Source of the DNA: an uncultured Desulfotomaculum sp. | GTDB lineage: Bacteria; Bacillota; Desulfotomaculia; Desulfotomaculales; Desulfotomaculaceae | Length of the DNA: 51,764 nucleotides | Reading direction: 5' to 3' | NCBI GenBank assembly: GCA_946411205.1 | Contig: CAMKDG010000007.1 | Span: forward strand, 1 to 51,764 | Shown: piece by piece, positions 1 to 51,764 of the stretch | Layout: every line of letters starts with the position of its first letter | How positions within the stretch are numbered: the first letter of the stretch is position 1 | Notes under the pieces: generated by a model | Seen by the model: only the letters and a program-made list of their open reading frames with translations | Told to the model about the DNA's origin: nothing | Database searches by the model: none | Program-made: the position numbers and the translations under genes

Positions 1-726
1 GATATTACCAGGTATAATAGCTTGTTTAATGAAAAGGAACCTGGGGTAGGGCAAAGTAAATTACCGCTAATGGTAGTGATCATCGATGAATTAGCTGACT
101 TGATGATGGTAGCCCCTGCAGATGTGGAGGATGCCATCTGTCGCTTAGCTCAAATGGCCCGGGCGGCAGGAATTCACTTAGTGGTAGCAACCCAGCGACC
201 ATCGGTAGATGTTATCACCGGTTTGATTAAAGCCAACATACCATCAAGGGTTTCCTTTGCTGTATCTTCCCAAGTTGATTCACGAACCATCTTGGATATG
301 GCTGGTGCAGAGAAATTATTAGGTAAAGGGGATATGTTATTCTTTCCCGTGGGTGCTTCTAAGCCGCTCCGGGTACAAGGGGCTTTCCTGTCAGACCGAG
401 AAGTAGAAGATTTAGTAACTTTTTTAAAGAAACAAGCGGAACCTACTTATGATGATACCGTTGCCAAAGAGGAACCAAAGGAACAGGAAGAACCGGAAGC
501 AGAAGATGAACTTTTACCGGAAGCGGTAAGAATCTTGATTGAAACAGGTCATGCGTCTATTTCCATGCTGCAGCGGCGGTTACACATTGGCTATGCCCGA
601 GCAGCCCGGTTAATTGATATTATGGAAAAGAAAGGAATTGTCGGTGGCTATGAAGGAAGTAAGCCCAGAGCCATTTTAATGACCATGGAACAATATTTAC
701 AAACCTTTAAAGGTAAAATGAGTTGA
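1..726 (+). CDS. ftsK: DNA translocase FtsK/SpoIIIE, C-terminal part
   Basis: The reading frame is already open at base 1, so only the C-terminal part of this hexameric DNA pump is present. The first half carries the end of the RecA-like motor: [10 protein letters not shown] is the Walker B strand, followed by [10 protein letters not shown] and the IPSRVSFAV stretch typical of the family. After an acidic linker (about residues 145-165) comes a winged-helix gamma domain ([18 protein letters not shown]...[14 protein letters not shown]), which in FtsK reads polarised chromosome sequences. The role is chromosome segregation at the division or sporulation septum. FtsK and SpoIIIE cannot be told apart from this fragment. 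A hairpin terminator follows the stop. Confidence 0.93.
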
Positions 727-739
727 TTATATACTCTAA

Positions 740-775
740 AAAAATGGTCAAACTTACATAAGTTGACCATTTTTG
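740..775 (+). terminator. Terminator after ftsK
   Basis: An inverted repeat (AAATGGTCAA against TTGACCATTT, with a short inner ACTT/AAGT stem) is followed by a T-run. It starts about 15 bases after the ftsK stop. Confidence 0.75.
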
Positions 776-953
776 TCGATTCATGCTATACTGGCGGTGC
801 TATGGATTTAGTAATATTGAAGAAAAACATTAAATATGCAAGAATTTGACCGTATAAGGCGCGAAATCATAATCGTAAGGATGTTGATTTTGCTCCAAGC
901 GTAGCAGGAAAATGAAGACAAGTCGAGAATAGAAGGCAGCAAGGAAGTCTATT

Positions 954-2081
954 ATGGAAAAAATTATAGCGATAGAAGATGCATTAAAACTAACAAATGT
1001 ACGTATTGTGGACGTTCGTTCGGAGGCAGAATTTGCAGAGGGTTCCATACCCGGTGCTGTAAACATACCGCTTTTTAATAACGAAGAGAGAGCCCAAATA
1101 GGTACCACGTATAAACAAACAGGGACTGAAGAAGCAAAATACTTAGGTTTAGAAATAGCCGGTCCTAAATTATCAGCATTATACAATAAAATAAGTAGTC
1201 TGGGCAAAGATAAAGATGTTGTTCTATATTGTTGGCGTGGTGGGATGCGTAGTAAATATATCACCTCAATTTTAAATACACTTGGACTTAAGGTTGCAAG
1301 AATACAGGGTGGCTATAAAGCCTATCGGCGTCTAGTCCATCGTTATCTAGACAAACCAAGTATTCCACATAAAAGTATTGTGTTACATGGATTGACCGGG
1401 GTTGGCAAGACACTTATCTTGAAAAAACTACACCATCTTGGCTTACCGGTGCTGGACCTGGAGGGAATTGCCAAGCATCGTGGTTCGGCCTACGGAAAAA
1501 TTGGTTTGCCACCCTCTCCCAGTCAAAAAGATTTTGAAGCTAACATTGTCGAAATTTTATCTAATGCGGAAAGAAAAGGTATTATTCTGGTGGAGTGTGA
1601 AAGCCGTCGGGTGGGCAAACTAATTGTGCCTCCAGCGGTTATGGATTCCATGGCTCAGGGATATCGTATCTTGCTTTATGCATCTATGCAGAAACGGGTA
1701 GAACGTATTATTGAGGATTATACCGCTGGCCCGGACTCTAATATTGAAAGCCTTCAGTATAGTACAAGCTTACTTAAAAAATCATTAGGCACTAAAATGG
1801 TGGAAGAATTAAACCAAAAAATAGCAGAAAAAAGATTTATAGAGGTAATTCCGCCTTTGTTGCTTCATTACTATGATCCCCTTTATAAGTATCCAGACGG
1901 ACCTAGTGATAATTATAACTTATCCGTAAATTGTGATGACCTGGATAAGGCAACTGCGACGATAAATACGTGGATAAGGTTATTGCCGGAATATGGTATA
2001 CCTGTGGACAATGGAGGTGAAGATGATGCCAATCGGGGAAACCTTGAAGAATGCGCGGATGAAGAAGGAGTATACCTTTGA
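954..2081 (+). CDS. mnmH: tRNA 2-selenouridine synthase (rhodanese + P-loop)
   Basis: MnmH (SelU/YbbB) replaces sulfur with selenium in the wobble 2-thiouridine of some tRNAs, using selenophosphate. The N-terminal 130 residues form a rhodanese domain with the signature CWRGGMRS, whose Cys93 is the expected catalytic residue. A P-loop GLTGVGKT lies at about residues 146-153, as in the two-domain family. Length (375 aa) is normal. ATG 954 has an AAGGAAG ribosome site. The 3' end overlaps the start of the downstream RodZ-like gene by about 59 bases. The gene sits between ftsK and the RodZ-like gene, and its codons look A/T-richer than its neighbours (impression, not computed), so it may have been inserted. 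No selD is in the window. Confidence 0.9.
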   Translation: MEKIIAIEDALKLTNVRIVDVRSEAEFAEGSIPGAVNIPLFNNEERAQIGTTYKQTGTEEAKYLGLEIAGPKLSALYNKISSLGKDKDVVLYCWRGGMRSKYITSILNTLGLKVARIQGGYKAYRRLVHRYLDKPSIPHKSIVLHGLTGVGKTLILKKLHHLGLPVLDLEGIAKHRGSAYGKIGLPPSPSQKDFEANIVEILSNAERKGIILVECESRRVGKLIVPPAVMDSMAQGYRILLYASMQKRVERIIEDYTAGPDSNIESLQYSTSLLKKSLGTKMVEELNQKIAEKRFIEVIPPLLLHYYDPLYKYPDGPSDNYNLSVNCDDLDKATATINTWIRLLPEYGIPVDNGGEDDANRGNLEECADEEGVYL

Positions 2082-2781
2082 GTACTTGGAAGAAGCCACA
2101 AAGATTAGAGCTAAGTACCTCAAGGCACTAGAAGAGGAACAATACGATGTCTTGCCGGGACCGGTTTATGCCAAGGCTTTCCTAAGAACCTATGCGAAGT
2201 ATCTGGAACTGGACACAGAAGACATTATGATGGAATATAATGTAATGGCCAATAATGCCCCAGCACCGCCGATTGTTGAGCGCAAGGAGATCGAACGGGA
2301 GTCCGTGGTAGGAGGCGGCGGCAAGAAGTGGCGGTATTTGGCAGCAGGTGCCGCAGTGGTAGCCCTACTGGCTTTTAATGCCCTTTATAATACCCCAAAG
2401 CGAGCGGAAGATAACAAACCGGATATTCCCCAAACGGTGCAACGGGAACCGGCAGGACAAAATTCCACGCCGGAAAATAATAAAACTCCCAAGGACACAG
2501 TACCTCAGCCAGTGCAAGGCGTACGGGTGGTGTTGAAGGTTAGTGACGATCCAAGCTGGATGCGGGTTGAGGCCGATGGTAACACCATCTTTAGTGGTAC
2601 GTTAGAACCGGGACAAATGAAGGATTTTAAAGCAGAACAAAGAATTTTTCTGCATGTGGGAAATGCCGGAGCGGTGGAAGTAAGTGTAAATGGTAAGGAT
2701 TTAGGACGCTTGGGAGCAGTGGGGAAGGTAGAGAAAAAAACCTTTTCTGTGGGTGAGGAGCCTAATCTGACCCAAGGGTAG
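2023..2781 (+). CDS. rodZ: RodZ-like helix-turn-helix membrane protein
   Basis: The N-terminus (about residues 1-70) is a helix-turn-helix of the RodZ type (IGETLKNARMKKEYTFEYLEEATKI...YLKALEEEQYD). A charged linker, one membrane segment (WRYLAAGAAVVALLAFNALY) and an extracellular C-terminal beta domain (VRVVLKVSDDPSWMRVEADG, DUF4115-like) follow. RodZ links MreB to the envelope and supports rod shape. The start is placed at ATG 2023 (ATG 2026 is equally possible), because GGAGGTG at 2013-2019 is correctly spaced. A longer frame from 1993 lacks a ribosome site. The beginning overlaps the end of mnmH. Length (about 252 aa) fits Firmicute homologues. Confidence 0.85.
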   Translation: MMPIGETLKNARMKKEYTFEYLEEATKIRAKYLKALEEEQYDVLPGPVYAKAFLRTYAKYLELDTEDIMMEYNVMANNAPAPPIVERKEIERESVVGGGGKKWRYLAAGAAVVALLAFNALYNTPKRAEDNKPDIPQTVQREPAGQNSTPENNKTPKDTVPQPVQGVRVVLKVSDDPSWMRVEADGNTIFSGTLEPGQMKDFKAEQRIFLHVGNAGAVEVSVNGKDLGRLGAVGKVEKKTFSVGEEPNLTQG

Positions 2782-2816
2782 GATACAAAGGAGTCAGTGT
2801 GAAGTGCACTGGCTCC

Positions 2817-3122
2817 TTAGTCTTGTTTAAGATCTTTTTTACAATGTGGGCAGTGTTCGGGATTCCCCTGGTAGAATTGACCGCACCAAGGGCACTTTAG
2901 AGAAATGTTTGAGGTGACATCCTTGGGACCCGTGGGGTGAGATCGACGGAATTTGTTTCTCAGGGTGCTTTGCATTAAATAAAAAGGAATTACTGCAGCG
3001 GGTACCAGGAATGTACCGATAGCCCAGCGAACACTGGATTCCCTGGTGTAGCCCTGTTTACGTGTATCCCAAAAGACCCAAATAGCCCCCAAAAGGCCCA
3101 TAATAAGCCAAAGAATATGCAT
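2817..3122 (-). CDS. Small membrane protein with C-terminal zinc ribbon
   Basis: The 101-residue product has two predicted membrane segments (LWLIMGLLGAIWVFW at the N-terminus and WAIGTFLVPAAVIPFYLM), then a basic linker and a zinc-ribbon with two CxxC pairs (CPWCGQFY and CPHCKKDL). The start ATG has GAGGTGATT upstream. Similar zinc-ribbon membrane proteins are common in Firmicutes without a known function. It reads towards the RodZ-like gene. Confidence 0.7.
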   Translation of the reverse strand: MHILWLIMGLLGAIWVFWDTRKQGYTRESSVRWAIGTFLVPAAVIPFYLMQSTLRNKFRRSHPTGPKDVTSNISLKCPWCGQFYQGNPEHCPHCKKDLKQD

Positions 3123-3161
3123 TATGAATCACCTCGTAATTACTTTACCCCTATTATACCT

Positions 3162-3194
3162 GAAAAACCCGACCGGATGTTGGTCGGGTTTTTC
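3162..3194 (-). terminator. Terminator between two small minus-strand genes
   Basis: AAAAACCCGACC and GGTCGGGTTTTT form a perfect stem around a 7-base loop. It lies downstream of the gene at 3240-3422 and has T-runs in both directions. Confidence 0.8.
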
Positions 3195-3239
3195 TAATAA
3201 ATTTAAAAGTATCAAACCTTCTGATCTGCTTAAGGGCAA

Positions 3240-3422
3240 CTAAAAATGCTCCGACTGAGGTTCTTTCATTTGGGCCATTTTGTCAGCAAAGGCGTGGTTT
3301 TCCGAGTAAGTATTACATTTGCCATCCATTGCTTTAAAAGCAAAAAAGCCTAGGGCCGCCAGGGAAGCAGCATGGACTACCCAAAAGCCTGCATTCGGAT
3401 ATCTCCAAGTGTTGTTTCGCAT
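3240..3422 (-). CDS. Small hypothetical membrane protein
   Basis: A 60-residue product with one hydrophobic segment (FWVVHAASLAALGFFAF) and a polar C-terminal half (KCNTYSENHAFADKMAQMK). I do not recognise the family. It ends just before a strong terminator and starts after the terminator of the next small gene, so it appears to be its own transcription unit. These flanks are the main support that it is real. Confidence 0.5.
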   Translation of the reverse strand: MRNNTWRYPNAGFWVVHAASLAALGFFAFKAMDGKCNTYSENHAFADKMAQMKEPQSEHF

Positions 3423-3519
3423 GATAATCGCCTGCCTTTAGATGTGATTTGATGTTAGTTTACCTTAATTACGTTTTTTTACTCATAAGATTATGAGATC
3501 TGTTAACCTCACAAAATAA

Positions 3520-3543
3520 AAATACCCGGTACTCCGAGTATTT
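3520..3543 (-). terminator. Terminator of the 51-aa membrane protein gene
   Basis: Read on the minus strand, AAATACTCGG pairs with CCGGGTATTT (one G-U pair) and TTTTATTTT follows. It lies 16 bases after the stop of the gene at 3559-3714. Confidence 0.65.
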
Positions 3544-3558
3544 GTGAAAGCTATACAA

Positions 3559-3714
3559 TTAGCCTTTGCGTTTTTTCGGTTTTCGAATCATGCCAACGGC
3601 AAAAACGATGGCCCCTAAAATAATGAGCCAGGATTGCTGGGGGAAAAATATACTAGAACCAATCATCAGGAAGCCAGCAGCACTTGCGTAGAACCGCCAG
3701 TTGAGATTTTTCAT
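3559..3714 (-). CDS. Tiny membrane protein (51 aa)
   Basis: The minus strand holds a 52-codon frame coding MKNLNWRFYASAAGFL at the N-terminus, a single membrane hairpin or helix (SWLIILGAIVFAVGMI) and a very basic tail (RKPKKRKG). The shape is typical of small membrane proteins: an aromatic N-terminal amphipathic start, a hydrophobic middle and a positive-inside tail. The ribosome site is weak (GGTTGTGG). A terminator follows directly, which supports it as a gene. Function unknown. Confidence 0.55.
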   Translation of the reverse strand: MKNLNWRFYASAAGFLMIGSSIFFPQQSWLIILGAIVFAVGMIRKPKKRKG

Positions 3715-3805
3715 GCCAAACCACAACCAATCTTTTTTGGCTCAGTATATCATATTTACAAGTACAGGCCAAGATACTTACCATAAAGAGGCTAAAGTAA
3801 CACCT

Positions 3806-4066
3806 TTACATGGCATCTTCCTCCGTATCCATTGCTAGTTTATATTGATATTGGAAATTGATTGCCTCGGGGGAGAGATAGTCCACAATGTAACTGGAGA
3901 TGGTTTCAAGGTCTAGAGAACCGTTAACTGCTAATTGAATCATTTTTACGTGTTTTTCTTCCAAGGGAACTGAATAATGATTATACTCTAAAACCTGATC
4001 TACCAGCATAGCCAACCATTCCAGGTCGATGATTTCTTCCAATGTTAGCCTACGTACGGATAGCAT
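3806..4066 (-). CDS. Hypothetical small helical protein
   Basis: About 86 residues, mostly helical and acidic (LTLEEIIDLEWLAMLVDQVLEY in shorter pieces, then LEEKHVKMIQLAVNG and YQYKLAMDTEEDAM). The start is placed at the second ATG (4066), because the AAAGGAGA ribosome site would be only 2-3 bases from the first ATG at 4072 but about 8 from the second. No known domain recognised. It may be a regulatory or adaptor protein; the context gives no further hint. Confidence 0.5.
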   Translation of the reverse strand: MLSVRRLTLEEIIDLEWLAMLVDQVLEYNHYSVPLEEKHVKMIQLAVNGSLDLETISSYIVDYLSPEAINFQYQYKLAMDTEEDAM

Positions 4067-4164
4067 CGGCATTCTCCTTTCACATTTTTGCTATCATATA
4101 AAAGATTGATTATAATTGCAATGATATTCACAAAAAACTTTTAAACGTTATTATTATCTCTCAG

Positions 4165-4201
4165 GTCTAAAAATAATAAACCCACTTCAACGGAAGCGGG
4201 C
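4165..4201 (-). terminator. Terminator of the DprA-like gene
   Basis: On the minus strand CCCGCTTC pairs with GAAGTGGG around CGTT, followed by TTTATTATTTTT. The stem includes the stop codon of the gene at 4187-4768. Confidence 0.7.
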
Positions 4202-4768
4202 TATAAAAACTTCTTCATTTTGAAAAACAAGGTATTTTCCAGCTATTTCTCGATAATGGTAGAGTGGTTTGGCCATTTTCCTTGCCCAATAGGCACAGTG
4301 TTTAGTGCCGCCGGTAATCAACCCTTGGGGTGGAAAGGTGGCTACGACCAGAACCTGATGGGCTAGCAAAGCTTGTGTTTTATTTCTGGCGACAAAGGAC
4401 CATTTGACAGCTGATTGATCCGGTTTGAATTGGCTGACAATACAACCTCCACTGTCCAAGATTCTTGTATAGAGTGGCAAATTCTCTGGGGGGTAGACAG
4501 GGGCGGTCAACCCGAAGGGAACCACGGCAATGGTTATGCCACCTTCATCGAGGCAGCCGACATGGGCTGCCGTATCAATCCCAGTAGCTAGGCCGGACAA
4601 AACGACGATTCCTTTTTTAGCCGCTTGTCGGGCCAGTTCGTAGGCCATGGTACAGTCCCGCTGGTGCTGCTGCATTTCTGCGCTGCCATCATCACAGCCG
4701 GGCCGACGTGGACCAATAATAGCAATAATCTTTTGTTCTATAGGGAATTTGCCAAGATAATGTAACAT
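4187..4768 (-). CDS. Stand-alone DprA/Smf-like Rossmann protein
   Basis: The core LSGLATGIDTAAH is the DprA/Smf signature (the family has SGLARGID..AH), followed by GGITIAVVPFG and an arrangement of strands like the DprA Rossmann domain (SLOG superfamily). DprA loads RecA onto incoming single-stranded DNA. This protein has 193 residues, much shorter than normal DprA (about 290-380): it lacks the N-terminal SAM-like and C-terminal winged-helix domains. It begins IIAIIGPRRPG, close to the family's VAIVGSR strand. The ATG follows AGGAGGC. It could be a reduced DprA or another SLOG protein binding nucleotides. Confidence 0.75.
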   Translation of the reverse strand: MLHYLGKFPIEQKIIAIIGPRRPGCDDGSAEMQQHQRDCTMAYELARQAAKKGIVVLSGLATGIDTAAHVGCLDEGGITIAVVPFGLTAPVYPPENLPLYTRILDSGGCIVSQFKPDQSAVKWSFVARNKTQALLAHQVLVVATFPPQGLITGGTKHCAYWARKMAKPLYHYREIAGKYLVFQNEEVFIARFR

Positions 4769-4812
4769 ATCATTTGCCTCCTAGTTAATTATAGCAAAAT
4801 GATGCAAAATTT

Positions 4813-4840
4813 TTGACAACATTAACCATTATGGTATAAT
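4813..4840 (+). promoter_or_regulatory. SigA promoter of yajQ
   Basis: TTGACA (4813-4818) and TATAAT (4835-4840) are separated by 16 bases. Both hexamers match the consensus and lie just upstream of yajQ. Confidence 0.75.
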
Positions 4841-4878
4841 TTATTGTTATATAAGTTATCCAAGGGAGGATTGTGAAA

Positions 4879-5379
4879 ATGGCAAAAGAAAACAGTTTTG
4901 ATATAGTTAGTCGGGTGGACATGCAGGAGATACAAAATGCGGTACATCAAGCGGAGAAAGAAATCGAAAGCAGATTTGATTTTAAAGGTAGTAAGAGTAA
5001 AATTATCTTTGATGGGAAACCGGAGATTACTTTACATAGTGATGATGACTTTAAATTGAAAAACGTCAGTGATATTTTGGAAGGAAAACTCGTGAAACGT
5101 GGGGTAAATTTAAAAGCTCTACGCTATGGTAAAATCGAATCAGCAGCCGGGGATACCGTTCGTCAGGTGGCTACCCTAGTACAAGGTATTGAACAGGATA
5201 TTGCCAAAAAAATTGTTAAAGCCATTAAAGATAGTAAAGTAAAAGTTCAGGCTTCGGTACAAGGAGATCAGGTCAGGGTGTCCGGGAAAAACAGGGACGA
5301 TTTGCAGTCGGCCATGGCTGTAGTAAAGGGAATGGATTTAAATATCCCCATTGAATTTACGAATTATAGGACTTTTTAA
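4879..5379 (+). CDS. yajQ: YajQ-family nucleotide-binding protein
   Basis: The product (166 aa) matches the YajQ/UPF0234 family throughout: AKENSFDIVSRVD at the N-terminus, NAVHQAEKEIESRFDFKG, and the end DLNIPIEFTNYRTF. Family members form two ferredoxin-like folds and in some bacteria bind cyclic di-GMP; the role in Firmicutes is unsettled. The start is placed at ATG 4879 rather than GTG 4873, because the family begins MAK and because GGGAGG (4864-4869) is then 9 bases away. It has its own consensus promoter. Confidence 0.93.
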   Translation: MAKENSFDIVSRVDMQEIQNAVHQAEKEIESRFDFKGSKSKIIFDGKPEITLHSDDDFKLKNVSDILEGKLVKRGVNLKALRYGKIESAAGDTVRQVATLVQGIEQDIAKKIVKAIKDSKVKVQASVQGDQVRVSGKNRDDLQSAMAVVKGMDLNIPIEFTNYRTF

Positions 5380-5500
5380 GGAACGATACACGTTTTAAAT
5401 AGACGGGTCATGACAAATAATTCCCTTTTATTTTTTCTAGACATGAATCATTGGCTGTTTTATACTAATTAAAAATATTGTTATACGAAAGGGTGCGCCA

Positions 5501-6835
5501 ATGCCAACAGTAGGTTTGATCAGTTTAGGCTGCCCGAAAAACCTGGTAGATTCCGAAGTCATGCTGGGCATGCTACGGGATGCCAATTTTCAGATAACCC
5601 ATCAGGAAGCTGATGCAGAGATACTCATTGTTAATACTTGCGGGTTTATTGAATCAGCCAAAGAGGAATCCATTCGGCAAATCTTTGAACTGGCTCAACA
5701 AAAGGAAACCGGTAAATGCCAGGCTTTAATTGTCGCTGGTTGTTTAGCCCAACGTTACCACAAAGAGTTGATAGAGGAAATACCGGAAATTGATGCCCTG
5801 GTGGGACCGGGCCAAATCAGCAGTATCGTGGAGATTATTCAAAGCTCTCTGGTTGATAAGCAAAGAAAGTCTCACATTAATGAACCCCTTTACATTTATG
5901 ATGAACATGCACCACGACTTTTGAGTACTCCAGCTTATACTGCTTACGTAAAAATTGCAGAAGGCTGCGACAATCGTTGTGCTTATTGTGCTATCCCTGA
6001 TATCCGAGGGACTTTTCGCAGTAGGCCACTGGAATCAGTGGAAGCAGAAGTTAGAAGACTCGTTGGACAGGGTGTCCAGGAAATCATCTTAATAGCCCAG
6101 GATACCACTCGATATGGCCTGGACCTGTATGGTGAATATCGATTAGCGGAACTCCTCCAAAGGCTTGGTCCCATCGAAGGATTAAAGTGGATACGCCTGT
6201 TGTATTGCTACCCGAATCGTTTTACCAAGGAACTTATTGAAGTGATTTCTCAAACACCCAATGTTTGCAGGTATATCGATTTACCTATGCAGCACGCAGC
6301 AGATGATATATTAAAAGCCATGAAACGTCCGGTAAATCAGCAACAAGCCCGGGAGCTAATAGAAGAATTACGACATGAGATACCGGGTATTGTTATCCGA
6401 ACTTCCTTTATTGTAGGTTTTCCCGGAGAAACTGAACAGGAATTTGCTGAACTCTTAAAGTTTATGGAGGAAGTCCAATTTGATCGGGCCGGGGTGTTTA
6501 CCTATTCTCAGGAAGAAGGAACCCCCGCTGCAGAAATGGCAGATCAGATTCCTGAGGAAATTAAGAAGGAACGTTATCATCGCGCCATGATTTTGCAAAG
6601 GGAGATTTCTCTTCGGCGTAATCAACAGCGTATTGGTGAAACGGTAGAAGTTTTAGTAGAAGAAGTAATCGATGCTGCTAAGATGGTTTATGCCGGCCGT
6701 TCCGCCTATGATGCCCCTGAAATCGATGGCACTGTGGAATTTACCAGCCCAAGAAATCTGCAGCCGGGTGACTTGGTCATTGTAAAAATTAACAGGGCCT
6801 TAGAGTATGATTTGATGGGAGAGTTGGCCCTATGA
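5501..6835 (+). CDS. rimO: Ribosomal protein S12 methylthiotransferase
   Basis: RimO adds a methylthio group to a conserved aspartate of ribosomal protein S12 using two 4Fe-4S clusters and SAM. The N-terminal UPF0004 domain starts VGLISLGCPKNLVDSE and supplies three cluster cysteines (GCPKN, NTCGF, AGCLAQ). The radical SAM core has the CxxxCxxC motif CDNRCAYC at residues 156-163. A C-terminal TRAM domain (TVEVLVEEV...GDLVIVKINRA) ends the protein. The SLGCPKN start and 444-aa length point to RimO, not MiaB. The stop overlaps the ATG of pgsA by 4 bases, suggesting translational coupling. Confidence 0.96.
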   Translation: MPTVGLISLGCPKNLVDSEVMLGMLRDANFQITHQEADAEILIVNTCGFIESAKEESIRQIFELAQQKETGKCQALIVAGCLAQRYHKELIEEIPEIDALVGPGQISSIVEIIQSSLVDKQRKSHINEPLYIYDEHAPRLLSTPAYTAYVKIAEGCDNRCAYCAIPDIRGTFRSRPLESVEAEVRRLVGQGVQEIILIAQDTTRYGLDLYGEYRLAELLQRLGPIEGLKWIRLLYCYPNRFTKELIEVISQTPNVCRYIDLPMQHAADDILKAMKRPVNQQQARELIEELRHEIPGIVIRTSFIVGFPGETEQEFAELLKFMEEVQFDRAGVFTYSQEEGTPAAEMADQIPEEIKKERYHRAMILQREISLRRNQQRIGETVEVLVEEVIDAAKMVYAGRSAYDAPEIDGTVEFTSPRNLQPGDLVIVKINRALEYDLMGELAL

Positions 6836-7377
6836 ACTTGCCCAACCGGTTGACCTTGGCCAGGATGTTTTTAATACCTGTTTTTCTGGCGGTTGTCACA
6901 TTAAAAATTAAATATGGAGATATTATTGCTGCGGGTGTGTTTGTGTTGGCGGCCAGTACGGATGGCCTGGATGGCTATTTTGCCAGGAAAAACAAACAAG
7001 TAACTACCTTGGGCAAGTTTATGGATCCCCTGGCCGATAAGCTATTGGTATCCTCCGCTCTGATTGTTTTGGTAGAGTTAGGCAAGCTTTCTGCTTGGGT
7101 GGCGGTTATTATTATTGGTCGGGAGTTTATGGTTACAGGATTAAGGGCCATTGCTGCCACAGAAGGAGTAGTGATATCTGCCAGTACCCTAGGTAAATGG
7201 AAAACGGTGACACAAATCGTGGCCATTGTAGCGATGTTTTTACATAATATTACCTTTCAACTGCTTGGTGTTGATATAGGTAGGGCGGCCATGGCCGTGG
7301 CTGTGTTCTTTACCATTTGGTCCGGTGCAGACTATATCTCCAAAGGATGGCATTTATTAAAAAAAGGTGAATATTAA
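6832..7377 (+). CDS. pgsA: CDP-diacylglycerol-glycerol-3-phosphate 3-phosphatidyltransferase
   Basis: PgsA makes phosphatidylglycerol phosphate, the first committed step to phosphatidylglycerol. The protein (181 aa) starts MNLPNRLTLARM, typical of PgsA, and carries the CDP-alcohol phosphotransferase motif DGLDGYFARKN...GKFMDPLADK with all aspartates present. Several membrane segments follow. It overlaps the rimO stop and is followed by a strong terminator, closing the rimO-pgsA unit. Confidence 0.95.
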   Translation: MNLPNRLTLARMFLIPVFLAVVTLKIKYGDIIAAGVFVLAASTDGLDGYFARKNKQVTTLGKFMDPLADKLLVSSALIVLVELGKLSAWVAVIIIGREFMVTGLRAIAATEGVVISASTLGKWKTVTQIVAIVAMFLHNITFQLLGVDIGRAAMAVAVFFTIWSGADYISKGWHLLKKGEY

Positions 7378-7410
7378 AAAACAGGAAGTCGTTGGACATC
7401 CTGTTTTTTT
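7377..7410 (+). terminator. Terminator after pgsA
   Basis: ACAGGA/TCCTGT with an inner GTC/GAC stem and a run of eight T's, directly after the pgsA stop. Confidence 0.85.
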
Positions 7411-7417
7411 TATACTT

Positions 7418-7475
7418 GCAACCTAAAGGTCACTAGCAAACCAGTAGGCAAGTAAGCTAAGTTTTTCCATTTTTT
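7418..7475. repeat. Partial copy of a dispersed intergenic element (copy A)
   Basis: This stretch shares ordered blocks with the element at 34548-34700: AACCTAAAG, then GGTCA, AGCAAAC and GTAGGCAA. The downstream hairpin of the fuller copies is missing, so this looks like a shortened or decayed copy. See the copies at 29491, 34548 and 44054. Confidence 0.45.
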
Positions 7476-7566
7476 ATTTCCAGTTGTTTCATAAAGAATC
7501 GTATATACGATCATGGTATAATGATATAGCGTTTGATCAGTACTAAACCTGGAAAGGATGATGGCC

Positions 7567-8133
7567 ATGCAGTGGAGCAGCCTTAAGCTGCCAATTGTTT
7601 TGTTAGCTTTTGTTTTTGGACTGGCTATTGCCTTTGGGGGCCAGTGGGCCTATCAAGAATATAACTTTCAACAGCCGTTAAACAAAGCTTTGGCCGAAGA
7701 CAAACTGGTGAAAGAGTTTACAATTGACCAGAGTAAACCTGTGGCAATGGTTAAAATTAAATTAGTGAAAGACACAAAAAACTTGATGTCAGCCTATCAA
7801 GAACTACAAGAGCTGACTAGTCAAGTAATGGGTAAAAAACCCTTTCAATTGGAATTGATTAGCCAATCAGATGATTCTTTGGAAGCGGTTTTTTATGATA
7901 GTCACCACGTAATTTATCAGGCTCAGGTTACAGGCAATTTTCCCGAGGTTGCCGCAAGGGTAGAGCAAGCTGCCCATAAACAAGGGGCTGAAAGCAAGGT
8001 CTACGTGGATCAAAATAATATCTATGTTCAGTTAACGAAAAAAGATGGTCATTACCTGCATAAAGTAATTCCTAGACATGATTTTGCTGAGTTGGCTTCC
8101 CAAGGAGGTGGCAAAATTGCTCAAGGAAATTAG
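7567..8133 (+). CDS. Membrane-anchored extracellular-domain protein paired with FtsH-like protease
   Basis: About 188 residues: an N-terminal membrane segment (LPIVLLAFVFGLAIAFGG) and a soluble alpha/beta domain expected outside the membrane (FTIDQSKPVAMVKIKLVK, then PFQLELISQSDDSLEAVFYD and VYVDQNNIYVQLTKKDG). I do not recognise the domain. The start is placed at ATG 7567, because GGAAAGG (7551-7557) would touch the earlier ATGs at 7558 and 7561. The stop overlaps the start of the FtsH-like gene, whose ribosome site lies inside this gene. The neighbour lacks the extracellular domain of normal FtsH, so this protein may supply it in trans (inference). Confidence 0.65.
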   Translation: MQWSSLKLPIVLLAFVFGLAIAFGGQWAYQEYNFQQPLNKALAEDKLVKEFTIDQSKPVAMVKIKLVKDTKNLMSAYQELQELTSQVMGKKPFQLELISQSDDSLEAVFYDSHHVIYQAQVTGNFPEVAARVEQAAHKQGAESKVYVDQNNIYVQLTKKDGHYLHKVIPRHDFAELASQGGGKIAQGN

Positions 8134-9601
8134 TTTGGGTTTAATCGCAGCATTACTGGTCTTTGGCCTGGTGGCAGGGTATGATCTAACACCACTTCTC
8201 TTGTTACTCATCTTTAGTGGAGCCCTTTATTATCTGGCCAACACGAAAGGTATGGTGAAGTCGGGTTTTGGTAATTCAGCCCCTATATCGAGAAAACAAG
8301 AAATTAATTTTAACGATATTGGTGGACAAGGTTCTGCTATTAAAGAACTGAAAGAAGCATTGGATTTTATCAGGAACCATCAAAAAATTCAAAAATTAGG
8401 GATTCGCCCTTTAAAGGGAATTCTTATGACGGGGCCTCCAGGTACCGGAAAAACCTTAATGGCTAGGGCTGCTGCCAGCTATACCGATTCGGTATTTGTA
8501 TCCGCCAGCGGTTCTGATTTTGTGGAAATGTACGCGGGTGTTGGTGCCCAACGGGTGCGTAAATTGTTTCAAAGTGCACGAGAAACTGCCAATAAACAAA
8601 AGAAAAAAAGTGCCATTATCTTTATTGATGAAATTGAGGTATTGGCTACGAAACGAGGCTCTAACTCCAGCCATATGGAGTATGACCAAACTCTCAATGC
8701 TTTGCTGGTGGAGATGGATGGATTGAAAGTGGATGATAGTGTCCGACTTTTAATTATGGCGGCCACCAACCGTGTGGATATGATGGACCCCGCCTTGTTG
8801 CGACCGGGACGCTTTGACCGTCAGGTAAAGGTGGATTTACCTGATAAAGTGGGGCGTTTTGAAATCTTAAAACTCCATACAAGAAATAAACCTTTGGCTA
8901 AAGATGTAGATTTGACGCAAATTGCTAAAGAAACCTTTGGCTTTTCTGGAGCTCATCTGGAAAGTCTAGCCAATGAAGCGGCTATTTTGGCTATGCGAGA
9001 AGAAGAAAAACAAATCTATTATCGCCATTTTCATGAGGCCATTGATAAAGTAATCATGGGCGAAAAGCTGGATCGCCGTCCCAACCCAGAAGAATTGAAG
9101 CGGGTAGCCGTTCACGAAATTGGCCATGCCCTGATTAGTGAATTGGTTCGGCCAGGATCAGTATCCACCTTAACCGTTACATCCAGAGGCGGTGCCCTTG
9201 GCTATATGAGGCAGAACCCGGAAGATGACACCTATTTATACACCAGAGATTATTTGGAAAACCAAATTTCCATCATGCTGGCCGGTGCGGTGGCTGAAGA
9301 GGTGGTATATAGTAATCGTAGTACAGGTGCTTCCAATGACTACGAAAAGGCTTTGCAAACTGCAGAAACCATCATTAAATCCGGCATGTCCAGGCTGGGA
9401 GTGGTAAGTTTGGAGCATCTCCCTGGGGAGATGAAGCATACGGTAGTTTCGGAAATCATTAATGGACAAGAAGAACGTGTAGCAGAGTATATGAACAACC
9501 ATAAAGAATTCTTGACTGTCACGATGGCCGTCTTGCTAGAAAAAGAAAAAATCTCTGGTGAAGAATTTAGAACCTTATTGTCCGGTCGAAACGTTGCATA
9601 A
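8117..9601 (+). CDS. FtsH-like AAA metalloprotease lacking the extracytoplasmic domain
   Basis: The N-terminus has two closely spaced membrane segments (ISLGLIAALLVFGLVAGY and TPLLLLLIFSGALYYLA), followed by an AAA module with Walker A GPPGTGKT, Walker B IIFIDEIE and the second region of homology NRVDMMDPALLRPGRFD. A peptidase M41 domain has the zinc motif HEIGHA and the later aspartate in GASNDYEKA. This is FtsH architecture, but at 495 aa it is about 100-150 shorter than usual: the 60-70 residue extracytoplasmic domain between the membrane segments is missing. The start is placed at TTG 8117, behind AAGGAGGTG (8102-8109). It overlaps the upstream gene by 17 bases. Likely role: membrane protein quality control. 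Confidence 0.88.
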   Translation: MLKEISLGLIAALLVFGLVAGYDLTPLLLLLIFSGALYYLANTKGMVKSGFGNSAPISRKQEINFNDIGGQGSAIKELKEALDFIRNHQKIQKLGIRPLKGILMTGPPGTGKTLMARAAASYTDSVFVSASGSDFVEMYAGVGAQRVRKLFQSARETANKQKKKSAIIFIDEIEVLATKRGSNSSHMEYDQTLNALLVEMDGLKVDDSVRLLIMAATNRVDMMDPALLRPGRFDRQVKVDLPDKVGRFEILKLHTRNKPLAKDVDLTQIAKETFGFSGAHLESLANEAAILAMREEEKQIYYRHFHEAIDKVIMGEKLDRRPNPEELKRVAVHEIGHALISELVRPGSVSTLTVTSRGGALGYMRQNPEDDTYLYTRDYLENQISIMLAGAVAEEVVYSNRSTGASNDYEKALQTAETIIKSGMSRLGVVSLEHLPGEMKHTVVSEIINGQEERVAEYMNNHKEFLTVTMAVLLEKEKISGEEFRTLLSGRNVA

Positions 9602-9623
9602 ATTGTGAAAAAATGGAAATCAT

Positions 9624-9654
9624 AAAAGAGACTAGTCAAATGGTCTCTTTTTTC
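9624..9654 (+). terminator. Terminator after the FtsH-like gene
   Basis: AAAAGAGAC and GTCTCTTTT form a stem around a 10-base loop with a T-run, shortly after the stop. Confidence 0.8.
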
Positions 9655-9733
9655 TATTTTACGAAAGGGAAAACAATGGTATCGGCGAATAAAAATATAT
9701 GGTAGCTATAAACCAGAAGTGAGGGTATTTATT

Positions 9734-10969
9734 GTGCAGGCAGAAATTATCTTTACAGGTACCGAATTGCTGGTTGGAGAGGTATTAAATTCCCATGCCC
9801 AATATTTAGGAAGGCGTCTAACTGATATGGGCATCGAAGTTATACAGCACACTACAGTGGGAGATTATTGGGGCCGTATGGGTCTGGTTCTACTGCAGGC
9901 ACTGGAACGAGCTGACCTTATCTTTATTACCGGTGGTTTGGGACCGACAATTGATGACTTAACCAAAGAAACAGTGGCAGAGGTATTAGAACTGGACATG
10001 AAGCTGGATGAAGCTTCATTAATAGCCATTCGAGATCATTTTGCCAGCCGAGGCATGGAAATGCCTGACAACAATACCAAACAGGCTTATTTTCCAGAAG
10101 GGGCCAGAATATTGCCCAACACCAGAGGAACTGCTCCGGGGGCAATTGTTGAGGAAGATAAAAAAGCGATCATTATCTTACCGGGACCCCCTTGGGAATT
10201 GGAAACCATGTTTGAAAAATCAGTGGTTTCTTACCTAAACAGCTTGCCTCACCGGGGAACCCTGTGTACTTCCAAGACATTTTACTTAACAGGCATTGGT
10301 GAAAGTACAGTCCAAGAAGTGATAGATGACCTTTGCGGGATGGCTAATCCCGAAATTGCTTTCCTGGTACAACCGGGTGTTGTAGAAGTACGGATAACCG
10401 GTCAGGGTGCCACCCTGGAAGAAGCAACTAATTTGGTGCATCATCTATCAGACCAAGTGCGCCGTCGACTGTTTCAGTATATTTTTGCTGAAGACGATGA
10501 AAAGATTGAGCAAGTGGTAGGTCAACTATTACTGGATGCCGGTTTAACCATCGGTGTTGCTGAATCCTGTACCGGTGGACTTCTGGAGGCCAGGTTATCC
10601 GAAATACCGGGTGCTTCTCGTTACTTGATGGGTGGGATTGTAGCTTACAACAATCAGGTGAAGGAGAAACTGTTACGAGTGCCCGCCGATATGTTGGCTC
10701 AATTTGGTGCAGTAAGCCGTCAAACAGCCATTGCTATGGCAGAGGGGGTACGTCGGGAATTGGGTTGCAGTATTGGCTTGGCTGTAACCGGTGTAGCTGG
10801 TCCCACTATCAGTGAAGGAAAACCCGTAGGTTTGGTTTATATTGCTCTATCATCCCCAACGGGGATATGTTTTAGGGAATATCGCTTTCCCGGCGAACGA
10901 AAAGCCATTCGTAATGGCACTGTCAATGCTGCCTTGAAAATGGCGAAGCATTTTTTACAGGGAAAATAA
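9734..10969 (+). CDS. cinA: CinA (competence/damage-inducible protein, PncC domain)
   Basis: The N-terminal half is the molybdopterin-binding-like CinA domain (AEIIFTGTELLVGEVLNSHAQ, then FITGGLGPTIDDLTKE). The C-terminal half is the NMN amidohydrolase (PncC) domain (TIGVAESCTGGLLEARLSEIPG...VTGVAGP). The enzyme recycles pyridine nucleotide by-products; in some Firmicutes it is co-transcribed with recA. GTG 9734 is chosen over GTG 9719 because homologues begin at the QAEIIFTGTELL stretch and GAGGG is spaced 8 bases from it. About 411 aa, normal length. The helicase gene starts 26 bases after its stop. Confidence 0.94.
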   Translation: MQAEIIFTGTELLVGEVLNSHAQYLGRRLTDMGIEVIQHTTVGDYWGRMGLVLLQALERADLIFITGGLGPTIDDLTKETVAEVLELDMKLDEASLIAIRDHFASRGMEMPDNNTKQAYFPEGARILPNTRGTAPGAIVEEDKKAIIILPGPPWELETMFEKSVVSYLNSLPHRGTLCTSKTFYLTGIGESTVQEVIDDLCGMANPEIAFLVQPGVVEVRITGQGATLEEATNLVHHLSDQVRRRLFQYIFAEDDEKIEQVVGQLLLDAGLTIGVAESCTGGLLEARLSEIPGASRYLMGGIVAYNNQVKEKLLRVPADMLAQFGAVSRQTAIAMAEGVRRELGCSIGLAVTGVAGPTISEGKPVGLVYIALSSPTGICFREYRFPGERKAIRNGTVNAALKMAKHFLQGK

Positions 10970-10995
10970 TTTTATATGGTGAAAGAAGGAACTGG

Positions 10996-12597
10996 ATGAA
11001 CCACGTTAAAACAACAAAATTATTTGGTGAATTAGAACTTAACCGCAGAATTTTCGAAGGACTCGTTGAAATGGGCTTTGAAGAGCCTACCCCTATTCAG
11101 CAGTTGGCTGTACCGCAGATATTAGAAGGGCATGATATTATTGGTCAGGCTCAGACAGGAACGGGTAAAACCGCAGCCTTTAGTATTCCTATAATTGAAA
11201 AATTGGATTTTAGAAACAGGGATGTGCAAACCCTGATTATTACCCCTACCAGGGAATTAGCTATTCAAGTAGCCGAAGAGATTGGTAAAATTGGCCGGTT
11301 CTGTCGTATTAGGGTAGTGCCTATTTACGGTGGACAATCCATTGATCGCCAAATTAGAACCCTTCGTCAAGGAGTTCAAGTGGTGGTGGGAACTCCCGGC
11401 CGGTTGTTGGACCATTTGAGACGGCATACCTTGAAGGTGGATCGGGTCAATATGGTGGTGTTGGATGAAGCCGATGAAATGCTGGATATGGGCTTTGTGG
11501 AGGATATTGAAGAGATTCTTCGCCATACTTCTTCAGAACGCCAGACGTTGCTTTTCTCTGCTACCATGCCCGAGGAAATCGTTAGATTATCTCGCCAGTA
11601 TATGACCGATCCCAAATATGTAACGGTAAGCAAAACCAATCTCACATTACCCCAAATAGAGCAGGTATATTATGAAGTACCTGAAAAGTTCAAGTTAGAA
11701 GCGCTGTGTAGATTATTGGACGTAACTGATATTACCCAAGGTATTGTGTTCTGCCGTACCAAACGTGGTGTAGATGAATTGGTAGCAGGATTACAAACCA
11801 GGGGTTATACCGCTGCTCCTTTGCACGGTGACCTTAGTCAACAGCAAAGAAATACTGTGATGCGTCAGTTTCGTTCGGGGGATGCAGAACTGCTGGTAGC
11901 TACAGATGTGGCAGCCAGGGGACTGGATATTGAAGGCATCTCCCACGTAATCAACTACGATATTCCCCAAGACCCCGAATTTTACGTTCACCGGATAGGA
12001 CGCACCGGGCGGGCTGGTAGATCTGGGGTAGCTATTACCATTATTAACCCTCGGGAGTATCGCCAGCTTAGGTTGATCGAAAACATTACGAAAAGCAGAA
12101 TTAAAAGAGAACAATTGCCTAGTGCAGCAGATGTAGTGGAGCGGCAAAAGGAAGGAATCAAGGATAGGCTGCTTAATCTCATGGAAGAAGGAAAAATAAG
12201 CTACTACCGTTCCATTGTGGATTCCTTGATCGATGAGTATGATGCCATGGATATTGCTGCTGCTGCCCTTAAGCTATCCCTGGATTTAGAACCCGAAAGG
12301 GATGAAGTAGAACTCAATAATGCTTTTGATTTTGGCAATACCGGAGCGAGACCGGGAATGGTTCGACTCTTCTTTACCCTGGGGCGTAAGGATGGTACTT
12401 CTGTTACCGAAATTATTAAATTGATGGCAGATGAATCCGGTATTCCTAATAATAAGATTGGCAGTATTAATATTTATGATAATTTCAGTTTTGTGGAAGT
12501 ACCCCAAGACTGGGCTAATTGCGTTATGAGCTGTCTGCATAGACAGCAGTTTAGAGGTCGCAGGCTGTTTGTAGAACCTGCCAGGGCCAGAAAATAA
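10996..12597 (+). CDS. DEAD-box RNA helicase (CshA/DbpA-like)
   Basis: All DEAD-box motifs are present in order: Q motif PTPIQQLAVP, motif I AQTGTGKT, Ia PTRELAIQV, Ib TPGRLLDH, II DEAD, III SAT, then V ATDVAARGLDIE and VI HRIGRTGRAGRSG. The C-terminal 80 residues form a DbpA-like RNA-binding domain (RLFFTLGRKDGTS...FSFVEVPQDWANCVM). Family members help ribosome assembly, cold adaptation and RNA decay. Total length 533 aa. It lies between cinA and recA and ends at a strong terminator. Confidence 0.93.
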   Translation: MNHVKTTKLFGELELNRRIFEGLVEMGFEEPTPIQQLAVPQILEGHDIIGQAQTGTGKTAAFSIPIIEKLDFRNRDVQTLIITPTRELAIQVAEEIGKIGRFCRIRVVPIYGGQSIDRQIRTLRQGVQVVVGTPGRLLDHLRRHTLKVDRVNMVVLDEADEMLDMGFVEDIEEILRHTSSERQTLLFSATMPEEIVRLSRQYMTDPKYVTVSKTNLTLPQIEQVYYEVPEKFKLEALCRLLDVTDITQGIVFCRTKRGVDELVAGLQTRGYTAAPLHGDLSQQQRNTVMRQFRSGDAELLVATDVAARGLDIEGISHVINYDIPQDPEFYVHRIGRTGRAGRSGVAITIINPREYRQLRLIENITKSRIKREQLPSAADVVERQKEGIKDRLLNLMEEGKISYYRSIVDSLIDEYDAMDIAAAALKLSLDLEPERDEVELNNAFDFGNTGARPGMVRLFFTLGRKDGTSVTEIIKLMADESGIPNNKIGSINIYDNFSFVEVPQDWANCVMSCLHRQQFRGRRLFVEPARARK

Positions 12598-12616
12598 ATT
12601 CATCATGCAAATTAAA

Positions 12617-12656
12617 GGAATGGCGCAAAATTGTTATTTGCGCCATTCCCCTTTTT
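12617..12656 (+). terminator. Terminator after the DEAD-box helicase
   Basis: GGAATGGCGCAAA pairs perfectly with TTTGCGCCATTCC and is followed by CCTTTTT. Confidence 0.9.
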
Positions 12657-12681
12657 GCAGCAGCCCTTTGGTATTTTTTAA

Positions 12682-12711
12682 TTGACTGGCTGACCAAATG
12701 TGCCGTATAAT
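12682..12711 (+). promoter_or_regulatory. SigA promoter of recA
   Basis: TTGACT (12682-12687) and TATAAT (12706-12711) with an 18-base spacer, directly upstream of the LexA box and recA. Confidence 0.75.
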
Positions 12712-12721
12712 GATAGCAAAT

Positions 12722-12735
12722 CGAACATATGTTTA
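12722..12735 (+). promoter_or_regulatory. LexA (DinR) operator of recA
   Basis: CGAACATATGTTTA closely fits the Firmicute SOS box CGAACRNRYGTTYC. It lies just downstream of the -10 box, where bound LexA would block transcription, so recA is expected to be SOS-induced. Confidence 0.85.
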
Positions 12736-12757
12736 CCTTTATGGAAGGAGTTTTTTC

Positions 12758-13055
12758 ATGTCCGATAAACAACCCGATAAACAAAAAGCCCTTGAATTGG
12801 CTCTGGCAAACATTGAAAAGAGTTTTGGTAAAGGGTCTATTATGAAATTAGGGGAATCAACGAAACTCAATATCGAGGTCATTTCAACCGGCGCTTTATC
12901 GTTGGACATTGCCTTGGGAGTAGGTGGCCTGCCTCAGGGGCGGGTGATAGAGGTCTACGGACCGGAATCTTCGGGTAAAACCACCGTGGCTTTGCATGTA
13001 ATTGCTGAGGCTCAGAAAAACAACGGCATGGCCGCCTTTATTGATGCAGAGCATG
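12758..13055 (+). CDS. recA: RecA recombinase, exon 1 (residues 1-99 and first base of codon 100)
   Basis: RecA forms filaments on single-stranded DNA, drives strand exchange and triggers LexA cleavage. Exon 1 starts at ATG 12758 behind GGAAGGAG and codes the N-terminal domain plus the Walker A motif [13 protein letters not shown], ending FIDAEH. The next base G (13055) together with CC at 15943-15944 makes the Ala codon expected in DAEHALDPVYA. A stop is met soon after 13055, so exon 1 alone gives a short dead protein. The three exons join in frame to 351 residues (99 + 120 + 132), normal for RecA. The splice positions are read from RecA conservation and intron end motifs. Confidence 0.95.
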
Positions 13056-15942
13056 GTACGTCCTGGTGCTAACCCAGACTAAGTGGAAACACTAAGTGAA
13101 AAGTTAGCAGATGTCGAGACCACGACCTTAATAGGTCAATTCGATTGTGGTGGTATAGACATCTAACTGTATTTCCAAGAAGCTTGGGGAAGTACCAAGC
13201 CAAAGACTTTGGTTGGGTCTTTGCTCTAATACCCCGACGTGCGTTAATTTTACACTGAATTAAGGTGCGAAGTTCGGAGAGGTCGGCGAAAACCAGACCT
13301 GAGAAGCGGTTAGGGAAGTAGTCGGGAGTCCATAAAATGCCTATGGTTAAAGAACGCTTAGCGTTGGAATGAACCCATGGAAGTAAGGCTCGTAATGCGT
13401 GAGACATTAAATAATGAAGATGTCTACCTCCACAGAGAGGTTTAGTCTCGGATAAGGTATTCGTGTTTGCTCTTATCTGAATTTATCCCGTAGAGGATAT
13501 TTGCTTTAAACCGACCAACCAAATGGTGAAAAAGTGGCTAACGGGTCAGAATGGGAACCTAACGGCATATGCAAGGATAGGAAATACGGAACAGGAGAAC
13601 CTCGTCAGTAACGCTTGACGGGTATGTTGTAATTATTTACAACCACCAAATAAAGCTAAGGTAGTGTAACCTGAAGTTACTAAACAATAGGAAATGATTG
13701 TTGAAGGCGAGGGGCATCAGCCCGTAGTAGTGTTGAAGCGTCTGTAATGGACGTGGAGCGAAGGGGCATAGTCAAGACAGTGTTTTCGGGTTAAACACAA
13801 TTGAAACTGCGAAATTAAACAAGTTCAGGAAGCCGTGAGGATGACAATTCCCACGAATTGTCATTGGTGAGCGAAACTGACTAAAGACACTGAGAAGATA
13901 CACCCCCGACAAAAAGGAGGTAAACTTCAGTCAATACAGTGTCACAACAATTGAACGCTCCGAATGATGAGATTGAATTACGTAACCTACAAGACCAATT
14001 GTTCCAAATAACTAAGGAACTAATTAAAAACGGTCAGGTTCCAAGATTCAAAGGACTTCTGGAAGTCGCAAGCAGTAGTGTTACCATTGTGAGTGCAATC
14101 CACAAGATTAAAGCGAACAATGGTAGCAGAACAGCAGGGACTGATGGAAAGGTAATGGACGACATACTTCAAATGGGGTATGACGAAGTAATCAAACTAA
14201 TTCAAAGTCTGATGAAAAATTATAACCCTACAGAAATACGGAGAGTCTTCATACCTAAGCCTGGGAAGAAAGAGAAGCGACCTTTAGGAATACCTGCTAT
14301 TGTGGACAGAGTAATCCAAGAATGTGTGCGAATGACGATTGAGCCGATTTTGGAGGCACAATTCTTCAAACACTCCTATGGATTCAGACCGATGAGGGAT
14401 ACAAAGCAAGCTGTAGAACGAGTCGTATACATCTGCAATAGAATTGGATATAACTGGGTCGTTGAAGGAGATATTAAAGGTTTCTTTGATAATGTGAACC
14501 ATACAATCCTGCTAAAACAACTCTGGCACCTTGGCATTCGCGATAGAAGAATGCTAATGCTTGTCAAAGAAATGCTTAAAGCGGGTATCATGGACGAAAT
14601 TAAGAGAAACGAAATTGGCACACCACAAGGTGGAATAATATCCCCGATATTAGCCAATGTGTATCTCCACGTTCTCGATAGCTGGATAACCAGAGAATGG
14701 GAAGAAAAGGAAATGCGGAACGGAACCGAAATTCGGACAGCCAAGTATGCATCACTCAGAAACCATTCAACGATTACAAGACCCGAATTCTATGTGAGAT
14801 ACGCAGACGATTGGGTGTTGTTTACCAACACCAAAGAGAATGCGGAAACTTGGAAACATAGAATCAAAGAGTATCTCAAAAGTAACTTGAAACTCGAATT
14901 ATCCGAAGATAAAACTTTCATCACCAACATGAAGAAAAAGCCAATTAATTTCCTTGGCTTTACAATCAAAATGTTACCGAGAAAGAAATCCTACATCGGG
15001 TATACATACCCGAACGAGGATAAAATCAAAGGAAAGATTCAGGGTTTAACAAGTGAACTGAGAAAACTAAAATTTTGCTCAGATAAAGAGTGGTTAATCA
15101 ACGACATCCAAGTAATTAACAGCAAGATACGTGGAATTATTAACTACTACAACGCCTCACCAGGGGTTAATCTGATAACAAGAAAATTTAGGGAAAACCT
15201 TAAATACACTTGTTATAAATGCTTGAAAAAGCATGGAGCAAAATGGGTTCCAGCGAATGAGTGCTACAACCTCAAATTCATGTATCCAGAAAGAACGGAA
15301 CAAGTTCCTGCCGTCAACTATGAGGGCAACTGGATTGGAATAATGAGCTTGGGATTTGCGACATGGGACAAAGTTCCTATGAAAAATCAGGACGAAACAC
15401 CATACACAGCATTGGGAAGGGAGATGTACCTGAAAAGGGCATCAAAGAGACCACTGTTCAACAGGGTTGAAGGACTCCTGAGCAACGAATCCATGGCACG
15501 AATCTTATCAGGTGCAAAGCCAGAAATATACAACTTTGAATTCTTTATGAACCGTTGTTACGCGTTCAACCGGGATAAGGGCCAATGCAAAGTTTGCAAG
15601 TTTGCATTGGCTTACTACGAAGTCAATACACATCACATTGACACTAAACTCGGTAAATCATCTATTAACAAAGTTCCAAACCTTGTCACAGTCTGTGTCA
15701 ATTGCCACAAACTGATTCACAAGAAAGAACTTAGTGAAGAGGATACCCAACATCTCCCGAAAACGGGAATTAATAAGCTCTATAAATACAGGGGTATCTT
15801 GAAAGAGGAGTCTGTTTAATAACTCGCAGGAATCAATGTCTTGATGGAACGCCGTATGCGGTGAAAATCGCACGTACGGTGTGAAGTGGGGGAAAATAGC
15901 TCCTAACAGTTAAAGCTGAGGATGTCTATTACCTATCACTAT
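13056..15942 (+). mobile_element. Group II intron 1 in recA (2,887 bp)
   Basis: The intron starts GTACG, close to the group II consensus GTGYG, and ends AT, as group II introns do. Domains I-III fill about 13056-13938, the intron protein gene lies at 13939-15819 (domain IV), and domain V is the 34-base hairpin near 15849-15882 (GCCGTATGCGG...CGCACGTACGGT). Domain VI follows. A loop near 13331-13346 contains ATGC, which could pair with GCAT at the end of exon 1 as EBS1 (tentative). It is in sense orientation in recA, as needed for splicing, and is apparently complete, so likely active. Confidence 0.92.
13939..15819 (+). CDS. Group II intron protein 1: reverse transcriptase/maturase/HNH endonuclease
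   Basis: The 626-residue protein carries RT blocks in order (GTDGKVMDD, KKEKRPLGIPAIVDRVIQE, SYGFRP, VEGDIKGFFDNV, GTPQGGIISPILANVYL) and the catalytic YADD at about residue 288. The maturase X region follows (INSKIRGIINYYNAS). The C-terminus is an HNH nuclease with CxxC pairs (CKVC, NTHHIDTK, CVNCHKLIH), which cuts the second target strand during homing. GTG 13939 is the first usable start after a stop at 13921; AAGGAGG is rather far away (about 18 bases), so translation may depend on RNA folding. No disabling change is seen. Confidence 0.93.
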   Translation: MSQQLNAPNDEIELRNLQDQLFQITKELIKNGQVPRFKGLLEVASSSVTIVSAIHKIKANNGSRTAGTDGKVMDDILQMGYDEVIKLIQSLMKNYNPTEIRRVFIPKPGKKEKRPLGIPAIVDRVIQECVRMTIEPILEAQFFKHSYGFRPMRDTKQAVERVVYICNRIGYNWVVEGDIKGFFDNVNHTILLKQLWHLGIRDRRMLMLVKEMLKAGIMDEIKRNEIGTPQGGIISPILANVYLHVLDSWITREWEEKEMRNGTEIRTAKYASLRNHSTITRPEFYVRYADDWVLFTNTKENAETWKHRIKEYLKSNLKLELSEDKTFITNMKKKPINFLGFTIKMLPRKKSYIGYTYPNEDKIKGKIQGLTSELRKLKFCSDKEWLINDIQVINSKIRGIINYYNASPGVNLITRKFRENLKYTCYKCLKKHGAKWVPANECYNLKFMYPERTEQVPAVNYEGNWIGIMSLGFATWDKVPMKNQDETPYTALGREMYLKRASKRPLFNRVEGLLSNESMARILSGAKPEIYNFEFFMNRCYAFNRDKGQCKVCKFALAYYEVNTHHIDTKLGKSSINKVPNLVTVCVNCHKLIHKKELSEEDTQHLPKTGINKLYKYRGILKEESV

Positions 15943-16301
15943 CCCTAGACCCAGTTTATGCCCGGCGGTTAGGTGTAGATACCGCAAACCTGTTAGTTTC
16001 ACAACCGGACACAGGGGAGCAGGCCCTGGAAATATGTGAGGCACTGGTTCGCAGTGGCGCTCTAGATGTGGTAGTAGTGGATTCAGTGGCTGCGTTGGTT
16101 CCCCGGGCCGAAATTGAGGGGGAAATGGGTGACAGCCATGTGGGATTGCACGCCAGGCTAATGTCTCAGGCTCTGCGTAAGCTCACAGGTGTTGTTAGCA
16201 AGTCTAAAACCATCGTTATTTTCATTAACCAAATCCGGGAAAAAGTAGGAATTGTCTATGGGTCACCGGAAGTTACTACTGGGGGACGTGCTTTAAAGTT
16301 C
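15943..16301 (+). CDS. recA: RecA recombinase, exon 2 (rest of codon 100 to residue 219)
   Basis: The 359 bases code [20 protein letters not shown], the Walker B strand ([18 protein letters not shown]), loop L1 and loop L2 up to TTGGRALKF. They read without a stop in the phase set by exon 1. The exon ends at TTC (16301), followed immediately by GTGTG, a perfect group II 5' end. Read alone the frame would run into the intron and stop at about 16323. Confidence 0.94.
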
Positions 16302-16766
16302 GTGTGCCAGGAAGTTGCAGCATAACCATATTCTGTAACGAGTCCTATATATCATTGCTACTGGAATGTAGATGACTTAGTCCAATGAGTTACCGTCAGC
16401 AACCTTACCCCTAACCGAAAGGAATGGGCGACCACCACATGGTTGAAAAGTCATAACCTACCCTAAGTCATCTAGGGTACAGATGAATGGCGAGACGGAA
16501 ATCTTTCGCATGGTTAAAGCTACACTGCTTGAATCCCAGACAAAGTGCTAAGTAAGGGCTGGGGCTACCTAAGATGTCTAACATTGGTAGCTGAGGAAGA
16601 TGCCTAATTGTTTAGAATTTGCGTTAAGGCTTAATGGACACTTCCTTCACAACCTCTATCAGAGGTAAATGTCGAAAAGGAAACCTAAACGAAAGAAATA
16701 AATTATGATATAAGGATAACCTGGGATTACCTAAGTAGGGTGTCTATGGAAACAAAAATACATCAA

Positions 16767-16780
16767 TAAACATATGTTCG
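16767..16780 (-). promoter_or_regulatory. LexA-box-like sequence inside intron 2
   Basis: Read on the minus strand it is CGAACATATGTTTA, identical over 14 bases to the recA operator at 12722-12735. It lies about 170 bases upstream of the intron protein start. No obvious promoter was placed next to it, and it may instead be part of the folded intron RNA. Confidence 0.35.
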
Positions 16781-16951
16781 ATGTTTGGTGAAACTTACCC
16801 ATAGATAACATGTAACCTGAAATGGTTGATATGAAAATGCCCTATATGGTAACGGAGTCCCCGTAGTAGTCCGAGGTAGCTAATAACTACCACATGGCAA
16901 AGGGGGACAGGTTGTGAATCTAAAACAAAAGAAAGGTTATGGTGCGAGACC

Positions 16952-18988
16952 ATGAGAAACCCTGATGATGTTTTAGAGATATTGAAGAACAATTCACAAA
17001 AAGATGGGTACGAATTCGAAGGATTGTACAGAAACCTATATAACAGAGATTTCTATCTTAAAGCATATGAGAAACTTTATGCTAAAGAGGGAAATATGAC
17101 ACCAGGTTCTGACGGTCAAACAATAGATGGTTTTAGTCTACAAAGGATCGAAGATGTGATCATGGTCCTAAAAGATGAATCCTATCAACCTAAACCTGCT
17201 AAAAAACAATACATTTCAAAGAAGAATAGTGACAAGAAAAGGCCACTAGGAATACCTTCCTTTTACGACAAAGTAATACAAGAAGTCGTAAGGTTAATCC
17301 TAGAAGCCATTTATGAAAAAAACTTCTCGGAAAATTCCCATGGGTTTAGACCTAAGAGAAGCTGTCACTCTGCTCTACTTCAAGTCAAAGGAACATACAC
17401 AGGAACAAGATGGTGGGTTGAAGGTGACATCAAAGGATTTTTTGACAACATTAAGCACATAGTCCTAATAAACCTTCTCAGAAAGCGTATTAAGGACGAA
17501 AAGTTCATAAGACTTATTTGGAAGTTCCTTAAAGCTGGATATTTGGAAGATTTCAAGTTTTATCCAACCTATTCAGGCACTCCACAAGGTGGAATAATTA
17601 GCCCAATCTTAGCCAATATCTATCTTAATGAATTAGACAGATATATGGAAGATTATATCAAAGGGTTTAACAAAGGGAAAAAAAGGAGAGACAATAGAAC
17701 ATATAAGGTTATATCGGATAAGATATTCAAGAGACGAAGACTCCTCGAAACCCATCCACCAAATAAAATGGAAGATGCCATAAAGAAGATAGAACAGGCA
17801 AGAAAAGACATGGAAGAATACCAAAGAAATCATCCAGAAGTAAATAACTTCAAAAATGATCCAACTGTTAAAAAATACAGGAGCATCATTTACAAACACA
17901 ACCTATTCCTCAGAAAGCCCGTAGAAGAGGAAAGGAAGAAAATTATTCAAGAAATAAAGGAACTCACAAAAGAAATTCAAAAACACAAAACTTATGAACA
18001 AAATGATTCTGAATACAAAAGAATGAATTATGTCAGATACGCCGACGACTTCTTAATAGGTATTATTGGAACCAAAGAAGACGCTGTAAAGGTCAAAGAG
18101 GAACTAACGATCTTCCTCAAAGAAAAACTATCCCTAGAATTAAGCCAAGAAAAAACATTGATAACCCACAACTCAGAAAAAATAAGATTCCTTGGATATG
18201 ACATATTTGTAAATCAAGGAGGAGACCTCCTTAAAAGACGGGAAATAAGCGGAAGAAAAGTATTAGCTAGAACCGCAACGGAAAGTATCAAGCTATCGCT
18301 TCCCCATGAAATTCTAGTAAATTTCATGACCAAAAATGGATACACCAAAGCCAATAGCAAGAACTGGAAGCCCGCACACAGGCCTAAATTTCTCAATAAT
18401 GACGAATTGGAAATAGCCAAGGCATACAACTCTGAGTTTAGAGGATTCTATCAATACTACAAATTCGCCTTTGATGTCAAAACAAAACTAACAAATGCAC
18501 ACTTCATCTTTAAACAAAGTTTCTGTAAAACACTAGCAGGAAAATATAGGACAAAAGTTTCAAAACTTATGTCAAAAAAGACAGAACAAGGCGAACAAGC
18601 ATACTTCAGGGATGGACAATGGGGAGTAACGTGGACTAATAAGAAAGGCCATTCTAAATTTGTACCTTTATTTCATTACTATGAAATAATATTCTGCAAA
18701 AAAATATTCGACGATCAACCAACTGACCAAAGCATAGACTTCATACCAAACACCAACTACGGAGGCAGAAATGGACTCATCAAAAGACTACTTGCCGATG
18801 AATGCGAATGGTGTGGAGATAAAACAGGTCCTTTCGAGGTACACCACGTTAGAAAGCTAAAAGACCTCAAAGGTAAGAAAAAATGGGAAGAAACAATGAT
18901 CGCTAGGAATAGAAAAACACTAGTTCTATGTGGATACAGTTCCAAAAACAACTGTCACAGAAAACTTCACAACGGAGAACTAGACTAA
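16952..18988 (+). CDS. Group II intron protein 2: reverse transcriptase/maturase/HNH endonuclease (LtrA-like)
   Basis: The 678-residue protein has the RT blocks GSDGQTIDGF, KKRPLGIPSFYDKVIQE, HGFRPKRSCHSAL, VEGDIKGFFDNIKH and GTPQGGIISPILANIYLNEL, and catalytic YADD at about residue 363. About 130 lysine-rich, probably coiled residues separate the GTPQGG and YADD blocks, against about 70 in intron protein 1; such spacing is known in the LtrA/mitochondrial-like lineage. A maturase domain (YNSEFRGFYQYYKFA) and a C-terminal HNH motif (CEWCGD, EVHHVRKLKDLKG, CHRKLHNGE) follow. It starts at ATG 16952; a ribosome site is weak (AAAGG). Confidence 0.93.
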   Translation: MRNPDDVLEILKNNSQKDGYEFEGLYRNLYNRDFYLKAYEKLYAKEGNMTPGSDGQTIDGFSLQRIEDVIMVLKDESYQPKPAKKQYISKKNSDKKRPLGIPSFYDKVIQEVVRLILEAIYEKNFSENSHGFRPKRSCHSALLQVKGTYTGTRWWVEGDIKGFFDNIKHIVLINLLRKRIKDEKFIRLIWKFLKAGYLEDFKFYPTYSGTPQGGIISPILANIYLNELDRYMEDYIKGFNKGKKRRDNRTYKVISDKIFKRRRLLETHPPNKMEDAIKKIEQARKDMEEYQRNHPEVNNFKNDPTVKKYRSIIYKHNLFLRKPVEEERKKIIQEIKELTKEIQKHKTYEQNDSEYKRMNYVRYADDFLIGIIGTKEDAVKVKEELTIFLKEKLSLELSQEKTLITHNSEKIRFLGYDIFVNQGGDLLKRREISGRKVLARTATESIKLSLPHEILVNFMTKNGYTKANSKNWKPAHRPKFLNNDELEIAKAYNSEFRGFYQYYKFAFDVKTKLTNAHFIFKQSFCKTLAGKYRTKVSKLMSKKTEQGEQAYFRDGQWGVTWTNKKGHSKFVPLFHYYEIIFCKKIFDDQPTDQSIDFIPNTNYGGRNGLIKRLLADECEWCGDKTGPFEVHHVRKLKDLKGKKKWEETMIARNRKTLVLCGYSSKNNCHRKLHNGELD

Positions 18989-19137
18989 AAAAGCAGAATC
19001 ATCCAATGAATTGAGACTGAAAGTATCTAAGTAACAACTGGAGAGCCGTATGATTGGAAACTTTCAAGTACGGTTCGGTGGCGAGTGTTTGAAAACCTAC
19101 TACAGCAATGTAGAAAGGCGTTGGGCACTTAGCCAAC

Positions 19138-19536
19138 TATGCTTCCGTTCGCATGGAAGTTCGTAAGAGTGAGAATATAAAGCAGGGTACCGATATTATC
19201 GGTAGCCGAACCAAAGTGAAAATTGTCAAAAACAAAGTGGCCCCTCCTTTTAAACTAGCAGAGTTTGACATTATGTATGGTACGGGTATTTCGAAAGAAG
19301 GAAGCCTCTTAGATGTAGCTACTGAATTAAAGATTGTCAACAAGAGTGGAGCTTGGTATTCCTATGGCGAGGAGAGATTGGGACAAGGTCGGGAAAATGC
19401 CAAGGAATTATTTAAGGAGCGGCCTGAATTGGCTCAAGAAATTGAACGTTTGGTGCGGGAAAAACTAGCGCTTGGTAATGTTGAGCTGCCCTTCACCGAA
19501 GGATCTTCTGTAGAAAACGAGATCGAAGAAGAATAG
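19138..19536 (+). CDS. recA: RecA recombinase, exon 3 (residues 220-351)
   Basis: Starts [12 protein letters not shown], which continues GRALKF of exon 2 exactly as in other RecA proteins. It codes the rest of the core ([30 protein letters not shown]) and the C-terminal domain ([16 protein letters not shown]-like [16 protein letters not shown]), ending in a short acidic tail (ENEIEEE). The acidic tail is a normal feature that moderates RecA activity. No terminator is obvious just after the stop. Confidence 0.95.
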
Positions 19537-19681
19537 TATGTAGTATCTCCAGGTTAATTGGGGTGAGACAGCATACAAAGTACGTCATGTCTTTTCCTTG
19601 CACTTGGCATTTAGTTGAGAATTGCAGATTGAAATAATACTAGAAATTGTCGAAAATAGGCCTTGCTTTAAGCGAGGCTTA

Positions 19682-19928
19682 TTGGCTATCATTTATCCAG
19701 AAACAGGTGTCACTCCCTGGAATGGATAACGAGTTCTATATGTTCTGTAAATGTATGAAGTCGTAGCTACTTTGGAGAGTATCTACCTGGACCAGAAAGC
19801 CCAGACGTCGGTAACATTGATTAATTGCATCAGATTGGGTTTGTAATTAAAGAAAACGACGCCTGGAGCAATGGTGCCAAAGAAACTATGATTCCGAAGA
19901 GGTTCTGATTATTGGTGCGAACCCTTAG
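19682..19928 (+). pseudogene. cas2: Decayed cas2 next to the CRISPR leader
   Basis: Pieces in three frames line up in the order of a type I-C Cas2. LAIIYPETGVTPWNG resembles the N-terminal strand and TPAG turn (frame of 19682). LESIYLDQKAQ matches the FEC.LDPAQ region. LHQIG and GAKE (19873) match the LxxYxLG and GAK blocks. YDSEEVLII (19887 onward, third frame) is close to the usual YDPEEVLII end. Stops and small deletions break the frame at several points. The last codons overlap the first arm of the leader inverted repeat, exactly where cas2 ends in intact I-C loci. I found no defensible cas1 remnant upstream. Confidence 0.6.
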
Positions 19929-20081
19929 TGAACATCAATTTCCTGGGAGGTTCGCACCGTAGGAATTTAAAGGCCTGAGCGCTTTTATTTCCCGAATGTG
20001 GCATAAAAGACCCCTTAAAAAATGGGGTTCGCAAAACAAAGCTATAAAATGCTTTGTTTTCAGGCATTCCAATATGCCGCT
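19914..20081 (+). promoter_or_regulatory. CRISPR leader
   Basis: The 168 bases before the first repeat contain three inverted repeats: GGTGCGAACC/GGTTCGCACC (19914-19923 and 19949-19958), ACCCC/GGGGT (20010-20028) and AAAACAAAGC/GCTTTGTTTT (20033-20060). From memory, the first resembles the paired GGTGCGAAC/GTTCGCACC element of type I-C leaders. The perfect repeats lie next to it and the degenerate ones at the far end, which confirms that this is the leader side. Confidence 0.7.
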
Positions 20082-21578
20082 GTCGCACTCTGCAGGAGTG
20101 CGTGGATTGAAATTGGCAAGAGCTTCGTCAACGCGAGGACCTGCAACGTCGCACTCTGCAGGAGTGCGTGGATTGAAATCTAACTTTACTCTTGGCCAAC
20201 AAACCAGTTGCAGAGTCGCACTCTGCAGGAGTGCGTGGATTGAAATCTCCTTATCGAGCTAAATTAACAAACCTTGTGTACGTCGCACTCTGCAGGAGTG
20301 CGTGGATTGAAATCTGACATTAAAGGAAGAGCCATCTGGCAAGTGGGGTCGCACTCTGCAGGAGTGCGTGGATTGAAATAGTTGACGAACGTGACCGTTT
20401 GCCATGTTGTCAGTCGCACTCTGCAGGAGTGCGTGGATTGAAATTTCCTTAACAGCCCCTTATTCCTCAACGCCACTTCCGTCGCACTCTGCAGGAGTGC
20501 GTGGATTGAAATTGTGTTTCGTTTAATCTGGTAATCATGTACCAAGCGTCGCACTCTGCAGGAGTGCGTGGATTGAAATAATCCATACCCACGTTAGTTT
20601 TCCTCGGGGGAAGGTCGCACTCTGCAGGAGTGCGTGGATTGAAATAAAACACTGCCATCGCCAGGGCACAGAAGATTATGTCGCACTCTGCAGGAGTGCG
20701 TGGATTGAAATTATTTGAAAACTTTCTACAGGAATCACCTTTCCTTGTCGCACTCTGCAGGAGTGCGTGGATTGAAATATGTGGCAAGAGATTTCCTTGC
20801 TACATATTTGCGTCGCACTCTGCAGGAGTGCGTGGATTGAAATCCTTTTATATGTTTTTTCACCCTTTATGGTCATCATTGTCGCACTCTGCAGGAGTGC
20901 GTGGATTGAAATTCAAACGAGATAAACATGATTTACCGCATTGTGTGTCGCACTCTGCAGGAGTGCGTGGATTGAAATTTAGCATCCACTCCCAACACAA
21001 TGCGGTAAATCATGTCGCACTCTGCAGGAGTGCGTGGATTGAAATATCATCAGGCACAACTCCTGTGATAATTAAGCTAAGTCGCACTCTGCAGGAGTGC
21101 GTGGATTGAAATTTGAAGTGTTTAGCAAACATCTTTAATTGATTGTCGTCGCACTCTGCAGGAGTGCGTGGATTGAAATATCAAGCTTGATGTGGGAATC
21201 ACTTTCGAAGATTGTCGCACTCTGCAGGAGTGCGTGGATTGAAATTCTAGCGGTGGATCGGTGTATCATATTTTTTCGTTGTCGCACTCTGCAGGAGTGC
21301 GTGGATTGAAATCTCTAGTCCTAAAAATCTTGGAAACCTATGATAGGTCGCACTCTGCAGGAGTGCGTGGATTGAAACATTTAACGTATAGAATTAACAT
21401 ATAATTTTATTAATTGTCGCATTCTGCAGGAATACATGGATTGAAATCTAAAGGGGTGAAAGAAAGTGAATAAAAGGTGGATCGCACTCCGCAGGAGCGC
21501 GTGGGTTGAAACAATGATAAAGTTGATTCTAATGTCAATATGACATGTTGCACTTTTCAGGAGTGTGTGGATTGAAAT
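20082..21578 (+). CRISPR. Type I-C-like CRISPR array, 23 repeats, 22 spacers
   Basis: Twenty near-identical 32-base repeats start at 20082, 20148, 20215, 20282, 20348, 20413, 20481, 20548, 20614, 20680, 20747, 20812, 20881, 20947, 21014, 21081, 21148, 21214, 21281 and 21347; three degenerate ones start at 21416, 21481 and 21547. The repeat begins GTCGCACTCTGCAGGAGTGC and ends GTGGATTGAAAT, with a 7-bp stem CGCACTC/GAGTGCG around TGCAG. This matches the I-C consensus (GTCGC...GCGTGGATTGAAAC) except for the last base, which is C only in repeat 20 and degenerate repeat 22. Spacers are 33-37 bases and all differ. No cas operon is in the window, so any activity needs Cas proteins coded elsewhere. 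Confidence 0.97.
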
Positions 21579-21690
21579 AATCAAATGCTTGCTCGTGCTA
21601 TTTATCAGTATTTATACTGCCGAATTAATTGTATCTTCTTTTAGATATCCGAATGGTTTTGCGTCTAAGAGATGACTATTTCATTATTAG

Positions 21691-21719
21691 GTTTCATATA
21701 TGTTTGTTATTTATGAAAC
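21691..21719. repeat. Inverted repeat upstream of the 6S-like RNA promoter
   Basis: GTTTCATA (21691-21698) and TATGAAAC (21712-21719) form a perfect 8-bp inverted repeat with a 13-base gap. It ends 25 bases before the -35 box at 21745 and could be an operator or a hairpin. Confidence 0.4.
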
Positions 21720-21744
21720 GGCTCTGGCCCTGCTGGGAGATATC

Positions 21745-21773
21745 TTGACAGTGACATTAAAAAAATGTAAAAT
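21745..21773 (+). promoter_or_regulatory. Strong SigA promoter of the ncRNA candidate
   Basis: TTGACA (21745-21750), a 17-base spacer and TAAAAT (21768-21773). It predicts a transcript start near 21780, just before the 5' arm of the rod-like RNA. Confidence 0.75.
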
Positions 21774-21779
21774 TACTGT

Positions 21780-21978
21780 TGGGAGAAAATAGAATTTGAT
21801 ATCTGGCAACAGGTTTTAATATATAAAAAATCCAATATTCATAAGGCATAACCCCTTGAAGGGGAACTTTGAACATTTATGTTCTGTTCCCATATTTTGG
21901 TGGTGTTAAGTGTACCTTTTGATGATGTGGACAACCAGATATCGGTTTATTTTCTACCGAGTTTTACTCGGTTTTTTT
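21780..21978 (+). ncRNA. ssrS: Rod-shaped structured RNA candidate, 6S-like
   Basis: A consensus promoter, about 175 bases without a gene, and a terminator define a short transcript. Its ends pair: AGAAAATA (21784-21791) with TATTTTCT (21948-21955), and GATATCTGG (21798-21806) with CCAGATATC (21935-21943). Further in, CCAATAT (21832-21838) can pair with ATATTTTGG (21892-21900, two-base bulge). The tip is a hairpin, GGGAAC/GTTCCC then GAACAT/ATGTTC. Between them is a large open region on the 5' side with a small CCCC/GGGG hairpin. Pairing of 5' and 3' ends, a central bubble and about 180 nt are the plan of 6S RNA, which binds SigA polymerase. Alternative: a leader controlling rny. Confidence 0.45.
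21956..21978 (+). terminator. Terminator of the ncRNA candidate
   Basis: CCGAG (21957-21961) pairs with CTCGG (21967-21971) and seven T's follow. It lies immediately after the 3' arm of the RNA and 50 bases before rny. Confidence 0.85.
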
Positions 21979-22027
21979 ATTTGCTTTTAAAACTTTATAA
22001 TTAATGTTGAGAACAGGAGGTGAAAAG

Positions 22028-23566
22028 ATGGAATCAGGTCAAATCTTAGTGGTTATTGTTGTCGCCTTAGTTGCTTTGGCAGCTGGCTTTTTAATTCGGA
22101 AAAATATTGCCGAAGGAAAACTGTCTTCGGCGGAAGCACAGTCAAAAAAGATGTTAGAAGAAGCGGAAAAAGAGGCAGAGGGTAAACGACGTGAGGCCGT
22201 TGTATTAGCTAAAGAGGAAGTTTTAAAACTGCGTAACGAAATGGAAAAAGAAATTCGTGATCGCAGAAATGAACTTCAACGGCTTGAAAGAAGACTTTTG
22301 CAAAAGGAAGAAACCTTGGATCGTAAAATGGACTCCATGGAAAAGAAGGATGAGTCCCTCGGTCGTAAAGAAGTCGAGATTGAGAATACCAAAGCTGAGC
22401 TTACCACTCTTTTTAATCGTCAATTGGCTGAACTTGAACGTATTTCAGGACTTTCTTCGGAAGAAGCACGACATATCTTATTGAATGATGTGGAAAAAGA
22501 ACTTCAACATGATATGGCCGTGATGATTAAGGAATATGAACATAGGGCTAAAGAGGAATCCGAGAAAAGAGCGAGAGATGTTATTTCCTCGGCTATTCAA
22601 AGATGTGCAGCGGACCATGTAGCGGAAGTAACTGTTGCAGTGATTCCTTTACCAAACGACGAAATGAAGGGTCGTATTATCGGTAGGGAAGGTCGGAACA
22701 TTCGGGCATTTGAAACCCTAACCGGAATTGACTTAATCATTGATGATACTCCCGAGGCTGTTATTCTTTCCGGTTTTGATCCCATTCGCCGGGAAGTGGC
22801 TCGTTTAGCCTTGGAGAGATTAATTTCCGATGGGCGTATTCACCCTGCTAGAATTGAGGAAATGGTAGAAAAGGCCCAGAAGGACGTTGAGGTACAAATT
22901 CGTGAGGCTGGTGAACAAGCAACCTTTGAAACCGGCGTGATGGGACTACATCCTGAATTGGTAAAACTATTAGGACGTCTGAAATTCCGCACCAGTTATG
23001 GTCAAAATGTGTTGAAGCACTCCATAGAAGTTTGTCATTTAGCTGGCCTTATGGCGGCTGAATTGGGGATTGATGTAAAACTGGCTAAGCGAGCCGGTTT
23101 ATTGCACGATATTGGTAAGGCTGTGGACCATGAAGTGGAAGGTCCTCACGTAGCCATTGGTGTAAGCCTGTGCCAAAAGTACAAAGAAAATCCAGAAGTT
23201 ATCCACGCTATTGCTGCTCACCATGGTGACGAGGAGCCCAGGACCATCGAAGCTGTCTTGGTACAAGCTGCAGATGCGATTTCTGCTGCCCGCCCAGGTG
23301 CCAGAAGAGAAACTTTGGAATCTTACATTAAACGTTTACAAAAACTTGAAGAGATTGCTGGTACCTTTGAGGGTGTAGAGAAATCCTTTGCCATTCAAGC
23401 TGGCAGAGAAATCCGCATTATGGTAAAACCAGATAAAATTGATGATTTAGCTGCAATTCGCTTAGTTCGGGATGTTGCTAAGAAAATTGAAAACGAGCTG
23501 GATTACCCCGGACAAATTAAAGTTATTATTATTCGGGAAACCCGCTATGTGGAATATGCTAAATAA
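22028..23566 (+). CDS. rny: Ribonuclease Y
   Basis: RNase Y is the membrane-bound endonuclease that starts mRNA decay in many Firmicutes. The 512-residue protein has an N-terminal membrane helix ([20 protein letters not shown]), a long coiled coil (about residues 30-200), a KH RNA-binding domain ([19 protein letters not shown]) and an HD phosphodiesterase domain with [20 protein letters not shown] 22028 follows AGGAGGTG; the frame is open further upstream but without a better ribosome site. In related genomes recA-recX-rny is a usual order; here recX is absent and the CRISPR locus and ncRNA lie in the gap. A terminator follows. Confidence 0.97.
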
Positions 23567-23586
23567 TAACAATTGCTAAATATACC

Positions 23587-23616
23587 ACAAAACGACCCCG
23601 TGGGGGTCGTTTTGTG
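23587..23616 (+). terminator. Terminator after rny
   Basis: ACAAAACGACCCC and GGGGTCGTTTTGT form a long stem with a small loop; the right arm contains TTTT. Confidence 0.8.
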
Positions 23617-23740
23617 ATTATACAACTTATGTCAGTCTTGGAAGAAGTTTTTTATGAAGAAACAAAGATATTCAGCAGGAATGTTTAATTCATCACAGAA
23701 TTATTTAGATATTTGACAGAACATCAGGTGGTGAACATTT

Positions 23741-24259
23741 TTGGATTTTCGCTATAAAGGCCAGGAAGATCTAACCAATAGTGTTAGTTTATTAATATCT
23801 ATCCTAATTAGATATCCCGAAGTGGCTAAAATTAAGTTTGATCCGGAGAAGAACATACTGAAATTTACTTTCATCTATGCCGGTATCATGACAGAAAGCG
23901 AAATAACTGGCCTAAAACAAAATACGATTAGCAGTATTCAGGTTTATCATAGCCTGGAATACAAGGCTCCCAGGATTATTAATCTAGACTATAGGGTATC
24001 CGATGGCTTTACCATGATTGAAATTCAGAGGGATGTGGATACACTAGTACAAGAAGAAATTGCACTTATGGTTGAACTTTTCCGCCAGTATATCAATAAA
24101 AACCTCATTACAGAGGAAAGTGAGCAATTGGTGGAGGAAGATTTAGAAGTACAGGAAGAACTGATTGAGCACATGTTGGCAAGTGTTAAGATGAAATCCG
24201 AAAACAAAAGATTGTATGCCTTCCGCGAAGAGGGAAGGGTTTTGGTTTTCAATAAATAG
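23741..24259 (+). CDS. Conserved-looking hypothetical protein between rny and ymdB
   Basis: The 172-aa acidic protein starts at TTG 23741 behind AGGTGGTG. It has an alpha/beta N-terminal half (RYPEVAKIKFDPEKNILKF, FIYAGIMTES) and a helical, glutamate-rich C-terminal half (LVEEDLEVQEELIEHMLAS). I do not recognise the domain. Position 15 bases upstream of ymdB in the same direction suggests a shared transcript, perhaps connected with RNA turnover (inference from context only). Confidence 0.65.
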   Translation: MDFRYKGQEDLTNSVSLLISILIRYPEVAKIKFDPEKNILKFTFIYAGIMTESEITGLKQNTISSIQVYHSLEYKAPRIINLDYRVSDGFTMIEIQRDVDTLVQEEIALMVELFRQYINKNLITEESEQLVEEDLEVQEELIEHMLASVKMKSENKRLYAFREEGRVLVFNK

Positions 24260-24274
24260 GGGGCTTCGTTATCA

Positions 24275-25054
24275 TTGCGTATCTTAATGATCGGGGATAT
24301 TGTCGGTCGTCCAGGAAGACGTGCTATTTTAGAGAACTTGAGTTGCCTGCGTAGGGAAATGAATATAGACTTTGTCATTGCTAATGGCGAAAATGCAGCA
24401 GCAGGGCACGGCATTACCAAGGAAATTGCCAAACAGCTATTTAACGCTGGCGTTGATGTCTTCACCATGGGTAATCATGTCTGGAACAAAAAAGAGGTTT
24501 TTGATTACATAGAGAAAGAAAAAAGATTGTTACGACCCGCTAATTACCCGCCCGGTACTCCTGGAGTGGGCTATCAACTTTATGAAACCAATAAAGGTGT
24601 AACTGTTGGTGTGGTAAATGTCTCTGGTCGTATTTATATGCAGGAATTAGACTGCCCCTTTCGAACGATGGATTATATTTTGAAGCAACTACAATACCAA
24701 ACAAATCTTATTTTTGTGGATTTTCATGCTGAAGCCACTTCAGAAAAAGTTGCCATGGGTTGGTATCTGGATGGCAAAGTTACGGCTATTTGTGGGACCC
24801 ATACCCATGTCCAAACAGCGGACGAACGGATCTTACCGAATGGTACTGCGTATATCACAGACATCGGTATGACAGGACCTCGGGATTCTGTGATTGGGGT
24901 AACCACAGAAATTGTTTTGGAAAAGTTTATTACCCAAATGCCCAGACGCTTTGAAGTGGCAGATACCACCTATCAGTTAAACGCAGTGGTAATAGATGTT
25001 AATCCAGACAATGGGCAAGCTCTAAAAATAGACCGAATTTTCCATTTGGAATAA
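24275..25054 (+). CDS. ymdB: YmdB-family metallophosphodiesterase
   Basis: The protein (259 aa) matches the TIGR00282 family: RILMIGDIVGRPGRRAI with the first metal aspartate, NGENAAAGHGI, GNHVWNKKE, DFHAEATSEK and GTHTHVQTADERILP carry the metal ligands. Family members hydrolyse cyclic AMP or 2',3'-cyclic nucleotides; in Bacillus, YmdB affects biofilm and motility decisions and is co-transcribed with rny. It starts at TTG 24275 after AGGGGG. Normal length and motifs. Confidence 0.93.
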   Translation: MRILMIGDIVGRPGRRAILENLSCLRREMNIDFVIANGENAAAGHGITKEIAKQLFNAGVDVFTMGNHVWNKKEVFDYIEKEKRLLRPANYPPGTPGVGYQLYETNKGVTVGVVNVSGRIYMQELDCPFRTMDYILKQLQYQTNLIFVDFHAEATSEKVAMGWYLDGKVTAICGTHTHVQTADERILPNGTAYITDIGMTGPRDSVIGVTTEIVLEKFITQMPRRFEVADTTYQLNAVVIDVNPDNGQALKIDRIFHLE

Positions 25055-25099
25055 AAAAATGAACTTTAGCACAAGTTTTTATAAATTTCTTACAATAGC

Positions 25100-25124
25100 A
25101 GGAATTTTTAGGATTTTGCAGAAT
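25100..25124 (+). promoter_or_regulatory. SigH-like promoter of spoVS
   Basis: AGGAATT (25100-25106), 11 bases, then GCAGAAT (25118-25124) fits the SigH pattern RnAGGAwWW-N11-RnnGAAT. spoVS of Bacillus subtilis is known to be SigH-dependent, which supports the assignment. Confidence 0.5.
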
Positions 25125-25178
25125 AAAATCAATACAGGGATTAGAACTATCGTCCAAACTTTCTAAGGAGGTTTCAGC

Positions 25179-25439
25179 ATGGAAGTCTTAAAAGTTTCAG
25201 CAAAATCCAATCCAAATTCCGTAGCAGGGGCACTGGCCGGAGTTCTTCGTGAGCGTGGTTGTGCCGAAATGCAAGCTATTGGTGCTGGTGCTTTAAACCA
25301 AGCAGTCAAGGCTATTGCTATTGCCAGAGGTTTTGTTGCCCCAAGTGGAGTAGACTTAATTTGCATCCCTGCCTTTACCGATGTAATAATTGATGGTGAT
25401 GAAAGAACGGCCATTAAACTGATAGTTGAACCCAGATAA
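25179..25439 (+). CDS. spoVS: Stage V sporulation protein S
   Basis: The 86-residue Alba-like protein is almost identical in all endospore formers: EVLKVSAKSNPNSVAGALAG, EMQAIGAGALNQAVKAIAIA and DLICIPAFTDVIIDG are all recognisable. It influences early sporulation and septation. ATG 25179 follows AAGGAGG at ideal spacing. A SigH-like promoter lies upstream and a terminator downstream, so it is a single-gene unit. Confidence 0.97.
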   Translation: MEVLKVSAKSNPNSVAGALAGVLRERGCAEMQAIGAGALNQAVKAIAIARGFVAPSGVDLICIPAFTDVIIDGDERTAIKLIVEPR

Positions 25440-25467
25440 TCATAAATTAACTAGTTAGTTTTAGTAC

Positions 25468-25500
25468 AACCTGTTTGCCATCCTGCAAACAGGTTTCTTA
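25468..25500 (+). terminator. Terminator after spoVS
   Basis: AACCTGTTTGC pairs with GCAAACAGGTT around CATCCT and is followed by TCTT. Confidence 0.8.
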
Positions 25501-25538
25501 CTTAATGGGGACTTGTCAAGGAAAGGGGGAAATGCCGG

Positions 25539-26480
25539 GTGTCTGTGGTGGATGCTCACTGCGATACATTAACGGTACTGACACAACAAAAACGAACCCT
25601 GGGAGAGTGTTCAGACTGTGGACATTTAGATTTGCCTCGTTTACGTCAAGGGGGTATCGATGTTCAATTTTTTGCTATTTTTGTTGGGCCGGAAAACAGT
25701 AGGCAACCTGTTAGTTATACGAACGAAATTATTGCTTTATTTCAAGAAGCTATGCATGCTAATAGTTCTCTAATTTGTCATGTGAAAAATAGTCAGGATA
25801 TTGAGAAGGCCATGAAAGCCAATAAGATTTGTGCAGTGCTGACCATTGAAGGGGGAGAAGCTATTCGTGGCAGTATTGAACAACTGGAGGCTTATTATCG
25901 CCAAGGGGTGAGAGCCTTAACCTTAACTTGGAATGGCCGTAATGAACTGGCAGATGGTGTTGGCGTAGGACCCGAGGCTGGCGGATTGACAATCTTAGGC
26001 AGACAAGTGGTTCAACGCATGACTGAACTTGGCATAATTATTGATGTTTCTCATCTTTCACAACCCAGTTTTTGGGATGTAATCTCAGAGGTGAAGGTAC
26101 CCCTGGCAGCTAGCCACTCCAATTGTTATTCCCTCTGTAGTCATATCCGAAATCTAACGGATGAGCAAGTGAGAGCTATTGCAATGAGGGGTGGAGTAAT
26201 CGGGGTAACCTATATGCCGCAATTTATAGACGTAGGCTGCGCTTCCTTAGACCGCCTTATAGATCACATCGACCATTTGTATAAGGTAGGAGGTATCTCC
26301 TGTATTGGTTTAGGTTCGGATTTTGACGGCATTGACGATACCCCAGCGGGTTTAGAACATGCTGGAGTAGCGGTTCCTAATATCTCCGCTGCTTTGCAGC
26401 AAAGAGGTTTTACCAGCAGTGAAATTGATAAAATTTTAGGTGCTAATTGGCTTCGTTTATTTAAAGAGATTTGTGGTTAG
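25539..26480 (+). CDS. Membrane dipeptidase (peptidase M19)
   Basis: A zinc dipeptidase of the renal-dipeptidase family, 313 aa. The metal ligands appear in order: VDAHCDT (HxD), the bridging glutamate in LTIEGGEA, DVSHLS, AASHSN and the final GLGSDFDGID. Bacterial members cleave dipeptides, including D-amino-acid and peptidoglycan-derived ones. GTG 25539 follows AAAGGGGG. No signal peptide, so it is probably cytoplasmic. The PHP gene follows after 92 bases. Confidence 0.92.
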   Translation: MSVVDAHCDTLTVLTQQKRTLGECSDCGHLDLPRLRQGGIDVQFFAIFVGPENSRQPVSYTNEIIALFQEAMHANSSLICHVKNSQDIEKAMKANKICAVLTIEGGEAIRGSIEQLEAYYRQGVRALTLTWNGRNELADGVGVGPEAGGLTILGRQVVQRMTELGIIIDVSHLSQPSFWDVISEVKVPLAASHSNCYSLCSHIRNLTDEQVRAIAMRGGVIGVTYMPQFIDVGCASLDRLIDHIDHLYKVGGISCIGLGSDFDGIDDTPAGLEHAGVAVPNISAALQQRGFTSSEIDKILGANWLRLFKEICG

Positions 26481-26572
26481 CGGTGAAGGATTTTCGTTAG
26501 CTAACGAGAAAATAAAGAATGTTAAGACTAATTGGCTGGGCATACTGGTAAATAAAAAAGCGGTGATACCAA

Positions 26573-27394
26573 GTGTACGCAGATTTGCATATCCATACAA
26601 CGGCTTCTGATGGTGCAGATACTCCAAGGGAAGTGGTACGGAAGGCACTCCATAAGGGGCTAGCTGCCATTGCCGTCTCAGATCACGATACCCTTGCTGG
26701 AGTTAATGAAGCACTACAGGCTGCCGCCGAATTCCAGCTTGAAGTATTATCTGGGGTGGAGATAAATACTTATTACCAGGGCATGGAGATTCATGTTCTG
26801 GGCTATTTAATTGACCCTAATAATGAAGAATTTACGATGACCCTGCGGGATCTTCAAGAGGAAAGACTTATTCGGGCAGAAAAAATGGTCAATAAACTAA
26901 AAAAACTGGGTATGAAAATTAATATGTCTCGGGTATTAGAATTATCTGGTGAGGGAACTGTGGGTAGACCGCACATAGCGCGGGTGCTACTGGAAAGAAA
27001 GTATGTCTCTTCTATGCAAGATGCCTTTAACCAGTATATCGGGGCAGGAAAACCGGCCTATGTACCCCGGGAAAAACTGAACCCAGTTGAAGCTATACAA
27101 CTTATTCTCAAGTCGAAGGGAGTGCCGGTTCTCGCACATCCTGGTCTCTCCAAGGTAGATCATATGCTGCCAAACCTGATTAAGACTGGGCTGAAAGGCT
27201 TGGAAGTGTGGCACAGAAATCATAATCCCTTGATGGTGGAACACTATCATAAGATAACAAAGGCCTATGGATTAATACCCACTGGTGGATCAGATTACCA
27301 CGGGACTCACCATGATACCTGTAATGTTATCGGTGGTGCGGTTGCCCCCTATGAATCGGTACAGCTTTTGAAGGATGCAGTTGGGACATTATAA
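26573..27394 (+). CDS. PHP-domain phosphoesterase (YciV/TrpH-like)
   Basis: The N-terminus DLHIHTTASDGADTP with AVSDHDTLAG is the PHP metal site; EVLSGVEINT, IHVLGYL, PVLAHPGL and GGSDYHGTHH supply the remaining ligands. At 273 aa it fits the group that hydrolyses 3',5'-nucleoside bisphosphates or trims short RNAs from the 5' end. It starts at GTG 26573 with only a weak ribosome site. Substrate is inferred from family. Confidence 0.88.
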   Translation: MYADLHIHTTASDGADTPREVVRKALHKGLAAIAVSDHDTLAGVNEALQAAAEFQLEVLSGVEINTYYQGMEIHVLGYLIDPNNEEFTMTLRDLQEERLIRAEKMVNKLKKLGMKINMSRVLELSGEGTVGRPHIARVLLERKYVSSMQDAFNQYIGAGKPAYVPREKLNPVEAIQLILKSKGVPVLAHPGLSKVDHMLPNLIKTGLKGLEVWHRNHNPLMVEHYHKITKAYGLIPTGGSDYHGTHHDTCNVIGGAVAPYESVQLLKDAVGTL

Positions 27395-27447
27395 GGGTCC
27401 AAACGAAGTCTTTGCCGGCTTGATCCTATAGGGTGTATTTAAAAACT

Positions 27448-27474
27448 TGGTGAAGGCCAAGTTTTTTAAGTTAA
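27448..27474 (+). terminator. Terminator after the PHP gene
   Basis: AAAACTTGG and CCAAGTTTT form a stem around TGAAGG and continue into a T-run. Confidence 0.75.
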
Positions 27475-27499
27475 GTCATAGAAGGGAATGAAGATACTT

Positions 27500-28669
27500 A
27501 TGAGAAAACTGGCGAGACGTATGGAGTCACTGGCACCGGGCATATTTTCAGAATTGGCCAGGGCTAAGGCAGAGAAGCAAGCAACTGGTATCGAGGTGAT
27601 AGATTTAAGTGTGGGCAGCCCAGATTTGCCGCCTGCTCCCCATATTCTGGAAGCCTTGCGCAAGGCAGTAGAAAATCCCCGCAATTATACGTATCCTTTA
27701 GCGGGGAAAATTGAATTGCACCAAGCCCTGGCTAAGTGGTATAAAAAAAGATTTAATGTTGATTTAGACCCCGTCACAGAGGTGTTGACCCTAATGGGTT
27801 CCCAGGACGGATTAGCCCATGTTGCCCTTGCCTATGTCAATCCAGGGGATATCGCCTTGGTACCAGATCCCGGGTATCCGATTTATTCTGCCGCTATCCA
27901 ATTGGCAGAGGGAGAATTATACCCAATGCCTTTGCTGGCGGAGAACCAGTTTCTCCCGGACTTTAAGCAAATACCCGTAGAGGTGGCTCAAAGGGCAAAA
28001 TTACTGACTATTAACTATCCTAACAATCCGGGAGCTGTTTCGGCCAATGCGGATTTTTTTAAGCGGGTTATTGAATTTGCTAAAGCCTATGATATTGTGG
28101 TTTGCCATGATGTAGCCTATGCTGAATTAGCCTATGATGGTTTTAAGCCGATGAGTTTTCTGGAAGTACCCGGTGCCAAGGAAGTGGGTGTCGAGTTTTA
28201 TTCTCTGTCAAAAACCTATAACATGGCTGGCTGTAGAATTGGCTTTGCTGTGGGAAATGCAGAAGTACTGAGTGCTTTGGGACGAATTAAATCCAACATT
28301 GATTACGGTGTTTTTTCTGCTGTCCAGGAAGCCGGGATTGCTGCCCTTACAGGGGATCAAGAATGCGTGCGGCAAACTGCAGCTACCTATCAGAGAAGGC
28401 GTGACATTTTGGTAGATGGTTTTGCAAAACTTGGCTGGCTGGTACCAAAACCTCAAGCATCCATGTTTATTTGGGCACCACTGCCCAAAGGATATTCATC
28501 TTCAATGGATTTTTGCCTGGAATTCTTAGATAAAACAGGCGTCTTGATAGTACCAGGGGTTGCCTTTGGTACACAAGGGGAAGGTTATGTAAGAATTGCC
28601 CTGGTACAGTCTGAGGAAGACCTTACAGAGGCCATTGCCAGAGTAACCGATTCCTTTTCATTTAATTAG
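27500..28669 (+). CDS. dapL: Class I/II aminotransferase, probably LL-diaminopimelate aminotransferase
   Basis: A PLP-dependent aminotransferase of about 389 aa. It has IDLSVGSPDLPPAP near the N-terminus, NYPNNPGA, and the PLP-lysine motif SLSKTYNMAGCRIGF, followed by the substrate-carboxylate arginine in YVRIALV. The whole chain resembles the DapL/alaA-like group common in Peptococcaceae, which makes LL-diaminopimelate for peptidoglycan and lysine in one step. Other aminotransferases of this fold cannot be excluded. ATG 27500 is preferred to ATG 27488, because GAAGGGA ends directly at 27487. Confidence 0.8.
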   Translation: MRKLARRMESLAPGIFSELARAKAEKQATGIEVIDLSVGSPDLPPAPHILEALRKAVENPRNYTYPLAGKIELHQALAKWYKKRFNVDLDPVTEVLTLMGSQDGLAHVALAYVNPGDIALVPDPGYPIYSAAIQLAEGELYPMPLLAENQFLPDFKQIPVEVAQRAKLLTINYPNNPGAVSANADFFKRVIEFAKAYDIVVCHDVAYAELAYDGFKPMSFLEVPGAKEVGVEFYSLSKTYNMAGCRIGFAVGNAEVLSALGRIKSNIDYGVFSAVQEAGIAALTGDQECVRQTAATYQRRRDILVDGFAKLGWLVPKPQASMFIWAPLPKGYSSSMDFCLEFLDKTGVLIVPGVAFGTQGEGYVRIALVQSEEDLTEAIARVTDSFSFN

Positions 28670-28735
28670 TTAAATGTCTACTTCAGAGCCCTTAAGCATA
28701 TACTACTGTAAGCAGAAGCTAAGGGGTGGTGGAGT

Positions 28736-29002
28736 TTGAATGGCAGTGCGGATATTCAGTATCTGCAGAAACGTATCCAGGAATTAGAAGAAAAAGTAGA
28801 GCAACTACGTTTAAGTCGTCGCGTATTAATGAATCTGATAGAGAAAATAGAAAAAGATAAAACTGGTTTTGTATCTAAATTAGAAAAAGAGAATCGCAAG
28901 CTTCACAAAGATAATTATCGTTATGCAAAGTCTCTGCTAAACCAGAATAGAAGAATCGTGGAATTACAAAATCGGTTGGAAGACCTTTTTACAGAAATGT
29001 AA
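28736..29002 (+). CDS. Short coiled-coil protein
   Basis: The 88-residue product is one long coiled coil with basic character (IQYLQKRIQELEEKVEQL, then LMNLIEKIEKDK and NRRIVELQNRLEDLF). It starts at TTG 28736 behind GGTGGAG. I recognise no specific family; such proteins in related genomes have no secure function. It is followed by a terminator. Confidence 0.6.
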   Translation: MNGSADIQYLQKRIQELEEKVEQLRLSRRVLMNLIEKIEKDKTGFVSKLEKENRKLHKDNYRYAKSLLNQNRRIVELQNRLEDLFTEM

Positions 29003-29005
29003 TGA

Positions 29006-29032
29006 ATACCGCCTAGAGCGGTGTTTTTATTT
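29006..29032 (+). terminator. Terminator after the coiled-coil gene
   Basis: ACCGC/GCGGT stem with a 5-base loop, then GTTTTTATTTT. Confidence 0.7.
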
Positions 29033-29071
29033 TCAAGACAATGTTATAATATTGAACCGGGGCGATGTTTT

Positions 29072-29485
29072 GTGAGAATTGCAGTGATTGATGGGCAGGG
29101 TGGTGGCATTGGCAAACATTTAGTAGAAAAGCTGCGCAAGGAACTACCCGAGCAGGTAGAGATTCTTGGGCTGGGAACCAATGCCCTAGCCACGACGGCT
29201 ATGCTAAAGGCGGGAGCCAATGAAGGTGCCACAGGGGAAAATGCCATTATTTATAATAGTTCACGGGTAGATTTAATTGTCGGCAGTATCAGTATTATTA
29301 TGCCAAATGCCATGTTAGGCGAATTGACAGTGAAAATGGCGGAGGCTATTGGGGGGAGTCAAGCTCCTAAATATTTGCTGCCGCTAACTCGCAGTAATGT
29401 TCACCTTGTGGGATTACGGGGTGAACCGATGCCTCACCTCATTGATGAATTAGTAAATCGGATTAGAAAAATTTGTGTCCAATAG
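29072..29485 (+). CDS. DUF3842-family protein
   Basis: The 137-aa protein starts IAVIDGQGGGIGKHLVEKLR, a glycine-rich nucleotide-binding-like start, and continues VEILGLGTNALATTAMLKAG and VDLIVGSISIIMPNAMLGE, as in the DUF3842 family of Clostridia. The function is unknown. The start is GTG 29072, where the homologous sequence begins; the frame upstream of it overlaps a terminator. Confidence 0.8.
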   Translation: MRIAVIDGQGGGIGKHLVEKLRKELPEQVEILGLGTNALATTAMLKAGANEGATGENAIIYNSSRVDLIVGSISIIMPNAMLGELTVKMAEAIGGSQAPKYLLPLTRSNVHLVGLRGEPMPHLIDELVNRIRKICVQ

Positions 29486-29490
29486 GATGC

Positions 29491-29622
29491 GCCAAGTCTG
29501 TAGACACGGCGGTACTCGGCAGGCATAAATCTAAAGCCAGGGGCAAGCGCAGGCGGCAGCTTAGTTTGCCCTTATGCATATCATAAAGTTTATACGTTCC
29601 GATATGGTAAAAAACCTAGTTT
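29491..29622. repeat. Dispersed structured intergenic element (copy B)
   Basis: Ordered blocks: GCCAAGTCTGTAGAC (29491-29505), AATCTAAAG (about 29528), then GGGCAAGC pairing with GTTTGCCC (29564-29571), then CATATC (29577-29582) pairing with GATATG (29601-29606) around a loop that contains AAAGTTTATA, then AAAAAACCT. The same blocks in the same order occur in copies C and D with other stem sequences. It fills the gap between two convergent genes. Confidence 0.6.
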
Positions 29623-30140
29623 AGTTCATCCGCTTTTCGCAGAAGAACTAACTCTGGTGAGTCATCTGGTTTTGGGGGATTGTGATGGTTCTTTATTAGT
29701 AAAACCTGCTGCGCTGGCAAGTGTGCCCTTTCAGCCAACACTGCCCCTTTCACAGGGTGGTTAGTATGGTTTTTACAAGCATTCATAAATCGTCCACCCT
29801 TATCCGAATGTAGGATGTTCTGAAACATCTTCGGCGCGAAGGTAGTTAATAGCACAATCAGAACTTTATCTAGGGTAGTAATACAGTTTGCTGGTTTGCC
29901 TATATCATGCAGCAAGGCTGCTTTGATCAGTAATTCTGTATTAATATTTTTTTGGCTGACTGATAGTTCGAGACAAGTTTTGGCGACCCTAACACAATGC
30001 GTTTGTGTTGGTCTGTCCATCATAAAAAACAGAGATTGTTCCTGTTTATTTAAGGATTTTTGCACGAATTCAATTTCCCTCGGGCCGAGTGTATCCATAA
30101 TTGCGTGCCAAAATTGCCTGACTCGTTGCAAAGCAGCCAT
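29616..30140 (-). CDS. HD-domain phosphohydrolase
   Basis: The 174-aa protein has the HD signature HCVRVAKTCLELS...AALLHDIGKP, with further ligand candidates in NHTNHPVKGAVLAE and IKNHHNPPKPDD. Such small HD proteins hydrolyse nucleotides or phosphomonoesters; the substrate is not evident. The ATG follows GGAGG. It is divergent from cobU and convergent with the DUF3842 gene. Its last codons overlap the end of the dispersed element copy B. Confidence 0.85.
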   Translation of the reverse strand: MAALQRVRQFWHAIMDTLGPREIEFVQKSLNKQEQSLFFMMDRPTQTHCVRVAKTCLELSVSQKNINTELLIKAALLHDIGKPANCITTLDKVLIVLLTTFAPKMFQNILHSDKGGRFMNACKNHTNHPVKGAVLAERAHLPAQQVLLIKNHHNPPKPDDSPELVLLRKADELN

Positions 30141-30225
30141 GGTAACCTCCGATATAACCTGGAATTTAACATACTTTATCTATCATAATAGCTTTTGTTT
30201 TATTATGCAATCTAGGAGATAAAAC

Positions 30226-30798
30226 ATGAAAAATGGGAAACTTACCTTGGTGTTAGGGGGTACCCGAAGTGGCAAAAGTAGTTTTGCCGAGAAGCTAGCC
30301 CAAGATCTCGGTGAAAGGGTGCTCTACCTGGCCACAGCCACAGTTCATGACGAAGAGATGGCCGTACGGGTTACCCAACATCAAGAGCGCCGTCCAGCAA
30401 GCTGGTTTACGGTAGAAGAAGCCAAGGAAGTGGCAACTGTCCTAGAAAAGTATTCCGAAGCATATGATGTTATTTTAATAGATTGTTTAACCCTCTGGTT
30501 ATCTAATTTGCTGTTAGATGATAGTAAATATCCTGTCAGCACTTGGCGGGAAAAAGAAGCGTTACTACTGCTAGAGGTAGAAAAACTGGCGAGTATCTGC
30601 CGTGACTTGTCAGCTAGTGTGATCATCGTGAGCAGCGAAGTCGGTTTAGGAATTGTACCTGACACTTCTTTAGGACGTCAATTTCGTGATTTGGCGGGGG
30701 CGGCCAATCAAAAATTTGCGCAATACGCAAATGAGGTATATTTGGTGCTGGCAGGACTTCCCATTGAGTTAAAGGCACTGGCTCTACCGATAGAGTGA
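30226..30798 (+). CDS. cobU: Adenosylcobinamide kinase / adenosylcobinamide-phosphate guanylyltransferase
   Basis: CobU phosphorylates adenosylcobinamide and then attaches GMP, activating it for joining with the lower ligand of cobalamin. The P-loop is VLGGTRSGKSSFAE; LYLATATVHDEEM, the catalytic-histidine region HQERRPASW and the C-terminal SSEVGLGIVPDTSLGRQFRD are characteristic. Length 190 aa is normal. The cobC-like phosphatase gene follows directly, consistent with late cobalamin assembly, but cobS is missing from this spot. Confidence 0.94.
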   Translation: MKNGKLTLVLGGTRSGKSSFAEKLAQDLGERVLYLATATVHDEEMAVRVTQHQERRPASWFTVEEAKEVATVLEKYSEAYDVILIDCLTLWLSNLLLDDSKYPVSTWREKEALLLLEVEKLASICRDLSASVIIVSSEVGLGIVPDTSLGRQFRDLAGAANQKFAQYANEVYLVLAGLPIELKALALPIE

Positions 30799-30812
30799 AA
30801 GGATTGATTGTC

Positions 30813-31427
30813 TTGAAGACGAGGATTTACCTAGTACGTCATGGTGAAACTCTCTGGAATGCCGGGGGTAAATTTCAAGGACATACCGATGTCCCTTTGT
30901 CTGACAACGGCAGACAGCAGGCCAAAGAGTTGTCGGAGCGCCTGCAAGGGTATAAGATAGATGCCTTTTATAGTAGTGATTTGTCCCGGGCCAGGGAGAC
31001 AGCAGAAATTATAGCGGTACCCCATGGTTTGAGTGTAAATTATGTTCCAGAATTACGGGAAATTAATTTTGGTTTATGGGAAGGTCTTACGTATAAAGAA
31101 ATAACGGACTCTTTTGGTGAAATTAGCCGCCTCTGGTGGTCCAGCCCGCTTACTACGGAAATACCTTCCGGAGAAAATCTACAGGCTGTGGTAGAGCGGT
31201 GCAACAAGGCTATGGGGGAAATTGTTAGCCGTCACGCTGGAGAAACTGTGGTCATAGCAGTGCATGGTGGGGTGATCCGGGTAATTGTTGGTAGTGTATT
31301 AGGCATGGATTTGAATCATTTTTGGAAATTACGGATGGATAATGTTTCATTGACCATCTTGGAATACCATGGTCCAGAGAAAGGGATTTTGGAGCTTTAT
31401 AACGATACCTGCCATCTTGGAAAGTGA
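30813..31427 (+). CDS. cobC: Histidine phosphatase, probably alpha-ribazole phosphatase
   Basis: The protein has the phosphoglycerate-mutase-like signature YLVRHGETLWNAGGKFQG with the catalytic histidine, a second arginine in SDLSRARETAEI, ELREINFGLWEG and the final VAVHGGVIRV. Coupling to cobU suggests alpha-ribazole-5'-phosphate phosphatase, which prepares the lower ligand; a general phosphatase is possible. TTG 30813 is chosen as start, where homologous sequence begins and GAAAGGA is suitably spaced; the frame also continues upstream to GTG 30795. Confidence 0.82.
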   Translation: MKTRIYLVRHGETLWNAGGKFQGHTDVPLSDNGRQQAKELSERLQGYKIDAFYSSDLSRARETAEIIAVPHGLSVNYVPELREINFGLWEGLTYKEITDSFGEISRLWWSSPLTTEIPSGENLQAVVERCNKAMGEIVSRHAGETVVIAVHGGVIRVIVGSVLGMDLNHFWKLRMDNVSLTILEYHGPEKGILELYNDTCHLGK

Positions 31428-31505
31428 TAAAATAAAATCAATGGATAAGAGAATTCCTCCCGAGACAGACTAAGTTCAGTAATTCTGTTGGGAGGGAATG
31501 AACAT

Positions 31506-31730
31506 ATGGAAGAGTTTCTCCGGTCTAGGGTACCCTGGAGCACGGAACCAAGTTTAGAAACCAAGGCCAATGAAGTGGGAGTAAACTTTGATTCATTGAT
31601 TGACGGTATCAAGAATAATAGAACGGATCAGGAAATGGCTGAAGAATTTGGTGTCACGGCTAAATGTATTGGCCACTTAAAGGATCATTTTTGGAGTCAT
31701 GGCATCGGTTCTATTATGGGACAAGATTAA
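31506..31730 (+). CDS. Small helix-turn-helix protein
   Basis: The 74-aa product contains a helix-turn-helix-like stretch (NRTDQEMAEEFGVTAKCIGHLKDHF) here cited in part: DQEMAEEFGVT is the recognition-type turn. ATG 31506 follows GGGAGGG with about 10 bases. It is flanked by a terminator downstream and stands alone, so it may be a small DNA-binding regulator. I do not recognise the exact family. Confidence 0.6.
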   Translation: MEEFLRSRVPWSTEPSLETKANEVGVNFDSLIDGIKNNRTDQEMAEEFGVTAKCIGHLKDHFWSHGIGSIMGQD

Positions 31731-31745
31731 AAAATACAACTATGC

Positions 31746-31790
31746 AGACTCCGGGCCGGTTTGGAATCGGCAGGAGTCTTATTTTTCATT
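31746..31790 (+). terminator. Terminator after the small HTH gene
   Basis: AGACTCC and GGAGTCT with an inner CCG/CGG pair, followed by TATTTTT. Confidence 0.7.
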
Positions 31791-31818
31791 TTTAGATGGT
31801 ATGATTGAGGTGTGAATT

Positions 31819-32226
31819 TTGGCAAGGTATCGGATTTTCCCGACAATTTTACTATTGTTACTGGCTATCCCAATTATAGAAGTCTTTATTTTGATTCAGG
31901 TCAGCCGATGGCTTGGTTTTGGGGTGACATTGACAGCATTACTATTTCTTAGTTTATTGGGTTTTTATTTGATTAAGTCCCAGGGATTTGCCATTATTGG
32001 CCAAATCAGGCGGCAAATTTCTAGCGGGCAGGTGCCCACAGCAGCCTTATTAGAGGGTTTAATGATTTTAGCCAGTGGCCTATTGTTGCTGATACCTGGA
32101 TTATTGACAGACTTTATGGGACTGATTCTTTTACTGCCAGCAGTTCGTTTAACACTGAGAAAGAAGCTAACCGGATTGCTGATCAAATTCTTTGTTCCTG
32201 AAAGATTCATCAGAATTAGATGGTGA
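31819..32226 (+). CDS. fxsA: FxsA-family membrane protein
   Basis: The 135-aa protein has four hydrophobic segments and the FxsA pattern: LLLLLAIPIIEVFILIQVSRW, then SLLGFYLIKSQGF and LIPGLLTDFMGLILLLPAVR (quoted in parts). FxsA was named for relieving F-factor exclusion of phage T7; its normal role is unknown. TTG 31819 follows GAGGTGTG. Confidence 0.9.
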   Translation: MARYRIFPTILLLLLAIPIIEVFILIQVSRWLGFGVTLTALLFLSLLGFYLIKSQGFAIIGQIRRQISSGQVPTAALLEGLMILASGLLLLIPGLLTDFMGLILLLPAVRLTLRKKLTGLLIKFFVPERFIRIRW

Positions 32227-32280
32227 GTCTATTCGCAATTTCTTACGACAATTTTCCTAGTAACCCCTACATCACTGTGA

Positions 32281-32286
32281 TATAAT
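32281..32286 (+). promoter_or_regulatory. -10 box of guaB
   Basis: TATAAT preceded by TGTGA lies 45 bases upstream of the guaB start. A matching -35 hexamer is not clear. Confidence 0.45.
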
Positions 32287-32288
32287 AG

Positions 32289-33782
<1,494 letters not shown>

Positions 33783-33820
33783 AAATAAGCCTTAGCCATT
33801 GGCAAAAGGCCATAAGAAAA

Positions 33821-33857
33821 AATATCCCACCCTTGATTTTTGGGTGGGATATTTTTA
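33821..33857. terminator. Bidirectional terminator between guaB and acuA
   Basis: AATATCCCACCC and GGGTGGGATATT form a 12-bp perfect stem with A- and T-runs on both sides, between two convergent genes. Confidence 0.9.
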
Positions 33858-33860
33858 TGT

Positions 33861-34523
33861 TTATATGCCTCGATTTAGAAAAGTAAGTTCTTCAAATCTC
33901 TGAAGGGCCTCTTTCGGTACATTTTTACCCATCCTTACCATCATTACATTGGCCGGGTGCTCTGTAATGTCCGGGTCATCTGTGGCTCTTTTTTGCAATC
34001 CCACGGATGAGAATAACCGAGTTAACATCTTTTGATAGCTCACCATGCTTAAACCACTGTTCTTTAAATCCCAGTGCCAACAAAATTCAATGGTTATGAT
34101 GATGTGATTCTCTACAAAGCCATGATTGAAGGCTTCTGCTAATAAGTAATGGGCTACTTTATCCTTTCGCCATTCCGGACTAATTTCTACTGCCCCTAAC
34201 TCTACAATATAAGGGTGCTTACTCCAACGGCTATACTCGTCCGGGTAATGGAAGGTTACATAGCCAATAATCACATCTTGAAATCTGGCAATAAAGACTT
34301 TTCCTTCTGAAAGGTTGGAAATCAACATCAATGCCTCTTGCTGTCGGGCCGGTGGACGGAAATTTTTTAATCCTGCATCCATGGATAGGCGGGCAATGTA
34401 ATCGCTGCTACAAGGCCCTTCTAAATGAATAATCCCCCGAGGTGTTCTGAGTATACCATTTTCGATTTTAACAACCATGGATTCATTTTCATTATTTGAC
34501 TCAGTATCAAAGGCAATACTCAT
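33861..34523 (-). CDS. acuA: AcuA-type protein lysine acetyltransferase
   Basis: The 220-aa GNAT protein follows Bacillus AcuA closely from residue 24 on: LRTPRGIIHLEGP, FRPPARQQEALMLI, GKVFIARFQDVIIGYVTFHYPD, ELGAVEISPEWR, IEFCWHWDLKNSGL and EHPANVMMVRMGK are all recognisable. AcuA acetylates the active-site lysine of acetyl-CoA synthetase and switches it off. No acuBC genes are adjacent. A possible substrate, an acyl-CoA synthetase with PKTVSGKIRR, is coded at 47802-49433. ATG 34523 follows a G-rich ribosome site. Confidence 0.88.
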   Translation of the reverse strand: MSIAFDTESNNENESMVVKIENGILRTPRGIIHLEGPCSSDYIARLSMDAGLKNFRPPARQQEALMLISNLSEGKVFIARFQDVIIGYVTFHYPDEYSRWSKHPYIVELGAVEISPEWRKDKVAHYLLAEAFNHGFVENHIIITIEFCWHWDLKNSGLSMVSYQKMLTRLFSSVGLQKRATDDPDITEHPANVMMVRMGKNVPKEALQRFEELTFLNRGI

Positions 34524-34547
34524 CGCTACACCCCCTTAGAAAATGAT

Positions 34548-34700
34548 GCTAAGCCTTTAGACGTACCCTACAGGATATAACCTAAAGTCATAACCTTACA
34601 GGTCAGAAGCAAACAGGTAGGCAAACCGGTGGAAATCTAGTTTGCCTTTGATGCCTATCGAAAAGTTTATAATTTTTGCTGTGATAGGTCAAGAAAAAAC
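34548..34700. repeat. Dispersed structured intergenic element (copy C)
   Basis: The fullest copy: GCTAAGCCTTTAGACG (34548-34563), AACCTAAAG (about 34579), GGTCA and AGCAAAC, then AGGCAAAC (34619-34626) pairing with GTTTGCCT (34640-34647), then CCTATC (34654-34659) pairing with GATAGG (34683-34688) around a loop with AAAGTTTATA (34662-34671), then AAAAAACCT. Compared with copy B the paired arms differ but still pair. Confidence 0.6.
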
Positions 34701-35022
34701 CTTTTGGACTTAATTTTATACCGTTCAAGGCACAGATTTAACCTTTCAAGTTTATTATATGTTACTTGTGCCTAAATTTACAAGCATTAACTATTTTAAA
34801 TTTTATATTGACAAAGGACCCGCTTTTTTAAATTGATTCGACAGAGAATACATTTTAAAACCTCTAAAATTTGAGCACAATGTAAGCTTGCAGCGAATTA
34901 TGCAGGAAAAATTTTACAAATAAAGGAAGGGAACTAAAATAATAAAGGGAATATAACAAGAGTGAAAGACATATAATTCCATTTTTGCCGTTTATTATAG
35001 TACAGGAAGGTGATGGAGGATA
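34701..35022. other. AT-rich intergenic region upstream of the winged-helix gene
   Basis: No coding frame is seen. It holds an inverted repeat AGGCACA (34728-34734)/TGTGCCT (34767-34773), a TTGACA at about 34808 without a good -10 partner at normal spacing, and the ribosome site GATGGAGG just before 35023. It may be a long regulatory region for the downstream gene. Confidence 0.4.
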
Positions 35023-36402
35023 GTGACCACCAAACTTAACTCATTAACGGATGTTTTAAAGAAAACACTTTTCTTTTTTGATGGTTTATCCATTGAAGAA
35101 ATAGCTCCTTATGTACAAAAAAAGATGATGCAAGATTATTCCAACGATAAGGTAATGGAAAGAATTCGACTGTGTTTGAAGCAACATGCCTGCTTTTATG
35201 CTGATCAAACTGGTAAATTTCGTTTAAAACTACAGGGGTATCCGGAGAATGATCATTTTTATCAAATGCTGATCAAGCGACAACAACCGATTGCTTTACG
35301 CCAAGTGGTCAGTAACCCGGTGGCTCGAAAAAAAAGAATGCGTAAACTGGCAGAAGAAGCAGCATTAATGCCGGACGGCCGCTTTGTGCAGTTAGATAAC
35401 GGCAATTGGGGATTAACCGAGTGGAATGTAGAGGCGGAACAATATTCATTAAAGCATTTAGTTATTAAGGCGTTAAAGCTGCACCAGGGAGGGCTATCCT
35501 CTCAACAATTGTTTGAATGTGTAAACGAGTGGCGTGTCACTAGTAAACCCGCTGTAATGCAAGTGCTGTGTAAATTTCCTTATTTTGAAAAAATTAGCAG
35601 TGATGTTTGGACTTATAACCCTCAGGCCCATAGCCTTTACGATGATTTAGTAAAGAGGTATTTAAATATCTTAAATAAACAAAAAAAGCAGTGGCACAAT
35701 GAAAGAACAAGGTTGCTGCAAAAAAATGAGAAATTTATCTATCAACTTAATGAATTAAGCTCTGCACAACGGGAGGCCGCTGCTGCCTTAGCCCAAAGAG
35801 CTTCGGTAGTTGAACAATATAATCATTTGGCTACCCAGTTATCAGAAAAGGATCTCCTATTAAATCTGCGCAAAAAAGAAATCTTGCGCTATCGTCATGA
35901 ATTAGAAAGAACGGAAAATAAAGCTAACAGCATCCTCTATCAATGTCGGTTATGGGTTCGTAAGGCCAGAGAAGAAGAACAGGCGAAGGCTCAAATCAAA
36001 GATGTTTCTGAGAAAAACCAATCCAGTTTAGAGGGGCTATTTACCAAACTTCAGCAATATAAAGAAAGGGATCGAGAAAATAAAGCACGCTTAGCTGAAT
36101 TAAAAGAACGTTACAGTACAAGGGTTGCTGAACTACAAACTGAGATCGTGGAACTAAAACAGAAAATAGAAAGATATCAGCAAAATGCCCAATTCGAAGA
36201 GCGCAAACTGCAACAGGATATTAATCTGCTAAGTAACGACCTAAAAGAAGCTCTGGAGGGTGGAGAGGATCTGCAAAAGACACTTCGCTTAACGCAGCAG
36301 GAGTTAAGCAGAGTGCAAGCAGAAAAGATGGAATTAGAAAGCAGACTTAAAAGACCCTTGGTGAATATTGCCAATAAATTTAGCCGTTTTTTTGGCTTAT
36401 AA
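35023..36402 (+). CDS. Winged-helix plus coiled-coil protein
   Basis: 459 aa, GTG start behind GATGGAGG. The first 200 residues look like repeated winged-helix units of the RNA-polymerase-delta/HARE type: IEEIAPYVQKKMMQDYS...CFYADQTGKFRL and HLVIKALKLHQGGLSSQQLFE...ISSDVWTYN, both with the F/Y..W/G ending of that fold. Residues 210-445 are one long coiled coil, and the C-terminus is basic-aromatic (NIANKFSRFFGL), possibly membrane-touching. It could be a DNA-associated structural or regulatory protein. Exact family not recognised. Confidence 0.6.
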   Translation: MTTKLNSLTDVLKKTLFFFDGLSIEEIAPYVQKKMMQDYSNDKVMERIRLCLKQHACFYADQTGKFRLKLQGYPENDHFYQMLIKRQQPIALRQVVSNPVARKKRMRKLAEEAALMPDGRFVQLDNGNWGLTEWNVEAEQYSLKHLVIKALKLHQGGLSSQQLFECVNEWRVTSKPAVMQVLCKFPYFEKISSDVWTYNPQAHSLYDDLVKRYLNILNKQKKQWHNERTRLLQKNEKFIYQLNELSSAQREAAAALAQRASVVEQYNHLATQLSEKDLLLNLRKKEILRYRHELERTENKANSILYQCRLWVRKAREEEQAKAQIKDVSEKNQSSLEGLFTKLQQYKERDRENKARLAELKERYSTRVAELQTEIVELKQKIERYQQNAQFEERKLQQDINLLSNDLKEALEGGEDLQKTLRLTQQELSRVQAEKMELESRLKRPLVNIANKFSRFFGL

Positions 36403-36416
36403 TGTACGCAAAGGAA

Positions 36417-36441
36417 AGGGGTGCACTTCAGATGCACCCCT
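36417..36441. terminator. Hairpin after the winged-helix/coiled-coil gene
   Basis: AGGGGTGCA and TGCACCCCT pair perfectly around a 7-base loop, 15 bases after the stop. The T-rich tail is weak. Confidence 0.6.
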
Positions 36442-36493
36442 AGATATTTGTTTGAGGCAGCACCTTGAATGGTAGTTACGGAACTGCACCAGG

Positions 36494-36558
36494 GTCATTT
36501 TTTTAAACAAAAACATCTTGCTTTCAAAAAGCGAGATGTTTTTGTTTAAAAAAATGAC
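36494..36558. repeat. Very long intergenic hairpin
   Basis: Two 28-base arms (36494-36521 and 36531-36558) starting GTCATTTTTTTAAACAAAAA pair over their full length with a single G-T position, around a 9-base loop. A- and T-runs on both arms could stop transcription from either side. It marks the left edge of the alkylation-repair cluster. Confidence 0.7.
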
Positions 36559-36655
36559 TCCCCTAACCGTAACCGTAAAAAACCACGTCCGAAAATGGCC
36601 AGATGTTTTTGGCCAACGTGATATAATAAACCAATTCAGGCAAGGGGGCGAAAGG

Positions 36656-38115
36656 ATGACGGATAACAAAAGTGCTCTGTATGCAGCGTTCAAGGCAAAG
36701 GATGCACGCTTTGACGGGCGTTTCTTTGTGGGTATATCGTCCACAGGCATCTATTGCCGCCCGGTCTGCCGGGCAAAGCAACCCAAGAGTGAAAATTGCA
36801 CCTTTTACACCACCGCGGCGGAAGCCGAACAAGCGGGATACCGCCCTTGCCTTTTATGCAGACCAGAGCTTGCCCCTGGCACTTCAATCACCGACGCTAC
36901 CGCAACGTTGGCCCGCAGAGCGGCAAGATTGCTGGAAGAAAACTGCGGCAGCGGACAGAGTTTAGAGGAACTGGCCGGAAGACTTGGCTGTACCGCCCGA
37001 CATCTGCGGCGTGTTTTTGCAGATGAATACCATGTCTCGCCGGTGCATACCTGCAAACCTGCAGATTGCTCCTGGCTAAAAACCTGCTTACAGATACAGA
37101 CCTGCCCGTTCTTGAGGTCGCAATGGCTGCAGGTTTCAACAGCTTGCGCCGCTTCAATGATCTTTTCAAAAAGCAGTACAATCTTTCGCCAACGGCTTTA
37201 CGGAAACGGGCTACGGAAGGGAAAAAACATACTAGCAATATTACGTTGGCATTAGGCTACCGACCGCCCTATCATTGGGAAGAAATGTTGAACTTTCTCG
37301 CCGGGCGTGCAATCACCGGCATAGAGGCAGTAAAAAACGGCGAATACATGCGTACCGTGCATTTGGAAAGCACGGAGGGAAAGCAGCTATACGGTTGGGT
37401 ACGGGTAGGACACAGACCTAAAAAGAATGTCTTAGCTGTCACCGTGAGCGAAACCCTGTTACCTGTATTGCCACAAGTATTAGCCCGGATACGGCACCTA
37501 TTTGACGTATCCTGCGACCCGCACGCGGTGTATGAAACACTCCGGGTAATGAACGACATCCGCCCTGGTCTTTGCGTTTTGGGAACCCGTGTGCCGGGGT
37601 GCTTTAACGCCTTTGAAATGGTGGTACGGGCGGTGCTTGGACAGCAAATTAGCGTGAAAGCAGCAAGCACATTAGCAGCAAGGATTGTTGAGACTTACGG
37701 TACACCGATTCAAACCGGGCTTGCAGGCTTGACCCATATTTTTCCCTTACCTAAAGAGATAGTAGCTTTGGACGGAGCTATAGAAAATCATTTTGGCGTG
37801 CTAGGCGTTACTGCTGCGCGGTCAAATACTATTTACGAACTGGCACGAGTATTCGTGCAGGGGGAAATTACTTTTGACCTTTGCACACAGCCGGAGGAAG
37901 CAATGAAAAAGCTGATGGCTATTCGAGGTATCGGAAGCTGGACAGCACAGTATATTGCTATGCGTGCTATGGAATGGCCAGACGCTTTTCTTGAAACAGA
38001 CGCAGGCGTAAAAAAAGCATTACAGCCCCACACAGCAAAAGAATTATTGAAAATGGCAGAAGCCTGGCGACCGTGGCGCAGTTATGCCACCGTCAACCTT
38101 TGGCATACGCTATAA
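36656..38115 (+). pseudogene. Ada-like/AlkA fusion (methyl-DNA sensor + 3-methyladenine glycosylase), frameshifted
   Basis: Read in two frames this is one protein of about 487 aa. Part 1 (from ATG 36656) has the Ada zinc domain with four cysteines (GIYCRPVCRAK, PCLLCRPEL), which senses methyl-phosphotriesters, and the start of an AraC HTH (LAGRLGCTARHLRRVFADEY). Part 2, in another frame, resumes with LLLAKNLLTDTDLPVLEVAM and the second HTH, then an AlkA glycosylase domain with the helix-hairpin-helix AIRGIGSWTAQYIAM and catalytic Asp in FLETDAG. One base seems missing near 37046-37048 (GTGCATACC where a Gln-Tyr pair is expected). It is either a recent inactivation or a sequencing error. Bases look G+C-richer than the surroundings. 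Confidence 0.88.
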
Positions 38116-38125
38116 GGAGGTAAGC

Positions 38126-38665
38126 ATGTATTATTCAACAACATATCCATCACTTGTAGGAACCATTACACTGGCCTGTGACGGCAAGCATCTTGTCGGC
38201 TTATGGCTGGAAGGGCAAAAATATCATGGAGACACCATCCCCGAAGCTATGCTGGAGAATCACGATTTACCAATATTTGACGCTGCCAAAAAATGGTTGG
38301 ACAGATACTTTGCGGGTGGAAAGCCTGATATTTCTGAAGTGCCGTTGGCTCCCCTTGGCAGTAACTTTCGTCAAGGGGTATGGGATATTTTGTGTGAAAT
38401 ACCCTACGGCAAGGTTATCACCTATGGTGACATTGCTAAAAAAATGGCGGTCAAGATGAACAAGAAAAGCATGTCAAGTCAGGCTGTGGGCGGAGCCGTT
38501 GGACATAACCCCATATCGATTATGATCCCCTGCCACCGGGTTGTAGGTTCAAATGGCAGTTTAACAGGTTATGCCGGGGGCATTCATACAAAAGTAAAGT
38601 TGCTTGAATTGGAGGGCGTCGATATGTCGCGTCTGTTTGTACCCACAAAAGGTACAGCCCTTTGA
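38126..38665 (+). CDS. ogt: Methylated-DNA-[protein]-cysteine S-methyltransferase
   Basis: Removes methyl groups from O6-methylguanine by transferring them to its own cysteine in a suicide reaction. The active site IPCHRVVGSNG is intact, preceded by FRQGVWDILCEIPYGKVITYGDIA and followed by LTGYAGGIHTKVKLLELEG. 179 aa, normal for Ogt. ATG 38126 follows AAGGAGG, 10 bases after the ada-alkA stop, so the two form an operon for alkylation damage. Confidence 0.94.
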   Translation: MYYSTTYPSLVGTITLACDGKHLVGLWLEGQKYHGDTIPEAMLENHDLPIFDAAKKWLDRYFAGGKPDISEVPLAPLGSNFRQGVWDILCEIPYGKVITYGDIAKKMAVKMNKKSMSSQAVGGAVGHNPISIMIPCHRVVGSNGSLTGYAGGIHTKVKLLELEGVDMSRLFVPTKGTAL

Positions 38666-38732
38666 TGTTTTAAAAATGATTCTAAAAACTGACTGATATA
38701 CAATCCATTGTGTGAAGGAAGGCAGGATAACT

Positions 38733-39086
38733 ATGATATTGGTATTATTTGAGGTAACTATAAAAAAAGATTGTATGGACGGCTACCTCACTATAGCAGC
38801 TAAACTAAAAGATAATTTGATAAAGGCAAAAGGATTCATACGTTCCGAACGATTTTCTAGCCTTGTAAACAAAAGAAAACTGCTTAGTTTGTCTGTTTGG
38901 GAGGATGAAGAAACCGTAACGGAGTGGCGCAATCAACACGAACACCGCAAGAGCCAATTTCAAGGACGTGAATCTGTGTTTGAATGCTATACAATTACAG
39001 TTGCATCCTTATTAAGGTCTTATACGGATACGGAACGGCAGAAAGCTCCCCAAGACTCCAACAACTTTTTTGAAAATATTGAATAA
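38733..39086 (+). CDS. Antibiotic-biosynthesis-monooxygenase (ABM) domain protein
   Basis: The 117-aa protein looks like a dimeric alpha/beta-barrel ABM protein: ILVLFEVTIKKDCMDGYL, then LIKAKGFIRSERFSSL and LLSLSVWEDEETVTEWRNQHEHR. Related proteins oxidise aromatic or haem-like substrates or act as small binding proteins; no catalytic assignment is possible here. ATG 38733 follows GAAGGAAGG. Confidence 0.75.
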   Translation: MILVLFEVTIKKDCMDGYLTIAAKLKDNLIKAKGFIRSERFSSLVNKRKLLSLSVWEDEETVTEWRNQHEHRKSQFQGRESVFECYTITVASLLRSYTDTERQKAPQDSNNFFENIE

Positions 39087-39252
39087 GCTTTTTATCTTCG
39101 TTCTCCTGGGTGCCAGTAGGAAATGAAAACACTGTACCGGGTTATTACAGAGTGCCTGGCATTTTTGCGTAGAGATAGGGAAATGGACAACTACCGGGAG
39201 TTCAAGCGTAATCCTAAAGTATGTGGTACCTGTTTATGACAGCAGTATTTAG

Positions 39253-39291
39253 AAAACCGGATGTTTCAGCAAATGAAACATCCGGTTTTTT
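39253..39291 (-). terminator. Terminator of the Na/Pi cotransporter gene
   Basis: AAAACCGGATGTTTC and GAAACATCCGGTTTT pair perfectly (15 bp), with T-runs in both directions, just after the minus-strand stop. Confidence 0.9.
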
Positions 39292-39309
39292 GATACTCTG
39301 CCCCCTCCG

Positions 39310-40998
39310 TTAGAGCGGGAGTCTTTGCGTTTCTATAATTTGGGGAATCTCTCGATTACCAGGAAACGCTGTGTCTTCGGGGTGATGAGAAAGTGGGGCG
39401 CAAAGTAACACAATGTTTTTTAGATGTTCACTAATTTGCAAATAGCAATTCAACAAATCAATATGAATAAAGCTGGTTTTCTCGCTCTCTGTACCGCCAC
39501 TTCTCATTCGTGCGATATGACTCATTTTTAACCGAAAGTGCAGATCGGATAATTCTTCTTGCAAATTTAGTGCTTTTCTCCCTAAGGCAACATTATTGGT
39601 AGCGAAGGAGGTATTTACCATAAGCAGTATTTCCAGCGTTTTATCATGAATAAGCTTAATTTCTTGTTGGCCAGAGGGTGAAAAATCTAAATTACGAATA
39701 TTCATATTTTCTGCTTTACCCAAGATATTTCTTTCAATTACATCGCCAATGAATTCGTATTCTCTGACGATGTTTACCAACGCCATCGCCCGATTAAATT
39801 CATCCCGCGTCAAAGGATGTCTTAATAGCTGGGTTAAATAGTTATTGGTAGCGAGGGATAAAAGGTCTACTTTCTCTTCTCTCTCTAAAATTCGATCAAC
39901 TTTATCCTGGTTATAGTAATCAAAGAGAGAGTAGACCGGTTTAACCATCTCTGTTACCAGATCAGAAATTTGTATAGTTTCTTTAAGGGACATACCAATG
40001 GCCAGTTCTGGACTGTTTAGCAGATGTTCATCGAGATACTTGGGACTAAAAACATTATCGGCTTTTTTATCTTTAATCAACGTTTCCAGGAAGGTAGCAA
40101 AATAATGAATAAAAGGCAGGTACAAAAATGCGATGGTTACGTTAAAGAAAGTATGGGTGTTGGCCACCTGAAAGCCAGGTGAAGTTGCCAATGTCTTCAT
40201 TAAACTGGCCACTTGATTCACGAAGGGGAGAAATAACAAGACACCCGTTGTTTTAAACAAAAAATGTGCCCAGGCTACTCTTTGCGATTCCCTCGATGAT
40301 CCGATACTGGAGAGCAACGGGGTAAAAGTAGTTCCGATATTCGCCCCCAGCAACATAAAAATAGCCTGGTCCAGCGTAATCATGTGCTGCATGGTTAATA
40401 GCATAATAATACCAATGGTGGCGGCACTGCTGGAAACCAGGAAGGTAAAAATAGCGGCCACAGCCATTTCCAAGGCCGGGTAAGCACTAAGTTTTGTTAG
40501 TATAAGACCTACGGAAGGGTTAGATTTTAAAGGGGCCATGGTATCGGACATGATTTTTAAGCCCAGGAACAGCAGTCCAAAGCCCATGATGGCTAAGGAA
40601 AGCCTTTTTTTACGATGAGTTTTGCTCAATAATAACGCAAAAGCAGCAATAAAAATCACGGGTAAGGATATTTCTGTGGCCTTTAAGGCTATGAGTTGTG
40701 CCGTTATCGTGCTGCCGATGTCCGAACCTAAAAGAACAGCCAGGGTTTCCCGTAAAGTGATAATAGACGCACTGGTTAAGCCAATTAGTAAGACCGTGGT
40801 TGCTGTACTGCTTTGAAACAATAGCGTAAACAGCATACCCAGCCCCAGACCTACGAAGCGGTTTTTCGTCAGTATAATTAAAATTTCCCTAAGTTTTTTT
40901 CCTGCTACCTTCTGTAAGTTGTCTTTCATCAAAGACATGCCATATAGCAACAAGCCTACTCCACCGATCATGCTGAAAGTTGCCTGATACCAATTCAA
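39310..40998 (-). CDS. Na/Pi cotransporter family protein with PhoU domain
   Basis: 562 aa. The N-terminal 300 residues are a membrane domain with the two inverted Na/Pi repeats and their serine-rich motifs (LFQSSTATTVLLIGLTSASI and VSSSAATIGIIMLL). Residues 330-550 are helical and PhoU-like (GMSLKETIQISDLVTEMV, REYEFIGDVIERNILGKAEN). The family takes up phosphate with sodium in bacteria, with PhoU-like control. It starts at TTG 40998 behind GGGGGTGAT. It is divergent from the NUDIX gene. Confidence 0.92.
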   Translation of the reverse strand: MNWYQATFSMIGGVGLLLYGMSLMKDNLQKVAGKKLREILIILTKNRFVGLGLGMLFTLLFQSSTATTVLLIGLTSASIITLRETLAVLLGSDIGSTITAQLIALKATEISLPVIFIAAFALLLSKTHRKKRLSLAIMGFGLLFLGLKIMSDTMAPLKSNPSVGLILTKLSAYPALEMAVAAIFTFLVSSSAATIGIIMLLTMQHMITLDQAIFMLLGANIGTTFTPLLSSIGSSRESQRVAWAHFLFKTTGVLLFLPFVNQVASLMKTLATSPGFQVANTHTFFNVTIAFLYLPFIHYFATFLETLIKDKKADNVFSPKYLDEHLLNSPELAIGMSLKETIQISDLVTEMVKPVYSLFDYYNQDKVDRILEREEKVDLLSLATNNYLTQLLRHPLTRDEFNRAMALVNIVREYEFIGDVIERNILGKAENMNIRNLDFSPSGQQEIKLIHDKTLEILLMVNTSFATNNVALGRKALNLQEELSDLHFRLKMSHIARMRSGGTESEKTSFIHIDLLNCYLQISEHLKNIVLLCAPLSHHPEDTAFPGNREIPQIIETQRLPL

Positions 40999-41153
40999 AA
41001 TATCACCCCCATAATAGCTCTATTTAAACTATAGAATAGGGGATTGTGACTTTTGGTGCAAGTATTTTTTTAGCACATTATTTAGATTCTGCTCATGAAA
41101 AGAAGCTTTGTTTGGGAAATCTAATTTTAGTTGGATTTAAATACGAAGTATCG

Positions 41154-41182
41154 TTGACAGCAGGATTTATGAGTTTTAAAAA
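41154..41182 (+). promoter_or_regulatory. Promoter of the NUDIX hydrolase gene
   Basis: TTGACA (41154-41159), a 17-base spacer and TAAAAA (41177-41182), a weaker -10. Confidence 0.5.
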
Positions 41183-41226
41183 GGAATCAATGATAAATGC
41201 TAAAATATGGTACGAGGAGTGGAACA

Positions 41227-41763
41227 ATGCAAAGTTTAAAAGAAACGGCCTTGTCTTCCCGCAGGGTCTATGAGGGAAAAATACTAAATTTACGAGTGGA
41301 TCAGGTTTTATTACCGAATGGTAAGGAAAGCAGCAGAGAAGTGGTAGAGTTTTCCCAAGCGGTGGCCATCGTGGCTGTAACCGATGAAGGGAAGGTATTA
41401 TTGGTGTCACAGTACCGTTATCCAGTAGGAGAAGTATTAAAGGAAATACCCGCGGGAAAAATGGACCCCCGGGAAACGCCCGAGGTGTGCGCGCTTAGAG
41501 AATTAAAAGAAGAAACCGGCTATACAGCGGCTTCTTTAGTGAAGCTAATGGAGTTTTATACTACGCCTGGTTTTACCAATGAATTGATGCATGTTTTCCT
41601 GGCTCAAAACTTAACGGCCGGAGAGCAAAGCCCCGACGAGGATGAATTTGTTCAAGTGGAGATAGTCTCTTTGCAGGAAGCCATCGAGATGACTTTTAAC
41701 GGCAAAATTCGAGATGGCAAATCCATGGCCGGGTTATTGGCGGCCAGTTACCATCTGAAATAG
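41227..41763 (+). CDS. nudF: NUDIX hydrolase, ADP-ribose pyrophosphatase type
   Basis: The 178-aa protein has the NUDIX box GKMDPRETPEVCALRELKEETGY (key residues G...EECALRELKEETG-type, quoted in part as ALRELKEETGY) and the upstream pattern VLLVSQYRYPVGEVLKEIPAG typical of ADP-ribose pyrophosphatases. It hydrolyses ADP-ribose to AMP and ribose phosphate. ATG 41227 follows GAGGAG; the frame extends upstream without a ribosome site. Confidence 0.92.
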   Translation: MQSLKETALSSRRVYEGKILNLRVDQVLLPNGKESSREVVEFSQAVAIVAVTDEGKVLLVSQYRYPVGEVLKEIPAGKMDPRETPEVCALRELKEETGYTAASLVKLMEFYTTPGFTNELMHVFLAQNLTAGEQSPDEDEFVQVEIVSLQEAIEMTFNGKIRDGKSMAGLLAASYHLK

Positions 41764-41791
41764 AAATAAACCGATGAAATATGGCATAAGT

Positions 41792-41838
41792 AAACCCCCG
41801 GAACGGCTGGATAAGACCAGTGGTTTCGGGGGTTTTTA
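41792..41838. terminator. Terminator between nudF and minC
   Basis: AAACCCCCG (41792-41800) and CGGGGGTTT (41827-41835) enclose a smaller CTGG/CCAG hairpin; T's follow. The genes converge here. Confidence 0.8.
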
Positions 41839-42534
41839 TTACTCGGAACTTTTACCGGCCGGGCGGCGACTGTTATAGGTTTCCACAATAATTTGACTAT
41901 CGGCAGAAAGATAAGCGATTTCAGGATAAGGAGCCATTTCTAGGGCGTCTGCTGGTGCACAGGCAATGGAAGAACCGATTCTCAGTTGGGCTGGGGAAAG
42001 GCGATGGGCCACCACCCGAGCATATCTGTTACCATCGGCACCGGCGTGTACTACACCACGACAGTTACCCATAACCAGTACATTACCATAGGCGACCACT
42101 TCAGCACCGGGGTGAATATCTCCCAAAACAACTACATGGCCGGGATAATGCACTTTCTGACCAGAACGAAGACTTCTTTTTACCAACAGAGTATTCGTCT
42201 GGTTGTTTGCTTCTTCCCCGGCGACAATTGCTTTTGATTCAGGAGCCGAGGTTACTTCAGGGCCCGAGGTAGAGGTAGTAGGATTGCTGATGATCTTCAT
42301 CCGAATGTCCGGTTGATGAATTAAGCCGTATTCTATACATATTTGTTCCAGAGCCTGTTTTTGTTCATTCTCCTCAGGTTCTTGGTAGAAGGCAAACTCA
42401 GCACCTTTGAAAAAACCCCTGGCGGAGTCCATTTTTTTATATAAGTTCTGCTTAATATCTTCAAAATCTCTTTCCTTGTCCAGGAGAATTAAGAGTCCGT
42501 GCCGTGTTCCTTTAATACTGACAGCTTCACTCAT
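41839..42534 (-). CDS. minC: Septum site-determining protein MinC
   Basis: MinC blocks FtsZ assembly away from mid-cell. The N-terminal domain (AVSIKGTRHGLLILLD, ARGFFKGAEFAFY) and the C-terminal beta-helix (GQKVHYPGHVVVLGDIHPGA, VYAYGNVLVMG-like VVAYGNVLVMGNCRG, HAGADGNRYARVVAHRLSPAQLRIG in parts) are both clear. 231 aa. The start is ATG 42534 behind GGAAGGTG; the longer frame begins at TTG 42549 inside the ribosome site. No minD or mreBCD lies next to it, so it may be a second, unlinked copy. Confidence 0.88.
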   Translation of the reverse strand: MSEAVSIKGTRHGLLILLDKERDFEDIKQNLYKKMDSARGFFKGAEFAFYQEPEENEQKQALEQICIEYGLIHQPDIRMKIISNPTTSTSGPEVTSAPESKAIVAGEEANNQTNTLLVKRSLRSGQKVHYPGHVVVLGDIHPGAEVVAYGNVLVMGNCRGVVHAGADGNRYARVVAHRLSPAQLRIGSSIACAPADALEMAPYPEIAYLSADSQIIVETYNSRRPAGKSSE

Positions 42535-42615
42535 GCGAACACCTTCCAATTTTTACATGGTAAATACTATTTCGACCGCAGGTGACCAAATCCTGCTGAC
42601 TAACTCGAAAATTTT

Positions 42616-44025
42616 CTACTCCTGCGTTTTTTCTTGTCTATTGCCATCGGAATACCTCAGAAAACGGCCATTAGGCCAGTAAAAATACAACAGTAAGGGA
42701 CACCAGGCCACGAGGAAAGTAAGCAAATGCATGGCTAAATGAGTGTGTCCGAGCAACATTTGGGGCAAGCGAGACAATTCTGCTGTCAGAGACAACAACA
42801 AAGAGACCGTAAATAAGGGACTTTGCCAACTCAGCAACGGAACGGCGGCCAGCATCCAAGCTAGATACCAAGGTTGAAACCACTTATTGGCGATTACTAA
42901 AAAGGCCAGCCAAATAAGTACGGTATTGGTTAAGAGGAGCGGCAGATCCTGCTGTGACTTCTTTCGCCATAACCAGAGTAAAAGAATGAAATACATGAGT
43001 GAGAATACTAGGGTTAAAACATGGGAGATAATTTTAAAGATAATAACTTTTTCGGCGTTTGGCCACAGTTCCTGGGCTGCCGTAAATAGGATGTAATGCA
43101 GAGATTTAATGGAATAAAAATTTTGTTGTTTTACGACACCTTGCAGTGTGGTGACACCCTCCCAATAGGGTAACCACCAGATAAACACAAGCACCAGAGA
43201 AAGTAGGCAGCCGATCAATAAACTGCTAAACCAACGACGTTTTAACAGCCAGCATAGAAAAAGTGGTGCTAAAAGCACCGGGGTGTATTTTACCAATACC
43301 GCCAGGGTTAAACAGGGCAGAGAGAATAGACCACGTCTAACGGTAAGTGAATAAAAGGCAAGGATAATAAAGGTAAGCAGTAAGGCATCGTTATGGGCAT
43401 GACCGGGTAATTCGAATAGTAATAATGGATTCCAGCCATAGACCAACATGGCCTGAGAAGATTTGATACCGAAATTGCGTGCGGTAAATCCGATCAATAC
43501 AGTATTGATCAAGTGTACTAGACCTGCAAATAACTTAAAAATAAGTACCGCCCAGCCAAAATGATGGTTTGTCAAGGCCACCAACCATTCTGCTACCTTT
43601 GTCCAAATAGGGCCATAAACATTGGTTAAAAAGCCCCAATTGGTGGTACTGAGAAAGGGATCTAAACGCCAAGCTTTAATTTGATGAGCGGTGGTTAGAT
43701 AGGGGTTAGCTTGGTATTGCTCTGCTATTTGACCGGTGGCCAGGTAGTAATATACGTCCTCACAGGCGAAGGGGAATAGGAGTACCAGCAGTAGGGTTAA
43801 TGCTGTGGTCCAGCCCAACACCTCAAGATTGCTGGCAGTAACGGCTCCGTCTCGCAGGGCTTGCCAATAAAGGAAAAAGGTCATCACAAAAACCAAGGCT
43901 AAGAGAAGGGGCATGAAGGCACCACTTAGGGACATACCCTTTTGCCAAGCTGGATAACTGGCAAGCAGCAGGACAAGCCAGGTGATCATTGACAATAAAC
44001 CGGGAACCAAAAGTTTTTGTTTCAT
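42616..44025 (-). CDS. GT-C type polyprenol-phosphate-mannose-dependent mannosyltransferase-like protein
   Basis: 469 aa with about 11-12 membrane segments. After the second or third helix comes the acidic motif FACEDVYYYLATGQIAEQYQ and the long first loop (NPYLTTAHQIKAW, NVYGPIWTKVAEWL), which is the pattern of GT-C enzymes such as the actinobacterial MptB group (family GT87-like). GHAHNDALLLTFIILAFY is another conserved stretch. Such enzymes add a mannose or other hexose from a lipid-linked donor outside the membrane. The adjacent divergent operon codes sugar-activating enzymes. ATG 44025 follows AAGGTGA. Confidence 0.75.
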   Translation of the reverse strand: MKQKLLVPGLLSMITWLVLLLASYPAWQKGMSLSGAFMPLLLALVFVMTFFLYWQALRDGAVTASNLEVLGWTTALTLLLVLLFPFACEDVYYYLATGQIAEQYQANPYLTTAHQIKAWRLDPFLSTTNWGFLTNVYGPIWTKVAEWLVALTNHHFGWAVLIFKLFAGLVHLINTVLIGFTARNFGIKSSQAMLVYGWNPLLLFELPGHAHNDALLLTFIILAFYSLTVRRGLFSLPCLTLAVLVKYTPVLLAPLFLCWLLKRRWFSSLLIGCLLSLVLVFIWWLPYWEGVTTLQGVVKQQNFYSIKSLHYILFTAAQELWPNAEKVIIFKIISHVLTLVFSLMYFILLLWLWRKKSQQDLPLLLTNTVLIWLAFLVIANKWFQPWYLAWMLAAVPLLSWQSPLFTVSLLLSLTAELSRLPQMLLGHTHLAMHLLTFLVAWCPLLLYFYWPNGRFLRYSDGNRQEKTQE

Positions 44026-44053
44026 ACAGAGTCACCTTAGAAAAACTTGCTTA

Positions 44054-44146
44054 CGCCAAGCCTTTAGGCGCTGCAGAAGCTTAATTTGCCCTTCTGCATA
44101 GCAGAAAACTTTATACCTTCTGCTATGCAGAAAAAGTTATTTTACC
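44054..44146. repeat. Dispersed structured intergenic element (copy D)
   Basis: GCCAAGCCTTTAGGCGC (44054-44070, with GCCT/AGGC able to pair), AATTTGCCC (44083-44091), then CTGCATAGCAG (44094-44104) pairing perfectly with CTGCTATGCAG (44120-44130) around a loop with AAACTTTATA, then AAAAAGTT. The middle part with AACCTAAAG and GGCAAAC seen in copies B and C is missing here. Confidence 0.6.
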
Positions 44147-44258
44147 CAACTATTACTTTAGTATACCCGGTATAGTTCTATTCAATGTTGGTAAAACTCG
44201 GTATTGGTTAGAAAAACTTGGCTTGTCTGAATAATAATCACGAAGGAGAGTAGCCATC

Positions 44259-45005
44259 ATGAGCACCAAAGTTCCCATGTTGTCCCTGGTTCTACCTATG
44301 TATAACGAAGCAGCCAATGCTAAAAAGGTAACCCAAGAATTGTTGCAGGAATTAACTAAGGAAGATATTCAGCACGAATTGATAGTGGTGGATAATGGTT
44401 CTTCCGATGGAACCGGACGTATCTTGGCTCAATTGTCTCAAGAATATCCAACCATTAAAGTTGTTAAGGTAACAAAAAATCAAGGCTATGGCTGGGGTAT
44501 CATTAACGGTTTGCACTGGGCCAGTGGGGACTACCTAGGTTTTATGGGCGCTGATGGTCAGATTGATCCTAAGGATGTGACTAGAGTATTTCGGGAAGCA
44601 CTGGAGAAAAATTATCATCTGTGCAAAGTAAATCGCTATTACCGGGAGGATGGACTGATAAGAAAGGTTGTCTCTCACATATTTAACAAACTTTTTGTAT
44701 ATACATTTAAGGTAAATGTTGGTGACATTAACGGTTCGCCTAAGATTATGACAAGGCTTTGTTATGAAAAATTAGCTCTTAGCTCGAAGGACTGGTTTTT
44801 GGACGCAGAGGTTATGCTGAAAGCGCATGATTTGTCTGTGACAATGGGGGAGGTGCCCGTGGTTTTTCGTCGGCGTAACGGGGGGCATTCCAGTGTTCGG
44901 TTGAAGACTCTCTGGGAGTTCCTACGGAACATGGTTGCCTATCGTAAAAGGGGTGCTTGGAATGAAAGTAGTGATCTTGTGTGGCGGGAAGGGGACCCGG
45001 CTTAA
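44259..45005 (+). CDS. Family 2 glycosyltransferase (dolichyl-phosphate-mannose synthase-like)
   Basis: 248 aa, GT-A fold: LSLVLPMYNEAANAKKV at the N-terminus, ELIVVDNGSSDGTGRIL, and the metal-binding stretch YLGFMGADGQIDPKDV. The end (GEVPVVFRRRNGGHSSVRLKT) is like enzymes that transfer a sugar to polyprenol phosphate. A C-terminal membrane domain is missing, so it is a soluble or peripheral enzyme. It could make the lipid-linked donor used by the membrane mannosyltransferase upstream (inference). The 3' end overlaps rfbF by 44 bases. Confidence 0.85.
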   Translation: MSTKVPMLSLVLPMYNEAANAKKVTQELLQELTKEDIQHELIVVDNGSSDGTGRILAQLSQEYPTIKVVKVTKNQGYGWGIINGLHWASGDYLGFMGADGQIDPKDVTRVFREALEKNYHLCKVNRYYREDGLIRKVVSHIFNKLFVYTFKVNVGDINGSPKIMTRLCYEKLALSSKDWFLDAEVMLKAHDLSVTMGEVPVVFRRRNGGHSSVRLKTLWEFLRNMVAYRKRGAWNESSDLVWREGDPA

Positions 45006-45747
45006 GGAGGAAACGGTATTTCGGCCCAAGCCTTTGGTAACAGTGGGGGAAAGACCTATCCTTTGGCACATCCTGAAACTATATGCTCATTATGATTTTA
45101 AAGAATTTGTCCTTTGTCTTGGCTATTTAGGAGAGATGATTAAGCAATACTTCCTGCAATATCAACTGATGAACAGTGACCTTACGATTTGCTTTACACC
45201 AAAACCAGAAGTACAGATTCACCAAAATCCAAAATTGGACTGGCAAGTAACGTTGGCAGACACCGGTGTGGAAGCCATGACGGGTTGCCGACTCAAACGT
45301 GTAGAAAAATTTTTGGGGGATGACACTGATTTTATGGTTACCTATGGAGATGGTCTGAGCAATGTAAATCTTCAGGAACTCTATGAATTTCATAAAAGGC
45401 ACGGTTGTATGGCTACGGTTACCGGGGTACGGCCATTGTCTCGGTTTGGAGAACTGACTGTGGAGGGAGAAGAAGTCAAAGAATTCAGCGAAAAAACGCA
45501 GGTTACCGGGGGCTGGATTAACGGTGGGTTCTTTGTCTTTCGCAGAGAGTTCCTTAACTACTTAATTGATAAAGATAGTTGCATCCTAGAAAGAGCGCCC
45601 TTAGAGCAGATAGCTCGGGAAGGGCAATTGAAAATTTATAAACATCGGGGCTTTTGGCAATGCATGGACACCTATCGGGATATGGAGCAGTTAAACAAGC
45701 TTTGGCGAACCGGTGAGGCACCTTGGGAGGTTTGGAAAAATGAATAG
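44962..45747 (+). CDS. rfbF: Glucose-1-phosphate cytidylyltransferase-like nucleotidyltransferase
   Basis: 261 aa. The start KVVILCGGKGTRLKEET is the nucleotide-binding loop; RPKPLVTVGERPILWHILKLY, FMVTYGDGLSNVNL, WINGGFFVFRREFL and FWQCMDTYRDMEQLN follow RfbF (CDP-glucose synthase) closely. CDP-glucose leads to CDP-deoxysugars of surface glycans. ATG 44962 follows GGGG within the upstream gene; the end overlaps the next start by 8 bases, showing tight translational coupling. Confidence 0.9.
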   Translation: MKVVILCGGKGTRLKEETVFRPKPLVTVGERPILWHILKLYAHYDFKEFVLCLGYLGEMIKQYFLQYQLMNSDLTICFTPKPEVQIHQNPKLDWQVTLADTGVEAMTGCRLKRVEKFLGDDTDFMVTYGDGLSNVNLQELYEFHKRHGCMATVTGVRPLSRFGELTVEGEEVKEFSEKTQVTGGWINGGFFVFRREFLNYLIDKDSCILERAPLEQIAREGQLKIYKHRGFWQCMDTYRDMEQLNKLWRTGEAPWEVWKNE

Positions 45748-46729
45748 TTGGCAGGATAAAAATGTTTTAGTCACCGGTTGCACCGGCATCATTGGTAGTT
45801 GGTTGAGCAGTAGATTAGTTAAGAACGGGGCTAGGGTAGTGGGTATTATCCGGGATCACGTTAGCTTTAGCAATCTCTACCGGGAAGGCACCCGCAAAGG
45901 CATGGCCCTAGCCTATGGTGATATTACCGATTATCAATTTGTTAACCGAGTCCTAGCGGAATATGAGATTGATACGGTTTTTCATTTAGCCGCCCAAACC
46001 ATTGTTTCCATTGCCAACCGATCGCCCTTATCTACCTTTGAATCAAACATTAAGGGAACCTGGACAATACTGGAGGCCTGTCGACTTTCTCCCACGGTGG
46101 AACGTGTGGTTGTTGCCTCCAGCGACAAAGCCTATGGTCCCCAGGAGAAATTACCCTACCGGGAAGATCAGCCTTTATGCGGCAGATATCCCTATGATGT
46201 CTCGAAATCCTGCTGCGACCTCATTGCCCAAAGCTTTTATCATACCTATCGCTTGCCGGTAGTTATCTCTCGCTTGGCCAATGTTTATGGTGGTGGGGAT
46301 TTAAACTTTAATCGCATCGTACCGGGCACGATTAAGGCAGTGCTGCAGGAGCGATCACCCATTATTCGTAGTGATGGCAGTCCCCTGCGGGAATATCTGT
46401 ATGTGGAAGATGCGGTAACCGCCTATCTTTGTTTAGCGGAAAATGTGCACCGTTTGGAAGTGATGGGGCAAGCCTTTAACTTTGCACCCCACCGGCCCTA
46501 TTCGGTGAAGGAAATGGTTGAAGAAATCATCAAGGTGTCGGGAAAAGATTTGCAACCTGTTATTCAAGGTAAGGGAGCCTTAGCGGGGGAAATTGATCAT
46601 CAGTACAGTGATAGCCATAAATCTCGGCAATTATTGGAATGGTTGCCTCAATGGAATTTGTCTGCAGGACTTAGCAAAACCATAGAGTGGTATCAGCGAT
46701 ATTTAAAGGAAGTGAAAATATTGGGGTAA
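45740..46729 (+). CDS. NAD-dependent epimerase/dehydratase (CDP-glucose 4,6-dehydratase-like)
   Basis: 329 aa, extended short-chain dehydrogenase. VLVTGCTGIIGSWL is the NAD-binding loop, VFHLAAQTIVS follows, and the active site has SSDKAYGP with YPYDVSKSCCDL (YxxxK). The SSDKxYG and PYDxSK patterns are typical of CDP-glucose 4,6-dehydratase (RfbG), which fits the rfbF gene just upstream. ATG 45740 follows GGGAGG. A GDP- or dTDP-sugar enzyme is less likely. Confidence 0.85.
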   Translation: MNSWQDKNVLVTGCTGIIGSWLSSRLVKNGARVVGIIRDHVSFSNLYREGTRKGMALAYGDITDYQFVNRVLAEYEIDTVFHLAAQTIVSIANRSPLSTFESNIKGTWTILEACRLSPTVERVVVASSDKAYGPQEKLPYREDQPLCGRYPYDVSKSCCDLIAQSFYHTYRLPVVISRLANVYGGGDLNFNRIVPGTIKAVLQERSPIIRSDGSPLREYLYVEDAVTAYLCLAENVHRLEVMGQAFNFAPHRPYSVKEMVEEIIKVSGKDLQPVIQGKGALAGEIDHQYSDSHKSRQLLEWLPQWNLSAGLSKTIEWYQRYLKEVKILG

Positions 46730-47664
46730 AAACGCGGGTACTGGTTACCGGGTCAACTGGCTTTATTGGTAGATGCCTGTTAAAGAGGTTGCTTAGGGAA
46801 GAAGTTGAAGTAGCAACTTTAACCCGTGGTAAAAATTCTTCTTCTATGAAACAAGAGAACGCCATCAATATTCAGGCAGATTTATTGGACTATCCGAAAC
46901 TAAGTCGTAAAGTAAAGGATTTTGCACCGGAGGTAATTTTTCATCTAGCAGGGCTACGACCAATGGAACGTTCTTGGGCGGCAGTGCAGCAGGCCTATCA
47001 GATAAATTTGTTGGGTACCATGAATTTGCTACGGTCTCTGCAGGAAGGGCCTTGTAAATCCATCATTATGATGGGCAGCACGGCTGAATACGGTCGGGGG
47101 CAAGTCCCCTACCGAGAAAAACAGGCTTTGTGGCCGGGATCTGCCTATGGAGCTGCCAAAGCAGCAACAACTACTTTAGGGCTATTGGCCTGGCAGTATT
47201 TTGAACTACCGGTAACCGTGTTACGTCCTACCTTGGTCTATGGACCAGGTCAAGGAGAAGATTTTTTTCTGTCTCAATTGTTAAGAAGCCTTCTCCTGGA
47301 GAAACCCTTTGCCATGACGGCAGGGGAGCAATATCGGGATTTTATCTATGTCACCGATGTTGTGGAGGCCTTATGGCAGGCTTCCTGTAACGCTACTGCA
47401 GTAGGGGAAATATACAATATTGGCAGCGGCATCTCATTACCTTTACGGGAGGTAGCCGAATTGGCTGCTGCGATGTTAGGGCGGAAGTATTTGTTACAGT
47501 TAGGTGCCAAACCCTATTCATTGGACGAACAGTTTGCCTATTGTGTAGATATCACGCTGGTCCGTCAGATTTTAAAATGGCAGCCAGAAGTCTCTTTGGA
47601 GCAGGGATTAACGGCTACCCTAGATTGGTATCGGCAGTTGTTTAATTATCATGCCTTGTCATAA
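46687..47664 (+). CDS. NAD-dependent sugar epimerase/dehydratase
   Basis: 325 aa, extended short-chain dehydrogenase: RVLVTGSTGFIGRCLLKRLL, IFHLAGLRPMERSW, MMGSTAEYGRG and YGAAKAATTTL (active-site YxxxK). Substrate unclear; with the two genes before it, it probably completes a modified hexose. The frame starts at ATG 46687 and overlaps the upstream gene by 43 bases. A better ribosome site (AAAGGAAG at about 46708) would fit an ATT start at 46720, where homology begins, so the true start is uncertain. Confidence 0.83.
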   Translation: MVSAIFKGSENIGVKTRVLVTGSTGFIGRCLLKRLLREEVEVATLTRGKNSSSMKQENAINIQADLLDYPKLSRKVKDFAPEVIFHLAGLRPMERSWAAVQQAYQINLLGTMNLLRSLQEGPCKSIIMMGSTAEYGRGQVPYREKQALWPGSAYGAAKAATTTLGLLAWQYFELPVTVLRPTLVYGPGQGEDFFLSQLLRSLLLEKPFAMTAGEQYRDFIYVTDVVEALWQASCNATAVGEIYNIGSGISLPLREVAELAAAMLGRKYLLQLGAKPYSLDEQFAYCVDITLVRQILKWQPEVSLEQGLTATLDWYRQLFNYHALS

Positions 47665-47667
47665 ATC

Positions 47668-47684
47668 TGGGTCAATTTGACCCA
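47668..47684. promoter_or_regulatory. Palindrome TGGGTCAA-T-TTGACCCA
   Basis: A perfect 8-bp palindrome with one central base lies just after the epimerase stop and 33 bases before the -10 box (47717) of the acyl-CoA synthetase gene. It could be an operator; a terminator role is less likely, since only ATTTTATT follows. Confidence 0.45.
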
Positions 47685-47713
47685 ATTTTATTGTCCATTA
47701 CCTCGACATAATC

Positions 47714-47722
47714 TGCTATAAT
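47714..47722 (+). promoter_or_regulatory. Extended -10 promoter of the acyl-CoA synthetase gene
   Basis: TGCTATAAT is an extended -10 element. A possible -35 (TTGTCC, 47691-47696) is 20 bases from the -10 hexamer, which is long. Confidence 0.5.
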
Positions 47723-47801
47723 TAATTTCATAATTAGTCAGTAAATTCTGCCGCACCGAGAGTGCCGCATCCCTATTGACAGTAAAAACGGAGGGAATCA
47801 A

Positions 47802-49433
47802 ATGAGTAACATGTTAGATTATGAAAAGGAACGAAAAGAATTCCAGTGGAATGTACCGGAGTTTTTTAATTTCGCTGGGGATGTTGTCGATAAATGGGCA
47901 GAAAATCCGGACAAGCTGGCTATGCTTTGGGTGGATGAACAGGACCAAGAGATTCGGAGAACCTTTAAAGATTTTAAAGAACGTTCTAACCGGCTGGCGA
48001 ACCTGCTGGTGGAACAGGGCGTACGGGCCGGAGATGTCGTTATCCTGATTATGCCTCGCTATATCGAGTGGTGGGAAACTTTTCTGGCTTGTTTAAAAGT
48101 AGGAGCTATTGTCAGCCCTGGAACCATTCAACTAACTTCTAAGGATTTAGCTTATAGAATCCAAACTGCCCAGTCAGTAGCGATTATTTCAGATGTTAAA
48201 ACAGCCAATAAGGTTGATGAAATTAAACAGGAACTTTCTTCCTTAAAGCTAAAGGTAGTTGTAGGAGAGCCTAAAGAGGGCTGGTTGCATTATCAAACGG
48301 AAATGGAGAATTATAGTACAGAATTCGCGGTTGTTAAAACAAGAAGTGACGATGGAGCCATTCTTTTCTTTACCTCTGGTACCACAGGTAACCCGAAGAT
48401 GACCTTACATACCCAAGTCTCCTACCCCTATGCCCATTTTGTGACGGGTAAGTATTGGCTGGATTTAAACCCGGCAGATTTGCACTGGAACCTGTCTGAT
48501 ACCGGTTGGGGAAAAGCCGGCTGGAGCAGTTTATTTGGTCCTTGGAGCATGGGCGCGGCGTTATTTGTCTACCATGAGACCCGTTTTAGTACCAAACGTT
48601 GCTTAGAATTGCTGCAGAAGTATCCCATTACAACCTTCTGTGGTGCACCCACCAATTACCGGATGTTGGTACTGGAGGATCTGTCCCACTATAAATTCCC
48701 CACACTGCGGAGTTGCACCGGTGCCGGAGAACCGCTAAATCCAGAAGTTATTGAGACCTGGAGAAAGGCCACGGGGTTAACGATTCGGGATGGTTACGGT
48801 CAGACGGAAACAGTACTTGTGATAGGTAACTTCCCCTGTGTACCCATACGTCCCGGTGCCATGGGCAAACCAGCCCCTGGTTTTGAGGTGGAGGTAATTG
48901 ATGATACAGGTGCAGTAGTACCTCCGGGTAGAGAAGGAGATATCGCTATTAAGGTGGTGCCCCAGCGGCCTGCTGGTTTGTTTAAAGAGTATTGGCAAGA
49001 ACCGGAACGCACCCAGCACTGTTTCCGTGGGGCCTGGTATATCACCGGTGACCGGGCGGTCAAGGACCCGGATGGGTATTTTTGGTTTGTCGGCCGGGCT
49101 GATGACGTAATATTGGCAGCCGGCTACCGGATTGGCCCCTTTGAGGTGGAAAGTGCTCTCATCGAACACGATGCCGTGGCTGAATCCGCGGTGGTTGCCA
49201 GCCCGGATGATTTACGGGGTGAAATTGTCAAAGCCTTTGTGGTATTAACCGATGGCTATCAGCCTTCACCTCAATTGGTCAAAGAACTTCAAGACTATGT
49301 TAAAAAAGTAACCGCACCTTATAAATATCCCAGAGAAATTGAATTTGTGGAAGCTTTGCCGAAGACCGTCAGCGGCAAAATCCGCCGGGTCCAACTTAGG
49401 GAAATGGAATGGTCTAAGAAAAGTAAAAAGTAA
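47802..49433 (+). CDS. Acyl-CoA synthetase (AMP-forming, medium-chain/ACSM-like)
   Basis: 543 aa ANL-superfamily enzyme. The P-loop-like A3 motif is FFTSGTTGNPKMTLH; later motifs include DGYGQTE, YITGDRAVKDPDGYF and the hinge GRADDVILAAGYRIGPFEVES. The catalytic lysine lies in ALPKTVSGKIRR near the C-terminus, the site that AcuA-type enzymes acetylate. The pattern NLSDTGWGKAGWSSLFGPW resembles medium-chain acyl- or benzoate/butyrate-CoA ligases rather than Acs. It activates a carboxylic acid to its CoA thioester. ATG 47802 follows GGAGGG. It has its own promoter. Confidence 0.92.
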   Translation: MSNMLDYEKERKEFQWNVPEFFNFAGDVVDKWAENPDKLAMLWVDEQDQEIRRTFKDFKERSNRLANLLVEQGVRAGDVVILIMPRYIEWWETFLACLKVGAIVSPGTIQLTSKDLAYRIQTAQSVAIISDVKTANKVDEIKQELSSLKLKVVVGEPKEGWLHYQTEMENYSTEFAVVKTRSDDGAILFFTSGTTGNPKMTLHTQVSYPYAHFVTGKYWLDLNPADLHWNLSDTGWGKAGWSSLFGPWSMGAALFVYHETRFSTKRCLELLQKYPITTFCGAPTNYRMLVLEDLSHYKFPTLRSCTGAGEPLNPEVIETWRKATGLTIRDGYGQTETVLVIGNFPCVPIRPGAMGKPAPGFEVEVIDDTGAVVPPGREGDIAIKVVPQRPAGLFKEYWQEPERTQHCFRGAWYITGDRAVKDPDGYFWFVGRADDVILAAGYRIGPFEVESALIEHDAVAESAVVASPDDLRGEIVKAFVVLTDGYQPSPQLVKELQDYVKKVTAPYKYPREIEFVEALPKTVSGKIRRVQLREMEWSKKSKK

Positions 49434-49567
49434 TGGAAGCAAAAAACAAACCGCAGGGTTTCTCCGCGTTGTCATAGGTCATAGGGATATTTTCTAAACC
49501 GTGGTGAAGTGGGCGGAACAGCTAGCATAGAAACAGCAAATTATTTTGAAGTCAAGTAAACGGACCG

Positions 49568-49598
49568 AAGTGCCGCCCATTTTTCTCGGGCGGCACTT
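49568..49598. terminator. Strong hairpin after the acyl-CoA synthetase region
   Basis: AAGTGCCGCCC and GGGCGGCACTT pair perfectly around a 9-base loop. It lies 135 bases after the synthetase stop and may serve the decayed minus-strand gene next to it. Confidence 0.65.
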
Positions 49599-49599
49599 C

Positions 49600-49782
49600 T
49601 GCCTGATTCAGAGCATAAAAAATGGACGGAATTCTTTTTATCGAATCACGCCCAATTCCCGGAGCAGAGAGACATAGTCTTTCGCTCCCTGTAGAGGTAT
49701 CTGATTTGGTGGCCGGAGAGAATATCCATTGTGTTATGGAATTCCTCCAAGGTATCCTGCGCATCCTGGCTGAGGTTGTTTT
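49600..49782 (-). pseudogene. Decayed coding fragment
   Basis: On the minus strand two frames give protein-like pieces that would join through a frameshift: NLSQDAQDTLEEFHNTMDIL with SGHQIRYLYRERK, then DYVSLLRELGVIR and a stop. The composition is G+C-richer than to the left. I cannot name the family; it reads like the C-terminus of a gene whose rest was lost. The remaining bases of 49434-49838 hold only the hairpin at 49568 and the promoter of the next gene. Confidence 0.35.
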
Positions 49783-49838
49783 ATGTTTTTAAATATTTCG
49801 GACAAAAGAAATATAATAAACCATTGGAGGGAAAAGCG

Positions 49839-50771
49839 ATGGAGTATATAACTACCAAAGAAGCTGCCGCAAAATGGGAGATTACCGATAGAATGGCACT
49901 CTACCATTGCACCTCCGGTCGGATTGACGGAGCCGTAAAAACAGGAAACACATGGCTGATTCCAAAAGACGCCGTAAAACCCGAAGATAAAAGACGGAAA
50001 AACGTTCCCACGCGGGCGGAAAAGGAAGCACCCTTTCAACCGCTGTGTGAAAACAAAGATCTGTTTGTGGAGATCGTCCAGCATTTCCCTTATCCGATGC
50101 ATATATGCGCCCCGGACGGCACGCTGCTCTTTGCGAACGACGCCTTTTTTCAACGCATAAAAGTATCCGACCCGCCGGAGGATTTAAGAAAATATAATAT
50201 GCTTCACGATCCGGAGCTTGAAAAAGCGGGCATCAAGGATTTTGTCCTACGAACCTATCGGGGAGAGGTCGCTACCTTCTATGATGCCAAGATGCCGCTT
50301 TTGGAATATATTACGAAGTATGGCGGCAATGCGGAGCTGTTTTCGGAAAGCATGTTTGTCAATATAACATCCTTTCCCGTTTATGACGAAAACCAGCAAA
50401 TAGCGTATATCGTGACTCTTGTGATTCCTTCCCGATACTATCAGGGCAGGGAAGAAGTGATAAAAGGCAAGGAATACATAGACGAACACTGGAAAGAGGA
50501 TTTTGATGCGGACGCACTTTTGAGCATCGTCCACATGAGCAAGCAGCATTATAGCCGCTTGTTCAAGCAGCACACTGGCACGACGCCCCATCTCTACCAT
50601 CAGAGTGTCAAGCTCAAAAGGCTCAAGGAAATGCTGTGTGACAGTAATCTGTCAATAGCCCGGGTCTTTGACGAATGCGGTGTGGATTACAACGGAAAGC
50701 TGGCTAAAAAACTGAAACAGGAGTTGGGTATGACCCCATCCGAGTATCGGGCAAAGATGACACAAAAATAA
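49839..50771 (+). CDS. AraC-type transcription regulator with N-terminal HTH and PAS-like domain
   Basis: 310 aa. Residues 1-55 form an excisionase/MerR-like helix-turn-helix (ITTKEAAAKWEITDRMALYH, TWLIPKDAVKP). Residues 70-195 look like a PAS sensor (FPYPMHICAPDGTLLFANDAF). The last 100 residues are an AraC DNA-binding domain (VHMSKQHYSRLFKQHTGTTPH, RVFDECGVDYNGKLAKKLKQ). Two different DNA-binding domains in one chain is uncommon. ATG 49839 follows TTGGAGGG. TATAAT lies at 49812. It is followed by a terminator and may control the secreted protein gene downstream. Confidence 0.82.
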   Translation: MEYITTKEAAAKWEITDRMALYHCTSGRIDGAVKTGNTWLIPKDAVKPEDKRRKNVPTRAEKEAPFQPLCENKDLFVEIVQHFPYPMHICAPDGTLLFANDAFFQRIKVSDPPEDLRKYNMLHDPELEKAGIKDFVLRTYRGEVATFYDAKMPLLEYITKYGGNAELFSESMFVNITSFPVYDENQQIAYIVTLVIPSRYYQGREEVIKGKEYIDEHWKEDFDADALLSIVHMSKQHYSRLFKQHTGTTPHLYHQSVKLKRLKEMLCDSNLSIARVFDECGVDYNGKLAKKLKQELGMTPSEYRAKMTQK

Positions 50772-50786
50772 GAGAATCAAAGAAAT

Positions 50787-50823
50787 GACTTCCGACCGCA
50801 ACGGTTTCGGAGGTCTTTTTTAA
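50787..50823 (+). terminator. Terminator after the AraC-type regulator
   Basis: GACTTCCGA pairs with TCGGAGGTC (one G-U pair) and is followed by six T's. Confidence 0.8.
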
Positions 50824-51077
50824 TGGTGTAAAAGACCGGAAATACGTTCACGAGCGCAGTAACCCCCTTCCCCTCAGTAGCGCTAAAATTGTATCAACCG
50901 ATTAATGGGCTCATTTACATAGCACAGCCATCCCAACGGGGACGAACTGAGGAGGAAGATCATATGAACATGACTATGGGCACCTGATACATGGCACACC
51001 TACAAACTGCGGACAAAGCGGTACAACCAAACGGTGTTTGTAAGAAGCGCCAAAAAAGAAAAGGAGGAGGCGAGCAA
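50824..51077. other. Intergenic region with a possible relic reading frame
   Basis: GAGGAGGAAGA precedes ATG 50964, which opens only seven codons (MNMTMGT, TGA). After that stop the same frame is open again from ATG 50991 (MAHLQTADKAVQPNGV) straight into the secreted-protein gene. It may be a leader peptide or a longer N-terminus broken by a nonsense change. Nothing else was recognised. Confidence 0.3.
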
Positions 51078-51764
51078 ATGAAAAGTAACCCAATCAAAAA
51101 GATTTTATCCCTTGCGCTGGCGATATTGCTGGCAGTAGGGGCGATGCCTGCTACGGCAAGCGCGGTAGCGGGCATACAGGAGGGCACACCGGCATTTACC
51201 AAAAACAGCACGGGAGTGTCCTTTGCAGGGCGGGGGTGGTATGTGATTGGGGACGGCACAAGCGGCGTAAGCCCACTGCCCGGTCACCTCACCCTGCTGG
51301 CGAAAACCAGCTTTGGCGACATAGAGTTCCGCAGCTGGACTGGCGGTGGTTACGAGGGGAATTTTACCTATCCCAGCGACTACAAGGACAGCACACTGAT
51401 GAACTATTTGGCGGCCGCGGCCAATGCCCTTCCCGCAAGCGAAGCGGCGTTGATTACGGCGCGTGACTTGGAGGCGCCGGTAAGCGCCCAAAAGCTGTGG
51501 CCGCTGTCCTTAAGTGAGTATTACGAGATTGGCACGATTTTCGACGACTCCTTCAAAAACACGAACGGTTATGGCGACTATTTCAGGCTGCGCACCCCCT
51601 ACAGCGTTAACCAGACATGCGTAGGCGTTCGTGGCGGCGGTGGGTACTACATTCACCGCCATGTCGATGACCCCACCGTCTCTGTTCGCCCCGCTTTGCT
51701 TTTAAACCTGGCAGCTGTCCTCTTCACATCTGACGCGAGCGCAAAATCTTCCGCGACTGTAGGG
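51078..51764 (+). CDS. Secreted protein, DUF6273-like domain, cut by the window end
   Basis: The frame from ATG 51078 (behind AAGGAGGAGG) is open to the last base, 229 codons. It starts with a clear signal peptide (MKSNPIKKILSLALAILLAV, then GAMPATASAVA as probable cleavage region). The mature part has a repeat-like beta pattern ending LWPLSLSEYYEIGTIF...DYFRLRTPYSVNQTCVGVRGGG...VRPALLLNL, which is the pattern of DUF6273-type domains in clostridial surface proteins. Function unknown. G+C-rich codons differ from most of the window. Confidence 0.75.
   Translation, partial: MKSNPIKKILSLALAILLAVGAMPATASAVAGIQEGTPAFTKNSTGVSFAGRGWYVIGDGTSGVSPLPGHLTLLAKTSFGDIEFRSWTGGGYEGNFTYPSDYKDSTLMNYLAAAANALPASEAALITARDLEAPVSAQKLWPLSLSEYYEIGTIFDDSFKNTNGYGDYFRLRTPYSVNQTCVGVRGGGGYYIHRHVDDPTVSVRPALLLNLAAVLFTSDASAKSSATVG

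What the first reader, a model, noticed from the sequence alone, without database searches (positions are those of the whole stretch)
29491..44146. Family of dispersed, structured intergenic elements with compensatory changes
Three gaps (29491-29622, 34548-34700, 44054-44146) share blocks in the same order: GCYAAGYCTKTAGRC, (in two copies) AAYCTAAAG and a GGCAARC/GTTTGCC stem, then TTTGCC and a hairpin whose loop carries AAASTTTATA, then AAAAAA. The hairpin arms differ but still pair: CATATC/GATATG, CCTATC/GATAGG, CTGCATAGCAG/CTGCTATGCAG. The middle stem also shows a paired change (GGGCAAGC/GTTTGCCC against AGGCAAAC/GTTTGCCT). A partial copy lies at 7418-7475. Conserved loops with covarying stems point to selection on RNA or single-stranded DNA structure, not simple duplication. 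I do not recognise a known riboswitch or REP family. Each copy sits between genes, with no single associated gene type, so a mobile structured element or a family of small RNAs is possible.
Basis: partly seen in the sequence, partly recalled or inferred. Interest (0 to 1): 0.8.

Follow-up and report, generated by a model that had tools for sequence, protein, structure and literature searches.

The report
Mobile hairpin element targeting gene terminators
A small folded DNA element, present in about eighty copies in this sulfate-reducing bacterium, spreads by inserting itself beside the hairpins that mark the ends of genes, and the enzyme that moves it is not known.

Summary
The three gaps are copies of a ~90-100 nt two-hairpin element with 82 non-overlapping places in this genome at E<=0.01 and 0 to 118 matches in eight congeners. 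It is mobile DNA rather than a family of resident RNAs. Six filled/empty sites between this genome and Desulforamulus aeronauticus show precise insertion with no constant target duplication. The 3' end abuts an A-tract (77 of 84 copies with at least 4 A in +2..+7), usually leading into a hairpin: 58 of 84 downstream flanks fold to -8 kcal/mol or lower, against 9 of 84 upstream flanks and 205 of 600 control YAAAAA sites. So it inserts beside intrinsic-terminator-like hairpins; other species mostly agree (23 of 27). Covariation between copies is strong, yet stems of orthologous resident copies change at the flank rate and keep pairing no more than neutral (11 of 30; 33% expected). Y1, Y2 and IS110 transposases and group II RTs do not follow copy number. 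Mover unknown; single-strand HUH-like transposition in trans is my inference.

The parts
29463..29607 (+). Copy 1, long form: TTAG start, core 29491-29505, inserted modules, hairpin 2 (CATATC/GATATG)
   Evidence: filled at the same site in G001
29608..29657 (-). Target side of copy 1: A-tract, then a hairpin of -17.4 kcal/mol read on the minus strand (terminator side of the gene 29616-30140)
34536..34689 (+). Copy 2, long form: TTAG start, core 34548-34562, modules, hairpin 2 (CCTATC/GATAGG); downstream fold weak (-6.1)
   Evidence: filled in G001
44037..44126 (+). Copy 3, compact form: TTAG start, core 44055-44069, hairpin 2 (CTGCATAGCAG/CTGCTATGCAG); empty in G001; downstream fold weak (-5.0)
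7415..7468 (-). Degenerate minus-strand piece: left arm and modules, 3' side against the T-tract of a terminator-like hairpin (7371-7416 folds to -16.8)
   Evidence: not found by R1 at E<=1
30786..30787 (-). Empty site: G001 carries an 81-nt insert here, an element in the reverse orientation, inside the last codons of the CobU gene 30226-30798
44208..44225 (+). Solitary 18-nt left-arm match (TTAGAAAAACTTGGCTTG), also at the matching place in G001

Best explanation
A non-autonomous mobile element of about 90-100 nt (longer with extra modules). It begins TTAG, folds into hairpin 1 (GGCTTGCGCC AA GTC TTTA GAC ... GGCGGAAGCC) and ends at the foot of hairpin 2. It inserts in a fixed orientation directly 5' of a YAAAAA tract, most often one that leads into a terminator-like hairpin; on the other strand it lies right after hairpin + TTTTR. 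Shown: copy number, patchy distribution, insertion polymorphism with precise ends, no constant target duplication, target rule, covariation between copies, neutral decay of resident copies. Inferred: it moves as a folded single strand, cut and joined by a trans-acting enzyme that reads hairpins (HUH/Y1-like logic), and the T-tract and hairpin of terminators are chosen as an exposed target. The enzyme is not identified; I hold the mobile, terminator-seeking part at about 0.85 and the HUH-like part at about 0.4.
For: Six filled/empty pairs: 4 of 22 distinct G000 sites with both flanks held are empty in G001, 2 more sites are filled only in G001. 77 of 84 copies have at least 4 A in +2..+7. Downstream fold of -8 or lower: 58 of 84, upstream 9 of 84, control YAAAAA sites 205 of 600; perfect stems of 7 bp or more 30 of 84, 0 of 84, 145 of 1300. 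In other species and genera 23 of 27 downstream against 9 of 27 upstream. The hairpin is also in the empty sites B and F, and all 21 G007 downstream flanks differ. 7 of 21 G007 copies identical. Covariation 0 of 500 shuffles on five measures. Neutral stems in orthologous pairs.
Against: No mover found: Y1 genes are in all 9 genomes including zero-copy G004, and none of 29 Y1 loci has a significant element nearby (two chance-level matches, E 1.3 and 4.3). No autonomous parent in the sequence held. A third of copies have no strong downstream fold, including window copies 2 and 3. BLAST can draw imperfect overlaps of 6-7 nt at joins A, B and C, so a short irregular duplication is not formally excluded. 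Gene direction is only a weak signal: 51 of 83 downstream neighbours face the element.
Confidence: 0.75

Rival explanations
1. Retrotransposition in trans by a group II intron reverse transcriptase: a SINE-like passenger that shares the group IIC habit of inserting after terminators without duplication.
For: Same kind of target (passage in PMC3898094), flush joins, group II introns in this window.
Against: No group II domain found in element copies. RT genes do not follow copy number: G007 (81 copies) has one weak match and none over the cut-off, G003 (16 copies) has 14, zero-copy G004 has 2 strong ones.
Confidence: 0.08
2. A classical MITE cut and pasted by a DDE transposase with a short target duplication.
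For: Size, copy number and modularity fit; join B can be read as a TTA duplication and A-C as imperfect 6-7 nt overlaps.
Against: The two ends are not inverted repeats of each other (TTAGAAAAAC against GATATGC or GAAAGTG); no duplication of constant length in six joins; one-sided target preference.
Confidence: 0.1
3. A family of structured RNAs or spare terminators selected at each site.
For: Strong covariation; hairpin 1 of the T-type is flanked by A and T tracts and looks like a bidirectional terminator.
Against: Neutral stems and pairing in orthologous pairs (the wider set of 17 pairs gives stems 77/1070, flanks 137/1986, changed pairs 26 kept and 36 broken); presence/absence between close species; no Rfam match.
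Confidence: 0.07

Closest known systems
REP / REPIN elements moved by RAYT (TnpA-REP, Y1)
   Same: Short intergenic hairpins in high copy with a constant 5' tetranucleotide (TTAG in most copies here); subfamilies with alternative complementary stems (PMC3733652 and PMC6006769, passages)
   Different: TTAG instead of GTAG/CGTC; two unlike hairpins in one unit; no element at Y1 genes; defined A-tract/hairpin target
IS200/IS605-type insertion sequences and their non-autonomous derivatives
   Same: Folded ends instead of inverted repeats, target sequence next to one end only (PMC6006769 passages); no target duplication (recalled for the family)
   Different: No transposase in the element, no parent with matching ends found; hairpin 2 starts at the very end
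Group IIC introns
   Same: Recognise a DNA hairpin such as a terminator (PMC3898094 passage); no duplication
   Different: About 100 nt, no ribozyme or RT
BOX, RUP and SPRITE of Streptococcus pneumoniae
   Same: Short, modular or terminator-like, clustered and nested, near gene ends (PMC3049150 passages)
   Different: BOX and RUP have terminal inverted repeats and duplicate the target; SPRITE empty sites could not be examined there; sequence relation not tested here

Membership tests
MITE (BOX/RUP kind) | Terminal inverted repeats | tested here: not met
   Ends TTAGAAAAAC and GATATGC/GAAAGTG are unlike
MITE (BOX/RUP kind) | Target-site duplication | tested here: not met
   Six joins, no constant duplication; irregular overlaps up to 3 nt by eye, 6-7 nt imperfect in BLAST for A-C
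REP/REPIN | GTAG or CGTC tag at the hairpin foot | tested here: not met
   TTAG in 93-99% per position of 84 copies; AAAG or TTAA in other lineages
REP/REPIN | Copies flank a RAYT/Y1 gene | tested here: not met
   0 significant matches at 29 Y1 loci of nine genomes
IS200/IS605 derivative | Folded ends, target at one end, no duplication | tested here: met
IS200/IS605 derivative | Ends shared with a Y1 element | tested here: not met
   No match at Y1 loci and no widely spaced pair of ends in the sequence held; whole genomes were not scanned for spaced ends
Group IIC intron | Insertion beside terminator hairpins | tested here: met
Group IIC intron | Ribozyme domains and RT | tested here: not met
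   Too short; Rfam finds group II only in the introns at 13162-19137
Conserved cis or trans RNA | Selection on structure at the resident site | tested here: not met
   10 compact pairs; small sample
Conserved cis or trans RNA | Discrete transcript | not testable with these tools
   No expression data

The most novel reading that the evidence does not exclude
A second, intron-independent way of targeting intrinsic terminators in bacteria: a folded element moved in trans by an enzyme outside the Y1, Y2, IS110 and group II RT families, which reads an A/T tract at the foot of a hairpin. The element's own left end (TTAGAAAAAC + hairpin 1) has the same form as its target, so it can insert in front of itself and build arrays, as the tandem copies at L173 and L049 suggest.
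Probability: 0.35. Interest if true: 0.85.

Novelty: new variant of a known kind. Interest (0 to 1): 0.62.

Why it matters
Miniature mobile elements are common, but I found no description of a non-intron element that homes on intrinsic terminators without target duplication (open-access searches). Terminators are a safe harbour, which would explain how a genome carries so many copies. The case also shows how covariation can mislead: structure kept between copies but neutral at each site marks mobility, not a resident RNA. Two close genomes with polymorphic sites make the mechanism testable.

Tried and rejected
Known RNA family: no gathering-score match to the element in the window (which found only the three group II hits); permissive scans gave one CRISPR-repeat match at E 2.1 and four sRNA matches at E 0.2-0.99, far below their cut-offs. 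Y1 as partner; three of the Y1 loci read (L134, L137, L138) lie beside a different repeat (GGGGACGGTTCT). Group II RT, IS110 (none in copy-rich G000 and G001) and Y2 (only G000): no relation to copy number. Parent element: 25 lone left and 16 lone right pieces in the sequence held, no pair 200-4000 nt apart. Viral contigs: no exact match to one 22-letter pattern. Replication-strand targeting: in 43 of the 81 G007 matches orientation follows the two halves of the chromosome (23 - and 5 + before 2.0 Mb, 3 - and 12 + after, p 1.6e-4); but by my hand count over the 21 fetched G007 copies 12 of 13 conform where the downstream gene faces the element and 4 of 8 where it does not, so gene and terminator direction explains it better. 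The class search returned a set of 113 genomes with the same tally as the order search and added nothing. A second left-out candidate (a 91-nt insert opposite L021) is not this element.

Rows dropped: searches use 84 of the 94 matches (dropped: one duplicate locus, a cut piece, a tandem piece, and seven weaker, long or overlapping matches); orthologous copies of G000 and G001 both count, so one search gives counts per genome; 42 rows are 41 loci (L018 repeats L053); 23 rows, 22 sites, had both flanks. One search used 17 of the 18 filled sites (L023 left out); one search used 10 of them, those without module indels. One search folded 600 of 1300 control sites. first used 11 of 17 other-species genus loci plus 3 + 7 from other genera (19 of 21 downstream, 6 of 21 upstream); one search added the six left out (4 of 6 downstream, 3 of 6 upstream). 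One search used 77 compact copies of the 84.
Full report
What is there. The window (G000, contig C7) holds three copies of a dispersed element, at 29463-29607, 34536-34689 and 44037-44126, and a degenerate minus-strand piece near 7415-7468. The motif GCYAAGYCTKTAGRC occurs 29 times in the 3.62-Mb genome, 0 times read backwards. A covariance model from 15 compact copies gives 87 matches at E<=0.01, 82 of them non-overlapping.

Anatomy. The compact form runs TTAG-AAAAACTTGGCTTGC-GCCAAGTCTTTAGAC-GCCGGCGGAAGCC (hairpin 1) and then a second hairpin of one of two main types, GCATATCGGAAAG..CTTTCCGATATGC or ACTTTCGTCAATAGAAATTTTATACTTTCTGAAAGT. Long copies carry extra 14-18-nt palindromic modules such as CCCTATAGGG or ACCTTTAGGT beside the core. 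Orthologous copies differ by one 18-nt module in L053 and in L058.

Structure. In 91 distinct copies 94.9% of pair cells are standard pairs, 12 of 16 pairs have changes on both sides, and none of 500 shuffles reaches any of the five measures; sliding the partners drops pairing to 22-45%. That alignment is fitted to the model; the plain MAFFT alignment of 15 copies already has 5 of 16 pairs with both sides changed. Hairpin-templated repair could cause part of this without selection; I did not separate the two.

Mobility. Of 22 distinct G000 sites with both flanks in the G001 sequence held, 18 are filled and 4 empty in G001; two more sites are filled only in G001, one of them at window 30786. 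In the six joins the insert runs from TTAG (CTAG in one) to the foot of hairpin 2, with up to about 3 nt of ambiguity by eye; BLAST can draw imperfect overlaps of 6-7 nt at three of them, of no constant sequence. In G007, 7 of 21 fetched copies are identical and lie at different places, and 19 of 21 have their nearest relative in G007: a recent burst.

Target. After the element comes C, T or A (39, 37, 21%), then A at 85, 94, 74, 80, 80 and 73% (84 copies). Folds of -8 kcal/mol or lower: 58 of 84 downstream, 9 of 84 upstream, 205 of 600 sampled intergenic YAAAAA sites; perfect stems of at least 7 bp: 30 of 84, 0 of 84, 145 of 1300, Fisher p 1.5e-8 for downstream against control. Per genome, downstream 15 of 26, 25 of 37 and 18 of 21; upstream 2, 7 and 0. 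The hairpins are not part of the element: 21 of 21 G007 downstream flanks differ, and the hairpin is in the empty sites B and F. Window copy 1 has a strong hairpin (-17.4), copies 2 and 3 weak ones (-6.1, -5.0). In other species and genera 23 of 27 copies have the downstream fold and 9 of 27 an upstream one. Downstream genes face the element in 51 of 83 cases, and 7 of 84 copies overlap a mechanical ORF.

Not a resident RNA. In 10 compact orthologous pairs stems differ at 38 of 592 sites, flanks at 215 of 2981, loops at 50 of 379; 11 of 30 one-sided stem changes and 1 of 4 two-sided ones keep pairing, with 33% expected for single neutral changes. The wider set of 17 pairs gives stems 77 of 1070, flanks 137 of 1986, loops 85 of 643, and of 62 changed pairs 26 kept (6 by changes on both sides) and 36 broken. 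The sample is small and uses predicted folds, but there is no sign of selection at the resident sites.

Distribution. Matches at E<=0.01 in the nine genomes of the genus: 87, 118, 4, 16, 0, 27, 1, 81, 7 (G000 to G008; overlapping opposite-strand matches included). In the order, 10 of 113 genomes match at E<=1e-4: seven of this genus and three of another family (stricter filters). The MAG Soudan_17 has seven loci with the exact motif and the same junction.

Mechanism. Precise joins without constant duplication, folded unlike ends and a one-sided A/T-tract target next to a hairpin argue for a single-strand cut-and-join reaction of HUH type or, by target habit, a group II-like route. Group IIC introns are known to recognise terminator hairpins (passage). 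Group II RTs, Y1, Y2 and IS110 genes do not follow copy number. I commit to non-autonomous single-strand transposition in trans by an unidentified enzyme; the enzyme class is held at less than even odds.

Literature. I saw nine search listings and passages found by term in PMC3733652, PMC6006769, PMC3898094, PMC10969869 and PMC3049150; I read no paper whole. None of what I saw describes this element; the library holds only open-licence papers.

Noticed in passing
window 13162-15942 and 16952-19137: Two group II introns with RT ORFs (626 and 678 aa) lie close together in the window.
   Followed up: partly
window 29463-29485: Copy 1 supplies the last codons and the stop codon of the DUF3842 ORF 29021-29485.
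   Followed up: no
L053 and L058 (G000) against L099 (G001): 18-nt palindromic modules are present in one species and absent in the other at the same resident copy, as if gained or lost as units.
   Followed up: partly
L134, L137, L138: RAYT-like Y1 genes sit beside another repeat containing GGGGACGGTTCT, probably their own REP family.
   Followed up: no
L173 and L049: Tandem copies: the upstream copy ends directly before CTAGAAAAAC of the next, as if the element had used another element's left end as target.
   Followed up: no
G003: 14 matches to group II RT in one complete genome, several nearly identical.
   Followed up: no
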